Source: Nitrospirota bacterium (GTDB lineage: Bacteria > Nitrospirota > Thermodesulfovibrionia > SZUA-242). Taken from it: a stretch of DNA of 64,000 bases. This document shows positions 1 to 64,000 of the stretch, piece by piece; position 1 is the first letter of the stretch, and the number at the start of each line of letters is the position of its first letter. The translations under genes were made by a program, and so were the position numbers. The DNA lies in the NCBI GenBank assembly GCA_016212095.1, contig JACRHH010000005.1:62001-126000 (forward strand), given 5' to 3'. The notes under the pieces are model-generated. The model was not told the origin of the DNA and ran no database searches. It saw nothing but the letters and a program-made list of their open reading frames with translations.

Positions 1-1
1 C

Positions 2-448
2 AAGCCGCCGCGCGTCAGCGAGGCTGAAAAGGTGTATAAAAGCCTTATTGAAAAATATCCGAATTCCCCGATTATAAACGCGGCACAATCAACCTTCGCA
101 AAGTTCTACTATGAAGGCGGCAACTGGGAGCAGTTGCTTGCCTTTACCGAACCGGTGGTGAAATCCTACGGCGAAAGACCGCCCGGTTATCTGCTTTTTA
201 CTTGCGCGGAGGCGAACAAGCAGCTTGGGCGAAAGCTGGAAGCCATATCGTTATACAGACAGATGATCGGCATATTGCCGTCCGGAAATTTTCTTGCCAA
301 GGTTTCCGCGGAGCGTTTGAAGGAAATGGGTGAAGCTGTTCCGCCTTCCGGTGAAGATGTTGGCGGTGAAAGCGAAAAACCTGTCAAATCTGTCAGTCCG
401 GCAACGCCTCATTCCCGTCCGCACGGGGCCGCGTTTCCTTCACACTGA
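2..448 (+). CDS. TPR-like protein, C-terminal part (cut by left edge)
   Basis: The frame is open from the left edge to a TGA at 446-448, so only the C-terminus (about 148 residues) is visible. It is alpha-helical in character, with helix pairs resembling tetratricopeptide units (AEKVYKSLIEKYPNSP; then a second unit ending in LEAISLYRQMIG), which suggests a periplasmic or envelope protein-interaction scaffold. The last 40 residues are Pro/Ser/Glu-rich and probably disordered. The gene converges on the ResB-like gene and the two coding ends overlap by 56 bp. A GTG at 32 could be read as a start, but the sequence upstream stays open and repeat-like, so I treat the gene as truncated by the window. 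Exact function unknown. Confidence 0.7.
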   Translation, partial: KPPRVSEAEKVYKSLIEKYPNSPIINAAQSTFAKFYYEGGNWEQLLAFTEPVVKSYGERPPGYLLFTCAEANKQLGRKLEAISLYRQMIGILPSGNFLAKVSAERLKEMGEAVPPSGEDVGGESEKPVKSVSPATPHSRPHGAAFPSH

Positions 449-1175
449 GATTGAACCTGGCGGTGAGAAATCCGATTCCGCCTGCCGCAAGAAGTGTTGC
501 GCCAAGAAGCGCCCATGCCGCGCCGGGGTCTTTCGATACCCGGAAAACGGCGGACGGCGCTCCATCGGCTTCTGACGGCGTATCGACAGACCTGAAATAG
601 AACCCAAGCCCGCCGTAATAGACCGGCGATGAAGGCGCGATGTTTTTCGACGCGCCAGCACTTCCAGCGCCCGAAAGTGAAATCATCGCCGACCAGTCGG
701 AGGCAAATCCAAGCTCATCGAGCTTCAGCGTCATCTTTTCAAGCTTTATTTCAACACCATTGCCGACTGCGGCGGTTTTACCCTCGGATACTGTAACATC
801 GGTCTTAAAACCGTATGAGCCGGTGAGCAGATGCCCAAGCATGATGAACAGCGCGCCTGTATGCATCACCTGCGGTGAGAGTTTCAGAAGCAGCCGCGAG
901 CGCGTGAGGCGGTTCAGCAGATAATCGATGGTGCACAGCACCGTGCTTGCGCCAAGCAGCGCTATGGCTCCAATAATGGCCCATATCCACCACGTTTTTG
1001 TGATGTTCGCATTTGCATTAAGCCAGCCGAAAAGCGGTTCGTCGTCTATGCCGGAAAAGAACGCCAGTTCTGCGGGCAGGGCGAACGATCCGATCAACAT
1101 GAACAGAAGCGTTGCGGCAAACAGCCAGAAGACGGTTTTCAGTGAAATCAGAATATCGTAGGCTTTTCGTATCAT
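393..1175 (-). CDS. resB: ResB-like cytochrome c biogenesis protein
   Basis: A 260-aa membrane protein starting at ATG 1175 (MIRKAYDILISLKTVFWLF). Hydrophobic segments lie near residues 13-35, 62-83 and 100-118, then a periplasmic beta-rich stretch (about 120-220) and a last membrane helix near 222-240. That arrangement and the SLKTVFWLF start match the short ResB/Ccs1 proteins of System II cytochrome c maturation, which deliver haem with CcsA. It lies 6 bp downstream of the CcsA gene, so the two form one unit. The pairing suits a genome this rich in CXXCH proteins. It is shorter than classical ResB (over 400 aa), as in many deltaproteobacterial pairs. Confidence 0.8.
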   Translation of the reverse strand: MIRKAYDILISLKTVFWLFAATLLFMLIGSFALPAELAFFSGIDDEPLFGWLNANANITKTWWIWAIIGAIALLGASTVLCTIDYLLNRLTRSRLLLKLSPQVMHTGALFIMLGHLLTGSYGFKTDVTVSEGKTAAVGNGVEIKLEKMTLKLDELGFASDWSAMISLSGAGSAGASKNIAPSSPVYYGGLGFYFRSVDTPSEADGAPSAVFRVSKDPGAAWALLGATLLAAGGIGFLTARFNLSVKETRPRADGNEALPD

Positions 1176-1181
1176 TGCTTG

Positions 1182-1934
1182 TCAGAAAAGAGTCGGCGGG
1201 CTTGGAATGATCGTGCCCACGCCGAAGTATGTGAAGACGGCGAACGCGAAGCCCGCGATTCCCATGATGGCGGCGGGTCTGCCGCGCCAGCCTTTCATCA
1301 GGCGGGCGTGCAGGTACATGCCCAGATAAAACCATGTTAGCGTTGACCAGAGCTCTTTCGATGTCCAGAGCCAGTATGTTCCGTAGGCTATGAAAAACCA
1401 GATGCTTCCAAGCACCAGCGATATGGTGAAGACTATCCATCCGTGAACCATCACGCGATACTGAACCGCTTCCAGCTTTTCATCGCCGCCGGTCAGGTAC
1501 ATTATTCCAAGATATGAACCCGCCGCCAGGAATCCGAAGCTCAGGAAGTAGGTGAGAATATGCAGAAAGAACCACGGCGTCCGGAGAAACGGCGAGATGC
1601 CGTCGATCCGGTTCGTGAGAAAAGAGACGAAAACGAAGACAACGGCAAGCGGCGCGCCGTACAGAAGCACTCGGTCATTCTTCTCGGCGCGAACCAGATA
1701 AAGCGTCACAAGCGCTATGGAAAGCGCCAGCAGCGATATGGTGTCGTGTTTTTCGGCAAGCGGAATCCAGCCAAGGTCGTAACCGCGCTTTATGAAGTTG
1801 ACGACATGAACGCCTATGCCGAGCTGGAAATACAACCTCGCGCGCGTGTTCTCGCCGATTGCCAGAATGTAGAAAACCGCCGCCGCAAGCAGCAGCCACG
1901 ATGAGAGTTCGCCAAGTTCGTTCAGTGATTCCAT
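1182..1934 (-). CDS. ccsA: CcsA/ResC-type haem transport and cytochrome c assembly protein
   Basis: A polytopic membrane protein of about 250 aa with roughly eight hydrophobic segments. The signature stretch GTYWLWTSKELWSTLTW, followed by YLGMYLHAR, is the Trp-rich haem-handling motif of CcsA/CcmC/CcmF proteins; His residues for haem lie nearby (HVVNFIKRG, FFLHILTYFL). It works with ResB to deliver haem to apocytochromes in the periplasm. The start is uncertain: ATG at 1934 puts the first membrane helix immediately after MESLNELGELSS and is preferred, but ATG at 1970 or 1994 is possible and none has a good ribosome binding site. It is the first gene of the pair. Confidence 0.85.
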   Translation of the reverse strand: MESLNELGELSSWLLLAAAVFYILAIGENTRARLYFQLGIGVHVVNFIKRGYDLGWIPLAEKHDTISLLALSIALVTLYLVRAEKNDRVLLYGAPLAVVFVFVSFLTNRIDGISPFLRTPWFFLHILTYFLSFGFLAAGSYLGIMYLTGGDEKLEAVQYRVMVHGWIVFTISLVLGSIWFFIAYGTYWLWTSKELWSTLTWFYLGMYLHARLMKGWRGRPAAIMGIAGFAFAVFTYFGVGTIIPSPPTLF

Positions 1935-2074
1935 TGTTTGGTGTGCCGGATGGATTTTACAATTTTTCATTAGGATTGCGCGAATTCGGATCATGTCAAT
2001 AGCCGGACTGCCTAGTTAACGCGTGGCTGTGATCTCGGCATTAAATATGTATGGGCTTAATAAGCAATAAGCAT

Positions 2075-2104
2075 GGCGCGCGGAGAATTATGACTCCGCG
2101 CGCC
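2075..2104. terminator. Perfect 11-bp stem hairpin, probable terminator
   Basis: GGCGCGCGGAG and CTCCGCGCGCC form a perfect 11-bp stem with an 8-nt loop. It lies just downstream of the beta-helix gene (stop at 2151, minus strand) and upstream of ccsA. There is no clear T-run on either side, so an intrinsic terminator is likely but not proved. Confidence 0.55.
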
Positions 2105-2150
2105 TAAAAGTAGAACGGAAATATTTACAGATGGAGCTATGCGCGATGCG

Positions 2151-3110
2151 TTAGGGGCAGGTCACGTCATTCAAACTATGGTCAAAGAGATTTCGGCACT
2201 GCAATGCTGTTGTATTGCTAGTCTGTATGGGGAGGGTGCCAATCAGGCTGTTGACCAAAACGGCTGATGTTTTACTGGAAAAACTGACAATGCCGCTGTA
2301 AATATAGGAATTTGCGACATAAATAGTCATGGAACCCGATGCACCATTAAGTTCCCCTCCATTAATGGCATGATAAACCGTTGGCCATGCAACTGATAAT
2401 TGACAATCCTGCAGTACTAGCCATCCGCTTGCCGCTGTCCCGACTGTGGTTTGGACGGCAGATGAAACGGAGTCAAGTATTTTTGTGTTGTAAAGCCGAG
2501 CTTTACCACCTGAATTAACACTAACTCCGGTCATAAGCGAAGATATTGTTACATCCCGGAGTTCTGTTTCTCCTGTTTCTGATGCAATCAGCACTCCCAT
2601 GGTTCTGTAACTGCCTGTGTTAGGCACGAACTTTATATTCTGCATGGTGAGCGACGCACCGTTTGTAACCTTGACACCAACTTGTGTGCCGCAAACTCCA
2701 CAATGATCGTCCGGAAGGCCCAAGACCTCCACTGTAAGGTTGCGGACTTCACGTGTGGCACCAGGAGAACCACTGGCCAGCATCGTTTCGTATCCGCCAA
2801 ATCCATAGTCACGCTGGATTACGGTCATGTTAACGCCTGCTCCTTCGATATCAACATACGGTGGAAGTTCAATAAGGTCTGAAGAAGAAAACAGTCCGGG
2901 CATAATCTGGATCAGGACAGGATTTGTCTTGGACGGATTAAGCGCCTTGGCCGCATTAACTGCGTCTTTAATTTTAGTGTAATTCCCACCAGACTTAGCG
3001 ACGATAATGGTATTGGCATAACCGCATTGGGCTGGCTGGGGTGAAAGAGCGATGATTGACAAGATGCACGCAAATAACAGGATGTTCTTAAACAGCGATG
3101 CTTTAAACAT
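2151..3110 (-). CDS. Secreted right-handed beta-helix (pectinesterase-like) protein
   Basis: 319 aa from ATG 3110, chosen because AGGAGA lies 7 nt upstream. The N-terminus MFKASLFKNILLFACILSII...QPAQCG is a Sec signal peptide. Right after cleavage, NTIIVAKSGGNYTKIKDAVNAA is the opening motif of pectin-lyase-fold and pectinesterase-like proteins, and repeated short strands follow (LTMQNIKFV, TELRDVTISS, ARLYNTKILDS, GWLVLQDCQLS), the rungs of a parallel beta-helix. I see no convincing catalytic pair, so a carbohydrate-binding or surface structural role is as likely as an enzyme. Base composition is visibly more AT-rich than the neighbours, consistent with acquisition. It is transcribed alone. 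Confidence 0.7.
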   Translation of the reverse strand: MFKASLFKNILLFACILSIIALSPQPAQCGYANTIIVAKSGGNYTKIKDAVNAAKALNPSKTNPVLIQIMPGLFSSSDLIELPPYVDIEGAGVNMTVIQRDYGFGGYETMLASGSPGATREVRNLTVEVLGLPDDHCGVCGTQVGVKVTNGASLTMQNIKFVPNTGSYRTMGVLIASETGETELRDVTISSLMTGVSVNSGGKARLYNTKILDSVSSAVQTTVGTAASGWLVLQDCQLSVAWPTVYHAINGGELNGASGSMTIYVANSYIYSGIVSFSSKTSAVLVNSLIGTLPIQTSNTTALQCRNLFDHSLNDVTCP

Positions 3111-3471
3111 GGTTTTCTCCTGAAGTAGAAATATTTTGCGCCTTCTGACGCAGGTTTCAGCCAATCTGAGTTGAGCGTGTATATGGTAAACGATTGAGAA
3201 TACACTGGAAAAAAGGTGTGCGGAGTATGAATCGATAAATCAATGTCCCCCTCACTTGAATGCATATGTAAAAGTAATTCGCCATACGCATGGCGATACG
3301 GCTAGTCAAACTAATATACTATATGGATTTGAACGAACTATTATGCCCCCTCAATGTGTACGAAATGCGTCGCCATTGCAAGCGTATGACGTGTGGCGAA
3401 GGTAACAATAATAATACAGCGTTTGCTAAATGATCAAGTAATCAAAGTGGCACTGCTTGAAATCTCGGTCG
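3111..3471. other. AT-rich intergenic region without a gene
   Basis: 361 bp between the beta-helix gene and glcD. I find no credible ORF. It contains a small perfect hairpin at 3279-3296 (TCGCCAT, loop ACGC, ATGGCGA) and is clearly AT-richer than its surroundings; it should hold the promoter of the beta-helix gene, but I cannot assign -35/-10 boxes with confidence. Confidence 0.4.
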
Positions 3472-4875
3472 CTACGGAAAAATCTTTCCCGGATTCATCA
3501 TGCCGCCCGGATCGAACGCGGCCTTGATGCGCTTCATCAGCGCAATAGTCTCCGGGCCAAGTTCCATGCCGATATACGGTTTCTTCGCCAGACCGATTCC
3601 GTGTTCGCCAGAAATAGTGCCGCCCAGATCGAGCGCGGCGCGGAACACTTCCTCCACCGCCGCCTTTGCGCGGGAATACTCGTCGGTGTCGTTCTTGTCT
3701 GTCATGACGTTAACATGAATGTTGCCGTCGCCCGCATGGCCGAAGCTCACGATAAGCACATCGAATCTCGCCGATATTTCGTCGAGCCGCCGGAACATCT
3801 CCGGAACTTTTCCCCTTGGAACGGCGATGTCTTCGTTGATCTTTGTCGGCTTAAGGCGGTAAAGCGCCGGTGAAATCGCCCGCCGCGCCTCCCAAAGGCT
3901 TTCGGCTGAGCTATCGGATCGTGCAATCTTCACCTCGCCGCCAAGTTTGCCGCAGAGCGCTGCTATGCGATCTATTTCATCGTTCACCGCCGAAGTTCCG
4001 CCGTCAACCTCAACCAGCAGCATCGCGCCGTCAGTCGGCAGGCCAAGCGGCTTGTACGCCTCAACCGCCCGCAGGCTGTGCCTGTCCATGATTTCGAGCG
4101 CTCGCGGCGTGATTCCCGATTTCATTATCGCCGCAACCGATTCGGCGGCTTGCGCCATTTCCGTGTAAACCGCCATCAGCGTTGCGACAGCTTCAGGCTG
4201 GCGAAGGAGCTTCAACGTAATCTTCGTGACGATGCCGAGCGTTCCCTCCGAGCCCACGATCAGCCTCGTCAGATCGTAGCCCACAACGCGCTTGGCCGTG
4301 CGCCCGCCGGTGTTGATGACAGTTCCGTCGGCAAGAACAACTTCTAGCCCCATCACGTAATCGCGGGTTACGCCGTATTTCACGGCTCGCGGCCCTCCGG
4401 CGCATGTGGCCACGTTTCCGCCAAGCGTGCAGAAGTTCAGGCTTCCGGGATCGGGCGGATAAAACAGCCCCATATCCGCAAGCGTCCGTTGAAAACGTCC
4501 GTTTATCACGCCCGGCTCCACGACGGCAATCATGTTCTCCTCGTCGATTTCGAGAATGCGGTTCATGCGCTCAAGCGAGATGACCAGTGATCTCCCCGCT
4601 GCCGGTATTGCACCGGCGAATTTTACAGCCGGGATGGCCCCGGCGAATTTTACGGCCGGTATCGCACCGGCGACCATTCCTGTTCCCGCGCCTCGCGGAA
4701 TTATGACAAACCCGTCAGCTGCGGCAGCTTTCACGACGGATACGACATCATCCGTATTTGACGGAAACGCAACCGCATCCGGGCGGCTTTGCCTTTTGGA
4801 TGCGTCGTAGCCGTAGCAAAGCAGGTTTTCAGGCTCGAACGATACGAAGGGGATGCGGGAAAGGTTGGTTTTCAT
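3472..4875 (-). CDS. glcD: FAD-linked oxidase, glycolate/D-lactate dehydrogenase subunit GlcD-like
   Basis: 467 aa from ATG 4875 (a TTG at 4884 is the only upstream alternative). The N-terminal half is a PCMH-type FAD-binding domain: RPDAVAFPSNTDDVVSVVKAA, PRGAGTGMVAG, then GGNVATCAGGPRAVKYGVTRDYV. The C-terminal half has the FAD-oxidase C domain with FGHAGDGNIHVN and SGEHGIG. It oxidises a 2-hydroxy acid such as glycolate or D-lactate and passes electrons to an iron-sulfur partner, here probably the GlcF-like protein at 26414-27682. Oddity: right after the glycine-rich loop the motif AGAIPAVKF is tandemly repeated (27-bp DNA units at about 4604-4684), an insertion not expected in the family. 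It is a single-gene unit here. Confidence 0.88.
   Translation of the reverse strand: MKTNLSRIPFVSFEPENLLCYGYDASKRQSRPDAVAFPSNTDDVVSVVKAAAADGFVIIPRGAGTGMVAGAIPAVKFAGAIPAVKFAGAIPAAGRSLVISLERMNRILEIDEENMIAVVEPGVINGRFQRTLADMGLFYPPDPGSLNFCTLGGNVATCAGGPRAVKYGVTRDYVMGLEVVLADGTVINTGGRTAKRVVGYDLTRLIVGSEGTLGIVTKITLKLLRQPEAVATLMAVYTEMAQAAESVAAIMKSGITPRALEIMDRHSLRAVEAYKPLGLPTDGAMLLVEVDGGTSAVNDEIDRIAALCGKLGGEVKIARSDSSAESLWEARRAISPALYRLKPTKINEDIAVPRGKVPEMFRRLDEISARFDVLIVSFGHAGDGNIHVNVMTDKNDTDEYSRAKAAVEEVFRAALDLGGTISGEHGIGLAKKPYIGMELGPETIALMKRIKAAFDPGGMMNPGKIFP
4604..4684 (-). repeat. 27-bp in-frame tandem repeat, about 3 units, inside glcD
   Basis: Three adjacent 27-nt units on the plus strand begin GCCGGTATTGCACCGGC, GCCGGGATGGCCCCGGC and GCCGGTATCGCACCGGC; the first two end GAATTTTAC(A/G) and the third diverges. 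The first and third contain the perfect inverted pair GCCGGT/ACCGGC; the middle one carries GCCGGG/CCCCGGC, an 5-bp version. They encode AGAIPAVKF twice and then AGAIPAAGR. The pattern points to recent in-frame duplication of a palindromic segment. Confidence 0.85.
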
Positions 4876-4923
4876 GGAGGACAAACGGCGGCGCGGTTTG
4901 GGCGCGCCGCCTTGTTCACGCGG

Positions 4924-6555
4924 TCAACGCTGGAATACGCTTTTCTTGATGCGGTTTATATGGCCGCGGCCAAGACCTTTCACCTCGCAGCCAAGCTCGA
5001 AGTAGCGCTTGATCTCGTCATCGCCAAGAATGCCGTAGCAGTCGATTATGGCCGCCGGAGAGCCGATTTTTCCAACCAGCTTTTCCGGATCGACATGCAT
5101 GTACATCTCGTGCGGCACGGCGAATATGACAACGTCGGAATCGGCAAGCGCCGTGTCCATGTCGGCCTCCATGCGGAGCTGCTTGAGCTTTTCCTGATTG
5201 CGGAAAAACCGCGACCAGCTCAGGCCGGTTGCCGGATAGTTGTCCTGGCTCTCGAACTCCCACCAGTGCTCAACATACGGATCGTGGACATGAAGCTCCG
5301 CGCCCATTTCCGTAAGGCGTCGCACAATGATTTCGGAGCCGCTGTAACGTGTGTCGCCCACATCCTTGCGATAGGCAGCGCCAAGCACAAGAATTTTCGC
5401 GGCGGCAATAGGCTTGTTCATGTTGCGGAGGGCGTCGCGCGTCATCTGCGCAACACGCAGGGCGCGCGTGTCGTTGACGTCTATGGCGGTGCGTGTCATC
5501 TTGAAAATATCGTCCTCGAAGCCCAGCAGATGCTTGTAAGACCAGATGGCAAGGCCGCCGTCCTTCGGCAGACAGTATCCGCCAATGCCGGGGCCGGGGA
5601 AGATGATGTTGTTGTGCGTGGGGCGCATCTTTATGGCGTCGATCACCTTTATGAGGTCAACGCCGTTGCGCTCGGCAAACAGGCTCCACTCATCCAGGAA
5701 AGCAAGCATCGCCGCGCGGTAGCTGTTCTCTACAATCTTTGCGGTTTCGGATTCTATCGGCTTGTCCATGACGGTGAGCGGAAAGTCTTTGGTGTTGAGC
5801 ACTTCGTTCAGGAACTTCGTGACCTTCGCGCGCGCCTCGTCGTTGATGCCGCTGCAAACGCGCCAGAAGTTGCGGATGCTGTCAACGTAGTCGCGGCCCG
5901 GCATCACTCGCTCGTAGCTGTGCGCAAGAAGCGGATCTGACGCAATGCCGCGTTTCCTGAAGATTTTTTTCATCAGCGGATAGGCGACCTGCTCGGTGGT
6001 TCCCGGCGGCACGGTTGTTTCGATAAGCACAAGCGCCTCAGGCCGCATCTTTTCGGCAATGACTGCCAGCGACGATTCCAGCGCCTTTATATCGGCGAAG
6101 CCGTTTTCCACATGCCCCAGCGACTCCTTGATGTAGTCGCACTGCACGTCAACCACAATAACGTCGGCAAGCGAGATAGCCTCGTATGTGTATGTGGCGA
6201 CAAAGGTTTTCTTCTCCACGACCGTGCGGTGGATCATGGAGTCAACCTTCGGATCCTCAGACTTCACAGGAGGAATGCCCTTGTTGATGTAATGAATTTT
6301 CCAGAAGCTTCGCGGGCTTGGGCGCTGCATTCCGATAACGAACTTGCCGGGCTTTCCGGTTTCGTCCTCGCTGTCGGCCACCACGCCGGCCATCACCGAT
6401 CCGACGAATCCGAGACCCACGACCACGACAATCTCCCTGCCAATCGCGCGCTGTTCAGCGGCGAGCGCGCTCAGGCGTTCCAGTTCCTTCGACTCATCCT
6501 CCCTTGTTGGAAGCAGATACTTCTCTCCATCCGGTCCGACAGAATACTGTTCCAT
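4924..6555 (-). CDS. UDP-sugar (UDP-glucose/UDP-ManNAc type) 6-dehydrogenase
   Basis: 543 aa from ATG 6555, preceded by AGGAG at good spacing. Domains in order: a Rossmann NAD-binding N-terminus (VVVVGLGFVGSVMAG, near residues 42-56 of this start), a central dimerisation domain with the catalytic Cys in GPGIGGYCLPKD, and a C-terminal UDP-binding domain (ILVLGAAYRKDVGDTRYS). Such enzymes oxidise C6 of a nucleotide sugar in two NAD steps to give a uronic acid for capsule, LPS or exopolysaccharide. It is longer than the usual 430-450 aa, with an extended N-terminus and inserts. No glycosyltransferases adjoin it, so the substrate cannot be named. Confidence 0.85.
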   Translation of the reverse strand: MEQYSVGPDGEKYLLPTREDESKELERLSALAAEQRAIGREIVVVVGLGFVGSVMAGVVADSEDETGKPGKFVIGMQRPSPRSFWKIHYINKGIPPVKSEDPKVDSMIHRTVVEKKTFVATYTYEAISLADVIVVDVQCDYIKESLGHVENGFADIKALESSLAVIAEKMRPEALVLIETTVPPGTTEQVAYPLMKKIFRKRGIASDPLLAHSYERVMPGRDYVDSIRNFWRVCSGINDEARAKVTKFLNEVLNTKDFPLTVMDKPIESETAKIVENSYRAAMLAFLDEWSLFAERNGVDLIKVIDAIKMRPTHNNIIFPGPGIGGYCLPKDGGLAIWSYKHLLGFEDDIFKMTRTAIDVNDTRALRVAQMTRDALRNMNKPIAAAKILVLGAAYRKDVGDTRYSGSEIIVRRLTEMGAELHVHDPYVEHWWEFESQDNYPATGLSWSRFFRNQEKLKQLRMEADMDTALADSDVVIFAVPHEMYMHVDPEKLVGKIGSPAAIIDCYGILGDDEIKRYFELGCEVKGLGRGHINRIKKSVFQR

Positions 6556-6894
6556 CTCTCTTTTCTCTCCTGAATGCGGCGCGCCGGGCTGCTTGAAATC
6601 TCGCGCCAAAATGTTTATTTATGCTGATCGGGCGGAATATTCCGACGCCGAGGATAATAATACCACAGGAATATATGGCAGGCTAAAACGAATTTGCGCG
6701 GATGAATTTTTATCAGGTTGCCGGAGCGTATGCATGTGTAAGAAAAACCTTGACAACACATCTCCGAAGTTTTAGCGTAACGCTATAAATAATCGCCGGA
6801 TTATATAGCCGGTGGAACCGACATAATCTCCTCGCAGCAGAGACCGCGGCTTTGCCGCGCTTGAAATACGCAAGACGTTTTTCGAGGAGGCAGC
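6556..6894. promoter_or_regulatory. Divergent intergenic region, leader of the fdn operon
   Basis: 339 bp between the UDP-sugar dehydrogenase and fdnG. Visible elements: TTGACA at 6750-6755 as a candidate -35 with only a poor -10 at 17-bp spacing; a perfect 13-bp dyad TAGCGT-A-ACGCTA at 6773-6785, a possible operator; and a small hairpin CGCGGC-TTT-GCCGCG at 6845-6859 in the expected leader. No sigma-54 or FNR-type site was recognised. fdnG translation begins after GAGGAGG just upstream of ATG 6895. Confidence 0.35.
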
Positions 6895-9800
6895 ATGGAT
6901 GTAACACGTCGTGATTTCTTCAAGATCACGGGAGGTTCCGCAGTGGCTGGAATGGCCGCCGCTGGAATGCTCCCGCAAACCGCATCGGCAGATGAATCGT
7001 TCAAATCGCCCGAATCGCGCATCAAGGGCGCGACGGAAACAAAATCCGTCTGCCCCTACTGTTCCGTTGGCTGCGGCATGGTGATTCACACCAAAGACGG
7101 CAAGGTCATCAACGCCGAGGGCGACCCGGAGCATCCGGTCAACGAGGGCGCGTTATGCTCGAAGGGCCAGTCGCTGATGCAGATCGTTGACAACCCCCAG
7201 CGTCTGACCAAACCGCGCTACCGCGCCCCCGGCGCGGCGGACTGGAAGGAGGTTGAGTGGGACTGGGCGCTCGACGAAATTGCAAAGCGCGTTAAAGACA
7301 CCCGCGACCGCACGTTCAAGTTCACGTCGAAGTCGAAGGTGAAGGAAAAGGGGCCTGACGGCAAGGATGTCGAGGTGGAAAAAAGCTTCACCGTAAACCG
7401 CACCGACGCCATCGCGCATGTGGGAAGCGCGGCGCTCGACAACGAGGAATGCTACATGCTCCAAAAACTTCTGCGCTCGTGGGGAATCGTTTATGTGGAG
7501 CATCAGGCGCGAATATGACATAGCGCAACGGTAGCGGCTCTGGCAGAGTCGTTTGGTCGAGGAGCAATGACTAACCACTGGAACGATTTCAAAAACGCCG
7601 ACGTCATACTGGTAATGGGCGGCAACCCGGCTGAAAACCATCCGGTTGCCATGAAGTGGATAATGCGGGCGCGCGAGAAGGGCGCGAAGCTGATCGTTGT
7701 CGATCCGCGTTTCACCCGCACGGCTTCCAAGGCCGACATCTACGCGCCGCTTCGCTCAGGAACCGACATCGCGTTCCTTGGCGGCATGATCAGGTATATC
7801 CTTGACAATAAACTATATTTCCGCGACTACGTTACAAACTACACAAACGCCACGTATCTGGTGAACCCGGACTTTAAAGGGCCGGGCGAGCTTGAAGGAT
7901 TATTTTCCGGCTACGACGACGCAACCCGTAAATACGACAAAAAAACATGGTCTTTCCAGATGGACGAGGCCGGGCTGCCGAAGAAAGACCCGAAGCTGCG
8001 CGATACAAACTCGGTGTTTCAGTTGATGAAAAGGCATTACTCTCGCTATACGCTTGAGCGCGTGTCGTCCATCACCGGAACGCCGAAGGAGAAGCTTGAG
8101 GAGGTTTATAAAACCTTTGCCTCAACGGGTGCGCCGGGCCGCGCCGGAACCGAGCTTTACGCGATGGGCTGGACTCAGCATACCGTCGGCACGCAGAACA
8201 TCCGCGCCATGTCGATCATCCAGCTTCTGCTTGGAAACATGGGCATTGCGGGCGGCGGCATAAACGCGCTTCGGGGCGAATCGAACGTGCAGGGATCGAC
8301 CGATCACGGCCTTTTATTCCATCTTCTGCCCGGCTATCTGCCGATGCCGACCGCATCCGTTACCGATCTCAAGGCGTATATCGAAAAATACACGCCGAAG
8401 ACGAAAGACCCCAAAAGCGTGAACTGGTGGGGAAACAGGGGCAAGTACATCACCAGCTACATGAAGGCGATATACGGCGACTCCGCCACGAAAGATAACG
8501 ATTTCGCGTATGCGTGGCTGCCGAAGCCCGACGAAGGCATGAACGCGTCGTGGCTTATGCTCTTCGACAAGATGTCGAAGGGCGGCTTTGAGGGATTTTT
8601 CGCGTGGGGCCAGAATCCGGCCTGCTCCGGCGCGAACGCGGGCAAAGTCCGGAAAGGGCTTTCCACTCTCAGGTGGATGGTGAACGTGAATCTCTTCGAC
8701 AACGAAACCGGCTCGTTCTGGCGCGGCCCCGGCATGAATCCGGCGGACGTGAAAACCGAGGTGTTCATGCTTCCGGCAGCGGCGTCGGTTGAGAAAGAGG
8801 GCAGCATCACAAACAGCGCCCGCCTTGCCCAGTGGCGATATAAAGCTGCCGAGCCGGTCGGACAGGCCCGGCCCGATTCCGAAATAATGGACGAACTGCA
8901 TTCGCGCGTGATGGCTCTCTACCGCAAGGATGGAGGGAAATTCCCTGCGCCGATCACGAAGCTGACATGGAATTACCGGCGCGACGACGGCAAGCCGGGC
9001 GTTGACATTCACAAGGTCGCCAAGGAGATAAACGGCTACTATCTGGCCGATGTCTTCGACACCAAGGCGACGCCGCCCAAGCAGCTCGGCAAAAAGGGCG
9101 AGCTATGCGCCGCGTTTCCGCATCTTCAGGCCGACGGCACAACGTCTTGCGGCAACTGGATCTACTGCCAGAGCTACACCCAGAAGGAAGGCAAGGTCAT
9201 CAACATGATGGCCCGCCGCAACGCAGCCGATCCGACCGGGCTTGGCCTCCATTCAGGCTGGGCGTGGTGCTGGCCGGTTAACCGCCGGATTCTGTATAAC
9301 CGCGCATCGGTAGACCCAAACGGCAAGCCGTGGGACGAAAAGCGCAAGGTTATCGCCTGGAACGCAACCAAAATACCGCCCGGAGCCGACAAGCCGGGCG
9401 CGTGGGAGGGCGATGTGCCGGACGGCCCGGCCCCGCCGCTTGCCGATGAAAAGGCCGGAAAGTATCCGTTTATCATGCGGGCCGACGGCATGGGCGCGAT
9501 ATTCGGGCCGGGACTTGCCGACGGGCCTTTCCCGGAGCATTACGAGCCGCTCGAAAGCCCGTTGGCCGAAAACCCGATGGGAGGCAGGCAGCGCATGAAT
9601 CCGGCTGCGAAGATGTTCTACAAGGAAGGCGGGGTTGGAACTGACGACATATTCGCAAACGCCGATCCGAAATTTCCCTTGGTTGCAACCACTTACCGCG
9701 TTAGCGAGCACTGGCAGACCGGCGTGCTAACGCGCCACCTGCCGTGGCAGATGGAGATGATGCCGCAGCAGTTCATCGAGATAAGCAGGGAGCTTGCCCG

Positions 9801-10071
9801 CGAAAAGCATATTCAAAGCGGCGACCGCGTGAACGTGTATTCAGCGCGGGGCAAGGTTTGGGCTGTTGCGATGGTGACGGAACGGCTGAAGCCGTTCAAT
9901 ATCAAGGGCGCAACCGTGCATCAGATCGGGCTTCCGTGGTGCTATGGCTGGCAGAGTCCGGATGACGGAAGCGGCGGAGATTCAACTAACCTTCTTACGC
10001 CGACCATAGGCGACGCAAACACGCTGATTCCTGAAACCAAGGCCTTCATGGCCAATATCGAGAAGGCATAG
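6895..10071 (+). CDS. fdnG: Formate dehydrogenase catalytic subunit, selenocysteine-containing
   Basis: 1058 aa, read through an in-frame TGA at 7516-7518 as Sec208. The N-terminus has a Tat motif (TRRDFFK plus hydrophobic stretch), so the folded Mo/W enzyme is exported. Then comes the [4Fe-4S] motif CPYCSVGCGM...GALCSKG. The context EHQARI-U-HSATVAALAESFGRGAMTNHW is the standard Sec site of FdnG/FdoG enzymes, and the frame continues without a shift across the TGA. A hairpin 17 nt downstream (7536-7550) can act as SECIS. The C-terminus has the molybdopterin-dinucleotide-binding fold. The enzyme oxidises formate to CO2 and passes electrons to FdnH and FdnI. A gene caller ignoring Sec will split it at 7518/7567. 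Confidence 0.95.
7516..7550 (+). promoter_or_regulatory. UGA(Sec) codon and putative bacterial SECIS hairpin
   Basis: The Sec codon TGA is at 7516-7518. After 17 nt, GGCTCT (7536-7541) pairs with AGAGTC (7545-7550) around a GGC loop, one pair being G-U. Bacterial SECIS elements lie immediately 3' of the UGA inside the coding frame and bind SelB. The context resembles that of fdnG genes, but the exact fold should be computed. Confidence 0.65.
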
Positions 10072-10081
10072 GGAGGCGGCC

Positions 10082-10873
10082 ATGGGAAGAAAATCACTGC
10101 TTGTTTCGCCTGAACTCTGCATCGGATGCCGGGGCTGCCAGACCGCGTGCAAGGAATGGAACCAGTTGCCCGGCTCCAAAACCGAAAACCGGGGGAGTTT
10201 TGAAAATCCGCCGGAACTTACCGCCACCACCTTCAACCGCGTTCGCTACGTCGAGGTTGCCTCATCGTCGGGCGATCCTCGCTGGCTGTTTGTGAGCCAG
10301 CGCTGCATGCACTGCGGCGACGCCGCCTGCATGAACATCTGTCCGTCAACCGGCGCAATAAACCGCACGGCGGACGGCGCGATCACGGTTGACAAGACCA
10401 AATGCATCGAGTGCAAGCTCTGCGCATCGGCATGTCCGTTTGGAACCCCGAAGTTCGACGCGCAGAACAAGTTGTCGAAGTGTGGAATGTGCGCCGACCG
10501 CACTGCGTCGGGGCTTCCGCCAGCCTGCGCCAAAACCTGCCCCACCGGCGCGCTTCGATACGGCGAGCGCGAAGAGCTGATTGCGTTGGCGAAAAAAGCC
10601 GGATACGCCAAGATTTACGGCGAGAACGATCTTGGCGGCCTCGGCACTCTCTACGCATTCCGTGACGAACCGAAACTGTACGGCATGGACGAAAAACCGG
10701 CCATGCCCGAAAGCCTGATCTTCTGGCAAAACGTGCTCAAGCCGCTTTCGTATCTTGGTCTTGGCGGAGCGCTTGCGCTGTCGCTTGTGCATCTGGTGGC
10801 TGTTGGCCCGAAGAAGGATGAGCCAAAGAATGATGAGCCAAAGAAGGATGAGGAGGTGAACAAGAATGGCTGA
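10082..10873 (+). CDS. fdnH: Formate dehydrogenase iron-sulfur (beta) subunit
   Basis: 263 aa. Four ferredoxin-type Cys clusters are visible: CIGCRGCQTACKEWN, RCMHCGDAACMNICPS, CIECKLCASACPFG and KCGMCADR...PACAKTCPTGA, giving four [4Fe-4S] clusters that conduct electrons from FdnG to the membrane cytochrome. A single C-terminal membrane helix (LSYLGLGGALALSLVHLVAV) anchors it, as in E. coli FdnH. The tail after the helix is a charged repeat (KDEPK/NDEPK/KDE), built from a 15-bp DNA repeat at 10814-10852 that also contains the Shine-Dalgarno of the next gene. It starts 10 bp after fdnG and overlaps the next gene by 8 bp. Confidence 0.93.
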   Translation: MGRKSLLVSPELCIGCRGCQTACKEWNQLPGSKTENRGSFENPPELTATTFNRVRYVEVASSSGDPRWLFVSQRCMHCGDAACMNICPSTGAINRTADGAITVDKTKCIECKLCASACPFGTPKFDAQNKLSKCGMCADRTASGLPPACAKTCPTGALRYGEREELIALAKKAGYAKIYGENDLGGLGTLYAFRDEPKLYGMDEKPAMPESLIFWQNVLKPLSYLGLGGALALSLVHLVAVGPKKDEPKNDEPKKDEEVNKNG

Positions 10874-11480
10874 CCAAAAGAATGCCCGCGTCATCAGGAA
10901 GGCAAACGCCTTCGAGATTTTAAACCACTGGGTGATGGCGATAAGCTTTTTCACGCTTTCGGCAACCGGGTTCGCGTATCTGTTTCATATTGCGGGCGTC
11001 GTTTCGTTCTTCGGCGGGCCGATGGGCATGAAGACGGTTCACAACTACGCCGGACTTGTCTTTGCCGCATCGCTCATCCTCACAATATTCAGCTATTTGA
11101 TCGAGGCGCTAAGCTTCTCCGGCGACGACATGAAGTGGCTGATGAAAGGCGGCGGCTATCTGTCCCGCAACGCCGCGGTTCCGCCGCAGGGCAAGCTGAA
11201 CGCCGGACAGAAGCTGGTTTATCTGATGGTGCTTGCGGCTGGCGCGGCAATAGCGGTGTCGGGCCTATATCTCTGGCTTGCGCCTGAGGTGAAGAGCCGC
11301 ACGCTTTCGATGCATTTCCTGCACAACGCAGCCTTCGACGTTTACCTGATGATCGTTCCGTTTCACATCTATCTTGCCTCGATTGCAAGCCCCGGCTCGC
11401 TCAGGATCATGATTAACGGAACCGTGCCGCTGGAATGGGCGCGCAAGCGCCACGCCAAATGGGCGGCCAGGATGACGTAG
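10866..11480 (+). CDS. fdnI: Formate dehydrogenase cytochrome b556 (gamma) subunit
   Basis: 204 aa with four hydrophobic helices. Candidate haem b ligands are in ILNHWVMAI, MKTVHNYAGL, MHFLHNAAF and VPFHIYLA, the usual layout of the FdnI/FdoI family. It takes electrons from FdnH and reduces menaquinone, so the complex couples periplasmic formate oxidation to the quinone pool. The start ATG 10866 follows AGGAGG, which lies within the 3' end of fdnH, so the genes are translationally coupled. It is the last gene of the operon. Confidence 0.93.
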   Translation: MADQKNARVIRKANAFEILNHWVMAISFFTLSATGFAYLFHIAGVVSFFGGPMGMKTVHNYAGLVFAASLILTIFSYLIEALSFSGDDMKWLMKGGGYLSRNAAVPPQGKLNAGQKLVYLMVLAAGAAIAVSGLYLWLAPEVKSRTLSMHFLHNAAFDVYLMIVPFHIYLASIASPGSLRIMINGTVPLEWARKRHAKWAARMT

Positions 11481-11510
11481 TTCCGGGTGCTTGTCTTGGT
11501 TCTGGCGAAA

Positions 11511-11539
11511 AGCGCCCGGTTGAAGTGGAGCCGGGCGCT
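11511..11539 (+). terminator. Hairpin after fdnI, possible terminator
   Basis: AGCGCCCGG and CCGGGCGCT form a 9-bp GC-rich stem about 30 bp after the fdnI stop. No T-run follows, so it may be a pause or Rho-assisted site rather than a classic intrinsic terminator. Confidence 0.45.
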
Positions 11540-11666
11540 GCCGGTGGTGAGGTAAGGCACTGCCTGCCTCCGTCAAAGTCGATGATGCCTTGTGGCGGTT
11601 TGGGCTATCGCGCCTTGTGGCGTAAAGGCCACGAATGGTATGCTTATAAAAAAACGAAAGCAGATC

Positions 11667-12083
11667 ATGACCATGAGCGCCGACTACAAAAATCCTCACC
11701 TGAACTTCACCATTCTCTGCGACGACGTGCGGCAGGAGATGGGCGGACGCATGAGCATCATGGGCGTATTCGAGAACATATACGCGGAACAGTTGCCTGC
11801 CATTCATCTGCGTCTTGGCGTTATAAATGAATGGATCGGAGGCAAGGGCGACCACAACGCCACGGTCAGGATATACACGCCAGACCGGAGCAGGCTTATG
11901 GCCGAGTCGAAGACCAAGCTGACCATGCCGCCGGACTCAAGGCGATGCAGACAGATTTCCATGTTTCTGAATCTGGAATTCAAGATTCAGGGCACTTACT
12001 GGATAGATGTTCTGCTTGACGACAACGTTCTTCACACCCTCCCGCTTCCGGTAATACAGATACCAAGCCACGGATTCCATTGA
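11667..12083 (+). CDS. DUF6941-like small soluble protein
   Basis: 138 aa. The start is taken at ATG 11667 (MTMSADYKNPHLNF) because the conserved-looking part begins there; ATGs at 11592 and 11640 are in frame and no ribosome binding site decides. The motif LNFTILCDDVRQEMGGRMSIMGVFENIYA resembles a small widespread family (DUF6941) in which an ILCDDVR segment is followed by a predicted beta-sandwich. No signal peptide or membrane helix. Function unknown. It is a single-gene unit between the fdn operon and the sigma-54 region. Confidence 0.7.
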   Translation: MTMSADYKNPHLNFTILCDDVRQEMGGRMSIMGVFENIYAEQLPAIHLRLGVINEWIGGKGDHNATVRIYTPDRSRLMAESKTKLTMPPDSRRCRQISMFLNLEFKIQGTYWIDVLLDDNVLHTLPLPVIQIPSHGFH

Positions 12084-12318
12084 GATTCACTGCGTGACAG
12101 CCTGGAAATCGCATCCTGCCGCCAGATTTCCGAACTAAGATTAGTCACCACTTTGACGCTTAGCCGTTTCGTTGACATGTCATATTGAAGCGTTTCGCCT
12201 GCATACAATTGCGCGACTTTGGATATAAATGGTGTTTCCTTTATAATTCAAGAGGTTACTGCACAATCAGAATGTTGGACAGCCGTATTCCGTAATCGAC
12301 AACCTCCAGACTTTCCAC
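12084..12318 (+). promoter_or_regulatory. Upstream region of the sigma-54 small gene
   Basis: No ORF is seen. It holds ACTGCAC at 12258-12264, identical to a half-site of the dyad upstream of the USP sigma-54 promoter (15210-15229), and a 10-bp palindrome TGACATGTCA near 12173. Both could be activator or repressor contacts, but a 7-mer match alone is weak evidence. Confidence 0.3.
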
Positions 12319-12334
12319 TGGCACTCATATTGCT
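12319..12334 (+). promoter_or_regulatory. Sigma-54 (RpoN) promoter
   Basis: TGGCAC-TCATA-TTGCT matches the -24/-12 consensus (TGGCAC-N5-TTGCW) at every consensus base, with the required 12-bp step from GG to GC. It lies 46 bp upstream of the ATG at 12381, on the same strand. Confidence 0.85.
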
Positions 12335-12380
12335 TCAATGACGGCAAGGGCGTGCCAATAAAATTCTGGAGGAGAACACC

Positions 12381-12596
12381 ATGGCAGGAGTGGAGAATCT
12401 TTGCGAGGCTATCATTCTGCAATCTATGGAAGACGTTCTGACAAATACCAATCAGGAAGACAGCATGGAGTTTTTCACCGGCGAGGGGATGGACATCTGC
12501 TCATCCATTATCGGGCTGGGAACAAAGGATCGCGACAGAATCAAGCATTTCGCTTTCCGCAATTCCAACGTGGCGAGACCTGTGGGAACCTGCTGA
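12381..12596 (+). CDS. Small protein of 71 aa, sigma-54-controlled, unknown function
   Basis: 71 aa from ATG 12381, with GGAGGAG as a strong ribosome binding site. The sequence is acidic to neutral and helical in appearance; landmarks are ENLCEAIILQSMEDVL, an FFTGEGMDIC centre and a C-terminal Cys. No signal peptide or membrane segment. The layout (helix, short linker, aromatic pair with Cys, helix) loosely resembles small conserved proteins of deltaproteobacteria and phages, but I cannot assign a family. It is monocistronic: a consensus sigma-54 promoter on one side and a 19-bp-stem terminator 22 bp after the stop on the other. That architecture argues it is a genuine regulated gene. Confidence 0.85.
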   Translation: MAGVENLCEAIILQSMEDVLTNTNQEDSMEFFTGEGMDICSSIIGLGTKDRDRIKHFAFRNSNVARPVGTC

Positions 12597-12618
12597 CAAA
12601 GACGCTGAAAGCAAAATC

Positions 12619-12664
12619 AAAGGCCGTCTGCCTTCATCGATGCTAATGAAGGCAGACGGCCTTT
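12619..12664. terminator. Strong terminator, 19-bp perfect stem
   Basis: Positions 12619-12637 and 12646-12664 are perfect inverted repeats with an 8-nt loop, followed on the plus strand by GTGTTTTATTT. It ends the 71-aa gene; on the minus strand it may also serve rpsA, which converges from 12687. Confidence 0.9.
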
Positions 12665-12686
12665 GTGTTTTATTTATGCCGAATGA

Positions 12687-14180
12687 TCAGGCCGGAACGT
12701 TCTTTTCATCCATCTTGGCCTTGAGCAATTCTCCAAGACTTCCCATGGAGCTTTCCTTCGGCTCCGACACCGTGCTCATGTAGCGGCTCACCTCTTCCTT
12801 CTCGGACTGGGCGGAAATAGCCTTCCGGCTTAGGCGAACGCGCTTGTGCTCCTGATCGACCTCGATAACCATGGCCTGAATGTCGCAACCGGCGGGAAAC
12901 ATCCTTGCGTGATCCGAACCGCGCGGCGTGCCCATCTCGGCGTTCGGAGCAAGCCCGCTGATGCCGCTCTCAAGCCTTATGAACAGACCATACGGCATGA
13001 CCCGCTCGACCTTGCCGTTTAATACTTCCCCAACCTTTGGAAGCGGAATATCCTCGGTCTTCACCTTGCGATCGAGCGAAAGCGACAATTTTTTCTTGTC
13101 GGGATCCACGCCGAGAACAAACGCCTCAACCTCCTGACCGACCTCGACCACTTCCTTCGGATGGTTGATCCTTCTGCCCGCGCCAAGGTTCGATATATGA
13201 ATCAGGCCGTCGATTCCCGGCTCAAGGCTGACAAACGCTCCGAAAGACTCCAGCCGCACAATAATGCCGCGAACCGTTGACTCAACCGGATACCGGTCTG
13301 CAATGCCCTCCCACGGATCGGACTGCATAGCCTTGAGGCTTAGCGTGAGCCGCCCCTTTTCCCAGTCCAGCGCAATCACGCGGGCCGTTACGGTCTGACC
13401 GGCCTCAAGCACGTCCTTCGGCTTGGAGATTCGTCCCCATGCCATCTCGCTTACGGGAATGAGCGCGTCAACGGTTCCGAAAAGCTCGACGAACGCGCCG
13501 AAATTCTGAACCGAGCGAACGGTTCCGGTTACCTCATCGCCAACGTTGAGCGATGCCTTCAACTCTTCAACCTTCGCCTTCTTCTCTTCCTCAAGGACGG
13601 CGCGGCGGGAAAGAACAATGTTCTTGCCGTCTTCCTTGAACTCTATCACCTTGAACGGAAACGTCTGGCCAAGGATGACGCCGCCCTCGCGGCCACCCTT
13701 CAGGTCTATCAGCGAGAACGGGCAGAAGCATCTCACTCCGCCGACCATAACCTCGAAGCCGCCCTTCACCTCGCGCTTCACCTCGCCGCTTACCGGGATT
13801 TCGCCATCGAAAGCGTCGCGAATGCCGCTTAGTTTCACGGCTGAATAGCCATGCACCATGGTGGTGAAACGCATGCTGCCTTCCGATCTGGTCACAAAAG
13901 AGACGCTTATTTCATCGCCTGCGGCAACCTTGACGGTGCCTTCCTCGTCGGTGAACTCGGAGGTGTAGACAATACCCTCGGTCTTGCCGCCAAGATCGAT
14001 ATATACATGATCGCCGGAAACGCTTATAACGCGGGCAGTAATTCTCTGTCCCGGCCTGAGTTTCGTGCTTGCGCGGGCCTCGCTCTCCTCGAATAGTTTG
14101 GCAAAGCTTTCCCCGCCCGCTTCAAGCGATTCATCCTCGGCGGCGTTTATTTCATTTTCCGGCTGTTCTTCAGACATCAT
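12687..14180 (-). CDS. rpsA: Ribosomal protein S1-like, multiple S1 RNA-binding domains
   Basis: 497 aa from ATG 14180 (GAGG 7 nt upstream; the following codon is also ATG). After an acidic N-terminus there are five recognisable S1 OB-fold units, beginning near PGQRITARVISVSGDHVYIDL, GEIPVSGEVKREVKGGFEV, VGDEVTGTVRSVQNFGAFVEL, ESTVRGIIVRLESFGAFVSL and VGEVLNGKVERVMPYGLFIRL. S1 binds mRNA on the 30S subunit and helps start translation. It is shorter than the six-domain E. coli protein, so it could be a shortened S1 or an S1-like accessory RNA-binding protein. It is a single gene converging on the 71-aa gene. Confidence 0.85.
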   Translation of the reverse strand: MMSEEQPENEINAAEDESLEAGGESFAKLFEESEARASTKLRPGQRITARVISVSGDHVYIDLGGKTEGIVYTSEFTDEEGTVKVAAGDEISVSFVTRSEGSMRFTTMVHGYSAVKLSGIRDAFDGEIPVSGEVKREVKGGFEVMVGGVRCFCPFSLIDLKGGREGGVILGQTFPFKVIEFKEDGKNIVLSRRAVLEEEKKAKVEELKASLNVGDEVTGTVRSVQNFGAFVELFGTVDALIPVSEMAWGRISKPKDVLEAGQTVTARVIALDWEKGRLTLSLKAMQSDPWEGIADRYPVESTVRGIIVRLESFGAFVSLEPGIDGLIHISNLGAGRRINHPKEVVEVGQEVEAFVLGVDPDKKKLSLSLDRKVKTEDIPLPKVGEVLNGKVERVMPYGLFIRLESGISGLAPNAEMGTPRGSDHARMFPAGCDIQAMVIEVDQEHKRVRLSRKAISAQSEKEEVSRYMSTVSEPKESSMGSLGELLKAKMDEKNVPA

Positions 14181-14321
14181 GCAAACCTCGCAAAGCTTTC
14201 CCGCCCATGCAACCCGGCGTTCGGAAGGATATATGGCGGACATTTCCATAAGCCCGCCGTGGAAGCAGGATTTTAAAAGATTCCGGACTGCCTAGTCAAT
14301 TCGAGGGGGCAAATCACGTAA

Positions 14322-15116
14322 TCAGCCTCTTGCCGCGCCGGCCATGAGCATAAGCGTTCGCGCGCCTGTTTCGGCCTCGTCCAGGATGATTCCCGCTGCC
14401 TTCGACAGCTCGGACGGAACATCCTCAACTGTCGGAAGAATGATCATTGAAGCGGAAAACTCGCGCATCGCCCGCATGATCTCTTCATCCGGATACCCCC
14501 TCCGAAGCACGCTTGCCGTCTCAATGCCGCGAGCCTTCAACTCAGCCGAAAGCCTCTCCGTGGCCGAAGCGGTTTCCCTCTCGTTCAACGCCTCCTCGTC
14601 CGCCTCTGCCGCGCTGTAGATATGCACCGGCACAACTCCCATTACAACGGCTTTTGAACCGGTGGCGACAGCCTCCTGAACAATCCTCTCGACAGCTCCC
14701 GGCGCGTGGCCCGTGGCGTCAATTGGAACAAGAATGTTGCCCGGAAACAGGATTACAGGACACGGAGCCTTCCGCATGAGCGATTTGAACCTTGCCGGAG
14801 CGAGAATCACATCGAAATGGCGCTCGGTCGCGTAATCGATTGTCACTGTCTCCGGATCGCCGTCCATCTGCTCGATTCTTATCCAGCCCCCCGTGCCGGT
14901 TTCCTCGATAATCGCTTTTGCCTCATCGAAGCGCACTGCCATCTCGCGTCTCGCGGCTGCCTCGGCTCCGGGGCCCGCGCCGTATCCGATGAACATGCCG
15001 CTGTCGAAAACCTGAAGGATGACGGCGCTTCCGCCTTCCTCCCTCAGCTTGCGAAGCCCGTACCCAAGGGCCGCCTTGGCGTTCAATGAACCGTCATATG
15101 TTGTAAGCATCTTCAT
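14322..15116 (-). CDS. Two-domain universal stress protein (UspA family)
   Basis: 264 aa from ATG 15116, chosen because GGAGG precedes it by about 8 nt. There are two UspA-like alpha/beta halves: the first starts MLTTYDGSLNAKAALGYGLRKL, the second NILVPIDATGHAPGAVERIV. The second lacks the usual GHTGRSGL-type ATP loop at its end, so nucleotide binding is doubtful. Such proteins aid survival in energy or oxidative stress. A sigma-54 promoter lies 41 bp upstream (15157-15172), and the NtrC-type regulator gene is the next gene upstream on the same strand, so it is a likely target of that two-component system. Confidence 0.85.
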   Translation of the reverse strand: MKMLTTYDGSLNAKAALGYGLRKLREEGGSAVILQVFDSGMFIGYGAGPGAEAAARREMAVRFDEAKAIIEETGTGGWIRIEQMDGDPETVTIDYATERHFDVILAPARFKSLMRKAPCPVILFPGNILVPIDATGHAPGAVERIVQEAVATGSKAVVMGVVPVHIYSAAEADEEALNERETASATERLSAELKARGIETASVLRRGYPDEEIMRAMREFSASMIILPTVEDVPSELSKAAGIILDEAETGARTLMLMAGAARG

Positions 15117-15156
15117 TTCCGTATCCTCCATCAAAAGTTGGTTATGGATAAACAGA

Positions 15157-15172
15157 AGCAGGATGCGTGCCA
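15157..15172 (-). promoter_or_regulatory. Sigma-54 promoter of the universal stress protein gene
   Basis: Read on the minus strand: TGGCAC-GCATC-CTGCT, a consensus -24 element and a near-consensus -12 (CTGC for TTGC), with the correct 12-bp GG-to-GC step. It is 41 bp upstream of ATG 15116. Confidence 0.75.
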
Positions 15173-15209
15173 CATTATTTCAATTAAGTATCAATGAGTT
15201 GTAAATGAA

Positions 15210-15229
15210 GTGCAGTATTTTGACTGCAC
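15210..15229. promoter_or_regulatory. Dyad, likely enhancer site for an NtrC-type activator
   Basis: GTGCAGT-N6-ACTGCAC is a perfect 7-bp inverted repeat with a 6-bp spacer, 38 bp upstream of the -24 box. A further GGTGCA half-site follows at 15234-15239. This is the usual shape and place of an upstream activating sequence. Confidence 0.6.
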
Positions 15230-15271
15230 GTGGGGTGCAAGTTTTTTGTTCAGCCGCCATGGCGGTTGGTC

Positions 15272-16684
15272 TTATGAAGCGTTCGGAAACGTTTGCATGT
15301 CTATCCCAAGCAGCCTTATCTTCTGTTGAAGGTTCTGCCGGTGAACGTTCAGAAGCCGGGCGGCCTCCGAAACGTTGCCGCCCGATTCTATAAGCGCTGC
15401 CATTATCAGGCCTTTCTCGAACTTCACTTTGGCATCGCGAAGCGGCATGATCGGTATGGATCGCGCTTCGTCGCCAAGCTTGCCGCCATCGATTATGTAT
15501 CGCGGCAGTTCGTCGGGCTGTATCATGCTTCCCGATGCGAACGCCATGGCGTATTCCACCGCGTTTTCGAGCTCGCGCACGTTGCCGGGGAAGTGGTAAT
15601 TCACCAGCGCCTGCAACGCTTCCTTCGACAGGCCGGTCACGTTTCTGCCAACCGCCTTGGCCGAGTGTTTCTCGATGAAATGGCTCGCCAGAAGCGGAAT
15701 GTCTTCCTTGCGGTCACGAAGCGGCGGCAGTTCTATCGGTATAACGTTCAGGCGGTAGTAAAGGTCTTCGCGGAACGTTTTTTCGGCAATAGCCCTTTTG
15801 ATGTCCCTGTTGGTTGCGGAAATCACGCATACGTTCACGCGTCGCGGGTTTGCGTCGCCAACGCGCAGAAACTCGCCGTCCTGAAGCACGCGCAAAAGCT
15901 TAACCTGAAGCGTTACCGGAAGCTCGCCCACCTCATCCAGAAACAGCGTGCCCTTGTCGGCTTTCTCGATCAGGCCGATCTTGTCGGAAGCGGCTCCGGT
16001 GAAAGCCCCGCGCGCGTAGCCGAACAGCTCCGACTCCATCAGCCCCTCCGGAATGGCGCCGCAGTTCACGGCCACGAACGGGCGTTTGGCCCTCACGCTG
16101 TTGCTGTGAACGGCGCGGGCCACCAGTTCCTTGCCTGTTCCCGACTCGCCGGTTACAAGCACGTTGCTCTCGCTTGCCGATGCGTGGCGCATGATCCTGA
16201 AAACGTCGCGCATCGGCGGGCTGTTGCCGATTATGCTCTTGAACGAATAGCGCGTCTCGATCTGCGAGCGCAGTTTCAGGTTTTCCCTGCGCAGACGCAT
16301 CTTCTCCAGCGCTCGCCGCACCGGAATGCGGACTTCGTCGGGCGTGAAAGGTTTCAGTATGTAATCGTAAACACCGCGTTTTATCGCGTCAACCGCGGAT
16401 TGAACCGTGCCGTATGCCGTGATTATGATGAACGCCGTGTCCGGCGAGCTTTCGCGTCCGGCCTCGTACAGGCTCATGCCGTCAACATCTGGCATTCGCA
16501 TGTCGGTAATCACTATGTCGTAGCCGCCGGTCGGAAGCGTCCGCGCCGCGTCGGCAATCATGCGCACGGCCTCAACGCTGCTTGTGGTCTCGGCAACGTC
16601 GATGTCCTCGCCCGCAAGAATCGCCTTCACCGCCTCGCATACGGTCGGCTCGTCGTCAACTACCAGTACCCTGAATCTATCCAT
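15272..16684 (-). CDS. NtrC-family sigma-54-dependent response regulator
   Basis: 470 aa. Receiver domain 1-125 with the phosphoacceptor Asp in VITDMRMPDVDG. AAA+ domain with Walker A GESGTGKE, the sigma-54 contact loop GAFTGA and Walker B LFLDEVGEL. C-terminal Fis-type helix-turn-helix (NVSEAARLLNVHRQNLQQKI). All elements needed to activate sigma-54 RNA polymerase are intact. It overlaps the histidine kinase gene by 8 bp, with the kinase first, so they form one two-component operon. Its best candidate target is the adjacent USP gene with its sigma-54 promoter and dyad; the promoters at 12319 and 23284 may also belong to its regulon (inference). Confidence 0.95.
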   Translation of the reverse strand: MDRFRVLVVDDEPTVCEAVKAILAGEDIDVAETTSSVEAVRMIADAARTLPTGGYDIVITDMRMPDVDGMSLYEAGRESSPDTAFIIITAYGTVQSAVDAIKRGVYDYILKPFTPDEVRIPVRRALEKMRLRRENLKLRSQIETRYSFKSIIGNSPPMRDVFRIMRHASASESNVLVTGESGTGKELVARAVHSNSVRAKRPFVAVNCGAIPEGLMESELFGYARGAFTGAASDKIGLIEKADKGTLFLDEVGELPVTLQVKLLRVLQDGEFLRVGDANPRRVNVCVISATNRDIKRAIAEKTFREDLYYRLNVIPIELPPLRDRKEDIPLLASHFIEKHSAKAVGRNVTGLSKEALQALVNYHFPGNVRELENAVEYAMAFASGSMIQPDELPRYIIDGGKLGDEARSIPIMPLRDAKVKFEKGLIMAALIESGGNVSEAARLLNVHRQNLQQKIRLLGIDMQTFPNAS

Positions 16685-18338
16685 TATGAATGGGAAGTCT
16701 CATCATGAATCTTGTGCCCTTGCCGGCCTCGCTTTGAACTGTAATGTCTCCGCCGTGCTTTTTGATAATACCATAGCTCACCGCAAGACCCAGCCCGGGT
16801 CCCTTCGTCTTGGTTGTGAAGAACGAATCGAACACTCGCGGCAGGTTTTCCGGAGCGATGCCGCATCCGTTGTCGGCGAACTCGATCTCCACGAAACCGT
16901 CGGCGGCTCTGGTCGTTATCTCGATAGTGCCCGGAGGCGTTATGGACTGCACGGCGTTAAGCACGATGTTCATCACAACCTGCCCCATCTGGGCGCAATC
17001 GGAAAGAACATCCGGCAGGCCGTCGGCGAGATTGAGTTTCAGTTCAATGCTGTCGAACTCGCCCTGCGCCGCAAGCGATTCGGTTATGTCCTTGATCGGC
17101 TGATTGATGTTCTTCGGCTTCAGGGCAAGCGTGGATTCCTTGGCAAGCGTCATGAGCTGCCTGACGATTCGCCGCGCCCGCTCTGTTTCGCGGGCCATCA
17201 GCCGCAGGGTGTCGCGTCTCGGATCGTCGGGCGGAACCTGTTCAAGCAGAAGGTTCGAAAACGTGAGCACGGATGTAAGCGGATTGTTTATCTCGTGCGC
17301 CACTCCTGCGGCCAGAATGCCTACCGACGCGTGTTTTTCGGCGGCCACAAGCTGCGCCTGTTTCTCCTGAAGTTTGATGATTGTGAATTCCAGCGATGTG
17401 AGCGCATTCTTCAGCCGCTCTTCCATGTGGTTGAACGCCGCCTCAAGCGAAGAAATCTCGTCCTTGCCCTTCACCTCGATCATCTCCGAAAAATCGCCGG
17501 TTGCGATCTGCTTCGAGATTTTCTCAAGCCGGCGGATGGGCCACGCGATGCTCATGGCAAGCCGCGCGTTTATGGCCGCGCCAAGGAGCAGTATGGTGAG
17601 CAGCGCGTAAACAAGAAGGCGCATCGATACCGTAAGGGTTTCGGCAATCCTGTTTCTTTCGTTTCGTGAAACATCGACGGTAAGAGACTGCATTTCGCGG
17701 GCTGTTGCGCGCATTTTGTCAACCGTTTCGTTTTCCTCCTGAAAGAAACGGAACAGTTCCTCGCACATCACGCCATAGGCCTGCGCCATGTCGCGTGTTG
17801 CCGGAGAAAGCGACACGAACGTATGCCTGAAGATCGCGTGGTTTATCTCGTCGCGGTAAATGATCAGGTTCTTCTCATGCCGCCGCAGCACCAGAAACTT
17901 CTCCAGTTCCCTGCCCGAAAGCCGCTTTTCGATGGCGCGCCCTTCGTCGCGAAGAGCCTCCTGTATGATGCTCTGCGCATGAAAATCGCTTACCGTGTTT
18001 TCGACAAGCCCCTCATACTCGGCAATCGCCCGGCCCATCTTCTCGAACTTCGGCTTGCCAAGCTCGTGAATGATCTCAACCCTTATGCTTTCGATCTCGG
18101 TTTTAAGCGTATTGACATGTTTTCTCAGCTCAAGCAGGTCTGACATGTTTTTGTAGAGCAGGTAGTTTTTTTCATATCTTCGCGCTTCAAGCATCGCGAC
18201 TGTGACGTCGTCGGCAACCTCAAGAAATGTCAGTTTTTTCTTGATGGTGTTGAGTTCCCAGAAGGCAAACGCCCCGAACATTGCGGCAAAGAAGACGTAG
18301 AGGGCAAAGCTGAGGAACAGTTTTCCGCGAATGTTCAT
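16677..18338 (-). CDS. Membrane sensor histidine kinase
   Basis: 553 aa. The first membrane helix is near residues 8-28, then about 200 residues of helical periplasmic sensor resembling a four-helix-bundle domain, a second helix (LLVYALLTILLLGAAINARLA) and a HAMP linker (WPIRRLEKISKQIATGDFSEMI). A coiled coil leads to the HisKA box AAGVAHEINNPLTSVL with the phospho-His, then a HATPase_c with N (NIVLNAVQS), G1 (DNGCGIAP) and G2 (GPGLGLAVSYGI) boxes. It phosphorylates the NtrC-type regulator encoded by the overlapping downstream gene. The ligand is unknown; the bundle-type sensor suggests a small soluble signal. Confidence 0.93.
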   Translation of the reverse strand: MNIRGKLFLSFALYVFFAAMFGAFAFWELNTIKKKLTFLEVADDVTVAMLEARRYEKNYLLYKNMSDLLELRKHVNTLKTEIESIRVEIIHELGKPKFEKMGRAIAEYEGLVENTVSDFHAQSIIQEALRDEGRAIEKRLSGRELEKFLVLRRHEKNLIIYRDEINHAIFRHTFVSLSPATRDMAQAYGVMCEELFRFFQEENETVDKMRATAREMQSLTVDVSRNERNRIAETLTVSMRLLVYALLTILLLGAAINARLAMSIAWPIRRLEKISKQIATGDFSEMIEVKGKDEISSLEAAFNHMEERLKNALTSLEFTIIKLQEKQAQLVAAEKHASVGILAAGVAHEINNPLTSVLTFSNLLLEQVPPDDPRRDTLRLMARETERARRIVRQLMTLAKESTLALKPKNINQPIKDITESLAAQGEFDSIELKLNLADGLPDVLSDCAQMGQVVMNIVLNAVQSITPPGTIEITTRAADGFVEIEFADNGCGIAPENLPRVFDSFFTTKTKGPGLGLAVSYGIIKKHGGDITVQSEAGKGTRFMMRLPIHNG

Positions 18339-18412
18339 CGAATAAGCCTTCCGGCGATGACATCGCGCCGTTGCGCTGAAATCATGCGGCTAGCTTATTA
18401 CGGCAGACATGA

Positions 18413-18748
18413 CTATTCGCCATACATTTCCGTAATGATTCGCCGAAGTTGAGATGATTCATTGCCGGACAATTGATCAACTCTGTTTTTTAGCCTTGCC
18501 TTGCTGATCGTTCGTATTTGGTCAACAGCAACTTCAGCCTGTTTATCAGCGCAACGAATTTGAAGACGCGTTCTCCATGTCGGGTGAATTTTCGACGTAA
18601 CCGGACAAACAACAACTGTTTCCAGATATTTATTCATTGCGTCATCGCTGATTATTACTACAGGGCGAATTTTGCTGATTTCACTGCCGATGGTTGGGTT
18701 CAAGTCTGCAAAATAGATTTCATATTGTTCAGGCGTCAAAATCGTCAT
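18413..18748 (-). CDS. mazF: MazF/PemK-type endoribonuclease toxin
   Basis: About 111 aa. The MazF signature is clear: YEIYFADLNPTIGSEISKIRPVVIISDD at the N-terminus, then VVVCPVTSKIHPTWRTRLQI and EVAVDQIRTISKARL. These are SH3-like barrel proteins that cleave mRNA. The start is doubtful: ATG 18748 sits directly behind GGAGG with no spacer, while the in-frame TTG at 18739 has 8-nt spacing and gives LTPEQYEIYF. The gene overlaps the antitoxin gene by about 20 bp, so the two are translationally coupled. Confidence 0.85.
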   Translation of the reverse strand: MTILTPEQYEIYFADLNPTIGSEISKIRPVVIISDDAMNKYLETVVVCPVTSKIHPTWRTRLQIRCADKQAEVAVDQIRTISKARLKNRVDQLSGNESSQLRRIITEMYGE

Positions 18749-19001
18749 CCTCCAACCCGTCAAGCAGTGTTTGATCGTACTCGTTCCAGTCTTCACTCTC
18801 GTTCGCCATGGCTATATAGGTGTCATCCCAGGAAAGCTTGTCGTCCTGCTTTTTTCTAAGGAGAAGTCCCTGCGCGGTCTCTTCCAGTATCAGGGAGTGA
18901 GTGAACCCATATTTCTGCAACAGGTTTTTGGGCAAGCGAACCCCCATGGAGTTGCCGATAGGCACAATCTTTATATCTCTGGAGCGTAACGTTTTATTCA
19001 T
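18729..19001 (-). CDS. mazE: MazE/AbrB-type antitoxin
   Basis: 90 aa. The N-terminal half is a swapped-hairpin AbrB-type DNA-binding domain: DIKIVPIGNSMGVRLPKNLLQKYGF. The C-terminal half is acidic and flexible (DWNEYDQTLLDGLEDDDFDA), as expected for the toxin-wrapping tail. Its ribosome binding site lies within a 12-bp palindrome (19008-19019), which suggests autorepression. Together with mazF this is a complete, apparently intact type II toxin-antitoxin pair. Confidence 0.88.
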   Translation of the reverse strand: MNKTLRSRDIKIVPIGNSMGVRLPKNLLQKYGFTHSLILEETAQGLLLRKKQDDKLSWDDTYIAMANESEDWNEYDQTLLDGLEDDDFDA

Positions 19002-19007
19002 GGCGGC

Positions 19008-19019
19008 ACCTTATAAGGT
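19008..19019. promoter_or_regulatory. 12-bp palindrome, likely mazEF operator
   Basis: ACCTTATAAGGT is perfectly self-complementary and overlaps the mazE ribosome binding site 6 bp before the ATG. Autorepression by MazE at such sites is the rule for the family; the site itself is inferred. Confidence 0.5.
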
Positions 19020-19179
19020 TAAAGTGTTAACGGCGCTATTGTAATTACCGTAATCACATGGTGGCACAGATGACATAAGAAATCAAGATTCATCACGGAA
19101 AACCCGCCTGACAGGCGTGGCAACCAGAATGGTTAAAAGCGCTGCCCAGTCTTCGGCAAGGTGTAATTGATTCAGCATC

Positions 19180-19206
19180 CCCCACCCCTTGGCTGTTGGG
19201 GTGGGG
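19180..19206 (-). terminator. Hairpin after the usp operon
   Basis: CCCCACCCC and GGGGTGGGG form a 9-bp stem with a 9-nt loop, 38 bp downstream of the universal stress protein stop. There is no T-run on the minus strand, so it is a probable terminator only. Confidence 0.45.
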
Positions 19207-19243
19207 TTGTGCTTCTATCGAATCGTTCAAAGGCCAGCCGCCC

Positions 19244-20101
19244 TCAGACGCTTTTCGCCCTGACCACCAAAACAGGCCGTTCGGTATGGCCGATCACCTT
19301 TTCCGCCGTGCTGCCCATGAGCAGGCGCATGAGGCCGGTTCGTCCGTGCGAGCCCATGACAATCGCGCCGGCCCCCATGTTTTCGGCTTCCTGAACGATC
19401 ACGTCCCATGCATCGCCGTCCTTGATCGCCGTTTCCATATTCACGCCCGCTGATGCCGCCCTTGCCTTTACAGCCTCGATTGCGGCTTTTGCCCTGCGGT
19501 CGAGTTCGTCCGAAAGCTCAGGCGCTTCATCTGGAATGTCAACGGCGCATATCGCTCTTAAAGTGCTTCCGTGCCTTTTGGCCAGTTCCATGGCCCTCTC
19601 GGCTGCCGCGTCGCCGAACGGCGAGCCGTCAACCGCAAGCAGAATTCGCTGCCAGCGCAGTTTTGCCTCGCGCTGGACAACCAGAACGTCCTTTTTTGAA
19701 TGCCCGATCACCCGCGCCGTGGAGCTTCCAACAAGCGCCCGCTCCAGCCGCTTCATGCCCTTGCGTCCCATTACCACCAGATTGAAGCCATGCCTGTCGG
19801 CCACATTGCCTATTACATCGAGGGGCGAGCCGACTTCGCTGAAGGTTTCAAGCTTCACCCCCTCTTCCTCCGCAATCTGCTTCACCGCTTCGAGAGCCTT
19901 GCCGCCCTCTTTGTCGAGCAGCGCGCTTATCCTGTCCCGCGCTCCGGCTGTGGCGAAGCTGTCTTCCCCCAGCGATGGAACCGCCGTGACGGCGGCGATT
20001 GCGCCGCCGTCCTCGCGCGCCATGGAACAGGCCTGCCTGAATGCGTTATTGCTCGAATCCGAACCGTCAACTGCAACCAGAATTTTTCCAAAGCCGTTCA
20101 T
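19244..20101 (-). CDS. Two-domain universal stress protein (UspA family)
   Basis: 285 aa with two full UspA domains: KILVAVDGSDSSNNAFRQAC opens the first and RILLAVDGSPFGDAAAERAM the second. Both have the ATP-binding loop: VVMGRKGMKRLERALVGSSTARVI and VMGSHGRTGLMRLLMGSTAEKVI, so nucleotide binding is likely. It is the fourth gene of the gntR-tauE-membrane protein-usp operon, 12 bp after its neighbour and with a good Shine-Dalgarno. It presumably protects the cell in the condition sensed by the GntR regulator. Confidence 0.9.
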   Translation of the reverse strand: MNGFGKILVAVDGSDSSNNAFRQACSMAREDGGAIAAVTAVPSLGEDSFATAGARDRISALLDKEGGKALEAVKQIAEEEGVKLETFSEVGSPLDVIGNVADRHGFNLVVMGRKGMKRLERALVGSSTARVIGHSKKDVLVVQREAKLRWQRILLAVDGSPFGDAAAERAMELAKRHGSTLRAICAVDIPDEAPELSDELDRRAKAAIEAVKARAASAGVNMETAIKDGDAWDVIVQEAENMGAGAIVMGSHGRTGLMRLLMGSTAEKVIGHTERPVLVVRAKSV

Positions 20102-20113
20102 GGCAATGCCTCC

Positions 20114-20824
20114 TTACGCTTCCTTCTTCGTATGCGCCTTCTTCATCGAAAGGCCGATGCCCTCGAAAAGGTAGAATATGGCGTATCCCCACCACATCGT
20201 ATAGGCAACATAAAAGACCAGCAGGCCGGTGAGCATTCCGACGTGCTCGCTAACCTTGTTGGTGTCGATCTTGTAGAAGTTGTAGCCCGGCTCGACTGCT
20301 TTCTTCATGACCGTGCCGACCACCTTGGCCTCGGCAACAAGCTTGTCCTTTTTCATCTGCTTTTCTATCTTGGAAAGCGCGTTCCACCAGTTTTTCATCG
20401 ACAGCTTTTCGTCGTAGGCATATCGCTTCGATATGGTTTCGCCGTCGTTTTTGTACATGGCGTCGGCGTCGGCCAGAACGCTCTGAAGAACACGGCCCAT
20501 GTCGCCGCTGATCTTGAGATTCTGCCCGTTGGCTTCAACAACCGCGCCCGCGGTGGTGAAGAGTTTCACCGTGTTTTCGACCTGCTCCCTCTCGTCCACC
20601 TTGATGGCTGTCGAGAACTGCTTGCCGGAGTATTTGTCAACCGTCTCCTTCACCTTGGGGATGAAGTATGACGATCCCTTGGCCAGCTTGTTGAACGATT
20701 CATCCGAAAACTGGAGTCCGTTCTTGCCGTCGAAAACCGGCGAGAATATGAGCAGCAGCACACCAAGGAAAGAGAGGAAAAATATCAGGCCGACCGTAAA
20801 CGGCTGCTTGTTTCTTATCAACAT
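20114..20824 (-). CDS. Hypothetical membrane protein with two membrane helices
   Basis: 236 aa. The first membrane helix is near residues 10-29 (FTVGLIFFLSFLGVLLLIF) and the second near 200-222 (MLTGLLVFYVAYTMWWGYAIFYLFEGI). The roughly 165-residue section between them is hydrophilic, with many Lys and Asp, and should be extracytoplasmic. I recognise no domain. It starts 2 bp after tauE ends and is followed by usp, so it is probably an accessory part of the TauE-type transporter. Paired occurrence with TauE/SafE proteins in other genomes would support this. Confidence 0.75.
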   Translation of the reverse strand: MLIRNKQPFTVGLIFFLSFLGVLLLIFSPVFDGKNGLQFSDESFNKLAKGSSYFIPKVKETVDKYSGKQFSTAIKVDEREQVENTVKLFTTAGAVVEANGQNLKISGDMGRVLQSVLADADAMYKNDGETISKRYAYDEKLSMKNWWNALSKIEKQMKKDKLVAEAKVVGTVMKKAVEPGYNFYKIDTNKVSEHVGMLTGLLVFYVAYTMWWGYAIFYLFEGIGLSMKKAHTKKEA

Positions 20825-20826
20825 GA

Positions 20827-22110
20827 TTACGCCTCCTCCTTTGCAAGAACCGCGGCCACGTGCTCATCCTCGCCGCGAAGCTTGTCGATATTCGTGATGA
20901 ATTTGCTTATGACCCAGACCGCGAATGCCGCGACCACAATCCAGAACACGACATTGCCTGCCGATTCGATCGTCTTGACCGTTGTTTTCGACATGTCGAT
21001 CATTTCAAGCTCCACCATTTTCTTTGGAAGAACCGCCACGCGGTTCACGAAACCGGCGAGAATCGATACGGCGTAGAAGCCGCGGATGTGAATGCCCTTG
21101 ACAACCTTGGTGGTGAGCGCCCCCACCTGAATGCCGATAAGCGAGCCGATCAGCATTCCCATGGCCAGAGTGTAGAAAACATATCCGTAGATTGCGTACT
21201 GCGAGATGGCCGCAAGACCGGCTGTGAAGATGATCTGAAGAATGTCTGTGCCTACGGTTGTCATCGACGATACGCCGAACACATAGACGAACATCGGGAA
21301 TGTTATGAATCCGCCGCCCACGCCCATGATTGCTGCCATGAAGCCCACAACTATTCCGCCCATCGCCACGATCACGCCGGAGATCTTGCGTCCGCCCTTC
21401 TCTATGTCCTCATCGAAGGTTATCATCGGGGCAAGCTTGAACGCCTGAACCTTTTTTGCCATGCCGGTCATGCCCGACGATCCGCCGTGGGCGTCGCCTG
21501 TGTCGCCTGCCCTGCTGGACTTGATGAAGTCGATCAGCGCATAGAAGCCAAGAAAGCCGAGCAGAACCGCGTAGACAAGGCTTATAAACGCCTCGCTCAT
21601 CAGCGGATCGAAATCGTAGAGCGCCTTGTTCAGCGCGCCGCCGATGAACGTGCCGCCCGCGGAGCCGACCAGAAACGCCACAGCAAGCTTCACCGAAACG
21701 TTTCCGAGCTTCTTGTGGACAGCGGTTCCCATGATCGCCTTGGCGAATATGTGGAAAAGGTCTGTTCCAACCGCAAGTATTCCCTTTACGCCTGCGGCCA
21801 TCAGGGCGGGAGTGATGATGAATCCGCCGCCCGCGCCGATGCAGCCCGTTATAAGTCCCGCGCATAGTCCGATGGCGATGGAGATCATGAATATGTCCGT
21901 GGAGTAGAATGCAGGCGCATAGGCCTCCTTCTTTCCGAGCATGTCTCCGGCTCCGGCCAGCGAAATGAGCAGAATCGGCAGCGTCATGATAAAGAGCGTG
22001 AGCAGCTTGCGCCGGTTGCGCAGAATGCTCATCGAGACCTCGTAGTCCCACTTTGCGTGGGCGATTGATCCCGCCTTCAAAAATTCGTAAACTTCCCTGA
22101 AAATCCGCAT
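20827..22110 (-). CDS. TauE/SafE-family sulfite/anion exporter
   Basis: 427 aa with about eight membrane helices in two homologous halves. The family glycine motif occurs twice: GLCAGLITGCIGAGGGFIITPALM and GIVVGFMAAIMGVGGGFITFPMFV. A cytoplasmic loop of about 50 residues and a 75-residue N-terminal extension make it longer than typical members (about 250-300 aa). The family exports sulfite or organosulfonates, but the substrate here is not known. It is preceded by gntR (32-bp gap) and followed by the membrane protein and usp, so expression is probably controlled by the GntR regulator. Confidence 0.9.
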   Translation of the reverse strand: MRIFREVYEFLKAGSIAHAKWDYEVSMSILRNRRKLLTLFIMTLPILLISLAGAGDMLGKKEAYAPAFYSTDIFMISIAIGLCAGLITGCIGAGGGFIITPALMAAGVKGILAVGTDLFHIFAKAIMGTAVHKKLGNVSVKLAVAFLVGSAGGTFIGGALNKALYDFDPLMSEAFISLVYAVLLGFLGFYALIDFIKSSRAGDTGDAHGGSSGMTGMAKKVQAFKLAPMITFDEDIEKGGRKISGVIVAMGGIVVGFMAAIMGVGGGFITFPMFVYVFGVSSMTTVGTDILQIIFTAGLAAISQYAIYGYVFYTLAMGMLIGSLIGIQVGALTTKVVKGIHIRGFYAVSILAGFVNRVAVLPKKMVELEMIDMSKTTVKTIESAGNVVFWIVVAAFAVWVISKFITNIDKLRGEDEHVAAVLAKEEA

Positions 22111-22142
22111 TGTTTGCCTCCTCCCTTTTGTTGGGCGATGTG

Positions 22143-22883
22143 CTAGTTGAGTCTTTCGAATTCGGTCTGAATCCGGTATTTGCGTCCGCTTCCCACAAGC
22201 CGCGTATAAGCGATCGGGCTTGAGTCGGAAGCTGCAAGCAATCTGTGAAGCATGATGCCGGGCGAACCCTCGTCAACATCGAGTATCAGTGCCGCCTCGG
22301 CGGAAATATCCGCGCCCTCGATGGTCTGCACCACTCTGGCCACGCGCCGCGCGGCCCTTTCCTGCACAAGCGAATAGAACGAGATGCCGCTTACATCCTC
22401 GTGCTCTATGCCCGGCAGCATTTCAGGCGTGATGAAGGATTCCTCCATGTATGCCGCGTCGTCGTCCACAACCCGCCTGCATACGATGTGGTAAATCTCA
22501 TTCTCGTCCCTGAATATCCGCCTTATATCATCCGGAACGCTCTTGATGCCGCGTGAAATCAATTCCCTTTCCGCGCTCACCCCCTTTCCGAACATGTCTT
22601 CTGTAAGCCTTGTCTTCATGGCCATTCCGGAGCGCGGCGGGAGGTTGGCAACGAATGTGCCCTTGCCCTGCCAGCGCTTGAGAAGTCCGTCGCGCACAAG
22701 CTCCGCAACAGCTATCCGCACCGTTGCTTTGCTCACGTTGTACGACCTGCACAGGTCGTCTTCGGCTGGAATTTTTTCGCCGGACAACCATTCGCCCTTG
22801 TCGATCTTGCCCTTGAGGATCGAAAGAAGCTGAACATAGAGCTTCTGCCTGCTTTCCCTGTCAACCGATTCATCAGTAAACAT
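22143..22883 (-). CDS. GntR/HutC-family transcriptional regulator with UTRA domain
   Basis: 246 aa. The N-terminal winged helix is complete: KLYVQLLSILKGKIDKGEWL, then EDDLCRSYNVSKATVRIAVAEL and the wing GLLKRWQGKGTFVA. The rest is a UTRA ligand-binding domain ending SPIAYTRLVGSGRKYRIQTEFERL. Such proteins are usually repressors released by a small metabolite. Gene order suggests it regulates tauE, the membrane protein and usp, and itself, through the 16-bp palindrome at 22899-22914. Ligand unknown; a sulfonate or other C2/C3 acid would suit a TauE partner, but this is speculation. Confidence 0.9.
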   Translation of the reverse strand: MFTDESVDRESRQKLYVQLLSILKGKIDKGEWLSGEKIPAEDDLCRSYNVSKATVRIAVAELVRDGLLKRWQGKGTFVANLPPRSGMAMKTRLTEDMFGKGVSAERELISRGIKSVPDDIRRIFRDENEIYHIVCRRVVDDDAAYMEESFITPEMLPGIEHEDVSGISFYSLVQERAARRVARVVQTIEGADISAEAALILDVDEGSPGIMLHRLLAASDSSPIAYTRLVGSGRKYRIQTEFERLN

Positions 22884-22898
22884 ATGGTTATCTCATCC

Positions 22899-22914
22899 AG
22901 TCTTTATAAAGACT
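22899..22914. promoter_or_regulatory. 16-bp perfect palindrome, probable GntR operator
   Basis: AGTCTTTATAAAGACT is perfectly self-complementary and starts 16 bp upstream of the gntR ATG. GntR-family proteins bind short palindromes and often repress their own genes. Confidence 0.6.
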
Positions 22915-23070
22915 TCAAAAAGGCAAAAAAAATTACGAAGCCGATGCCCCGTTATATTTCACAATCCCGGCAACTTGCCGCCGGGAAGCCTGTTGGGGCT
23001 TGCCCGGCATTAAGTGGGGAGAGAGACTGTCTGCGTTTAAACGTCGTTGCTGCGCCGTTTCCGGTGAAGC

Positions 23071-23238
23071 TCAGGCCGCCTCGAACCCAGGCGTGAGAAT
23101 CTCGCGCTCGCGGTTCGTCGGCTTGGCCGGACGCGTTTCGTCACTGCCCATCTGCTCCACGGCAGTATCGAACTCTCCGGCCTCGGCAAATGTTACGGCT
23201 ACCATAATGTCATCGAGTTTCTTCAACAGTTTCATCAT
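23071..23238 (-). CDS. Small protein of 55 aa, sigma-54-controlled, unknown function
   Basis: 55 aa from ATG 23238 with GGAGG 6-7 nt upstream (the second codon is also ATG). The sequence MMKLLKKLDDIMVAVTFAEAGEFDTA is an amphipathic helix followed by a short acidic, Pro-containing tail ending PGFEAA. It has the look of small conserved deltaproteobacterial proteins beginning with a KLDD(I/L)MVAVTFAEAGE-like motif, but I cannot name a function. A sigma-54 promoter lies 46 bp upstream, with a perfect dyad further up. It is transcribed toward the gntR operon, 187 bp away, and may be a separate unit. Confidence 0.8.
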   Translation of the reverse strand: MMKLLKKLDDIMVAVTFAEAGEFDTAVEQMGSDETRPAKPTNREREILTPGFEAA

Positions 23239-23283
23239 GTCGGGCCTCCGTAATATTGTGGCTATTGGTAGTCGATCCATATA

Positions 23284-23299
23284 AGCACTCGGCGTGCCA
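23284..23299 (-). promoter_or_regulatory. Sigma-54 promoter of the 55-aa gene
   Basis: On the minus strand: TGGCAC-GCCGA-GTGCT. The -24 element is consensus, the -12 has the invariant GC (GTGC for TTGC), and the GG-to-GC step is 12 bp. It is 46 bp before ATG 23238. Confidence 0.7.
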
Positions 23300-23352
23300 G
23301 ATTGTAACTCATTGAAAATAAAGCATATTAATAGTTGATGTGCTACATGGTG

Positions 23353-23374
23353 CAACATTATAATGCTAATGTTG
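23353..23374. promoter_or_regulatory. Perfect dyad upstream of a sigma-54 promoter
   Basis: CAACATTA-N6-TAATGTTG: 8-bp arms, 6-bp spacer, 53 bp upstream of the -24 box at 23284-23299. It has the position and geometry of an enhancer-binding-protein site, but a sequence different from the one at 15210. Confidence 0.5.
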
Positions 23375-23584
23375 GACTCTTTTGCCGGGAATGCTGGATT
23401 GGTTGGCGCATCAATTAAATGCTATGCAACATATATATGCGTCTATGGATTTGTTCCGGTCTGCCGAATTCTCCTGCCGCAATGCGGCATTTAAAGCATG
23501 AGTCTTTTCCGTCGATAAGTAGCGTAACGTCGTGTTGCGTAATCGAACGAATCACGTATTGGAAAAAGGCATAGAGGTGATACG
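23375..23584. other. Intergenic region before the GGDEF/EAL gene, no gene seen
   Basis: It has no ORF with coding character. It must contain the promoter of the c-di-GMP gene, but I see no clear -35/-10 pair. Confidence 0.3.
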
Positions 23585-25690
23585 GTGTTCGTGCATGAAG
23601 AGGAAGCCATGCGCTTGTCGCAGCCACCAATGAATAATTCAGGTTTCAAGAAGGAGAATACGTCCCGGATCTCATCGGATTCCCTCTCTCCGGTACGGCT
23701 TCTGAACATTGTCGGCGTCACGGTTTTTCTGGCCGAAGCATCGATAATGCTTGCGCTGTCCGATATTCATATCCCGCATCCATATATGGAGGCGGCTTTT
23801 GATGGCATCATGCTCACAATTTTTCTGGTTCCTGTTTTCTACCTGGCTTTGTACCGGCCAATGCGTGCTGTTATGGCAGAGCGGATGAGAAGCGAGGAGG
23901 AACTGCAAAAGGCGTATGCCGAGCTGGAGCTTCGGGTGCGGGCGAGAACTCAGGATTTATGCAGCGCAAACGAACGGCTCACGCTGGAGATCGAAAATCG
24001 CATGAAAAATGAGGAACAGCTTTCGTTTGCGGCAAGCGTTTTCATGAATACCATTGAAGGAATTGCCATTACGGATGAGAGCGGAAACATTCAGCGGGTG
24101 AACCCAGGCTTTACGACAATCACCGGTTATTCGGCAGGTGAGGTTCTTGGACGGAATCCGAGAATCCTGAAATCGAGCCATCATCCGCCTGAGTTTTACA
24201 GGGCGATGTGGGACACGCTTCTAAAGGATGGACAGTGGAAGGGCGAAATATGGAACCGTCGAAAAAACGGCGAGCTTTATCCGGAATGGCTGTCGATAAC
24301 CGCCATCAGGAACGCCAACGGCAGGACAACGAATTATGTATCCGTTTTCCATGACATCACGGACATTAAAAGCAGTGAGGAAAAGCTTGCGCATCAGGCC
24401 TATCACGACGCCCTGACAGGCCTGCCCAACCGCCAGCTTTTCAACGACCGCCTCAAGAAGGCGCTGGCTCATACGCAACGGCATGATGAGCATCTGGGGC
24501 TGCTGTTTCTGGATCTGGACAATTTCAAGAATATAAACGATACGCTTGGCCACAAGGTAGGCGACATTTACCTTCAGAGGGCAGCCGCGCTTCTCCGTGA
24601 CTGTTCCCGTGATGAGGATACCGTGACCCGGCTTGGCGGCGACGAATTTACCATCATGATGCCGAGCATCCGGGCGGTTGACGATCCTGTCCGGCTTGCG
24701 GTAAGAATCCTTGAATCATTCTCGAACCCGGTTCTGATCGAAGGCCACGAACTTAATATCGGAGCGAGCATCGGGATAACCATCGCCCCGGATGACGGAG
24801 TGGATGCCGAAACATTGATAAAGAATGCCGACATGGCGATGTACAGGGCCAAGGAAACCGGCAAGAACAACTACCAGGTTTTCACACGCGAGATAAATGA
24901 AAAGGTGCATCGGACAATACAGATGGAAAACGACCTTAGAAAGGCTGTGGAACGCTACGAGTTTATCGTGCTCTACCAGCCGAAGGTGCGCCTGTCCGAC
25001 GGGAAGCTGGACAGCGTGGAAGCTCTTGTGCGCTGGGTGAGGCCGGAAGGCGAGATAGTCTCCCCGGCGGATTTCATCCCGATTGCGGAAAGCACCGGAC
25101 TGGTGCTGCCTATCGGCGAATGGGTGCTGAGAACCGCATGCAGGCAGGCCAGAAAATGGCATGACGAGGGTTATCCGATAGGCGTGTCGGTAAACCTTTC
25201 CCCCAGGCAGTTCGCGCAGGACAACCTGTTTGGCATGATTGCCGACGCGCTTGCCGAAAGCGGCCTGCCCCCTGAGGCGCTGGAGTTCGAGATCACCGAG
25301 GGCATGCTGCTGAAGAGACAGGATCACGCTATCGATCTGCTCCGGAAGCTTAGAAGTTGCGGCATAAAACTCTCCATCGACGATTTCGGCACGGGGTACT
25401 CCTCGCTTGCCTACCTGAAGCAGTTGCCGATAAACTCCTTGAAACTTGACCGTATATTTGTTCAGGGGCTTCCCTCGAACGCCGACGATGCCACCATCAC
25501 ATTCGCGGTGGTGTCGATGGCCACAAGCCTGGGCCTTGCCACCGTGGCGGAGGGAGTCGAAACGGCTGAGCAACTCGCTTTTCTTGATAAAGTCGGCTGC
25601 GAGTACATTCAGGGATACTATTTCAGCCGCCCGGTGTCGTCGGAAACGCTGACGGGTTACCTCAGGGAAGGGAAAAGACTTGTCAGGTAA
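23585..25690 (+). CDS. Membrane PAS-GGDEF-EAL cyclic-di-GMP protein
   Basis: 701 aa from GTG 23585 (GAGGTG upstream); ATG 23609 is an alternative. Two membrane helices lie near residues 38-60 and 78-100, then a coiled coil, a PAS domain (about 145-265, with the TGLPNRQLF linker after it), GGDEF at about residue 350 and EAL from about 475. The GGDEF active site is intact and has the inhibitory I-site RDED five residues before it. The EAL half keeps EALVRW, NLSPRQF, EITEG, DDFGTGYSSL and the AEGVET loop, so both synthesis and hydrolysis are possible. It senses a signal through PAS and sets c-di-GMP, which in many bacteria controls attachment and surface structures. Single-gene unit. Confidence 0.93.
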   Translation: MFVHEEEAMRLSQPPMNNSGFKKENTSRISSDSLSPVRLLNIVGVTVFLAEASIMLALSDIHIPHPYMEAAFDGIMLTIFLVPVFYLALYRPMRAVMAERMRSEEELQKAYAELELRVRARTQDLCSANERLTLEIENRMKNEEQLSFAASVFMNTIEGIAITDESGNIQRVNPGFTTITGYSAGEVLGRNPRILKSSHHPPEFYRAMWDTLLKDGQWKGEIWNRRKNGELYPEWLSITAIRNANGRTTNYVSVFHDITDIKSSEEKLAHQAYHDALTGLPNRQLFNDRLKKALAHTQRHDEHLGLLFLDLDNFKNINDTLGHKVGDIYLQRAAALLRDCSRDEDTVTRLGGDEFTIMMPSIRAVDDPVRLAVRILESFSNPVLIEGHELNIGASIGITIAPDDGVDAETLIKNADMAMYRAKETGKNNYQVFTREINEKVHRTIQMENDLRKAVERYEFIVLYQPKVRLSDGKLDSVEALVRWVRPEGEIVSPADFIPIAESTGLVLPIGEWVLRTACRQARKWHDEGYPIGVSVNLSPRQFAQDNLFGMIADALAESGLPPEALEFEITEGMLLKRQDHAIDLLRKLRSCGIKLSIDDFGTGYSSLAYLKQLPINSLKLDRIFVQGLPSNADDATITFAVVSMATSLGLATVAEGVETAEQLAFLDKVGCEYIQGYYFSRPVSSETLTGYLREGKRLVR

Positions 25691-25737
25691 TAACAGCTAT
25701 GGGAAACGGCTGTAACATCCATGTCTTATGTTCCTGC

Positions 25738-26385
25738 TTATTGGGCCGGTATTTTTCTTGCGTCCTTGAGGAAATTCTCCAGCCCTATGTCGGTTAGCGG
25801 GTGCTTCACGAGCTGCAACAGAACCTTGAACGGCACGGTTGCTATGTGCGCGCCCATCAGCGCCGAGTCCAGCACATGCAGCGGATGGCGGACGCTTGCC
25901 ACGATCACCTCGGTCTTGAACTCGTAGTTGTTATAGATTTCGACAATCTTTCCGGCCAGTTCCATTCCCTCGTGGCTGATGTCGTCCAGCCGTCCGACAA
26001 ACGGGCTGATGTATGTTGCGCCCGCCTTGGCGGCCACCAGCGCCTGCAACGGCGAGAAGCAGAGCGTCACGTTTGTTTTAATGCCTTCCGACGCGAGAAT
26101 CCTCACAGCCTTCAATCCATCCGCAATGAGCGGGATTTTCACCACGATGTTCTCGTGGATCGAGGCCAGGCCTCGCGCCTCGCGCAGCATTCCGTCGGTG
26201 TCGGTGGCCACAACCTCGGCGCTCACCGGGCCGCGCACCTCGGCGCAGATCTCCTCCACAACCTGAAAGAACGGGCGGCCTGTCTTGGCCACAAGGCTCG
26301 GATTGGTGGTCACGCCGTCAACCAGCCCCATGGCGTTGGCTTCGCGGATTTCGGCTATGTCGGCGGTGTCGATAAAGAATTTCAT
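25738..26385 (-). CDS. fsa: Fructose-6-phosphate aldolase / transaldolase-like protein
   Basis: 215 aa from ATG 26385 with AGGAGG. Motifs of the small transaldolase/FSA family are intact: [30 protein letters not shown], the Schiff-base Lys in NIVVKIPL, and [14 protein letters not shown] near the end. The size (about 215 aa) fits FSA or the TalC-type transaldolase. It cleaves fructose 6-phosphate, or transfers dihydroxyacetone units, between the pentose phosphate and glycolytic pathways. It lies 28 bp after the GlcF-like gene and is likely co-transcribed with it. Confidence 0.9.
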
Positions 26386-26413
26386 GGCACATCCTCCTGT
26401 GTTTGATCGGCTA

Positions 26414-27682
26414 TTATAATAGGTTTATCGCCTGAACAACAGCATCCCGAAGCATTTCGACTGTGTGAAACACCCGCACACCCGGATCGTGCCGGAAAGC
26501 GTCCTCAAGCTGCATTCTGCATCCGGGACAGGCGGTTGCGATTAAGCGCGCCCCGGTTGCCGCCAATTCGTCACGCCGCCGCGCTCCGATACGCCTTGAG
26601 GCGTCCGGATGCGAGAATCCGGCAATGCCGCCGAAGCCGCAGCATCCTGCTTCCGACTTCGCTTCGACAAGCTCCGCTCCGGCCTGCGCCAGAAGCTTTC
26701 GAGGTTCAGACTTTACCGACAGGCCGACGGCGAGGTGGCACGGATCGTGATAGGAGATGAGACCTTCGGATTTCATATCGATATCCATTTTATCCGCGAG
26801 GAATTGGTTGATGTCCTGCACGAGTTCCGGAAAACCATTCGGAACCGCGATCATTTTCGGATACTGAACCTTCAGCGTAACCGCGCATGTGGGGCAAGCC
26901 GTAAGAATCGCATCCACTCGCGCCATGGAGAAAGTCTCTGCATTGCGGCGCGCCATGTCACGCGCGATATCGTCATGGCCGGTTTCACGCGCCGGAGCGC
27001 CGCAGCAGATCTCGCCCTGCCGCAGGACAACCTCGTAGCCAAGCGCAAGCAGGATATCGAGCATCGCCTCGCCGATGGACGGATAGAAGCGGTGTACGGC
27101 GCATCCGGCGAATACCGCGATTCTTCCACGCGGCTGAACCGGGAAGCCCCGTTCAGATATACCACGCGACTTCACGGGGAAGCCCCGTTCAGCCGCAGGG
27201 CCACGCACAGAGTTTACCGGCTTGAACAGCGTTTCCGCGCCGATGAAAGGAACACGCGCCGGAGCCGGAACGCGCTTGATCCGTTCATCAAGTTTCAGCG
27301 GACGGTACAGAACCGCATGGCCAAGACGGGCCGCGCGAAACAGCGTTTCGGCGGCGAACGGCATTGTCAGGGCGCGCAGTAACGGACGCGCAATCAGCGT
27401 TGATTCCGGAATGAGCGTCTTTCCACGGAAAATTTCTTCCTGCACGTCGATTTTCGCCGGACAGACCGCCTCGCACCGTCCGCAGTGCAGGCATGTGCGG
27501 AGCGCGTTCTTCAGCCCTGATGATTTCGCTATCGCGCCGGTTTCGAGCGCGGCAACCAGGGCAAGCCTGCCGCGCGCCGACTGAGGTTCAACCGGATTGT
27601 CGATGTATGTGGGACATACCGCCTTGCATGCGCCGCAAAGCGTGCAGGCGTCAATTCGGCTGGAAAGCGGCTCGAAAGACAT
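26414..27682 (-). CDS. glcF: Glycolate oxidase iron-sulfur subunit, GlcF-like
   Basis: 422 aa. Two [4Fe-4S] motifs open the protein ([12 protein letters not shown] and [12 protein letters not shown]), then two CCG cysteine-rich domains ([14 protein letters not shown]...[21 protein letters not shown]...[12 protein letters not shown]) as in GlcF and heterodisulfide-reductase-type proteins. It accepts electrons from a GlcD-type flavoprotein; the only one in the window is the gene at 3472, 22 kb away. Oddity: the linker has the 12-residue repeat [24 protein letters not shown] from a 36-bp DNA repeat. The fsa gene follows. Confidence 0.88.
27141..27192 (-). repeat. 36-bp spaced direct repeat inside glcF
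   Basis: GGGAAGCCCCGTTCAG occurs exactly at 27141-27156 and 27177-27192. The unit carries a hairpin-forming ACGGGG...CCCCGT core and adds a second ERGFPV motif in frame. Confidence 0.8.
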
Positions 27683-27699
27683 TGATCAGGCCGGTTTGC

Positions 27700-27730
27700 T
27701 TGACAACCGGAACCGTGAGTCTGCTAAAAT
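27700..27730 (+). promoter_or_regulatory. Sigma-70-type promoter, probably of tRNA-Cys
   Basis: A perfect TTGACA (27700-27705) and TAAAAT (27725-27730), separated by 19 bp, lie about 65 bp upstream of the tRNA. The spacer is 2 bp longer than optimal. Confidence 0.5.
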
Positions 27731-27795
27731 ACTCATCACGCCTGAGATTTAACGAAATCTGGCATTATCGGGGCCCAAGCCCCAGGCAAAAACAA

Positions 27796-27870
27796 GGCGA
27801 CGTACCCAAGTGGTAAGGGAGAGGTCTGCAAAACCTTTATTCAGCGGTTCGAATCCGCTCGTCGCCTCCA
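27796..27870 (+). tRNA. tRNA-Cys (anticodon GCA)
   Basis: 75 nt including an encoded CCA. The acceptor stem GGCGACG pairs with CGTCGCC, the discriminator is T, the anticodon GCA is at 27828-27830 with the usual flanks, and GGTTCGAATCC forms the T arm. Confidence 0.95.
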
Positions 27871-27883
27871 TCGAATTCCCGAT

Positions 27884-28321
27884 CTAGCCGCCAGCTTCAG
27901 CTTCAGAATCAATAATCCTGAATTCGTGCGAGATTTCCGCCGACTTGCCCAGCGTCGCGCCGACCGAGCAGTATTTATCAAGAGAGAGCTTTATCGCGCG
28001 CTCCACCGCCTCCGGCGAGATATTCTTGCCGGTGACAACATATTCCAGATGGATTTTGGTGTATCGCGCCGGATGGCCTTCGGCCTTTTCGCCCTCGACG
28101 AATATCTCGAAGCTGGTGACTTTCTGGCGCTTTTTCCGCAGTATCGAGATCACGTCCATGCCGGTGCAGCCGCCGAAGCCGGTAAGCAGGAACTCCATGG
28201 GCCGCGCGCCTGAGTTCGCGCCCCCGTTTTTCTGGTCGGCGTCCATGACCACGGCGTGCCCAGATCCGGAAACGCCAACAAACTGCATTCCGTCAACCAA
28301 AGTCACTTTTGAGCTTGGCAT
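27884..28321 (-). CDS. OsmC-family peroxide reductase-like protein
   Basis: 145 aa from ATG 28321 with AGGAGG. Both conserved Cys are present: GFGGCTGMDVISIL and DKYCSVGATLG, so thiol peroxidase chemistry against organic hydroperoxides is likely. The closest subgroup looks like the YhfA/OsmC-related proteins (short, single domain). It is cytoplasmic with no signal. It converges on tRNA-Cys and lies downstream of the phospholipase-like gene (39-bp gap), with which it may share a transcript. Confidence 0.88.
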   Translation of the reverse strand: MPSSKVTLVDGMQFVGVSGSGHAVVMDADQKNGGANSGARPMEFLLTGFGGCTGMDVISILRKKRQKVTSFEIFVEGEKAEGHPARYTKIHLEYVVTGKNISPEAVERAIKLSLDKYCSVGATLGKSAEISHEFRIIDSEAEAGG

Positions 28322-28360
28322 AAAAACCTCCTGTGTTTTTGGGGATAAACCGATGGCGGC

Positions 28361-29119
28361 TCAGCGTCCGCCGTAAGCCTCAAGGCGTCCGCGCGTCCGC
28401 TTCCCAAGCGGATCGGACTTCATGACGGACGCTCCCTCGCCGGCACTGAAACAGTCTATCATGCCGGAGAGCGCCTTGCCCATGTAATGGCGAATTTCAT
28501 CCTCCTCGGCAATATACGGCAGATGGCGGTCGATGAAATCTCCCACAACGCCGCCATAATTCAGGCGGGAGAGCATCAGCATCCCCTTGAAAATCCGTTT
28601 GTTCGTGCTGAAGCGAAGACGGGGCCGCGTCATGGCGCGCTCCAGAAGGATGTCGTTGCGCATCTGCACTGCGCTGTCGGGCTTGATCCAGTGCTGCCGG
28701 TCGATCAGGCTGTCGGCCTTCATCTCAAGCAGCGCGTGGGTGATGTTTGGCATCAGGATGAAACGCGGTATGAACTCGTTATGCGCCACAGTGTCGGCGG
28801 CCAGATGCGCCTGATAGCCGTACGCGAAAGCCCGATGGGCATCGTTCCGGGCCAGATCGAGCATTGCCGCCGGAAGCTCCCAACTGTGGGAATCGCCGTT
28901 TTGCTCCTGAAACCGCTTGCCCACAACAATGTCGGCGATGATCGAGCCGTAGAGAAAATCTCGCGGGTAAGCGCGGATTATGTCGAATATAACCGGCGAA
29001 ATCAGCGATGGCGAGGCGGAGAGAAGTGTTTGTCCCAGGTAGAGATGTGTCATCGGCCCCCATGCGAAGGCGGCGGAAGGAGCGAGAATGAAACCAAGCA
29101 GAATCGATACAAACAGCAT
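28361..29119 (-). CDS. Secreted zinc-dependent phospholipase C-like protein
   Basis: 252 aa. Signal peptide LFVSILLGFILAPSAAFA, cleaved before WGPMTH, so the mature protein begins with Trp, as in zinc-dependent phospholipase C and S1/P1 nucleases whose N-terminal Trp helps bind zinc. Other ligands are visible: DIIADIVVGKRF, SHSWE and the HLAADTVAHNEFIPR motif. It probably acts in the periplasm or outside on phospholipids or nucleic acids; the substrate cannot be told. A weak GGAG is present 9-10 nt upstream. OsmC follows. Confidence 0.75.
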   Translation of the reverse strand: MLFVSILLGFILAPSAAFAWGPMTHLYLGQTLLSASPSLISPVIFDIIRAYPRDFLYGSIIADIVVGKRFQEQNGDSHSWELPAAMLDLARNDAHRAFAYGYQAHLAADTVAHNEFIPRFILMPNITHALLEMKADSLIDRQHWIKPDSAVQMRNDILLERAMTRPRLRFSTNKRIFKGMLMLSRLNYGGVVGDFIDRHLPYIAEEDEIRHYMGKALSGMIDCFSAGEGASVMKSDPLGKRTRGRLEAYGGR

Positions 29120-29217
29120 TTGCGCAAACTCCGGAGAAACAATGTCGATTTACATAATAACCTATCGGAAGAATACTTGTTTTGGATAAATGTGCTCCCA
29201 TCACCTCGGAAACGCAG

Positions 29218-29280
29218 CAGCCCATTGTAGAGACGCATGATTATGCGTCTCTACGGGGGGACAATGGGTTGCAATGCGTC
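29218..29280. mobile_element. Palindromic repeat element, copy A
   Basis: About 63 bp. Core GTAGAGACGCAT-GATT-ATGCGTCTCTAC is a perfect 12-bp hairpin; CCCATTGT and ACAATGGG form an outer stem. Copy B is at 30702-30764 with roughly 90 percent identity. It resembles a widespread class of GAGACGC-type bacterial palindromes. The stop codon of the following minus-strand gene lies within the element's edge. Confidence 0.75.
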
Positions 29281-29281
29281 G

Positions 29282-30622
29282 CTACGCCGCGTAATAACCG
29301 CCGGTTTTCTTGCTTCCCTCGTAACGGATTTTGCCTTCGTCTTTTAATTTCCTTATCTTGCGCTCCAATGTCTTCACCGGAAGGCCGAGGGTTTTTGATA
29401 TTTCTGCGGCCCGCTTGCCGGGATTGTTTTTGATGTAGCCGCGCAGGTCATTTATTCCCTCGTTTATTCCCTCGTTTATTCCCTCGTTTATTCCCTCATT
29501 TATTCCCTCAGCTCGTTTATTGAACCCGATCACAAAAGCTCCGAGCTTTTCAGTGAACACAGGCTTGCCGTTGCCGTTTAGCGCGCATTCGCGGATCATT
29601 CTCTGAAAACCGGTTCCCCATCCTTCGATGTATTTAATCAGATATAAAAATTCCGCCAGAAGCCGGTTGCGGGTGATTGATCTTTCCGACTCAGCTATTT
29701 TCGACAGATCGATCTCTTTCGGCAGGCCGCCCGGACTCCAGATTTCAAGGCGATCATCGAATATCCTGATCTCAACCTTCCCTGCGGATTCGTAATCCCG
29801 ATGGCAGACGGCATTAATCAGCGCCTCGCGCAAGGCTTTCAGCGGATAGTCCCAAACCTCCTCTCTTTCCGCCCTGCCTGTGATCACATACGAAAGGCCG
29901 ATATTTTTCTTAATGAAATCGATGACATCGGGCACGATCTTTATCAGGCCGCCGCTGAACTCGCGGGCGTCTATGAATTCCGCCATGCGATCGCTCTTGA
30001 ACCGCGCCGCCTTGATCTTGGCGTCCGGCAGTTCGCTGAATTCCTTCGCGAACAGCAGGTATCCGGCGTTGCTTATTTTTCCGTCCGCCATCAGGCCGGT
30101 TTTCTCCAAAAAAGCCTTTTCATCGGTTCCTGTTGCAATTTTAGCCTTGAAATGTCTGGCGGCAACCTCTTTGATCAGCGTATGATCCGTTAATTCCTTC
30201 CAATCCGCGCCGACGGGCTGCTTGTCCCATTCCGGGAGATGATATTTTCGGATCAAATTCCTCAGTTCCGAATTGGACAGCTTCTGATTTGTTTTTCCGA
30301 TTCTGATATACGCCCGATCGAAGGCGAAGACCGGCTTATAGTCCGATTCGGCGACTTCTATCTCGATGATCTCACCGGGGCCGAATGATTTCATATTGAT
30401 TGACGGATAAAGAGTGGGGTCGGTGTTGTTCCTGATTTTATTGGCCAAGTCTTCAAGTGATGCTTTGCCTATTTCCGATTCGGCAGGCTCGCCCTTGTCA
30501 TTTACGCCAACAATCACGCGTCCGCCCTTCTGGTTGGCGAAAGCGCACAGCGAAATGACGATTTCCTTCCATTCGCCGAGCGATTTCTTTAATTCCATAT
30601 TTTGCGATTCTTTATAAAGCAT
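29282..30622 (-). CDS. AlbA/RecG-like DNA-binding (divergent AAA-4) protein
   Basis: 446 aa from ATG 30622 (MLYKESQNMELKKSLGE); an upstream ATG at 30694 is unlikely. The N-terminal Schlafen/AlbA-type domain is clear (MELKKSLGEWKEIVISLCAFANQKGGRVIVGVNDKG), then an RecG-like/ATP-dependent helicase family middle (EALINAVCHRDYESAGKVEIRIFDDRLEIWSPGGLP) and a C-terminal winged helix. Before the last helix is a five-fold GINE repeat. These proteins are common, often mobile, and thought to act in DNA binding or transcription or defence. Palindromic repeats flank the gene, and copy A supplies its TAG stop, so its 3' end was remodelled by the element. Confidence 0.8.
   Translation of the reverse strand: MLYKESQNMELKKSLGEWKEIVISLCAFANQKGGRVIVGVNDKGEPAESEIGKASLEDLANKIRNNTDPTLYPSINMKSFGPGEIIEIEVAESDYKPVFAFDRAYIRIGKTNQKLSNSELRNLIRKYHLPEWDKQPVGADWKELTDHTLIKEVAARHFKAKIATGTDEKAFLEKTGLMADGKISNAGYLLFAKEFSELPDAKIKAARFKSDRMAEFIDAREFSGGLIKIVPDVIDFIKKNIGLSYVITGRAEREEVWDYPLKALREALINAVCHRDYESAGKVEIRIFDDRLEIWSPGGLPKEIDLSKIAESERSITRNRLLAEFLYLIKYIEGWGTGFQRMIRECALNGNGKPVFTEKLGAFVIGFNKRAEGINEGINEGINEGINEGINDLRGYIKNNPGKRAAEISKTLGLPVKTLERKIRKLKDEGKIRYEGSKKTGGYYAA
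29452..29511 (-). repeat. 12-bp tandem repeat, five units, GINE-coding
   Basis: Five copies of about TTATTCCCTCGT encode (GINE)4-GIND in the protein at 29282-30622. Period 12 keeps the frame, so the repeat number can change without inactivating the protein. Similar INEGINEG stretches are known in this protein family. Confidence 0.85.
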
Positions 30623-30646
30623 TGTTGCGTAATTATAGCCTATCCG

Positions 30647-30673
30647 GCCCGCCCGTCGATTCGGCGGGCGGGC
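30647..30673. repeat. GC-rich hairpin in the leader of the AlbA-like gene
   Basis: GCCCGCCC and GGGCGGGC pair over a 12-nt loop, between palindromic copy B and the gene start. It may be part of the mobile repeat cluster. Confidence 0.45.
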
Positions 30674-30701
30674 GGAGATGACAAAAATATTCATCGCGTA
30701 T

Positions 30702-30764
30702 CAGCCCATTGCAGAGACGCATGATTATGCGTCTTTACGGGGGAACAATAGATTGCAATGCGTC
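30702..30764. mobile_element. Palindromic repeat element, copy B
   Basis: About 63 bp, same orientation as copy A (29218-29280). The core GAGACGCAT-GATT-ATGCGTCT is intact; differences include CAGAG for TAGAG and an imperfect outer stem. It sits between the degraded HEPN gene and the AlbA-like gene. Confidence 0.7.
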
Positions 30765-30774
30765 TTTTGCGTTT

Positions 30775-30917
30775 CTAATCCGGCAGTCTGGATTTGGCCC
30801 AGATTAAAAACGTTCGGCGTGCTTGAGGGATTCTTCCGCTTCTTTCTGATAAAACAGCCGCGCCTCGTATTCGATTATATTTTTTCAGTTGGTTTCGTCC
30901 CGCGTTTTTATTTTCAT
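30775..30917 (-). pseudogene. Degraded HEPN-domain gene, partner of the MNT gene
   Basis: An ATG at 30917 overlaps the stop of the upstream MNT gene (ATGA), the usual MNT/HEPN arrangement. It reads MKIKTRDETN, then TGA, then KNIIEYEARLFYQKEAEESLKHAERF and TAA. The second part looks like the first helix of a HEPN domain, and adding one base in the T-run at the stop lets it continue as LIWAKSRLPD. So one nonsense codon, one frameshift and loss of the rest of the domain have inactivated it; palindromic copy B follows. The HEPN reading rests on a short match. Confidence 0.5.
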
Positions 30918-31522
30918 AAATAATCGCTGAAATATTTGCCGAAAATGACTTTTCCCTCCTTGAACATCTCCTTCGCAAGCTCGTCTTTGCGCGCCAGTCT
31001 GGCTTTAAAGGCGGTATCGGAATAAACAACCGGGGCGACGGAAGCGCCGAAAGCGGCGCTGATGGCCGGATTCAAATTTAGAACGTTTTTTTCACATTCC
31101 GCTTCATCGCCGGGTTTTACGATAAACAGCAGATCGATGTCGCTTCCGGGCTTCTCCTCGCCGCGCGCCCGGCTTCCAAACAGAATGATCGATATGGCGG
31201 GAAATGCAAGCTTCTCCGCCAAATAACCGCCCAATTCCTGAATCAGGCTGTTTTCCAGGCCGAAAGCAGGGATGATTATTTTTGCAACCAGTATGTTCGA
31301 CCGGTTCAAGGAATATGAAATGGAATTGCCTATTTTTCTGCTCTTTAAAATATTTTCCTTTTCAAGCTCTTTTAACAGCTTTAATATATTGGGCGCGGCA
31401 ATTCCGGTTTCGCGCGCCAATTCTCTCGTGGCCGCCTCTTTTTTGTAAAGCGTCAGATGCCGCAAGATATCTAATTTGTTTTTCTGACCTAAAATGCCGT
31501 TTAAAGGTTTATTAAATGTCAT
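30914..31522 (-). CDS. Winged-helix and MNT-type nucleotidyltransferase protein
   Basis: 202 aa. N-terminal winged helix (LDILRHLTLYKKEAATRELARETGIAAPNILKLLKELEKENIL) followed by a DNA-polymerase-beta-type nucleotidyltransferase core with GSRARGEEKPGSDIDLLFIV, the catalytic GS and DxD. MNT proteins of this type pair with HEPN proteins in toxin-antitoxin systems, where they modify the HEPN protein; here the HEPN partner is degraded. Being a fusion with a DNA-binding domain, it may also regulate transcription. AT-rich composition suggests acquisition. It is intact, so it may have a retained or orphan role. Confidence 0.82.
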   Translation of the reverse strand: MTFNKPLNGILGQKNKLDILRHLTLYKKEAATRELARETGIAAPNILKLLKELEKENILKSRKIGNSISYSLNRSNILVAKIIIPAFGLENSLIQELGGYLAEKLAFPAISIILFGSRARGEEKPGSDIDLLFIVKPGDEAECEKNVLNLNPAISAAFGASVAPVVYSDTAFKARLARKDELAKEMFKEGKVIFGKYFSDYL

Positions 31523-31717
31523 AATGTTATATTATTCATAACGATTGTTATTTTAAATATAACATTTTATACTGTTTTGTCAATATGTGCAGAGGGATGA
31601 CAGGCGAGATGCGGGGATGACGGTTGCTACCTCTCCGCAAGACGAAAGCAGTAAAAACGCCAGAAAAAGACTGATTTGCCGCATGATTCCCTCCCCAAAA
31701 GACTATGAAACGTTAAA

Positions 31718-31969
31718 TCATCGAACCAGCTTCAGCAGGGCGAATATCACGCCGATCTGTCCGCACCAGAAGATGAACATCCACTTAATGAGTTCGGCTC
31801 GAAGCTTGCCGATTTCTTCGGCCAAACGGCGTTCAAAGCGTTCCTCGGCTATCGCAAGAGTGTCTTTTCTGGCCTCGAAATCAATTTCCCTGACAACCGA
31901 CACAAAGGCATCAGTTGCGTCATCGCCGAGTTTCTCCCGTAAATGTCTCGGTATTGCTATAACAGACAT
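31718..31969 (-). CDS. Small coiled-coil protein with one membrane helix (DUF1640/CCDC90-like)
   Basis: 83 aa. The N-terminal half (AIPRHLREKLGDDATDAFVSVVREID) leads into a helical coiled coil (EERFERRLAEEIGKLRAELIKW) and a C-terminal membrane helix (MFIFWCGQIGVIFALLKLV). This layout matches a common small bacterial family related to the mitochondrial uniporter regulator-type coiled coils. Function in bacteria is unknown. It is a single gene with a short upstream gap; downstream lies a gene-free stretch of about 190 bp toward the MNT gene. Confidence 0.75.
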   Translation of the reverse strand: MSVIAIPRHLREKLGDDATDAFVSVVREIDFEARKDTLAIAEERFERRLAEEIGKLRAELIKWMFIFWCGQIGVIFALLKLVR

Positions 31970-32040
31970 GCGTTAGACCCCTTTTCCCGACATCATGGCG
32001 CCAGCTTGAACTGAGAAATTATATCATAAACCGGATCACA

Positions 32041-32060
32041 CCCTCTCCTTCAGGAGAGGG
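32041..32060. repeat. CCCTCTCC-type palindrome after the aldolase fusion
   Basis: CCCTCTCC-TTCA-GGAGAGGG is a perfect 8-bp stem with a 4-nt loop, 15 bp downstream of the aldolase/dehydrogenase stop. It resembles a widespread intergenic bacterial palindrome and may also end transcription; there is no T-run. Confidence 0.6.
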
Positions 32061-32074
32061 GCAGGGGTGAGCTC

Positions 32075-34207
32075 TCACCTCGGAAAAGCCGCCGCAACGC
32101 CGCCGTCAACCGGCAGCCCCGCGCCCGTAACCGGACATTCCCGCCTACAGAAAAACGCCACTGCGCGGCCCACGTCGTCGCCGGTAACCGGCGAATGAAG
32201 CAGGTTCCGGTTGCGGTAGAACTCCGGCAGGTCTTTTTCGTCCATGCCACGGCTTTTGGCCCTCGACGGCCCGACTTCCTTCCACAAGCCCGACACGTTT
32301 TCGCCTTCGCCGAAAATCGCGTCCGGAAGCACCGAGTTCACGCGGATGTCGTGTCCGGCAAGCTCCATCGCTGCCACGCGCATAAGCTGGTGCGCCGCCG
32401 CCTTGGTGGCCGAATACGCGCCGAAATCGGCCCCCGGCGCGGTTACGTTCTTGGATGAAATCAGCACGATGTCGCCGCCAAGCCTCTGGCGGATCATCAG
32501 CGCTGAAGCCGCCTTGAAAACGTTCATCGCGCCAAATAGATTCACCTCGGCCACGCGCCGGAACGCCGCCATGTCCATGCCGGGAATCGGCTGTACATGC
32601 GCCACTCCGGCGTTTATCACCACGATGTCGATTCCGCCGAAACGCCTGCATGTCTCATCGAGAGCCGCGCCAACGCTCGCCTCGTCTGTCACGTCCATAT
32701 GCAGGCCAACCGCTCCGCCAACCTCGCGAGCGGCAATTTCCCGCGCCTTTTCGCTGATGTCGGCAACAACCACCACCGCGCCGTCGGCGGCTAGCGCGCG
32801 CGCCGCGCCGGTTCCGATCGGCCCGCCGCCACCGGCAACAAGCGCGATTTTTCCGGCAAGCGGCCTAGGCTTTGCCTTGCCGAGCTTCGCCTGTTCAAGC
32901 GACCAGTATTCCATGTCAAAAAGATCTGCCGCCGGAAGCCCTTCGTAATCGCCAAGGCACAACGACGCCGTCTTCATGCGAACGGTCTGCGACGCCAGAT
33001 CGGCGGCGATTGCCGCGTCCTTGCGCGTGGCTCCGGCGGCGAACATGCCGCAGCCCGGCACGAAGATAACGCGCGGCATCGGATCGAGTTTCTTTAAGCC
33101 GCTTTTGCCGCGTCCCGGCCCGTAAGTCTCGAAATATTCATCGTAATCCGCCGCGTATTTTTCGATCGCCGCCTGTATTTCCGCCGCTGTTTCAGCTTCG
33201 CCGCTCCAGTCCGAAAGCTCCAGCCAGAGCGGATACGGCTTGGTGCGGATCACATGATCGGGCGTCATCGGCCCGGCAAGCGCGGCTTTTCTGCCGGCAT
33301 CGCCGGAATCCGCGAAAGCTATTTCGTCGCCGCCGGTGCGATATTCCACGATCATCCGCCTGTCGGCGGATGATGACATGACCGTCCGCCCGTCGCCGCC
33401 AACGGATGCAATGGCGGAACGAATCAGCGGCGCGATGGCTGCGGCGCGCGCAATGCGCGTCGGCTCGTCCGTAACCCTTTGTGAAATATGCCTTCCGCAA
33501 ACCTTTGTGCGCGAGAGCATGAAATCCTCGGCCATGCTCACCAGCGAAATGTGGCGGTCATACGACGTTCTGGCGTCCGGCCCGAACGTGAAAAGCCCGT
33601 GTTTCATCAGCACGAGGCCTTCGAGGTTTCGGCCTTCCGACACGGCCTTGTCATGGATGTCGGCCACTGCCTTGGCAAGCGCGAAGCCGGGCATGATGTA
33701 CGGAACAATCGCCACGCGGCTGCCGAACGCCACGCGGGCAAGCGCCTCGCCATTCTCGCGGTTTGTTATCGCAAGCACAGCCTCCGCGTGCGAGTGATCT
33801 ATGAACTTGTGCGGCAGGAACGCGTGAAGCAGGGTTTCGACAGACGGCGTGGGCGCAGACGCATTAAAAAGATGCGTGCGAAGCTCGTTAACCATGGCTT
33901 CGTCCGAAAGCGCGTTCAGCGCGCGCAGCTTGCGCAGATATGCCAGATCGAGGCCGGGCAGCCCTTCGGGCTCGATGGAGTCCAGATCCCAGCCGGAGCC
34001 CTTCACAAAAATCGCCTCCATGCGTTCGCCGGTGAGCGTCGTAACGGTGTCTTTTACCGAGGTATTGCCGCCGCCGTGCATCACGAGCGCGGTTTCCGCG
34101 CCTATGAGGCGCGAGGTGTAAACCCTAAGCGCGACCGATTCAGGGCAGATGCCCGCGTATTTTGCGACATATTTGGCAGCGTCGTTGTCCGACCATCTGT
34201 TCAGCAT
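32075..34207 (-). CDS. Bifunctional class II aldolase / short-chain dehydrogenase
   Basis: 710 aa. The N-terminal half is a class II aldolase (HGGGNTSVKDTV for phosphate binding and HSHAEAVLAI for the metal His residues; KHGLFTFG). The C-terminal half is a short-chain dehydrogenase: Rossmann motif GKIALVAGGGGPIGTGAARAL and catalytic YSATKAAAH. This fusion is known as the rhamnulose-1-phosphate aldolase/lactaldehyde-type dehydrogenase and typically handles deoxysugar phosphates such as L-rhamnulose or L-fuculose 1-phosphate, reducing or oxidising the lactaldehyde made. No sugar kinase or isomerase lies nearby, so the true substrate is open. Strong Shine-Dalgarno before ATG 34207; single-gene unit. 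Confidence 0.88.
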   Translation of the reverse strand: MLNRWSDNDAAKYVAKYAGICPESVALRVYTSRLIGAETALVMHGGGNTSVKDTVTTLTGERMEAIFVKGSGWDLDSIEPEGLPGLDLAYLRKLRALNALSDEAMVNELRTHLFNASAPTPSVETLLHAFLPHKFIDHSHAEAVLAITNRENGEALARVAFGSRVAIVPYIMPGFALAKAVADIHDKAVSEGRNLEGLVLMKHGLFTFGPDARTSYDRHISLVSMAEDFMLSRTKVCGRHISQRVTDEPTRIARAAAIAPLIRSAIASVGGDGRTVMSSSADRRMIVEYRTGGDEIAFADSGDAGRKAALAGPMTPDHVIRTKPYPLWLELSDWSGEAETAAEIQAAIEKYAADYDEYFETYGPGRGKSGLKKLDPMPRVIFVPGCGMFAAGATRKDAAIAADLASQTVRMKTASLCLGDYEGLPAADLFDMEYWSLEQAKLGKAKPRPLAGKIALVAGGGGPIGTGAARALAADGAVVVVADISEKAREIAAREVGGAVGLHMDVTDEASVGAALDETCRRFGGIDIVVINAGVAHVQPIPGMDMAAFRRVAEVNLFGAMNVFKAASALMIRQRLGGDIVLISSKNVTAPGADFGAYSATKAAAHQLMRVAAMELAGHDIRVNSVLPDAIFGEGENVSGLWKEVGPSRAKSRGMDEKDLPEFYRNRNLLHSPVTGDDVGRAVAFFCRRECPVTGAGLPVDGGVAAAFPR

Positions 34208-34367
34208 GAATATTCCTCCCGATATTTAGGGGTTCTATCCCCAAACGAGGATATATCATAAGCGAAATTGTTTTCACAAAACAGGCGGCAGCCATGAATC
34301 ACGCCGCTCATGGCATAATAGCCGGCATCGGAGGCTCATCATTTACAGGTAAAGGGAATTTATATCG

Positions 34368-34661
34368 ATGCAACACGAAGCCAGCCAACAGATCATCCGG
34401 GAATTCAAGCTCCGTCAGAGCCGCCAGCTTCTCGCCATTCCGCTAACAGTTCTTCTCATGTTATTTCTCGCCCTGCTGCACAAGCGTCCGGATTTATTCG
34501 GCGAGCTGCCGAGAGACATGATTACCGCCGGTCAGCTTGCGGTTATTGCCGTATTTGTGGTGTTCAGCTTCGTGAACTGGAGATGCCCCGCGTGCGGAAA
34601 ATTCATGGGCGGAGATGTTTTCAGGATAAAATGCAAAAAATGCGGCGTCAGACTGGGCTGA
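34368..34661 (+). CDS. Small membrane protein with C-terminal zinc ribbon
   Basis: 97 aa. Two membrane helices (LLAIPLTVLLMLFLALLH near 24-41, and ITAGQLAVIAVFVVFSFVNW near 52-71) precede a four-Cys zinc ribbon (CPACGKF...CKKCGVRLG). This type is widespread but uncharacterised. The ribbon is on the side after the second helix, most likely cytoplasmic. It diverges from the aldolase fusion and converges on the fmdB-lonB operon. The start follows an AAAGGGAA ribosome binding site. Confidence 0.75.
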   Translation: MQHEASQQIIREFKLRQSRQLLAIPLTVLLMLFLALLHKRPDLFGELPRDMITAGQLAVIAVFVVFSFVNWRCPACGKFMGGDVFRIKCKKCGVRLG

Positions 34662-34694
34662 CCGGATGAGCGCCTGAGTCTCGGCATCAGCCGC

Positions 34695-34925
34695 TCAGCC
34701 GCAGCTTCCGCATTTGGTGGAACTGCATCCGGAGCATCCGCCGCCGCCTCCGCCGCCAGGAAGCGAGGTGGCGGGCCTGTCAACGCCGCTCATGCCGAAA
34801 AGCGAAAGTTTCTTGCCCACGTTAACCGAACCGCACTTCGGGCATTTGACATCCGGAGCCGAACCGAAAACAAGCTCCTCGAAATCTCCGCCGCAATCCT
34901 TGCAGATGAATTCAAATATTGGCAT
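34695..34925 (-). CDS. FmdB-family zinc-ribbon regulatory protein
   Basis: 76 aa. The zinc ribbon (MPIFEFICKDCGGDFEELVF, then VKCPKCGSVNVGKK) is the FmdB/CxxC-SSSS domain. The remainder is a Gly run followed by a Cys-rich tail (CSGCSSTKCGSCG), as in many short FmdB proteins. FmdB is described as a putative regulator, though its target is not known here. It follows lonB by 15 bp and forms the end of the hypothetical-lonB-fmdB operon. A Gly-rich region makes the DNA highly biased. Confidence 0.85.
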   Translation of the reverse strand: MPIFEFICKDCGGDFEELVFGSAPDVKCPKCGSVNVGKKLSLFGMSGVDRPATSLPGGGGGGGCSGCSSTKCGSCG

Positions 34926-34940
34926 GAATGATCCTCCCGA

Positions 34941-37166
34941 TTATTTCTCCGCAACGCTGTCGGCCATTGCGCGTATCCTGTCCAGAAGTTCGCCCTCGTC
35001 AAGCCCCAGCATGATTTTATATGCCTGGTAGCGGGTCTTTATGAAAAAAATGTCAAACGGCAGTCCACTGTCATCCTTGCCGTTTCGGCGGAAAATCCGC
35101 ACGCCCGGAATATCGTCGCGCTCGATGTACTCGAAATCGGCGTTCGGCAGAAGCGGCTCCACATCCCTGCGGTTCTGCCACGGAATACATGCGCCATCCA
35201 TGCCGATGACCGGATCGAACGCCGCGCGAAGCTTGGCAGTCACTCCGCCCACCGCCACGATCACGTTGCCCACCAGCGAGCCGGTTATCGCGTGCTTGCT
35301 GCTCACCGGCACGCCGATAAGGTCTGAAATAAGGCCGATGTCGGTTGCGATGGAGGCGCTGTCGCCCTCAACCCCGCTATGGGTCTGAATATACTGGATA
35401 TGCATCTCGTGCGGCCCGGCCTCGCCAACGATGCGTTTCAGGTACGCCCTCACGTTCTGTGCCGCCTCCCGCGCTATCTCGCCGAGCTTGCCGGTGGTGG
35501 TTATCACGTCGGACGCGCCCCTTATCATCTGGCACTTGATAGGCATGAGCGTGCCGTACATCTGGCCCGATTCCGGCGAGGTGTAGACCGCAAGCCCCAC
35601 CACATAGCCGATGCCCTCGGTCGCGCTGTCGAGGTAATCTTTTAGTTCGCGCTTGTAGCGAATGGCATCGGCCATGAGCGCGCCCTCAAGCCCGATATGC
35701 CGCTCGATGGCCAGCGCCACATGCGCCGGCGTAACCAGCTTGCCGTTATCGGTTATGGCGGCCATGACGGCCTCGCGCACAATGCCGTTTATGGGCCGAA
35801 GCATCGCCGAAAGCTTTCCGCCTCCGGCCCTGCATCGAAGCTCTTTCACAATCTCCGCAATGGCGGCGCGGGAGAAATCGCGGGCCTCCATGCGGAATTC
35901 GCTGGCCGGGATCCTGCCGTAGGCCTCTATGTTCCTGCGACGCACGCCTTCATGCCCCTCGCGCCGAATTACTTCGCCCCACTGCTCCTCGAACTCGCCG
36001 CCCAGAGCCGTGATCTCCTGCTTGATATACTGGGCAAGCTCGCGCACTCGCTCCGGCGTTTCGGATACCTCGGAGCGAAGCTCTATAATCCGGCCCCTTC
36101 CATGGAAACGCGAAAGAAGCGCGCCCTCGCCTTCCTCCACAAGATAGCGGTATGTGTCGTGGTTGCAGCTTGCAAACAGGATGAAATTGGCCGGAACCAT
36201 GTTTTCGGAACTGTCCGCCGAACTGCCGGATTTTCCGCCCTCAAGCCTGTACGAGCCGTTCTGCATGATTTCGAGCAGATCGGGAACGAAGCCGTTTTTT
36301 ATGAGCGTCTTCAACTCGTCCACATAAATCATCGGATATTTCGCAAGCGCGCCCACGAAGGCCCGCTTGTGCGCCGGAGTTCCGAGTCCGCCGGACTGGT
36401 ACGGATCCCACCGGAAGCCGCCCTTCATGCTCTTTTCGCTCGGCTCGGCCACGCGGCCCATCAGCCGCTCTTCCTGAAGCGGATTATAAAGAAGCTCCGG
36501 CAGCATGTCGTACAGCTCCTTCACGCCGCCCTTTCCGTCGGGCCGCGCGGTCGCCGCGTGCGCCTTTTCCTGCGCGCTCAGGTCTTTTTCCTTCATGTAC
36601 AGAAATAGCGAACCCATCAGCCCAACGCCGCAGAGCGCAAGCAGGAACGGCAGAAAAACGCCCGCCGCCAAGCCAACAAGGCTCAGGCCGAGCGCTATGT
36701 TTCGCATTCGGGCCACGCCGCGAATTTCGTCTTCGAGCGAGAAGACCGGAGCCTGTTCCGCAGCCGAATTGTAGGCGCGGATGGTGGCGTCAACCAGCCG
36801 GATGGCGTCGGTCGGCTCCATGCAGACCACCTTCACGCGGTTTCTGTCCTTGCCGGGAATGGCCACAAGCGCGTCGCGCTGGCGCAGGTAATCGCCCATC
36901 GTCCGGTTGATCACTTCCTCGAACATGTTGGCCAGCATCGATTTCCCGACGCCGGGCTTGCCGATCAGCAGAATGTTTCCGCGATTGCGGGCGACCTCCT
37001 TCACCGCCTCCTTGGCCTCGTCCTGAAATATGACCTTGTCTATCGGATTGGCCGGAATCGTGACGGTTGCGGTGCTCTCCAGAAACTGAAGCGAGCGGTC
37101 GAGCCGTTCCGGATAGCGGAGTATCTCCCTGATCTCGGCACGGTCTTTTTCTGATAATTCGCTCAT
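34941..37166 (-). CDS. lonB: Membrane-anchored ATP-dependent protease LonB
   Basis: 741 aa. The AAA+ domain is split: Walker A LIGKPGVGKSMLANMF near residue 56, an insertion with two membrane helices (IALGLSLVGLAAGVFLPFLLALCGVGLMGSLFLY) and then YPMIYVDELKTL as Walker B. This is the archaeal LonB plan, also found in some bacteria. The C-terminal Lon protease domain has the catalytic Ser in EGDSASIATDIGL and the catalytic Lys in VGGVTAKLRAAF. It degrades damaged or membrane proteins. It overlaps the upstream 407-aa gene by 4 bp (ATGA), so the two are coupled. Confidence 0.92.
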   Translation of the reverse strand: MSELSEKDRAEIREILRYPERLDRSLQFLESTATVTIPANPIDKVIFQDEAKEAVKEVARNRGNILLIGKPGVGKSMLANMFEEVINRTMGDYLRQRDALVAIPGKDRNRVKVVCMEPTDAIRLVDATIRAYNSAAEQAPVFSLEDEIRGVARMRNIALGLSLVGLAAGVFLPFLLALCGVGLMGSLFLYMKEKDLSAQEKAHAATARPDGKGGVKELYDMLPELLYNPLQEERLMGRVAEPSEKSMKGGFRWDPYQSGGLGTPAHKRAFVGALAKYPMIYVDELKTLIKNGFVPDLLEIMQNGSYRLEGGKSGSSADSSENMVPANFILFASCNHDTYRYLVEEGEGALLSRFHGRGRIIELRSEVSETPERVRELAQYIKQEITALGGEFEEQWGEVIRREGHEGVRRRNIEAYGRIPASEFRMEARDFSRAAIAEIVKELRCRAGGGKLSAMLRPINGIVREAVMAAITDNGKLVTPAHVALAIERHIGLEGALMADAIRYKRELKDYLDSATEGIGYVVGLAVYTSPESGQMYGTLMPIKCQMIRGASDVITTTGKLGEIAREAAQNVRAYLKRIVGEAGPHEMHIQYIQTHSGVEGDSASIATDIGLISDLIGVPVSSKHAITGSLVGNVIVAVGGVTAKLRAAFDPVIGMDGACIPWQNRRDVEPLLPNADFEYIERDDIPGVRIFRRNGKDDSGLPFDIFFIKTRYQAYKIMLGLDEGELLDRIRAMADSVAEK

Positions 37167-38386
37167 GGCAGCCGGTCTTCCATCGCTGGGCTGGGCCGCG
37201 AGTGTTCCACATCCTGATCATCGGCTGAAACAAAACCGCTGAAAAGATAGTATTCGCCAAGCTGCGAGCGGCTGCTTCTGTTTTTAATGCTCTGAACCAG
37301 CTCCGGGTAGTCCTTTTCTATGCCGGAGACGCCTGAGAGGTTGTGAAGCACCGCGCCCACGGTGCGCACCGTGGCGGCTCCGCCAATGAACGCGTCCCGA
37401 TAGCTCAGGATGCAGAGAAGCACGCTTCCCCGGAAGCGGTTTATTATCTTTTCGCGGTCTGAGCGCGGAATGCGGAGGCGGTTGAAATCACCTTCAAGAA
37501 CCGTGGAACTGCTGATCTTGTCGAACGCCTGCCCGATATAGAAGCTTTTGACCGTGAGCTTCAGCGGATCGGCCCCGCCGGTCAGGCAGCCGCGAAGGCT
37601 GTCGCGGAAGGTTTCGTCCAGATCGACCGCGTGCTGGATCATGAACAGCCGGTTTATCAGATCGGCCCCGCTCGCGCGCAGCACTCGCTTGTTGCGCCGG
37701 TATACCGTGACGCTGTTCTTCCCTTCGCCTCCCGGCTCCAGTTCCAGACGGTAGATGCTTCGCTGGTTGTATTCGGAGAAGAATTTCCGGTTCAGCCGCA
37801 GCGCCAGATTGCTTTCGTAGGAGTTGCCCGGATCGATCTGGATCTCGACGGTGCGGCCAAAATTCTCCTCGATGTAGTAGCGCTGCTGAAGCGGAGTGCC
37901 GGAAAGCGTGATCGCCTGAACGGTTCCATCCACAGAAGGATACAGCCCGCGGATTTCGCTTATTTTCGACAGATCGAGCTTGCGAAGCTCCTCCAGCACC
38001 GGGCTTCTTCTGGAGAGCGCGGCGCGGAACGCCTTTATGTGATCGGCAATATCTGTATATTCGGAAAAATCGAGGTCTTTCAGCAGGTCGGCCTCGTGGA
38101 ATCTTATCACGCCGGAGGTGCCGCCGGAATCTCCCAATGAGGGCTTGCGGCGCATGAAGCCGAATCTACCGAATCTACCGAAATGGCCGAATTGGCCGAA
38201 AAGGCTCCGCCCGCTTTTTCTGGCGGATTCGCTCAGGGTTGCCTCGAATCCAACCAGCGGAGCCCAGACGTTATGCGGCATATGCAGGAGAATGGCCCGC
38301 CCGGCGTCGGATATTTCGAACTCGCGGCGAAGCGGCTGGCCGCCGTTTTCCGGCCCGATTCTTCTTATGATCCAGATATCAGCCAT
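37163..38386 (-). CDS. Conserved-looking 407-aa protein coupled to LonB, no known domain
   Basis: 407 aa from ATG 38386; a GTG at 38395 is an alternative and neither has a clear ribosome binding site. No membrane helix or signal. Landmarks: an N-terminal region with MADIWIIRRIGPENGG, then a low-complexity FGQFGHFGRFGRFGF stretch made from a 9-bp repeat, then a mixed alpha/beta body. I do not recognise a fold. The stop of this gene overlaps the lonB start, so it is likely a substrate adaptor, a regulator or a partner of the protease (inference). It lies 74 bp after the holin gene. Confidence 0.7.
   Translation of the reverse strand: MADIWIIRRIGPENGGQPLRREFEISDAGRAILLHMPHNVWAPLVGFEATLSESARKSGRSLFGQFGHFGRFGRFGFMRRKPSLGDSGGTSGVIRFHEADLLKDLDFSEYTDIADHIKAFRAALSRRSPVLEELRKLDLSKISEIRGLYPSVDGTVQAITLSGTPLQQRYYIEENFGRTVEIQIDPGNSYESNLALRLNRKFFSEYNQRSIYRLELEPGGEGKNSVTVYRRNKRVLRASGADLINRLFMIQHAVDLDETFRDSLRGCLTGGADPLKLTVKSFYIGQAFDKISSSTVLEGDFNRLRIPRSDREKIINRFRGSVLLCILSYRDAFIGGAATVRTVGAVLHNLSGVSGIEKDYPELVQSIKNRSSRSQLGEYYLFSGFVSADDQDVEHSRPSPAMEDRLP
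38158..38201 (-). repeat. 9-bp repeats coding FGRFGRFGQFGHF
   Basis: Adjacent 9-nt units with the pattern CCGAATCTA / CCGAAATGG / CCGAATTGG encode alternating Phe-Gly-Arg/Gln/His. It is one of several in-frame short repeats in this window. Confidence 0.75.
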
Positions 38387-38460
38387 AAGATACACTCATC
38401 GACATGTTGAATTGTACCTTGAATTTCGGGCGGAAGGCTATGAGGCTGCAAGCGGCGGTT

Positions 38461-38907
38461 TTATTTCTTCCCCATCGCCTGCGTGTCCGTCCCCTTCATT
38501 TTGTCGTAGCTTCTCATCCCTGCTATGCCCAACATGCCGGTGATGATCGTCATCAGCATGTCCGACTCAAGTGGCTTCGGCGGGTTTTTAACCTGCGGAA
38601 GCCATAACAGCAACGGGTAAAGTATGAACTGGTACGCCAGCGCAATCGCGCCGATCCAGCCGATTGCCGGACGCCATCCCGCCACAAACAGGCTTGCGCT
38701 TGCCGCCTCCACCTTGTTCACTTCCGTCTGCGCGATGTTCTGGTTTGCCGTAAGCTGCGCCTCAAGCGTCCGGAACTGCAATTCGGCCTTCGCAAGCTCG
38801 TTCTGCTTTTCCGCCCGCTCCTCGTCTGACGTGAACAGGTTGTCCAACGTGTCGCCAACAGACTTCACGACATCGCCCGCGCCAAGTATCTTCGCCAAAA
38901 TGCTCAT
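38461..38907 (-). CDS. Phage-type holin (holin superfamily III)
   Basis: 148 aa. An N-terminal amphipathic, charged region (MSILAKILGAGDVVKSVGDTLDNLFTSDEERAEKQ) with coiled-coil character is followed by two to three hydrophobic stretches (ASLFVAGWRPAIGWIGAIALAYQFILYPLLLWL and a later helix). This matches the GTA/phage holins of superfamily III (Phage_holin_3-like), which form pores to release an endolysin. It overlaps the endolysin gene by 4 bp. No other phage genes are near, so this is an isolated lysis cassette. Confidence 0.82.
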   Translation of the reverse strand: MSILAKILGAGDVVKSVGDTLDNLFTSDEERAEKQNELAKAELQFRTLEAQLTANQNIAQTEVNKVEAASASLFVAGWRPAIGWIGAIALAYQFILYPLLLWLPQVKNPPKPLESDMLMTIITGMLGIAGMRSYDKMKGTDTQAMGKK

Positions 38908-39392
38908 GCCGCGCCTCCCAAAGCCCTGTTTATCCAGCCCAGAAGAAACTTGGACTGTGACCGATCCTTGTTGCAGATGGCCGCGTACCGGGCGATCTTG
39001 GCGATGGTGAACTCCGCCACAAACATCGCTTCATCAGCCGCGTTTATCGTCCTTAGCGAACGAGCGCCGATTATTCCGTCGGCAGGATCAATGCCGAGCG
39101 TCACCTGAGCCAGCCGCGCCGCGGTGCGAACGCCCATGTTAACGGCTGTGTCGAAAATCTGCTCCGCGATTGCCTGAGACTCAATGTCGTCGCCGCGCAC
39201 CCTGTCCCAATAATCGCGCTTGTAGATTTCGCGGGCGCGAACTTCCGTGAGGTTGCGGATGTCTTCGTTCGGGTAAGCGCGTTGCGATATGCCGTATTTC
39301 GTCGCGCCGCCCGCATCTCCCGGTGTATCCGTGAATTTCGCGCCGCCCTCGCGGGCGAGGGTTCGCGGAATTGCTGCGTTAAAATTGGCCAT
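38904..39392 (-). CDS. Glycoside hydrolase family 108 N-acetylmuramidase (endolysin)
   Basis: 162 aa. The family start motif (ANFNAAIPRTLAREGGAKFTDTPGDAGGATKYGIS) has the catalytic Glu in EGG near residue 15 and the GGATKYGIS core; a C-terminal peptidoglycan-binding helical region follows (QIFDTAVNMGVRTAARLAQ). GH108 enzymes cleave the N-acetylmuramic acid bond in peptidoglycan. No signal peptide, so export must rely on the holin. It lies first in the lysis pair and is followed by the holin with ATGA-type overlap. It could be a remnant of a phage or part of a domesticated release system. Confidence 0.88.
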   Translation of the reverse strand: MANFNAAIPRTLAREGGAKFTDTPGDAGGATKYGISQRAYPNEDIRNLTEVRAREIYKRDYWDRVRGDDIESQAIAEQIFDTAVNMGVRTAARLAQVTLGIDPADGIIGARSLRTINAADEAMFVAEFTIAKIARYAAICNKDRSQSKFLLGWINRALGGAA

Positions 39393-39466
39393 TGGTTCCC
39401 CACCTCAAGTTTCAAACTGAATGCCGTCTTATAACCTGCCACGCCACAAAACCGCAATCACCCAAA

Positions 39467-39500
39467 CGGGTTAATGCTTTTTGATATAAGTATTAACCCG
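39467..39500. promoter_or_regulatory. 11-bp imperfect dyad upstream of the lysis pair
   Basis: CGGGTTAATGC and GTATTAACCCG form an 11-bp inverted repeat with one mismatch and a 12-nt AT-rich spacer, 75 bp upstream of the endolysin gene. It could be an operator between the divergent endolysin and MFS genes. Confidence 0.4.
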
Positions 39501-39606
39501 ACAGTATTAATGCGACAGTAAACGCCATAATTAAGTGGAGAAAACGAACTTGTTGCCGCCGAACCGCGCATTATCGGAAAAAGGCTTGACCTGTTAATAT
39601 ATCGGC

Positions 39607-40821
39607 GTGTCCAGCATCTCTGTCGAACGATTATCGGCGTTTCAGTTCAGAAACTTCCGGCTCTACTGGCTCGGCCATCTCATTTCGCTATGCGGCACAT
39701 GGATGCAGGCGGCGGCTCAGGGCTGGCTTGTGCTCGACATCACAAATTCGTCGTTCTATCTGGGCGTTGTAACAGCCGCCGGATCGCTGCCGATTCTCGT
39801 TTTCACGCTGTTTGGCGGCGTGTTGGCCGACAGGTTCAGCAAGCGCTCGCTTCTTCTTTTCACGCAGGGCCTGTCCATCCTTCCGGCCTTGGGGCTAGGC
39901 TTTCTTGCGTGGCGCGGCAATGTTGGCGTCTGGCAGGTGATAACCCTTGCCGGGCTGCTTGGCCTGGTGAACTCGCTCGACATTCCGGTGCGTCAGTCTT
40001 TCCTGATCGATCTTGTCTCGCCCGAAAGCCTTCATAACGCCATCGCGCTAAATTCCGCCGCCTTTAACGGCGCGCGGATGATAGGCCCGGCCATCGGCGG
40101 CTTGCTGATAGGCTGGGTTGGCATCGCCGCCTGTTTCTGGTTCAACGCCGCAAGCTTCGGCGCAAGCCTGCTGGCGCTCTATTTCATGCGGCTGGACGAA
40201 GGCGGAGAGCGGCGGGGGCGGCACACCGGAAGCGTTGTTGAAAACCTGCGCGAGGGTTTTTCATATCTCAAAAACGATCGATATGTGTTTTCGATGATGA
40301 CGCTGGTGAGCGTTCTCAGCCTGCTTGGCCTGCCGTATTCCACGCTCATTCCGGTCTTCGCGCGCGACATACTTGGCCTTGGATCGGGCGGCTACGGAAT
40401 GCTGATGAGCGCGGTTGGCCTTGGCGCGCTTACCGGCGCGTTATGGCTTTCGTTTCGCGAGGCAAACGGCAGCCGAACACTTATTAGCGCTGCCGGCATC
40501 TTTTTCTCGTTAGCCATGATCGCGCTTTCGCAGTCTGCAAACACGGCTCTCTCAATGGCGCTCCTGTTCATGAGCGGCGCGTCCGCCGTGGTTGTGATCT
40601 CGTCCATCAACATCGCCATCCAGACTCGCGTTCCGGATCATCTGCGCGGGCGCGTGATGAGCATCTACACCGCTCTTTTCCTCGGCACGTTTCCGGTTGG
40701 CGCGCTGTTGATCGGCGGCGTTTCGCATTTCATCGGCGTGACGAACGCGGTTCTGGCAAGCGGCGTCATATGCCTTGCTGTTGTCTCGCTGATTTTCATC
40801 AGGGCGCGGAGGCTGTCGTGA
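39607..40821 (+). CDS. MFS permease (enterobactin exporter/DUF894-like)
   Basis: 404 aa, starting at GTG 39607 (no good ribosome binding site visible). About 12 membrane helices; the MFS motif FGGVLADRFSKRSLLLF lies between helices 2 and 3 and a similar one occurs in the second half. The family includes EntS-like exporters of siderophores and other small molecules, but no siderophore genes are nearby, so the substrate is unknown. Its stop overlaps the GTG start of recD2, making the operon MFS-recD2-trmL. Confidence 0.88.
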   Translation: MSSISVERLSAFQFRNFRLYWLGHLISLCGTWMQAAAQGWLVLDITNSSFYLGVVTAAGSLPILVFTLFGGVLADRFSKRSLLLFTQGLSILPALGLGFLAWRGNVGVWQVITLAGLLGLVNSLDIPVRQSFLIDLVSPESLHNAIALNSAAFNGARMIGPAIGGLLIGWVGIAACFWFNAASFGASLLALYFMRLDEGGERRGRHTGSVVENLREGFSYLKNDRYVFSMMTLVSVLSLLGLPYSTLIPVFARDILGLGSGGYGMLMSAVGLGALTGALWLSFREANGSRTLISAAGIFFSLAMIALSQSANTALSMALLFMSGASAVVVISSINIAIQTRVPDHLRGRVMSIYTALFLGTFPVGALLIGGVSHFIGVTNAVLASGVICLAVVSLIFIRARRLS

Positions 40822-43061
40822 GCGCAACGATTACCGGTGTGCTCGATAAAATCGTCTACGCGAACGAGGAAAACGCCTATCTTGTCGCCCGCATCAAGGA
40901 AAAGGGAAACCGCGAGCCGACCACGATAATCGGCAACATCGCGGCCATGCCCGGCGAATCGCTCCGGCTGTTCGGCGAATGGGTTGAGAACAAGAAATTC
41001 GGCAGGCAGTTCCGGGTGGACAGATACGAGTCCGTGGCTCCGGCATCGGTTCATGCCATCGAAAAGTATCTGGGCTCCGGCCTGATAAAGGGCGTCGGAA
41101 AGGTTTTCGCCGCGCGCATAACCGCGAAATTCGGCTCGGCCACGCTGGATGTGATCGAGCACCACCCGGAACGCCTGCACGAGGTTGAGGGCATCGGCGA
41201 GGTCAGGGTGGATAAAATACGCTGCGCATGGGTTGAGCAGAAGGCGATCAAGCGCGTGGTGATGTTTTTGCAGGAACACGGCGTTTCGCCCGCGTATGCC
41301 GTGAAGATTTTTAAAACCTACGGCGACAAGGCCATTGATATTGTATCTAAAAACCCGTACCGCCTGGCCGCCGACGTTTACGGCATCGGTTTTAAAACCG
41401 CCGACACGATTGCCGGACGAATGGGCATCGTCAAAGATTCGCCGATGCGCGCCGAGGAGGGAGCCGCCTTCGCGCTCTCGGAATTGGCCGATTCCGGGCA
41501 TGTATATTATCCGGTTGTCGAGCTGGTGAAGTCCGCCGCCGGGATGCTTGAGATCGACGAAACAATGGTGCGCGTCGGAATCGACGCGCTGGCCGCAAAG
41601 GGCCGCGTGGTCATAGACGGCGAGGATGTCTACCTGACCCCGTTTCATCACGCCGAGACCGGCGTTGCCTCGCGCCTGTCATCGCTTGCCGCGGCGAAGG
41701 ATAAGGCCAGCGCGGTTGACGCCGAGGCAGCGGTGATTTGGCCTGCGGACGGCGATTCCGCCGTCCGTTGGGTGGAAGAACGCAACCACATAATGCTTGC
41801 CACGAACCAGAAACAGGCGGTAATCGCGTCGCTCACCTCGAAGGTTATGGTCATCACCGGCAACCCCGGATGCGGCAAGTCAACCATCGTCCGCTGCATC
41901 GTGGACATCGCCGGACGGCGCGGTTTTCGCGTGCTTTTGGCCGCGCCAACGGGCCGCGCCGCAAAGCGGCTTTCTGAGCTTTCGGGCAAGGAGGCGAAAA
42001 CCATCCACCGGACGCTCGAATTCAAGAACATGCGTTTCCTGCGAGATCAGGACAATCCGCTCGATGCCGACCTGATTGTGGTTGACGAGGCGTCGATGAT
42101 CGACATCATTTTAATGTACAGCCTTGTGAAGGCCGTGCCGCCGGGCGCGTCGCTCATTCTTGTGGGCGATGTGGATCAGCTTCCGTCCGTTGGGCCGGGC
42201 AATGTGCTGCGCGACATTATCGAATCCGGCTCGGTTCCGGTCTCCACCCTGAACGAGATATTCCGGCAGGCGCAGGATTCGATGATCGTGGTGAACGCCC
42301 ACCGGATCAATCGCGGCGAAAAGCCTTTAATAAACAACGCGGTAAGCCGAGATTTCTTCTTTATCGACGCCGAGGAGCCGGAGAAGGTTGTGGATGAGGT
42401 TGTCTCTCTGGTAACCAAGCGGCTGCCCGCGCATTTTCGCGTGAACGCCGTGCGCGACATTCAGGTGCTCTGTCCCATGCATCGCGGCATCGTGGGCGTC
42501 GGCAGCCTGAACAGCCGTCTTCAGGAGGTTCTCAATCCACCAGCAAGGCCGCCAGCAAGGCCAAACGGCGCGCAGGTTTCGCGCGGCGGCAGAATCTACC
42601 GCGTGGGCGACAAGGTGATGCAGATGGTGAACAACTACGACAAGGACGTGTTTAACGGCGACATCGGAATCATCCGTTCGTTCGATTTCGAGGAAGCCGC
42701 CGCAAGGATAGATTTCGACGGAACGATTGTGGAATATGAGTTCAGCGAACTGGACGATCTGGCGCTTGCCTACGCCTGTTCGGTTCACAAGGCGCAGGGA
42801 AGCGAGTATCCGGTTGTGGTTATTCCGATCCACACCCAGCACTACGTCATGCTTCAGCGCAATCTTGTCTACACCGCGCTAACACGCGCCCGGAAGGCGG
42901 CGGTTTTCGTGGGTACGCGCAAGGCGATGGCCATCGCGCTACGGAACGACAAGGTGCGGAAACGGTATTCAAGACTGGGCGAACGGCTTCAGGTGGAGGC
43001 CAAACGGCTTGCAGCCGGGGGCAAATGGCTGGCTGGCGGAAAAGTCAGGGCAGGGGCATGA
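40818..43061 (+). CDS. recD2: RecD2-like ATP-dependent DNA helicase
   Basis: 747 aa from GTG 40818 (GGAGG 7 nt upstream; it overlaps the MFS stop). The N-terminal domain has an OB fold and helix-hairpin-helix units (SAPASVHAIEKYLGSGLIKGVGKVFAARI), typical of RecD2. The SF1B helicase core is complete: Walker A VITGNPGCGKSTIV, the DExx box VVDEASMIDI, LVGDVDQLPSVGPG, and a late TPase motif (ACSVHKAQGSEYPVVVIP). RecD2 acts in DNA repair as a 5'-3' helicase without RecBC. A 12-bp tandem duplication (PARPPARP) near the middle is unusual. Confidence 0.92.
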   Translation: MSATITGVLDKIVYANEENAYLVARIKEKGNREPTTIIGNIAAMPGESLRLFGEWVENKKFGRQFRVDRYESVAPASVHAIEKYLGSGLIKGVGKVFAARITAKFGSATLDVIEHHPERLHEVEGIGEVRVDKIRCAWVEQKAIKRVVMFLQEHGVSPAYAVKIFKTYGDKAIDIVSKNPYRLAADVYGIGFKTADTIAGRMGIVKDSPMRAEEGAAFALSELADSGHVYYPVVELVKSAAGMLEIDETMVRVGIDALAAKGRVVIDGEDVYLTPFHHAETGVASRLSSLAAAKDKASAVDAEAAVIWPADGDSAVRWVEERNHIMLATNQKQAVIASLTSKVMVITGNPGCGKSTIVRCIVDIAGRRGFRVLLAAPTGRAAKRLSELSGKEAKTIHRTLEFKNMRFLRDQDNPLDADLIVVDEASMIDIILMYSLVKAVPPGASLILVGDVDQLPSVGPGNVLRDIIESGSVPVSTLNEIFRQAQDSMIVVNAHRINRGEKPLINNAVSRDFFFIDAEEPEKVVDEVVSLVTKRLPAHFRVNAVRDIQVLCPMHRGIVGVGSLNSRLQEVLNPPARPPARPNGAQVSRGGRIYRVGDKVMQMVNNYDKDVFNGDIGIIRSFDFEEAAARIDFDGTIVEYEFSELDDLALAYACSVHKAQGSEYPVVVIPIHTQHYVMLQRNLVYTALTRARKAAVFVGTRKAMAIALRNDKVRKRYSRLGERLQVEAKRLAAGGKWLAGGKVRAGA
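42540..42563 (+). repeat. 12-bp tandem duplication in recD2
   Basis: CCAGCAAGGCCG followed by CCAGCAAGGCCA encodes PARPPARP in a loop. Another of the short in-frame repeats. Confidence 0.8.
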
Positions 43062-43555
43062 CATCTCGTAAAGATTACACATTTCCGCATTTCAATATTG
43101 TGCTGTTCGAGCCGGAGATTCCGCCGAACACCGGAAGCATCGCCCGGCTTGCGGTGGGAGTGGGCGCTTCGCTGCATCTGGTTGGAAAACTCGGCTTCAG
43201 CACCGATGAACGGGCGGTGAAACGGGCCGGGCTCGATTACTGGAAGCATCTCGACCTGCACTATCACGATTCGCTGGCAGCCCTTTGGGCGAAATATCCG
43301 GATGGCAGGTTCTTCTACGCCACAACCAAGACCGCCCGGCTATACACCGATGTCTGCTACAAACCTGGCGATTTCCTTGTCTTCGGCCCGGAAACGCGCG
43401 GGCTTCCGGCTGATGTCATCGCCGCTAACCCCGACAGCACGATCACCATTCCGATGACCGGCATCATGCGCTCGCTCAACCTGTCGAACGCGGTTTCGGT
43501 GGTGAGTTATGAGCTGGTGAGGCAGATGATGCCAAAGCAAGAAGCATTCATTTAG
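43058..43555 (+). CDS. trmL: tRNA (cytidine/uridine-2'-O-)-methyltransferase TrmL
   Basis: 165 aa from ATG 43058, whose ATGA overlaps the recD2 stop. SPOUT-family motifs are intact: PEIPPNTGSIARLA (motif 1), VFGPETRGLPADV (motif 2), IPMTGIMRSLNLSNAVSVVSYEL (motif 3, trefoil knot). TrmL methylates the ribose 2'-OH at position 34 of tRNA-Leu. The enzyme needs only S-adenosylmethionine. It is the last gene of the MFS-recD2-trmL operon and converges directly on the next gene with no spacer. Confidence 0.9.
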   Translation: MTSRKDYTFPHFNIVLFEPEIPPNTGSIARLAVGVGASLHLVGKLGFSTDERAVKRAGLDYWKHLDLHYHDSLAALWAKYPDGRFFYATTKTARLYTDVCYKPGDFLVFGPETRGLPADVIAANPDSTITIPMTGIMRSLNLSNAVSVVSYELVRQMMPKQEAFI

Positions 43556-44308
43556 CTACAAGCGAAATCCCGCAATCATAAGCGTTGTAAATACCGCCAG
43601 CTTTACCAGTTCAATCCGCCCAAGCCGCGATATTTTCTCCCTTGCCGGTCGTAATGCGCGGAAAGCGTTTTCAACAAGCGGCAGGAATGCAATCGCGGCA
43701 AGCGGCGGAATTATCCCGCCTATTACGGCAATGGTCAGCCCGGTCGCCAGAACCGCGTAATAGGCGAGGGCGGGCTTAAGCAGATTCGATCCGGGCACTG
43801 TTCGCACTCGAAACGAGCTTGCCGCATAGTAGGAAAGCCCAAGAAGCCAGATCGAGAGCATCACGCCTGTCGATTCGCCGCCTGCCGCCGTGTAGGCAAA
43901 CGGCGCGGCAAGCGAGATAACCGCCATGGCCGGAATCTCGCTGGACAGGCGCATCTCCTTTCTGTCCCTCATTGCCAGCAGATAGACCGGGCCGACAATG
44001 ATAACGACAACAGCCGCCACAACGGCAAGCTGAATGGGCACATGCGGAAGCAGCGGGAAGATTAGCAGCGAGGCTGCGACAACATATCCGGCGAGCCATG
44101 CAAAAGCGCCTTTATCCGGGGAGTTGCGCAGGATCGACTTGAGCGGGGCCTTGGCCATGAACAGGAGCGACAAAGCTGCGGCGGTGCTCAAAACCGTCGG
44201 ATTGAACGAACCGGCGGCTGCCGAGCCTGTGATGATCGAGGCCGCGAGCATCGCCCAAACGCCGTGCTCCTTTGGAAATGGTGGAAATGGCGGAAATGGA
44301 ATTGTCAT
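43556..44308 (-). CDS. YwiC-like membrane protein
   Basis: 250 aa from ATG 44308. The KEHGVWAMLAAS motif and about seven membrane helices match the YwiC-like family, whose function is unknown. Oddity: the N-terminus MTIPFPPFPPFPKEHG is built from a 9-bp triplicate repeat (44274-44300). No clear ribosome binding site. It lies 4 bp after the RseC-like gene end, so the two are probably co-transcribed. Its stop codon abuts the stop of trmL. Confidence 0.8.
   Translation of the reverse strand: MTIPFPPFPPFPKEHGVWAMLAASIITGSAAAGSFNPTVLSTAAALSLLFMAKAPLKSILRNSPDKGAFAWLAGYVVAASLLIFPLLPHVPIQLAVVAAVVVIIVGPVYLLAMRDRKEMRLSSEIPAMAVISLAAPFAYTAAGGESTGVMLSIWLLGLSYYAASSFRVRTVPGSNLLKPALAYYAVLATGLTIAVIGGIIPPLAAIAFLPLVENAFRALRPAREKISRLGRIELVKLAVFTTLMIAGFRL
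44274..44300 (-). repeat. 9-bp triplicate repeat in the YwiC-like gene
   Basis: GGAAATGGT, GGAAATGGC and GGAAATGGA in a row (plus strand) encode the PFPPFPPFP stretch. Confidence 0.8.
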
Positions 44309-44312
44309 GGCG

Positions 44313-44795
44313 CTAATCCGGCCATGAATCCGGCCACCCGTTGCCGCGCTTGTCATGCGGATCGACAACCTCCCTGATGACCGGCTTGAACCGCGCGGAC
44401 TTGTCCTGCCGCTTTCCCCAAAGCCAGACCGGAAGCAGCGACAGGAACATCAGCAGAAAGCCGCCGCCGGTTGCTCCGGCATCTGCCGAGACGCCGAGAG
44501 ATGGAGCAATGAAGCCGCCGAGCAAAGCGCCGCCAATCAACGCCGCAACCGGAACGCCGTATATCACGAATCCGCCGTCAGTCATGCTGCGGCCCCCGCG
44601 AGACACGCGCACCTTCTGGCCCGGTGCAACGCTTATCTGGCAGCGCGCCTCGATCTCCATGCCGGTTCCGCCAACCGTGCAGAGCCCGATTGCGGCAAGC
44701 CCGCACTTGCGGCACGATTGATCGCCAGTCAGGCGCACAATCGCCGTGCCGTTTCCTGTCGATTGAACAATGCCTGTTTCGCATACGGTTTTCAT
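44313..44795 (-). CDS. RseC/MucC-family membrane protein
   Basis: 160 aa. The N-terminus has the family motif ETGIVQSTGNGTAIVRLTGDQSCRKCGLAAIGLC with clustered Cys, then two membrane helices (VIYGVPVAALIGGALLGGFIA; GGGFLLMFLSLLPVWLWG). RseC/MucC proteins modulate the sigma-E envelope stress system, and related ones occur beside Rnf electron-transfer genes; the Cys cluster may bind a metal or redox centre. The last residues, WPDSWPD, come from a 12-bp duplication (44315-44338). It lies 56 bp downstream of the nine-haem cytochrome gene. Confidence 0.82.
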   Translation of the reverse strand: MKTVCETGIVQSTGNGTAIVRLTGDQSCRKCGLAAIGLCTVGGTGMEIEARCQISVAPGQKVRVSRGGRSMTDGGFVIYGVPVAALIGGALLGGFIAPSLGVSADAGATGGGFLLMFLSLLPVWLWGKRQDKSARFKPVIREVVDPHDKRGNGWPDSWPD

Positions 44796-44851
44796 GACTG
44801 CATCATAACGCCGCAGACGCGCGGTGTGTTATGACGCCGGTCATACGGTCA

Positions 44852-46759
44852 TTAGTTGGCTGCTGATTTCGAAGTGGCAGAGTTATCCGCCATCGCCTTT
44901 ACGCCCAACGCCGGGTTGTGAACCAGTATGGAGCGAAGCTTCTTGTAGCGCTTTTTGGGAATGCCGGGTCGCAGCGATTCGAGTTTTTTTACGGCGTCAT
45001 CAAACTTGCGCGCGGCATCATCGTATCCCTTGCCCGGAATCGAGAAATCGCCCTTGACCTTCCAGATGTCGCCCATGTAGAGCCAGGGGGCGAACCCGCT
45101 TGTCTTGATCTTGCCGGAGGTGTTTACGACAGGATCGTGCGCGAAATCGTGAATGTGTATGCCGTCCGCGTTCGCCGTCACCTTGTACGAGCCGCTGAAC
45201 GCGTTCAGGCCGGACGCCTTGAAGTCCCACTTCGAGACGGCAGACTGGCCGCCTCCGGAATGGCAGCTATCGCATTCGCGCGACTTGCCGTATGGATGTG
45301 CGACCTGCTCCATCTCGATCCATGCCAGATGCTTGTTTGCATCAGGAAGGCCGTCGAATGTGCCGAGCAGGATGTAGGAATCGCGGGTTTCGCCGTCTGG
45401 CCAGTGAAACTTCACACCGCCAGACGGCGCTATCGTTTCCTTGAAATTCGCAACAGAGTTTGGCCATGCCTTCACCGGAATCCATAGGCCTGTCTGATCC
45501 TTCATTACAAGCGGCGGCGAAAACAGGCCGTAGTAATGGTATTTGCGCATCGGGTTCATTATTCCGGTTATTGTGCCCGGCCCCCACGGGTTAATCTGGT
45601 ATCCGCCCGCCTCCCTCACATGACAAGCGGCGCAGGAAACGTTCTTGTGCTCAGAGCGCGAGATTGCGTCTTCCTCCTCGATGTGACAGTCGCCGCATAC
45701 GGCTTTTCGCTGCACGTCGCCCATGCCCTTGAGTCCGGTGATATGGCAGTCTACGCACCCGATATTCTCCTTCACATGAACATCCGGCTCCATGCCTCGT
45801 GGCACGCTGAAATCGCCGCCCAGGTAATGATCGCCCCTTCTGGCCGCTGCGGTTCCCGTGTGGCAGGAGATCATTCCCCTGCCTCCTCCAAGGCAGCTTT
45901 CGGCTGGCGGTTTTTTCGAAAAACTGTGCGCGCCTTCCCCCTTGAACGGCGTGTAATGGCAGTCGAGGCAGCCGACATGGCAGAGGTTGCAGTAACGCTG
46001 AATCTGGAGCGCGTTGTCCTTGCTGAAGGGAACATTCAGTTCATTGGCAATTGCCCGCTGGTTATCGTAGGAGAATTTGTCGCCGACAGCGGTGTCGCCC
46101 GCCGGTGTGTCGGCAAATGAGGGGCCGCAGTTGTACGGGCCGTATGGCTGCATCCACGATGTCATGGTGCGCTGGCGCTTGTTCGCTCCCATCACGGTGT
46201 GGGAAAACTGTTCAACCTGATCCGGATGGCAGGGCGAAGCGCCGCAGGCTTTTTTGCCCATGACGGGGTCATAACCCAACGTTTCCGGGTTCCGGTCATG
46301 TGACAAGATGGTCATTACATCGCCTGTTGAGGCATAAGTTCCGTCCTCAGCTTTTCTCCTGGGAAGCATGCTGAACACCGGATTGCCGCCGGTTGGAACC
46401 ATTGGAGCAGCCAGCGGATTTTTGCGCGGCATCACCTTGGTGGTGCTGTCCAGATAGAGCGCCTTCAGCATGCCCTTGTGGGCGGAGTCGGCATTCGTGG
46501 CGCTGCCGTTGCCGCCGTGGCACTCGTGGCACTTCACGCCCGGATGGCGGCTTTCCTTCTCGGCCTGCTCCTGTGTCACGGCAAAGAACGGATAGCCAAG
46601 CGAATTCATCTTGTTTTTGTCGGCATGGCAGGAAACGCAGCCATTGCTGGAGCGGGTATGAGCGGAATAGTACGCGATGCCGATGATTATCAGAAACTGA
46701 ACAATCAGAATTGCCGGAATCCATCGTTTGGGGTTTAGTGAGGGGAAAGATGCGCGCAT
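44852..46759 (-). CDS. Membrane-anchored nine-haem cytochrome c
   Basis: 635 aa. The N-terminal helix (WIPAILIVQFLIIIGIAYY) anchors the protein, with the rest periplasmic. Haem motifs in order: CVSCH, CHECH, CGASPCH (CX4CH), CNLCH, CLDCH, CVDCH, CGDCH, CAACH and CDSCH, giving eight CX2CH and one CX4CH. An additional CLGGGRGMISCH (CX9CH) could be a tenth, non-canonical site. A 200-residue haem-free C-terminal region with HIHDF and several His follows. Probably an inner-membrane or periplasmic electron carrier. The next gene upstream ends at an intrinsic terminator, so it likely has its own promoter. Confidence 0.9.
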   Translation of the reverse strand: MRASFPSLNPKRWIPAILIVQFLIIIGIAYYSAHTRSSNGCVSCHADKNKMNSLGYPFFAVTQEQAEKESRHPGVKCHECHGGNGSATNADSAHKGMLKALYLDSTTKVMPRKNPLAAPMVPTGGNPVFSMLPRRKAEDGTYASTGDVMTILSHDRNPETLGYDPVMGKKACGASPCHPDQVEQFSHTVMGANKRQRTMTSWMQPYGPYNCGPSFADTPAGDTAVGDKFSYDNQRAIANELNVPFSKDNALQIQRYCNLCHVGCLDCHYTPFKGEGAHSFSKKPPAESCLGGGRGMISCHTGTAAARRGDHYLGGDFSVPRGMEPDVHVKENIGCVDCHITGLKGMGDVQRKAVCGDCHIEEEDAISRSEHKNVSCAACHVREAGGYQINPWGPGTITGIMNPMRKYHYYGLFSPPLVMKDQTGLWIPVKAWPNSVANFKETIAPSGGVKFHWPDGETRDSYILLGTFDGLPDANKHLAWIEMEQVAHPYGKSRECDSCHSGGGQSAVSKWDFKASGLNAFSGSYKVTANADGIHIHDFAHDPVVNTSGKIKTSGFAPWLYMGDIWKVKGDFSIPGKGYDDAARKFDDAVKKLESLRPGIPKKRYKKLRSILVHNPALGVKAMADNSATSKSAAN

Positions 46760-46822
46760 CCGTAAATCTTAACCGAATCCGGCTGAATCCCGCCAGAAAA
46801 CCCGATTGGAGTGCAAATAAAA

Positions 46823-46849
46823 GCTCCCCGGCATGATTTGCCGGGGAGC
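46823..46849 (-). terminator. Intrinsic terminator after the Thr-rich lipoprotein gene
   Basis: GCTCCCCGGCA and TGCCGGGGAGC form a perfect 11-bp stem with a 5-nt loop, followed on the minus strand by a T-run (TTTTATTT). It ends the porin-lipoprotein transcript before the nine-haem cytochrome gene. Confidence 0.9.
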
Positions 46850-46878
46850 CATATAACTGCTGAATAACGTTTGTCAGA

Positions 46879-47139
46879 TCAGCACGGAGTGCCGCAAGGG
46901 GTTACACAAGCGGTGGCAGTTGTTGTGGTAACTGGTGGTGCGGTGGTTGTTGTTGACGTGGTTGTCCCGCCGCCGGCGGCAGTGGTTGTGCTTATTGTTG
47001 TTGTGGTTGCGCTTGTTGTACTGGTTGTCGTCTTATTCTCGATCGTATCGCTGCCGCAGGCGCTCAAACCGGCAACGGCAGATGCGATAACCAGAGCCAG
47101 CAAGCCCATGTACATCCGGTTCTTCTTGAAATCAATCAT
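46879..47139 (-). CDS. Thr-rich small lipoprotein
   Basis: 86 aa from ATG 47139 with GGAGG upstream. N-terminal signal peptide with lipobox (ASAVAGLSAC), then a 50-residue tract of about 60 percent Thr with runs of four (TTTSTTSATTTT, GGGTTTSTTTTAPP), ending CVTPCGTPC. It is probably anchored to the outer membrane by its lipid and stretched out like a flexible tether; Thr could be glycosylated. The C-terminal CX3CX3C-like tail (no His) could be a metal or disulfide site. It follows the porin gene by 21 bp and shares its terminator. Confidence 0.82.
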   Translation of the reverse strand: MIDFKKNRMYMGLLALVIASAVAGLSACGSDTIENKTTTSTTSATTTTISTTTAAGGGTTTSTTTTAPPVTTTTATACVTPCGTPC

Positions 47140-47160
47140 GTTAATTCGCCTCCTTTGGTA

Positions 47161-48330
47161 TTAAAACCTTGCCTGAACCATGAGTGACATGGTGTTGAAA
47201 TCCTGCACGCTTGCGCTTTCCGTGTCGAAGTCGGTCTTGGAATACTCAAGCGTAAGCTTTAGATCCTGTCCTTTGATGTAGTAGTTCAAACCGCCGGCAG
47301 TCCACCTGACCTGTTGGTTTTTAACTTCGTCAAGCTTTGCAAACGTCCACTCCTCAGCCCTGCCGAAGAACTGAACCTTGCCGACCATGTATCCGGCTTT
47401 CCAGAATGTGCCGTTCTTCTCTCCGTTGATTCCTTCGGCGTCGGCGAAACCGTTCAAACCGGCTCCTTTCATATCTGATTTCAGATATGAACCGGCAAGC
47501 GTGACGGTTCCGGCAGCAGACGGATACTCGAAGAATACGTCGTATGAATAGGCCTTGTAGTCAACCGCGCCGCTGGTGCTGTTGTAGATGGCGTTCTTTT
47601 CCTGCTCGTATGAGGCGCCGACCGTCAGCACCTTCTGTTCGCCCATGTATGTGCCCTGATATCCATATCCGTTTTCAGGATCGAGAAGCGAAAGGTGAAC
47701 GCGTCCGGAATAGCGGAGCCCGTCCTCGCGCTTTGCCGCATCCTTTTCGTTTCCGTCCATTGCGCCCAGCCTGTACTGCAACATGCCGTCAGCGATGTTG
47801 CCCCACATCACCACGCCGTAATCACGCGTGGCCTTGCCGGAGAAAGAACCGTTTCCGAAAAGCGATCTGTCGGCTGACAACGGGATGAAGCAGTGCTCAA
47901 GAATTTCGCGCGAGAGATTGTGCTTGATCTGGCCGACACGGAACTGCAATGCGTCTGCCGCCTTGTAGGTGATGTAGGCATCGATGATCGATACAGATTC
48001 TGATGTGGCGGTTGCATTCACGGTTGTGGGATAAGTCCTGTTGCCGCCCGCGCTTTCAAACTGAACGGCATAACCGATGTCGTCATTCATCTTGCCCAGA
48101 AAGCTCAGCCTGTTGCGGCGAAAATAAAAATCGGTTGTGTCGCCTGTTCCGTCAGGGCCGGAACCCGTGTCGCGCATGGATCCCACAAACTGAACCTGAT
48201 AGTCGATTTTGAGCGATCCGGCGTCTCCAACATCAATGGTCGGGCCTGCCGCAACCGATCCGACGCCCAATCCTAACAGTACAACTCCCCCCGTAACCAA
48301 CCCCAACAGACTCTTAGACAGCTTTCTCAT
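47161..48330 (-). CDS. Outer-membrane porin (phosphate-selective OprO/P-like)
   Basis: 389 aa. Signal peptide (KSLLGLVTGGVVLLGLGVGSVAAG), then alternating amphipathic strands typical of a 16-strand barrel, ending in Phe (MSLMVQARF). It has the pattern of OprO/OprP-like porins (FYFRRNRLSFLGKMNDDIGYAVQFE; LQFRVGQIKHNLSRE), which pass anions or, in metal reducers, occur beside cytochromes. The small Thr-rich lipoprotein follows. Upstream lies a gene-free 311-bp stretch carrying the terminator of the seven-haem gene. Its role in the cytochrome region is inferred from position only. Confidence 0.82.
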   Translation of the reverse strand: MRKLSKSLLGLVTGGVVLLGLGVGSVAAGPTIDVGDAGSLKIDYQVQFVGSMRDTGSGPDGTGDTTDFYFRRNRLSFLGKMNDDIGYAVQFESAGGNRTYPTTVNATATSESVSIIDAYITYKAADALQFRVGQIKHNLSREILEHCFIPLSADRSLFGNGSFSGKATRDYGVVMWGNIADGMLQYRLGAMDGNEKDAAKREDGLRYSGRVHLSLLDPENGYGYQGTYMGEQKVLTVGASYEQEKNAIYNSTSGAVDYKAYSYDVFFEYPSAAGTVTLAGSYLKSDMKGAGLNGFADAEGINGEKNGTFWKAGYMVGKVQFFGRAEEWTFAKLDEVKNQQVRWTAGGLNYYIKGQDLKLTLEYSKTDFDTESASVQDFNTMSLMVQARF

Positions 48331-48580
48331 TACTCCCTCCGTCCGATTTGATTATGGATGCCGTGAATGGCATAACAAGTTATCAAAGCCCTGAACCTGC
48401 TATTAACCGTGCAGCACGTGTCCACTCTGGAAAATGCCAGCAGTTACTGATGAAATGGACATGAACTGACGTTGGTTTTTATCATGGCTTTAATTACGGT
48501 TAATAAGCTAAATGAGAAGGTGAACATATGTCAACCTGAAAATGGAGCTTTAGGCGCAGTTGTTGCGATTTAAAAAAAAT
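48331..48580. other. Gene-free region before the porin, no confident promoter
   Basis: No ORF. A TGGAC...CTGCA element near 48410-48425 resembles a sigma-54 promoter but its GG-to-GC step is 11 bp, one short. Confidence 0.3.
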
Positions 48581-48609
48581 AAGCCCGCAGAGATCATGGC
48601 TGCGGGCTT
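48581..48609 (-). terminator. Intrinsic terminator of the electron-transfer operon
   Basis: AAGCCCGCAG and CTGCGGGCTT form a 10-bp stem with a 9-nt loop, followed on the minus strand by TATTTTTTTT. It lies 32 bp after the seven-haem gene and closes the five-gene run. Confidence 0.92.
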
Positions 48610-48641
48610 GTTAGGTATTCAAAAACAGTTAATGGAACTGA

Positions 48642-49328
48642 TTAGTATCCCCAAGTGCCTCCGGTTGTCTTGCCTTTGGTTTCATCATGACAACCCAGGC
48701 AGCCGTTGGTCTTCTTTCCAGCCTGATGATGACAGTCGAAGCAACTTGTTCCGCTTCCGGTTACCCCGGCGAAGTCGGCTCCATGACAGTTGATGTTAGC
48801 GCAACGTGATGGAGGATAGGTTTTGTAAATGCCGCCGTCCTTGAGAAAGCCATTGCTGTGCGATGAGTATCCGCTTGCATGCTTGTTGGTTTCGCTTGCA
48901 AGATGGCACTTGGTACATGCCGGGCCGCTTCCGGTAACTCCCTGGAATGTCGCGCCATGGCAGTTGGCATTGGAGCATGATGTGTTGCCGTTTGTGCCGA
49001 CATAGGCGCTGTGTTTTCCGGCAACAATAAGCTTTCCGCTCCCGTCGTACCAGTCAGCCGGATGAACCCTGGTGGTTCCGCCCAGATGACATTTTGTGCA
49101 GGAAACCTTCGCGTTTCCGCCGCCAAGGTCTGCTCCATGGCATTCGGCGCATTCCGCCACTCCCTCATCCTCAGCCGCGACAGCCGCCTTGTGCCCAGAC
49201 GGCAGCCAGCCCGCAGGATGTCCGTCGTCCGGATCGAATGTTTCGTTGTTAACCTCGCCGCATCCCGAAAAGGTGAAAAGCAAGGCAAACAAAACCGCGA
49301 ATACCGATATGTTTTTTACTTGTGACAT
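48642..49328 (-). CDS. Seven-haem cytochrome c lipoprotein
   Basis: 228 aa from ATG 49328 (GAGAGGT upstream). The signal peptide ends in the lipobox FSGC, so the protein is lipid-anchored. Haem motifs: CAECH, CTKCH, CSNANCH (CX4CH), CTKCH, CANINCH (CX4CH), CFDCH and CLGCH, seven in total, with two CX4CH of the type seen in Geobacter-like cytochromes. Two repeats of a NCHGA(T/D)F(Q/A)GVTGSG unit point to internal duplication. It is the last gene of the electron-transfer operon and overlaps the five-haem gene by 13 bp. Confidence 0.92.
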   Translation of the reverse strand: MSQVKNISVFAVLFALLFTFSGCGEVNNETFDPDDGHPAGWLPSGHKAAVAAEDEGVAECAECHGADLGGGNAKVSCTKCHLGGTTRVHPADWYDGSGKLIVAGKHSAYVGTNGNTSCSNANCHGATFQGVTGSGPACTKCHLASETNKHASGYSSHSNGFLKDGGIYKTYPPSRCANINCHGADFAGVTGSGTSCFDCHHQAGKKTNGCLGCHDETKGKTTGGTWGY

Positions 49329-49774
49329 TGCTTGCACCTCTCGTTGTTCTGGCGTCCGTGGCACTTGAAGCACGGAGCCGGATCGATCTTGCCGTCGATT
49401 CTGTGCTGCGTCAGATAATCGCCCCTGTGCGGCAATGTCCGCGCCGGAGAGTCCTTGAACATGTCGCTTGGCTTGAGCTCTTCATTACGGGCGTGGCAGT
49501 CCATGCAGAACGAGGTGTTGTGGCACTTGGTGCAGATCTTCTCCCTCTGCGCCGCCGCGAACGCGTGCTTCTTCATCTTGAAGTCAGTGGAATGGTTGAA
49601 CTCGCCCAAAGACCTTGCCTGCTCGATGTGGCAGTCGGTGCATGCCGGAGCGCCCGATACCTCGACCGGATGCTGTTTCGCCATGCTCTTGTTCTCGGCG
49701 CAGGCGTAAAGCCCCGCAAGCGCAACCGTCATGCTTACCGCAAGTACCGTATTTTTAACAATCGCGTTTTTCAT
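49316..49774 (-). CDS. Five-haem cytochrome c lipoprotein
   Basis: 152 aa from ATG 49774. The signal peptide ends with LYAC, a lipobox. Haem motifs: CTDCH, CTKCH, CMDCH, CFKCH and CKQCH, with several extra His as possible axial ligands. It resembles small periplasmic cytochromes (c3/c7 type) that ferry electrons near a porin conduit. It starts 5 bp after the porin gene ends and overlaps the seven-haem gene at its end, so it is translationally coupled in the run. Confidence 0.92.
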   Translation of the reverse strand: MKNAIVKNTVLAVSMTVALAGLYACAENKSMAKQHPVEVSGAPACTDCHIEQARSLGEFNHSTDFKMKKHAFAAAQREKICTKCHNTSFCMDCHARNEELKPSDMFKDSPARTLPHRGDYLTQHRIDGKIDPAPCFKCHGRQNNERCKQCHK

Positions 49775-49779
49775 GTCTG

Positions 49780-51021
49780 TTAAGCCCCCCACGGATTGGT
49801 TCCGAACTTGTATATGAATTTCAGGAAGCCCTTGACTTCCTTGTCGTAGTAGGGATTGTGCGAGTATTCGAAGTCGGCTGACGCCTTCGCCCTCTCCGAC
49901 AGCGCGTAACCGGCTGCGGCGGTGAGCGAATAGGCGGTTTTAACGCCGCTCACCTTCTCGTCGTAGATCACGGCAAGCGCGTCGATGGTTTTGTCGAGCT
50001 TGCCGCTCTTGCTGAAGCAGTAGGCGCGTATCTCGTTGTAGCGGTTGTCTTTTTCGTAGCCGTTCATGCGGTGCGCCGACGCTCCGGCCAGAACATCGCT
50101 GTCCTTGACATACGCAAACTTGGCGCCGTAGCGGTTGACCGTTCCAGCGCGGTCATACTCGTAGTTCTTGTAGTCAACAGAAACCGTGACATTTTCGTTG
50201 ACAGGATATTCCAGCTCGACGCCGGTTGTCAGGAGCGTTTCCTCCGTGTCGATGCCGCTTCCGCTTCCGGTTTTGGGGGCGAAGGCGTTTATCGAGGCGG
50301 CCTGAAAGTAGTTTGCGTAGTCGATCAACGAAACCTCGCCTCGCAGCTTGAGGCTGCCCAGACCGCCGACATTCAGGAAGTACGAATGCTCCATCCAGCC
50401 CGATGTTTCGGAATTGTAGGAAGACTGGCCGAGTATGGAAACCTTGTCCGCGGGACGGAGTGAAAGGTCTATGCCCATCTCCTCGCGATCGCCGGTTTTG
50501 TCGTTTTTCCCCTGCAGGAACGAAACGCCGACGGTGTAGAGCTTTTCGGCCTTGTGCGATATTCTGCCGCCGTAAATTAGCTCGCCGCCCGATTCGATGA
50601 TGTCACCGGCAAACGCCGACACGCCGAAACCGGCCTTCAGATCCGCGGTGGCATGAATTCCGTCGATGATTTCGGATGCGATTCCGTCGTGGACGAGAAT
50701 TCTTCCGGCATCCACCATAGCGTTTGCGTCGTCGCTTCTGAAGTTCAGATAGCCGTAGCGAAGATCGCCTTCGGATCGTTTGTCGCCGCTGTCGTCGGCA
50801 AGGTCAACGCGAAACCATCCGCCTGCGTGGAAAGAGAGCTTCTGACCGGCCATTTCCTCGATATTCAGGTCAAGATACTCGTAGAGCGGAGCGACCTTGC
50901 CGCCGCCCACCGTTTCCCGCGTCTGAACATAAGTGCGGGATTCGCCGTTTACGCTTGCGGCATAAGACGGCGTTACTGCCGGGAACAACATCAAAAGCAG
51001 AAAGACATACCTTCTAAGCAT
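49780..51021 (-). CDS. Outer-membrane beta-barrel of the cytochrome operon
   Basis: 413 aa. Signal peptide (VFLLLMLFPAVTPSYAA), then many amphipathic strands (LSFHAGGWFRVDL, DLRYGYLNFRS, VSILGQSSYNSETSG, LKLRGEVSLIDYANY) and a C-terminal FLKFIYKFGTNPWGA, as in outer-membrane porins. It is not a clear MtrB or OmbB match by eye; the combination with flanking cytochromes suggests a conduit barrel. It lies 104 bp after the fibronectin-III giant and 5 bp before the five-haem gene. If it is the channel, the five- or seven-haem lipoprotein could fill its lumen (inference). Confidence 0.78.
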   Translation of the reverse strand: MLRRYVFLLLMLFPAVTPSYAASVNGESRTYVQTRETVGGGKVAPLYEYLDLNIEEMAGQKLSFHAGGWFRVDLADDSGDKRSEGDLRYGYLNFRSDDANAMVDAGRILVHDGIASEIIDGIHATADLKAGFGVSAFAGDIIESGGELIYGGRISHKAEKLYTVGVSFLQGKNDKTGDREEMGIDLSLRPADKVSILGQSSYNSETSGWMEHSYFLNVGGLGSLKLRGEVSLIDYANYFQAASINAFAPKTGSGSGIDTEETLLTTGVELEYPVNENVTVSVDYKNYEYDRAGTVNRYGAKFAYVKDSDVLAGASAHRMNGYEKDNRYNEIRAYCFSKSGKLDKTIDALAVIYDEKVSGVKTAYSLTAAAGYALSERAKASADFEYSHNPYYDKEVKGFLKFIYKFGTNPWGA

Positions 51022-51125
51022 TCTTGCGGCCCCCCCTTTTAGGGTTAGATTTGGCCGCTAATTTACCATGACATGGCGCTGAATGTCCAAATAAAAAGTA
51101 TGACTTCAACCTCAATCCGCATGTT

Positions 51126-54100
51126 TTACGGCCCGCACGCCGTATCCCCCGTCTGCCAGGGCGGCATGGTTGCCGATACGGCGGCGCTGTACGGAGACCT
51201 GTCGTTGCCGCGGAACGCCCTCACCCTGTACTCGTAGGTCATGCCGGGCGAGATGGCCCGCGTGTCGGTGAACATTGTGACATTCGATGCTATCGTGGCG
51301 ATATTCACGAAGCCTCCGGTGAATATCTTGACTTCCACCTCGAAGCCGTCCTCGTCAGTGGCCGGATCGATCCATGAAAGAACCACCTTGCGAGAGCCGC
51401 TGGGCGTGGCTGTCAGAGCGGTTGGCGTGGCCGGATATGTCATATCGCAGGCTATGTTCGAATAGTCGGTGTCCCAGCCGCATACGGCGGTTTTTCCGGC
51501 GCGGATGCGGTAGCAGTACGTTGTCGATGCCGCAACCGCGCTGTCGGCGTAAGCAGTTGTTGCTCCGGCGGATGTCCCGACCTCGGCGAAGTTGGCGCAT
51601 CCGCCGCCGGTGTCAACGCAACGCTCAACCCGGAATACCGTTTCATCCTGATTGGTGTCTGTCCATGCAAGCTCCGTTTTGGTGTCTGCCGTGGCCGTCA
51701 CCGTCAGCCCCGACGGCGCGGAAGGCGAAGGCGTGGAAGCCGACGCGGAGGCGCTCCACGACGACGTCCAAGCCGGAGACGTCGAGCGTTCCGCCCTCAC
51801 GCGGTAGGTGTATCCGGTTCCGGCGCAGACCGAGTTGTCCTGATACGCGATTGCGTCCGCAGCCGCGTTTGCCGTGAATACGAAGTCAGAACATCCTGTC
51901 CCGGCGCATCGTTCTATCCTGAACCCGGTTTCCGAAACCGTGCTGTCTGTCCAGGTGAGCGTGATTCCGGTAGTGTTGTCAGCCACAGCCGAAACCGTTC
52001 CGGGCGGCACGATTGCTGTCGCGGCTGACGCCTCATTACTGAAAGGCGTTGCCCATGCGCACGACGCCGTCTTGTACGCCTGAATCTTGTAGGTGAAGAG
52101 AGTCGAATGCGGAAGGTTCTGGTCGTCGTATGACACCACGTTCTGGCCGGGCGTCTGTATCTGGGCGAAATCCTGACAGCCCGCCCCCGAACACCTGAAA
52201 AGCCTGAATCCTGTTTCGTCGCCGTTGCCGTCAGTCCATGTGACGTTTATCTTGTTCTCGTTCACGCGGGCAACCGTGATGACCGGCGTTGAGGGCGTCG
52301 GCATTAATGCGTCCGCGATGTTGCTCCATGCCGATGTCCAGACCGGGCCATCGGTTTTGTACGCCCTCACGCGGTAGCTGTAGGGCGTTGACGCGCAGAC
52401 GCCGTTGTCCTGATATGTTTTCACGTTCGCGGCTGTCGTGAATGTTGTCACGCCGGATGTGAAATCGCAGCCGGCGCCTGAGCATCGCTCGACTGTGAAG
52501 CCCGATTCCGTGTCGGTGTTGTCGTTCCACGAGAGATTAACGGTCGTGGTTCCCGAAACCGGCGCGGCAAGCCCCGACGGCGGAGCCGGCTGAAGCGTTG
52601 TTGCCGACGCGGTTGCGCTCCATGCGGTTTCCCACGGGCAGGCCGTCGTGGATGCCGCCTTGACGCGGTAGTTGTACGTTGTTCCCACATCGAGGCCGGT
52701 GTCGGAATATGCTGTTGCGTTGCCGGCTGTTGTGGCCACCGGCGCGAAATCGGAGCATCCGGCGTTCTTGCAGCGCTCGATCATGAAGCCGGTTTCGGAA
52801 ATGGAATTATCAAGCCAGGCAAGGTCAATCCGCACCTCGGAGACGGCGCTTGCCGTAAATGCCGACGGAACGCCCGGCGTTGCGGTTGTTGCCGACGCCG
52901 ACGCGCTTTCCGCGGTTGTCCATGCGCCAGACCGTGCCGCTTTCACCCGATAAGAGTAGGCGGTTGTGTTGCAGACGGATGTGTCGTTGAAAGTTGCTGT
53001 GTTGTGTCCGGCGGAGCCGATATCGGTAAAGTTCGAGCATCCAGTGCCTTCGCAGCGCTCGATGATGAAGCGCGTTTCGTTCTGAGTGTTGTCCGTCCAT
53101 GAAAGGTTTACCCGGTTTTCGCCGGAAGCCGCAGCCGCAAGCGCGGTTGGCGCTGAAGGAAGCGCGATGGTTGCGCACGCGGCTGAAGTTGCCGCGCTTG
53201 TCCAGAAGCCGGAACGCTCCGCTTTCACTCGATAGCAGTAGGTTTCGCCCGCTGTTACGGCGGTATCGGTGTAGCTTGTTGCGTTGGAAGCGGCGGTGTA
53301 GGTGACCAGCGATGAAAAATCGCACGACGCGCCGGCGCAGCGCTCAATGATGAAGCCGGTTTCGGTGGCCGACGTGTCTGTCCAGCTCACGGTTACACGA
53401 TCCGTCTTGTGCGATGTGGTGTCGAGCGAAAGCTGAACCTGCATGTCGGAAAGCGCCGCTTGCGCGTTTGTGAGCGTGACCGGACGCCGGAACTCCCACG
53501 TGGACGCGCCCAGGCTGTACAATCCGCGTTCAACCGCGCCGACAGACTGCGCCGGTTCTTGCACGGCATATTTCATCACCAGCAGATGATCGAACTTCAC
53601 GTTGTGGGTGTAGTTCTTCACGGCTATCCTCATCGGTGAGTCGGTGAAGCTGGTCGTTTCGCGAAGGCTTGTCCACGCGCCGCTTGAACCGGCCCGCGAG
53701 AAATATCCCGCGCCGCTTGCGCGAAGCTCGATCTTCACGTCGTATGCGGTGTTGGCCGAGTAGTACTGCGAAACGCCGTATGCATTCGTCTTTTCCTGCG
53801 TGTACCACTGGTTGTTGTAGGTCTTCAGGCCGTAGATCGTGTTCGGATTCACTGCGGCGCTCGTGACCGGGCTCTGGTTTATGTCCCAGCCGATCAGCAT
53901 TCCGCCGCCTGTATTGTACGGCGTGAGCCGCGCCTGAATCTTCCTGTCCGCCGCGCGGTTGAATGTTGCCTGCGAAATCAGCGCGTTGTTGTAGCCGTCG
54001 GTGAAGCCCTTGCCCTTCAGGTACAGGCCGTTGTTCTGCATGAACACGTCGTCCGGGTTGAGAGACACCCACTTCGATGCGTTTATCGTTGTTCCCTGAA

Positions 54101-57100
54101 AATCGTCGAAGAATTCGAAGGTTGCGCTTCCGTTTGAAACGGACGCCGCCGCAGGGTTTCCCCAGTGCAGGTATATGTCTTTGGTGGCTGACGGGATCGA
54201 CGGCACTCTGGCCCATATCTTCGTGGCTGTTGTTCCGCATCCCGACTCTATCCAGTGCGGCAGAAGCGTTGCGCCGTCGGAATCGGTGATTCTTATGTCG
54301 CTGCAAATTCCGTCGTAACCCGCTGCCGCCGCCGGGGTTCCGGGCGCTGAAATGCTGGTTGTTGCGCCCGATGTGTTTCCGGCAATCTCCCAGCCGCACG
54401 AGGCTGTCTTGAACGTTTTCAGGCGATAGCAATAGTCTGTCGAAAAATTCAGACCCGAATCCTGATACGAAACGGTTGGCGTGCTGATCTTGAAATTGTC
54501 GAAAACGGTTGTCATCGATGCCGTGCCGGACTGCGAAGCCGACACCTCGACTGGCTGCCCGGAGAGCGCTGAGCCTGACTGCGACGTTCCGAGCCACTGC
54601 GAGCTTGAGGTGTCCCAGTATTGCGCGTAGACGGTTGTTCCAACGCGGGCTATCCTGAACTTGCCGGAATTGTCGGCAGTGGTGACAACATAATTGCCTG
54701 AAACGCCGCTCATCATCACCTCGTACCGGTAGCGATGAACGTTCGCTTCGGTTATGCGCTCGACGCGCGCGTAGTTCAACGCGCCGGTTGGGCTGTCCGG
54801 CAGAACGAATTCAAGCCGTGCAAGCGCGTTTTTCGGCGTTGTTGCCGATGCGCCGGACGGCAGGCTGTAATCCACCTGAATGTCGAAATCGCCGGTGATT
54901 GCCTCCGGATGCGTAGCCATCAGCTTGTTTGTGACCGCAACGGTTCCCGGCGTCTGCATCTGCACGCCCCCGCCGGAGGCCGCGACGCTTCCGGCTCCGC
55001 CTGTAATCGACGTGCTCCATGCAAGCGCGTTTATGCCGCTGTCGAAGCCGTCATTTCGGGCAAGCCGTGCGGCTTCCGCGAATGGAAGCGAACCTGCGGC
55101 GCACGCTTCGGCTTTGCGCTCGATGATGAAGCCCGACTCATCCGTCACGCTGTCCGTCCAGGAAAGGTCGATGCGGGTTTCGCTTGCCCGCGTTGCAGAC
55201 AGATTGTTGGCGTAGGACGCGGCGGGCGTTGTTACATCGGCTGTTGCGGCGCTCCGGTTAACCGGCCAAAGCGTGTCTCCGGTCTTTGCGGCGTAAACGC
55301 GGTATCTGTACGTGCTTGACTGACAGGCTGTTGTGTCCGTGTGGCTTGTGGCGTTTGCGGCAGCCGCAAACGTTGTCACCGTCGAGAAATCGCAGGACGC
55401 TCCTTCGCACCTCTCGATCACGAAGCCGGTTTCCGACGCGAAGTTGTCAACCCATGTCACTCTGATGTCCGTCGTGTTCAGGGCAACAGCCGTCACCGTG
55501 TCCGGCGTGCCAACCGTGGTGGAAGCCGAAGCGGTTGCGCTTGCCATTTCCCATGAATTATTGGCGGTTTTGTATGCGACCACCCGGTATGTGAAGGCGC
55601 TGGAATGGGCAAGCGGCTGATCCGTAAATGATCCTGACGATCCGGCGGCGAATGTTCCGATTGGCGCGTAAGCGCCTGAAATGGCGCAGGCGGCTGAATC
55701 GCCGGGGCATCGCTCAAGCCTGAATCCGGTTTCGTCGGCGTTGGTGTCTGTCCAGTTGAGGCGAATAGCGGTCTCATTCTGGCGCGTCGCGACAAGGGTA
55801 GGAGTTGTCGCGGCCAAGGCCTGAACCTGCGCGGCGCTTGAATACTGAGTCACCCACTTTCCGGCGCGATAGGCGTTTATCCGGTAGCGGTAAACCGTTC
55901 CCTGAACCGCGTTGTTGTCAAGGAACGCTTGCAGGTTCGGCGAAACATTGAACAATGTCTTCATCGAGAAATCGCAGGAAGTTCCGGCGCATCGCTCTAT
56001 TGTGAAACCGTCCTCGTAGGTGGTTGTGTCCGTCCATGTCAGCAATACTTCGGTTGTGCCGGAAGATGTTGCCGATTGCAATGAGGGAGCGGGCGGCGTG
56101 GTTGTGTTGATGCCAAGCTCGATCCGTCGCGAAAGATCGCCGGTGTTTTTATACGCCTGAACGCTGAAGCAGTACTGGGAATTCGTGTTCAGTCCCTCGT
56201 CCGAATAGCTGTTTGAATTCGCCGGCAGATCAACCACATGCGCCCACGCGCCGCCAGATCCGCAAGCTCCTGTCATGCGCTCCACGCGGTATCCGTCTTC
56301 CGAAAGGCTGTTGTCGCTCCATGAAAGATCGGCCCTCGTGTAATGCGACGAGCCCGTCAGCGGAGCCGGCGGCTGAACGCCGTCAACCGCGCACCGGAAA
56401 ACCAGATAGTCGGCGGCATCGCTTGCGTCGCGGGTGTAACCGGCCACATACGCCTCGCCGAACCGGTTCGCCGCCGCTGTCCACGCGTCGTCATCCTTGC
56501 CTGCCGCTCCTGCGTAAATCGTCGCGCCGGTCATGCTGCCTGAATAATCGTATTTCACCGCGATGGCGTCCATGCTGCCGCCAGTGCCGCCTGTAAGAGA
56601 GCTTCCGGCGATGCAGACGCTGCCCGAAAGGTCGATCGACATGGCCGAAACCCTGTCGTCGCTTCCAAGGCGGTCGAGCGTCTTGTGCCAGACAAGCGCG
56701 CCGCTCGCCGTATAGCGCACGATATGGATATCGTTGTTTCCTGGGCCGACGTACTCGGTTCCGGCAACAACGATCTCGCCGTTAACCGGATCGATTGCAA
56801 TTGCCGACGGCCTGTCGTTTCCGCCCGCGCCGCCGCCGTGAACGTCGCTCCAGATCACCGCGCCGGTTGAGCCGTTGTATTTTACGGTGTAGAAAGCCTC
56901 GAATCCGGAGGCGTTAACCATGAAACCGGTAACATACACGTCGCCGGAAGCGTCAACAACCAGCCCCACGGTCTGATCGTTTCCGTTGCCCGGCCCGTTC
57001 CAGATCACCGGCTGGGGCCAGAGCATCGCGCCATTGGCTCCGTTGTATTTCGCCACGAACCAGTCGTAATTCGCGCCGTTATGAACGTAGCCCGACACGA

Positions 57101-59351
57101 AGATATTGCCGGCCGCGTCGAACGCCACGGCAGCCGGATAGTCGTTTCCGACGTGGTCGTAAGGCGTGGCGGCCCATGTGCGCGTCCGGTTCCCGTCGTA
57201 TTTGATAACGTAGATGTCATCGTTGAAGGCCACGTTTCGTCCGTAGCCTATCACCACTGTATTGTTCGAGCCGTCGGAGGCCACGGCCACCGAGTCAGAC
57301 CTGTCGTCGTCGCCAGCCGGGCCGTTGTAAACGGCATTGCCCAGTTCCGCGCCGTCCGTTCCCGAATACCAGACCGTGTAGATGTCGTTGGTGTTTCTTG
57401 CGCCGCCGCCGTAAAGCGAGGAATAGCCGGTTACAACGGCATTGCCTGTGCCTGTCACCGCAACGGACGATGCGGCGTCAACCTGATCGTCAACATCGTT
57501 GTAGCTCATGCTCCATATCGCGGAGGCGCTTGTCCTGTTAATCTTGCGCGTGAAATAGTCGAGGCTGCCTGTGTTCGAGAAGCTGTATCCGGTGACAACC
57601 GGATTGCCGTCTGAGTCAACTGCAACCGACGCGGCGTAGTCCTCGCCGCCGTCCGGCCCGGCGTATGTGTGAACCCATGTCGGCGCTGTGTAGGCGATGA
57701 TCGTGGTTCTGGCTGTCGCCTCGTTGCTCCAGCCCGAATTTCCGGCGCTATTGCTGAATGCCGCAATGCGGTAGTAGTAGCGCAGATCAGGCGCAACTGT
57801 ATTGTCGATAAACTCCACTGCGTTGGCCGAAGCGGTTCCGGCAGACTGCCACACGCCTGCTTCGCCGATCTTGCGTTCGATCAGAAAGCCGTCCTCGACT
57901 GCCGAGTTGTCCGTCCACGCAAGCCGCACCGATGTTGTCGTGAGCGTTGCAGCCGTCAGTCCGGACGGCTTGTCTATTGCGCCCGGATCAAAAACCGCAA
58001 CGCGGAAATCGTAGTCCGTTGCCCCTGAAGTCCATGCATCGGACCATCCGGCAACTGCCACGCCGTTTGGCGTAACGGCAACCGCCACAGCCCTGTCGCC
58101 CTTTCCGGCTGCGTCGTGGATGCTGTTCCAGAGCACGGCTCCGCTTGCGCGCGAGATTTTGGCGGCGCGGAAATCGTCAAACCCCGAAGCCCCGTTGTTT
58201 GTGTGTCCGGCAACGAAAATATCGCCGGACTGGCCGACGGCAACCGATGCCGCGATGTCGGAATCGCCGCCCGACAGATCGGGCGTGACCTCCCATGAGG
58301 GCGCGCCTGTCGCGCCATCGTATCGGCCAACAAAGAAATCGTTGCCGGTTGCCGGACTAAAGCTGTAACCCGCTACGTAAACATATCCGGATGCATCGAT
58401 GGCGATGGACGAAGGCTCGTCGTTATGCCCCCTGTTGAATGGCGGACGTTCCCACCTGGCGGCGCCGCCTGATGACGCAAGCAGTTTTGCGACATAAATA
58501 TCGCGATCCGTTCCGTTATGCAGGTAACCGGCAACCGCCACGTTTCCGTCAGTGTCGAAGGCAAGCGCAGTTGCCCTGCTGTCGCCGGAGCCGGTTTTGC
58601 GGGCTTCCCAAACCGGATTGCCGTTGAAGTCGTATTTTCGCGTGTAGATGTCGAAGTTCGACGCGCCGCGCGATTCTCCGGTTGCGGCAACGCCGTCGGG
58701 CCCGGCTGCAACGGCGTAAATCCGGTCGTGTCCGCCGCCCGCGCCCCCGTATGTCTTTGCCCACATTGGCGTTCCGTCGGGGTTCGGGCCGGAGGATGCG
58801 TATTTGATGAGGATAAAATCGTCATCGCCGCCGGACGACTGGGAATAGCCGCCTACGTATATGTTGTTCAGGCTGTCGATGGCGATGGAAGATGCGTAAT
58901 CGTTTCCGCCCGCCGCGCCGTTCCATGAATGCCGCCATAGCAGCGCGCCGGTAACGCCAGCGTATTTTTCGGTGTGAATGTCGTAGTTGATGCCGTTCCA
59001 TGCGTATCCGGTCACGATGACATCGCCGTTTGAATCCGTAACCACGGCTGTTGCCGAATCGTTTCCGCCCGCCTTGTCGTAATCGGCAGACCATTGGACT
59101 CCGGTTCCGTCGCTTTTGAACTTGACGGTGTGGAAATCCTGTGACACGCCCAGGTGATAGCCAGTCACGATAACGCCGCCGGATGCATCCGAAACGGATG
59201 CCAGCGCCTCCTGTTTTCCGGCAAGCGGCGCGGCGTATGTTCCGGCAAGATCGCCGCCGGCGCCGTGGGCTGCTCCGGCGAAGACCGGCAATATCATGGC
59301 AAGCGCCGCAACGGTGAAACGCATTATGGTTTTGATATCGAATTTCATCAT
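51126..59351 (-). CDS. Giant secreted protein: two propeller-type repeat sets and about 14 fibronectin-III domains
   Basis: 2741 aa from ATG 59351 (GGAGGAAAC upstream). Signal peptide near MRFTVAALAMILPVFAGAAHG. Residues about 40-470 hold eight SBBP-type units (GGVIVTGYHLG, VYVAGYSF and others), a first fibronectin-III domain follows, then a second set of eight (PVVTGYSFS, VYVTGFMV). From about residue 1000 on there are some 13 more fibronectin-III domains, most with the motif GFxIERCxGxxCDF, giving a recurrent CX4C pair. An inserted DUF2341-like domain and a lectin-like stretch (about 1450-1800) interrupt the series. No membrane anchor or haem motif. It is likely an extracellular scaffold or adhesin, downstream of the giant cytochrome by 17 bp. 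Confidence 0.88.
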   Translation of the reverse strand: MMKFDIKTIMRFTVAALAMILPVFAGAAHGAGGDLAGTYAAPLAGKQEALASVSDASGGVIVTGYHLGVSQDFHTVKFKSDGTGVQWSADYDKAGGNDSATAVVTDSNGDVIVTGYAWNGINYDIHTEKYAGVTGALLWRHSWNGAAGGNDYASSIAIDSLNNIYVGGYSQSSGGDDDFILIKYASSGPNPDGTPMWAKTYGGAGGGHDRIYAVAAGPDGVAATGESRGASNFDIYTRKYDFNGNPVWEARKTGSGDSRATALAFDTDGNVAVAGYLHNGTDRDIYVAKLLASSGGAARWERPPFNRGHNDEPSSIAIDASGYVYVAGYSFSPATGNDFFVGRYDGATGAPSWEVTPDLSGGDSDIAASVAVGQSGDIFVAGHTNNGASGFDDFRAAKISRASGAVLWNSIHDAAGKGDRAVAVAVTPNGVAVAGWSDAWTSGATDYDFRVAVFDPGAIDKPSGLTAATLTTTSVRLAWTDNSAVEDGFLIERKIGEAGVWQSAGTASANAVEFIDNTVAPDLRYYYRIAAFSNSAGNSGWSNEATARTTIIAYTAPTWVHTYAGPDGGEDYAASVAVDSDGNPVVTGYSFSNTGSLDYFTRKINRTSASAIWSMSYNDVDDQVDAASSVAVTGTGNAVVTGYSSLYGGGARNTNDIYTVWYSGTDGAELGNAVYNGPAGDDDRSDSVAVASDGSNNTVVIGYGRNVAFNDDIYVIKYDGNRTRTWAATPYDHVGNDYPAAVAFDAAGNIFVSGYVHNGANYDWFVAKYNGANGAMLWPQPVIWNGPGNGNDQTVGLVVDASGDVYVTGFMVNASGFEAFYTVKYNGSTGAVIWSDVHGGGAGGNDRPSAIAIDPVNGEIVVAGTEYVGPGNNDIHIVRYTASGALVWHKTLDRLGSDDRVSAMSIDLSGSVCIAGSSLTGGTGGSMDAIAVKYDYSGSMTGATIYAGAAGKDDDAWTAAANRFGEAYVAGYTRDASDAADYLVFRCAVDGVQPPAPLTGSSHYTRADLSWSDNSLSEDGYRVERMTGACGSGGAWAHVVDLPANSNSYSDEGLNTNSQYCFSVQAYKNTGDLSRRIELGINTTTPPAPSLQSATSSGTTEVLLTWTDTTTYEDGFTIERCAGTSCDFSMKTLFNVSPNLQAFLDNNAVQGTVYRYRINAYRAGKWVTQYSSAAQVQALAATTPTLVATRQNETAIRLNWTDTNADETGFRLERCPGDSAACAISGAYAPIGTFAAGSSGSFTDQPLAHSSAFTYRVVAYKTANNSWEMASATASASTTVGTPDTVTAVALNTTDIRVTWVDNFASETGFVIERCEGASCDFSTVTTFAAAANATSHTDTTACQSSTYRYRVYAAKTGDTLWPVNRSAATADVTTPAASYANNLSATRASETRIDLSWTDSVTDESGFIIERKAEACAAGSLPFAEAARLARNDGFDSGINALAWSTSITGGAGSVAASGGGVQMQTPGTVAVTNKLMATHPEAITGDFDIQVDYSLPSGASATTPKNALARLEFVLPDSPTGALNYARVERITEANVHRYRYEVMMSGVSGNYVVTTADNSGKFRIARVGTTVYAQYWDTSSSQWLGTSQSGSALSGQPVEVSASQSGTASMTTVFDNFKISTPTVSYQDSGLNFSTDYCYRLKTFKTASCGWEIAGNTSGATTSISAPGTPAAAAGYDGICSDIRITDSDGATLLPHWIESGCGTTATKIWARVPSIPSATKDIYLHWGNPAAASVSNGSATFEFFDDFQGTTINASKWVSLNPDDVFMQNNGLYLKGKGFTDGYNNALISQATFNRAADRKIQARLTPYNTGGGMLIGWDINQSPVTSAAVNPNTIYGLKTYNNQWYTQEKTNAYGVSQYYSANTAYDVKIELRASGAGYFSRAGSSGAWTSLRETTSFTDSPMRIAVKNYTHNVKFDHLLVMKYAVQEPAQSVGAVERGLYSLGASTWEFRRPVTLTNAQAALSDMQVQLSLDTTSHKTDRVTVSWTDTSATETGFIIERCAGASCDFSSLVTYTAASNATSYTDTAVTAGETYCYRVKAERSGFWTSAATSAACATIALPSAPTALAAAASGENRVNLSWTDNTQNETRFIIERCEGTGCSNFTDIGSAGHNTATFNDTSVCNTTAYSYRVKAARSGAWTTAESASASATTATPGVPSAFTASAVSEVRIDLAWLDNSISETGFMIERCKNAGCSDFAPVATTAGNATAYSDTGLDVGTTYNYRVKAASTTACPWETAWSATASATTLQPAPPSGLAAPVSGTTTVNLSWNDNTDTESGFTVERCSGAGCDFTSGVTTFTTAANVKTYQDNGVCASTPYSYRVRAYKTDGPVWTSAWSNIADALMPTPSTPVITVARVNENKINVTWTDGNGDETGFRLFRCSGAGCQDFAQIQTPGQNVVSYDDQNLPHSTLFTYKIQAYKTASCAWATPFSNEASAATAIVPPGTVSAVADNTTGITLTWTDSTVSETGFRIERCAGTGCSDFVFTANAAADAIAYQDNSVCAGTGYTYRVRAERSTSPAWTSSWSASASASTPSPSAPSGLTVTATADTKTELAWTDTNQDETVFRVERCVDTGGGCANFAEVGTSAGATTAYADSAVAASTTYCYRIRAGKTAVCGWDTDYSNIACDMTYPATPTALTATPSGSRKVVLSWIDPATDEDGFEVEVKIFTGGFVNIATIASNVTMFTDTRAISPGMTYEYRVRAFRGNDRSPYSAAVSATMPPWQTGDTACGP

Positions 59352-59368
59352 GTATGTTTCCTCCGCTC

Positions 59369-62300
59369 TTACCACGGTGTCACGTTGTTCCATTTGACGT
59401 CATTGGGCCATCCGCCCGTACCCGGATCGCTTCCGTGGCAATCGAGGTTAGGCGGATTGGACGAACCTGAACCTGCGGGATTCTGGCCCATCGGGTATCC
59501 GCCGCGCGACCGTGGATTGCAGTACGAACCGCCGCCCGACGGCGTTCCGCCGCTTGCCACGTTGCCGCGATGGTTGGAGTCGAGGCAGTTGGTCTGCATC
59601 AGCCGGGGCAGGCCGGAGTTGTGCGGCTGGTGGCATTTCGAGCACGGGAAGGCGTGCTCGCGCTCCGTGTCTCCTGCGTTCCAGCCCCAGCCCTTCACCG
59701 ACCGGTGAATGCGCTCCCGGCTCTTCCATGCTAGGCTCGATGTCGCAGCCAGAGAAACATCGGTTGTGAGGTTTGCCTTTGGGTGACACCTCAGGCAGAG
59801 ACCGGCGAACTGATCCTCGGTCTCGTTTATGCGCTTTGTGTTGTCCGATATTACGACCGGATTGCCGAAAGTGCTCCTGTCGGTTCGCCATGTGAGGTTC
59901 GACTGGCTGACCTGCCCGGAAGCCGCGGGCTGGGTCTTGTCGTCCTGATACGGCGTGGTCAGCCATGTGCCTTTCAGGAGCGGCAGCGCATACGACTGGT
60001 TTGCGCCGAGCGTGGGGCTGACGCCGTGCGGATCGTGGCACGGGGTGCAGAGGCCGTTAATCTGCTGTCTTGCGGCGTTTCCAAGGGTTGACGATGCCTT
60101 GAAGTGTCCGCCCATTATCGTTGCCTTGTTCGCCCTGTACGCAAAACGCGCTGTCGAGCCTTTAGTTCCCTGCCCGAAGCGCGAGCTGTCTTTGTAGCCC
60201 ATGATCGGCGCTGTAGCGCCGAATGTGGACTGGTAGCCCCACGGCTTGGTTCCGGACGTCTGCGTTTCGTGGCAGTCGAAGCATAGCGCCGCGCCTGAGG
60301 CGAACGGGTTCACGCCGGAAGTGTCGGTGTTGGCGGCAGGCTTGTACGTCATGGCGTAGCCGCCCTTTCCGGCCTGCGTCTCCTTCAGGTTCGCACCGTT
60401 GAACGTTCCGTTATAGGTTGCGTAGCTCGATGTCACGCCCGTTGCCTTCGATCCGTGCGAGCTGTGGCAGTCGTAGCACTGAACCGCCTGCGAGCCGCCC
60501 CGTGTGTTCGGGATTGTTCCCTCGTATCCGGTTGTGGCGCTCCATCCGCCCTGATTGGCGGTGGCGTTGCCGTGGGCCGAGAAAGCCTTGGTCACGGTGT
60601 CTTTTTTTGTGACGCGCGGGTTGGCCGTGGATGAATACTTCCCCCACGACGCGGTTCCGGTTTGGGAATATCTTGCCGCCACGCTTGTTCTGTCCCAGGC
60701 GTACTGCGCCGGGGTCTGGCAGTCCGGATTGTCCGGATCGACAATCTCAAACGGTTTGGTGTTCTTGTTCTGGTCGCTGTGGCAGCCAAGGCAAACCTGC
60801 GTGACCTTCGACACCTCGGTTCGCTCGTCCACGGTTCCAACCTTCGAGGCCGTGAATGTTACAGCGGTTGCGCCATCCTGATATGTAACCGGTCTTGCGC
60901 CAGGCCCCCACACAACCAGATTCACCGGAGCGCCCGATGTGGATGTGTGCTCTTTGTAGTTGTAGCCGCTGTGATACGCGGTGTTGATGATGCCAAGCTC
61001 CGTGGCTTCCCAATGGCAGGCGTAGCAGTGCTTGTTCGTAACCTTGCCGCCCTGAACGTGATGCGAGTTGCCCTGGAAGTTCGTGCCGATTCCGAACTGG
61101 CCCATGACGTCCATGCGCATGTTGATCACGCCGTTGTGGCACTTCGTGCAGTCGCGTGGAAGCCCGAACGCCGTGTGGCGCGGAACAGGCCTGTCGGCAT
61201 GGCATGTGTTGCAAGACTTTCCGGAGCCGTGGCTGTCGCTCCATCGGTGTTCGTGGCAGGTTGTGCAGACGCGGCCCTCGTTGTGGCTGTCGCCGTAGTC
61301 GGCCTTGTAGTGCTGGCCCGGCGCGGTGTGGCAGACGTTGCATATGCCGGTGTACGGAGCCGAGCTTTTCGCGTAGTCGGTTCCGATATTCTTCCGCGTG
61401 AAAATCACGTCGCGCTGCCCGGTCGGCACGCCGTAGCTTCCGTCGGTTGCGGTCGAGACACTGTTTTGAACCATGTAAATGTTATCGTCGCCATGCGGGT
61501 CGTGGCAGTCCCAGCAGAACTTGCCGCCCTTCCAGACACCGGTCGATTCATATCCGGCGTAATGCTTGTAGCCGAAATGAATCGAGGTGGCCCGCGCCGT
61601 GGTAGCCTTTATCTCGCCGGTTCCGGGATCGTAGCCGAGCTTGTACTGCGGCCCGGTGTGGCATTTCTCGCACTGGCCGTTGCGCTCGTCTTCGTGGCAC
61701 TGAAGGCAGACGCCCATCATTTTATATGAGTTTCTCACGTCCGCCTTCTGTTGCGCCGTCCATGCCGCGTCCATGGTTGTGTTGTGAATGGCCGCGTTTG
61801 TCGAATGGCAGGCAGAAACGCAGGATGTTGCGCCGCCTGTGTAGCCGGTGTGATCCTGCGAAAGCGGCGGACTGGCGAGGTTTGCAAGCTGCGGCGCGAG
61901 CGAGAACGATGAATTATGGCATCCCATGCACTCGGCGTCTGTTCGTTCCATGTGGCAGAAGACGCATTCCTTCTCGAACCGCTTTTCGAACTGCTGATGT
62001 ATCTTCAGGCGAAACGGGTTGGACGCTGTTCCATGCAAAACTCCGTTGTCGTGGCAGTACCAGCAGGGGTTTCCGGGAAAACCCGCCGCCGGATTCCCCG
62101 ATTTCGGATACGCGCCGGATGCGAGCGGACGCCCGTGTCCGCTTGTCTCCCACTGCGTCATGTTGATTTTAGCGCGAACGCCGTTGCCGTAGGCGAAATC
62201 GTCAACGTCGGCGCCGGTTGTTCCGTGGCACGACAGGCAGATAACCTCGCCGTTAACCGTATCGCCCCACTGCGGATCGCCGCCGGTGTGGCAGACGGTG

Positions 62301-64000
62301 TTGGAGCATCGCTTGGTAACCGGGTTATACGTGCCTCCGTCGCTTAAAACCACATCCTTGGTGCGGTTTACGTGATAGGCGGGGTTGATGTGGCTCACCT
62401 CGCTCATGCTGCCCGTCGGCCTGCCGTTAACGTGGCAGTCTGTGCAGCTTCCGTTTATTATCGTGGCGTTGTGGCACTTGTCACACGGGAAATTCGTTAC
62501 CAGATGGCGCACATGCGAGTTTGCCCGCTCGGTTCCGGCTCCGGTGCTGGCGTACATCGGCATGGCGCTTTTCCATTCATCGCCGGCTGCCCAAACCGTT
62601 CGCCCGTCTGCGTGGCACTGCAAACAACTGCCCTGCTCGTGGCCGTGACATGTGTTGCAGTGTGTCCGTCCGCTTGTCCAGGCAAACGGGCGAACCTGCG
62701 GATTCACTGTCGTTCCGTCGCTGTGGCAGTAGACGTTGTCGCAAGTTTTGGTGTTGGCGTCGTATGACGGCGCGGGCTTTCCCACGATATTCCAGTCGGA
62801 CGCCATCGCGACGTCCACTGTCTGATTGACGTGCTTTGTGTAATCGCCGATCTCGTTCGATGAATTCACCGTGGCCGCATGACAGTATCTGCATGGGAAC
62901 CGGCGAACCCAGCCGGTGCCAACCAGCCTGTCGTGGCCGCCGGTGCTCATCACGCTTGTTTCAACTCCGGGCCGTCCGCTGTGGCACAAATCGCACGGCG
63001 CGTGGCCCTGTGTTTCAGCAGTCAGCCAGGCAGCCGGAGTGTTTGGCGCGCCGCCCTTGCCGTCTGAATGGCAGGCGGTTGACGCGCATGAGGCATCAGT
63101 TGAATTGAACGACCCGCCAGCCGCGAAAACGATGTCCTTGGTTGCGTTTGCATGCATCGCCTGATTCTTTATCACGGAGCTTCCGGTGACGGTTGCGCTG
63201 TGGCATTTCTCGCACGGGAAGGCGTATGTGCCCGCGTTTGTATGTTTTGCGTGGCGTCCGCTCAAGTCCGTTAGCGCGCCGCCGGTGTCGTGGCACGAGC
63301 CGCAGTTCATCGACGGGCCGTCCCAAACTGGCGCGCGGAAGACGTTTGCCTTGCCGCGCGGCTCGGCGTTTGAATGGCAGTAGATGTTCGAGCAGGTTTT
63401 TGTGCCGGTGTTGCTGACTGTCGTATTGGCTTCGCCGGTATTGTAGAGCGCGGTGGCCTGGCCGTCGTATGCGCCGCCGCGTTTCGCGCCTCCGGCAACC
63501 GAGAAGCCTAGAGTGACGATTCTGCCGTTATTATGGGTTGCGCCCGCGCCGACGCTTCCGTTATGGCAGTTGTCGCATGTTGCGCCCTTGGTGGTTACAT
63601 GAAAATTATGCGCGCCCGGCGTTGCCGAGCCGGTTGGGGCGGGATTTGATACCAAGGTTTCGGGGCTGACAGGCGGAAATCCGTGGCAGACCGAGCAACT
63701 CGGCTTGAATCCCTGCGAATGCTTGTGGCATTCCATGCAGTCAACGCCGTTGTTGTGGTCGAGCGCGGCCTGTGCGGCGGTGTTGTAGCGATGGAAATTC
63801 GTGATGCTGTGGCAGACTTCGCAGACTTTTGTGGAATTGGCATGGCCGCCGGTGTCGTCGCCCATGTTGTCTGGCGCGATGTGCGTGGATTGGAATGTTA
63901 CATTTGCGGCAGGCGAGCCTGTCGAATTCCACGGCTGACCGTCCGGAGTTGAGATAACGGCGCGCATGTTCTTGATATTGGTAGAGCCGGAACCGTGGCA
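59369..64000 (-). CDS. Giant multihaem cytochrome c, partial (35 or more haem motifs)
   Basis: 1543 residues are visible; the N-terminus lies beyond the right edge, and the visible start already contains the end of another CH motif. I count 35 haem motifs: 30 CX2CH, four CX4CH (CSNIYCH, CASTACH, CDNVYCH, CSNTVCH) and one CX3CH (CVSACH). The first half repeats a GTxAFPCEKCHSATV unit; the second half has longer haem-poor linkers (for example GTPSGGGSYCNPRS). The C-terminus ends DVKWNNVTPW with no barrel. It should be exported, and at this size probably placed on the cell surface as an electron conduit or reservoir. It is the first visible gene of the run. Confidence 0.93.
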   Translation of the reverse strand, partial: CHGSGSTNIKNMRAVISTPDGQPWNSTGSPAANVTFQSTHIAPDNMGDDTGGHANSTKVCEVCHSITNFHRYNTAAQAALDHNNGVDCMECHKHSQGFKPSCSVCHGFPPVSPETLVSNPAPTGSATPGAHNFHVTTKGATCDNCHNGSVGAGATHNNGRIVTLGFSVAGGAKRGGAYDGQATALYNTGEANTTVSNTGTKTCSNIYCHSNAEPRGKANVFRAPVWDGPSMNCGSCHDTGGALTDLSGRHAKHTNAGTYAFPCEKCHSATVTGSSVIKNQAMHANATKDIVFAAGGSFNSTDASCASTACHSDGKGGAPNTPAAWLTAETQGHAPCDLCHSGRPGVETSVMSTGGHDRLVGTGWVRRFPCRYCHAATVNSSNEIGDYTKHVNQTVDVAMASDWNIVGKPAPSYDANTKTCDNVYCHSDGTTVNPQVRPFAWTSGRTHCNTCHGHEQGSCLQCHADGRTVWAAGDEWKSAMPMYASTGAGTERANSHVRHLVTNFPCDKCHNATIINGSCTDCHVNGRPTGSMSEVSHINPAYHVNRTKDVVLSDGGTYNPVTKRCSNTVCHTGGDPQWGDTVNGEVICLSCHGTTGADVDDFAYGNGVRAKINMTQWETSGHGRPLASGAYPKSGNPAAGFPGNPCWYCHDNGVLHGTASNPFRLKIHQQFEKRFEKECVFCHMERTDAECMGCHNSSFSLAPQLANLASPPLSQDHTGYTGGATSCVSACHSTNAAIHNTTMDAAWTAQQKADVRNSYKMMGVCLQCHEDERNGQCEKCHTGPQYKLGYDPGTGEIKATTARATSIHFGYKHYAGYESTGVWKGGKFCWDCHDPHGDDNIYMVQNSVSTATDGSYGVPTGQRDVIFTRKNIGTDYAKSSAPYTGICNVCHTAPGQHYKADYGDSHNEGRVCTTCHEHRWSDSHGSGKSCNTCHADRPVPRHTAFGLPRDCTKCHNGVINMRMDVMGQFGIGTNFQGNSHHVQGGKVTNKHCYACHWEATELGIINTAYHSGYNYKEHTSTSGAPVNLVVWGPGARPVTYQDGATAVTFTASKVGTVDERTEVSKVTQVCLGCHSDQNKNTKPFEIVDPDNPDCQTPAQYAWDRTSVAARYSQTGTASWGKYSSTANPRVTKKDTVTKAFSAHGNATANQGGWSATTGYEGTIPNTRGGSQAVQCYDCHSSHGSKATGVTSSYATYNGTFNGANLKETQAGKGGYAMTYKPAANTDTSGVNPFASGAALCFDCHETQTSGTKPWGYQSTFGATAPIMGYKDSSRFGQGTKGSTARFAYRANKATIMGGHFKASSTLGNAARQQINGLCTPCHDPHGVSPTLGANQSYALPLLKGTWLTTPYQDDKTQPAASGQVSQSNLTWRTDRSTFGNPVVISDNTKRINETEDQFAGLCLRCHPKANLTTDVSLAATSSLAWKSRERIHRSVKGWGWNAGDTEREHAFPCSKCHQPHNSGLPRLMQTNCLDSNHRGNVASGGTPSGGGSYCNPRSRGGYPMGQNPAGSGSSNPPNLDCHGSDPGTGGWPNDVKWNNVTPW

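Follow-up and report, generated by a model that had tools for sequence, protein, structure and literature searches.

Gene Content and Boundaries of the Locus

The DNA that we analyzed, hereafter the window, is a stretch of 64,000 nucleotides (C37:62001-126000) from a draft genome of 2.97 Mb that belongs to a bacterium of the Nitrospirota, and toward its right edge the minus strand carries a run of five genes whose presence is real. In the direction of reading, these genes encode a giant secreted multihaem cytochrome (59369..64000 within the window), a propeller/fibronectin-III (FN3) giant of 2,741 aa (51126..59351), an outer-membrane beta-barrel of 413 aa (49780..51021), a pentahaem c-type cytochrome of about 152 aa (49316..49774), and a lipoprotein cytochrome of 228 aa (48642..49328); the first two of which we designate the pair, and the remaining three the trio. 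The intergenic distances are 17 bp between the two giant genes (59369/59351), 104 bp between the FN3 giant and the barrel (51126/51021), and 5 bp between the barrel and the pentahaem cytochrome (49780/49774), with the last two genes sharing 13 bp (49316/49328). Downstream from the trio lies an intrinsic terminator (48571..48609, minus strand), composed of a stem at 48581-48609 of 10 bp and -17.4 kcal/mol followed by U8, which structure was missed by the automatic scan, probably because its loop of 9 nt exceeds the 3-8 nt permitted there. The open-reading-frame coordinates thus agree throughout with an earlier note on this DNA, in which the same positions, distances, overlap, and terminator had been given.

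The sequence past the right edge places the start codon of the giant cytochrome at C37:126174 (equivalent to window 64174), that is, 174 bp beyond the window; and the gene directly upstream resembles a cysteine desulfurase, so that the run seems to begin at the giant cytochrome. No terminator was found between the pair and the trio at this locus, and a single transcript comprising the five genes is plausible from the arrangement. Within the 104-bp gap, about 40 bp upstream of the barrel, there is nevertheless a promoter-like site (51060..51089, minus strand; TGGACA-N18-TAAATT, with a TG before the -10), and therefore the trio may have a promoter of its own, this site being a weak one (9/12 match) of a quality expected about 6 times in a scan of 18 kb. 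Searches for Rfam RNAs near the operon, riboswitches included, and for tandem repeats at the DNA level found none.

Other genes related to electron transfer occur in the vicinity. A porin of the ExtI family (window 47161-48330, minus strand; NF040900, 417 bits against a cut-off of 150) lies 311 bp after the last gene of the trio and is followed by a membrane-anchored 8-haem cytochrome (44852-46759) with weak matches to ExtN/ExtO, the two being a candidate for another electron-transfer unit beside the trio. To the left of the window, C37:31000-47500 and 59393-60442 contain frames for giant CxxxxCH/CxxCH cytochromes (2076, 1675, 1179, and 1037 aa), and further such frames are present in contigs C15 (1856 aa) and C2 (1307 aa).

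The Giant Cytochrome and the FN3 Giant

The complete giant cytochrome is a protein of 1,601 aa with 31 CxxCH, 1 CxxxCH, and 4 CxxxxCH motifs, a signal peptide (MANPLLFVLFYITAFAASASA), and no lipobox. The part inside the window contains 30, 1, and 4 of those motifs, respectively—the 30 CxxCH to be compared with only 0.2 expected by shuffling—so that the previous count of at least 35 haem motifs was accurate, the total being 35 in the window and 36 in the entire protein. Within a set of 43 complete giant cytochromes, 28 of the 31 CxxCH motifs of the window protein, along with the CxxxCH and 3 of the 4 CxxxxCH motifs, are kept in at least 90% of the sequences; and 36 histidines outside the motifs, which number would correspond to about one axial ligand per haem, are kept in at least 80%. 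This conservation of haem motifs and axial ligands argues for an electron-transfer role of the protein. All 43 have, in addition, a WNxVTPW-like motif near the C-terminus, which in the window (59369-59400) reads WNNVTPW. A conserved "MEQ..." at the overlap of the two giant genes was considered as a start site and discarded, since it is a frame-shifted echo of the WNNVTPW codons. We found no solved structure matching the giant cytochrome by sequence. Enlarged homologues, with 42-46 CxxCH motifs in 2,403-2,566 aa, exist in Geobacteraceae (loci L130 and L104).

Regarding the FN3 giant, the Pfam matches (fn3, SBBP, DUF2341, and DUF1583), a delta-60 repeat, the domain map, and the AlphaFold model bear out its previous description as a propeller/fibronectin-III protein of 2,741 aa. 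The protein comprises two SBBP propellers of about eight blades each, 15 FN3 domains, and one DUF2341/concanavalin-like block, in the following order: a signal peptide, propeller 1 (residues ~40-450), an FN3 domain, propeller 2 (~560-985), five FN3 domains, a DUF1583/FN3- and DUF2341-like block (~1,440-1,960), eight FN3 domains, and a C-terminus ending in GDTAC. Residues 1-1130 were modeled with a pLDDT of 79.5, and a Foldseek search with these first 1,130 residues retrieved propeller and FN3 proteins such as CylK and the ectodomains of ROS1/Sevenless. The FN3 giant has no recognizable anchor; and a near-terminal cysteine, within a GDxTC ending, is observed in most of its homologues.

Scanning the GTDB species genomes with an alignment of the giant cytochrome yielded 62 loci, whose hosts include Nitrospirae MAGs, many Geobacteraceae MAGs, Geobacter sp. 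OR-1 (with three), Geotalea toluenoxydans, Geothermobacter hydrogeniphilus, and Desulfobulbaceae, among others. Of the giant-cytochrome genes, 45 have an intact 3′ end, and for every one of these, belonging to Nitrospirota, Geobacterales/Desulfuromonadales, and Desulfobulbaceae, the next gene downstream encodes an FN3 giant; 40 of these pairings having been recognized by script and five by reading (L088, L105, L106, L108, and L124), these latter because their ORF-start overlap was larger than the script permitted. The window locus has the same constitution, a WNNVTPW-ending giant cytochrome and then a propeller/FN3 giant, and a second copy of the pair resides in contig C16 of the source genome. 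A profile of the FN3 giant matched in 16 of the 229 genomes of the class, with near-full-length proteins directly behind a giant cytochrome in G008, G026, G032, G216, G229, G226 (two), and G196. Farther in the 3′ direction, carboxypeptidase-regulatory-like and right-handed beta-helix proteins often occur elsewhere: at seven loci (L066-L069, L074, L113, and L118) the pair is followed by a conserved set of genes encoding a right-handed beta-helix protein of ~570 aa and CarboxypepD_reg proteins of ~680 and ~280 aa. Neither the barrel nor the pentahaem cytochrome found a match at the 62 loci, where the flank passes beyond 29 of the FN3 giants; and four barrel-sized proteins that follow FN3 giants proved, upon reading, to be outside the barrel family.

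The pair is accordingly conserved, widespread, and apparently undescribed, no paper on it having been found in the literature searched, which comprised the main texts of articles available without subscription. Its position beside a known kind of conduit suggests that the pair works extracellularly, in the passage of electrons to minerals, to electrodes, or to other cells. Giant cytochromes of unexplained role are common in Geobacter-like genomes, and the constant pairing of one family of them with a propeller/FN3 giant—once beside a conduit—furnishes a testable role for both proteins, while the two genes together can serve to mark surface electron transfer in genomes of Nitrospirota and Desulfobacterota.

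The Trio: Barrel, Pentahaem, and Lipoprotein Cytochrome

The barrel belongs to a conserved family without a match in Pfam or NCBIfam. Its AlphaFold model (pLDDT 82, pTM 0.71) has 22 predicted strands and short loops, with neither a plug domain nor a long constriction or inward loop, and from standard barrel geometry we estimate a C-alpha diameter near 40 Å, which would leave room for a 16-kDa cytochrome. The best Foldseek matches are likewise outer-membrane barrels—the FimD/PapC ushers, Occ porins, and AlgE, at TM-scores of about 0.3-0.58—with MtrB absent from the 50 best.

The pentahaem cytochrome has 5 CxxCH motifs, a lipobox (LYAC), and, in 17 homologues, exactly five invariant histidines outside the motifs, as expected of bis-His ligation of its five haems. 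The absence of the lipobox from some homologues favors a periplasmic position, and the protein is probably periplasmic or inserted into the barrel. The only match by sequence to a solved structure was judged to be a chance one. The lipoprotein cytochrome, with an SGC lipobox (FTFSGC) and 5 CxxCH plus 2 CxxxxCH motifs, is the probable surface end of the conduit; the proteins in the equivalent position in relatives have 5-23 haem motifs. The two small cytochromes had therefore been rightly described as having five and seven haems.

A profile of the barrel matched in 27 of the 230 genomes of the class, and at most of the barrel loci that we read the order is the same: barrel, pentahaem cytochrome (~150 aa), lipoprotein cytochrome. 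Contig C2 of the source genome carries a second trio in that order. A few divergent barrels (e.g., in G038, G209, G210, G177, and contig C6 of G026) adjoin other, larger cytochromes. Among 396 genomes from the phylum the pentahaem profile matched in 53, in many of them only weakly; it also matched in 23 of the 29 named genomes with a giant cytochrome and in 93 of 141 Geobacterales genomes. The adjacency of the barrel to the two cytochromes is conserved in two phyla, in both of which a lipoprotein of about 10 haems with an MtrC/MtrF domain (MtrC/OmcA) is often encoded just upstream of the trio. With a barrel, an adjoining multihaem cytochrome of presumably periplasmic location, and a redox lipoprotein, the trio is by its sequence features a known kind of outer-membrane electron conduit, for which electron transfer across the membrane is predicted.

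Linkage of the Pair and the Trio

The earlier note had regarded the five genes as one system and had proposed a search for their order in other genomes. Such a search recovered each module in its own right, but never the five genes together: of about 20 genomes having both the pair and the trio, the two are adjacent at the window locus only. They are on separate contigs in G026 (C18/C90), G032 (C21/C7), G196 (C33/C47), G228 (C18, C82/C175), and G236, as well as, judging from a comparison of the lengths of their best pentahaem contigs and giant-cytochrome contigs, in the further Geobacterota/Desulfuromonadales genomes with both, except for G234 and G239, where at least 30 kb lies between them on one contig. 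The second copies in the source genome are apart as well (the pair in C16, the trio in C2). In profile searches two other genomes of the source family contained neither the barrel nor the FN3-giant module, and no giant pair was present at the further trio loci read in the phylum. A 427-aa protein after the FN3 giant in G228, considered as a second junction, is a thioredoxin/TPR protein and not a barrel. In relatives the pair and the trio are both conserved yet stand apart, and one conserved system of all five genes is therefore not supported. A lack of linkage in relatives, which the earlier note had named as counting against its proposal, holds for the five-gene combination, though not for either module within itself. 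The run consists, as judged by these comparisons, of two separable conserved modules, and their combination is an observation from one genome, whose union of the two is suggestive.

Proposed Electron Path and Alternatives

The interpretation that we favor, to which we assign a probability of roughly 0.6, is that the window locus joins two modules: an Ext-type conduit and, as its surface partner, the secreted pair of giant cytochrome and adhesin; the co-transcription, physical contact, direction of electron flow, and adhesin role being what we infer from the arrangement. The wide 22-strand barrel would be threaded or capped on the periplasmic side by the bis-His pentahaem, with the lipoprotein cytochrome sitting at the cell surface. 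The giant cytochrome, with its about 31-36 haems, would carry electrons over long distances or act as a capacitor, and the propeller/FN3 giant would scaffold it and attach it to mineral, matrix, or partner cells. Electrons would then pass from periplasmic cytochromes to the pentahaem, the lipoprotein cytochrome, the giant cytochrome, and an external acceptor, or in the reverse direction. The main argument for the pair as the external partner is positional, in that the MtrC/OmcA-domain lipoprotein is often upstream of trios and here that place would be filled by the pair. The three secretins of the source genome offer a possible export route. Of the proposal that the locus might represent a new variety of extracellular electron transfer, the part that is supported is thus a conduit adjoining a giant secreted cytochrome and an adhesin-like giant, whereas a single conserved five-gene system is not. 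It is also possible, though we hold this broader proposition only tentatively, that the pair is an undescribed cross-phylum apparatus for extracellular electron transfer, in which a propeller/FN3 protein without haems serves to scaffold or aim a cytochrome of 31-36 haems, the invariant WNxVTPW tail is a docking or export signal, and the window locus is the only one found at which the apparatus is wired to an outer-membrane conduit.

An alternative would be that the trio is a separate Ext-type conduit, transcribed from a promoter of its own, which happens to stand beside an unrelated pair, with no joint function. The conservation of each module without the other adjoining, the promoter-like site in the 104-bp gap, and the single genome from which the junction is known are all consistent with chance neighbors; yet both modules are co-directional c-type cytochrome systems of the envelope or the exterior with no terminator between them, and at other loci, too, the trio is often directly preceded by a large cytochrome, for which reasons we consider mere coincidence rather unlikely. 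Less probable still would be a mainly structural pair, forming an extracellular matrix or filament, with the FN3 giant as its adhesin and the cytochrome as a charge store, to which any conduit would deliver the electrons. That possibility would accord with the three copies of the pair in Geobacter sp. OR-1 and with the carboxypeptidase-regulatory-like and beta-helix proteins that, with no conduit, often follow the FN3 giant elsewhere; but it leaves the trio at the window locus unexplained, and the conserved haem motifs and axial ligands favor an electron-transfer role.

Finally, the barrel could be no more than a nutrient porin, with the cytochromes serving a soluble periplasmic respiration, which case, according to the earlier note, would have spoken against the proposal. 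The lack of a Pfam or NCBIfam match, and Foldseek results consisting of ushers and substrate-specific porins, MtrB being missing among the first 50, would permit such an assignment. Nevertheless, the 22 modeled strands without a plug or a long inward loop support something other than an ordinary nutrient porin of 16-18 strands, and the adjacency to the pentahaem and lipoprotein cytochromes is conserved in two phyla, so that we regard this alternative as very improbable.

Comparison with Known Systems

The joined modules of our preferred reading resemble MtrCAB/OmcA in having a barrel with a putatively inserted multihaem cytochrome and a surface cytochrome, but MtrA is a decahaem protein where the trio has a pentahaem, and the barrel lacks a match to MtrB, whose own barrel has 26 strands as against the 22 predicted here. 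As to the previous assertion that no named system has this content, it holds for the pair within the literature searched, but must be qualified for the trio, which resembles ExtBCD/ExtEFG (PMC6148476). In G. sulfurreducens the ExtB-C-D and ExtE-F-G orders are porin, pentahaem, and 12-haem cytochrome, with surface partners that are often replaced (PMC6148476), and ExtB and ExtE have been modeled as a single porin family (PMC7399161). The likeness is one of gene order—barrel, pentahaem lipoprotein, larger cytochrome—and of haem number in the second protein; to which the replaceable surface cytochromes may be added, along with the extra decahaem lipoprotein upstream of some extE clusters, as at many trio loci. 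By contrast, ExtD and ExtG have 12 haems where the third trio protein has 5-7, the upstream ExtA is absent from the window locus, which adds the giant cytochrome and the FN3 protein, and at the Geobacterales trio loci no 12-haem gene that would complete an ExtABCD four-gene unit was recognized just before the barrel. With a third cytochrome of 5 CxxCH plus 2 CxxxxCH motifs instead of 12 haems, we liken the trio to Ext and do not class it as a member.

The novelty of adding a large cytochrome and an adhesin to a conduit is tempered by several precedents. Like the window run, the PCC3 clusters (He et al. 2017, PMC5566968) comprise a porin, a very large surface cytochrome (34 haems being the median in PCC3), and a periplasmic cytochrome; but this last is large in PCC3 (median 21 haems, versus 5 in the run), the conserved inner-membrane protein of PCC3 with 5 TM segments has no counterpart in the run, and the run has an FN3 giant besides. 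The OetABI clusters of ANME-partner bacteria include OetF, a cytochrome with fibronectin domains (PMC10553843), and a 26-haem/16-haem operon includes a six-bladed beta-propeller protein (PMC5539420). Both resemble the window locus in combining a conduit with large extracellular cytochromes, the one through the fibronectin domains of OetF and the other through a propeller beside giants; though, going by the published descriptions, the FN3 domains of OetF are inside the cytochrome and not in a separate cytochrome-free protein, and the four-gene core of the latter operon (propeller, two cytochromes, and isomerase) differs from the pair. In Geoalkalibacter a 24-haem FN3 cytochrome adjoins a 38-haem cytochrome (PMC12016550). 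Among our own loci, five from Geobacteraceae (L157, L178, L179, L181, and L185) contain the trio and then an NHL-propeller/Ig protein of ~923 aa, a small lipoprotein, and a 20-22-haem cytochrome. Although the propeller protein and the cytochrome there come after the trio, the former being missed by the FN3-giant HMM and the latter being distant (about 100-160 bits), these loci have the trio in common with the window and, as the window does, encode in the same co-directional run both a propeller protein and a giant CxxxxCH/CxxCH cytochrome.
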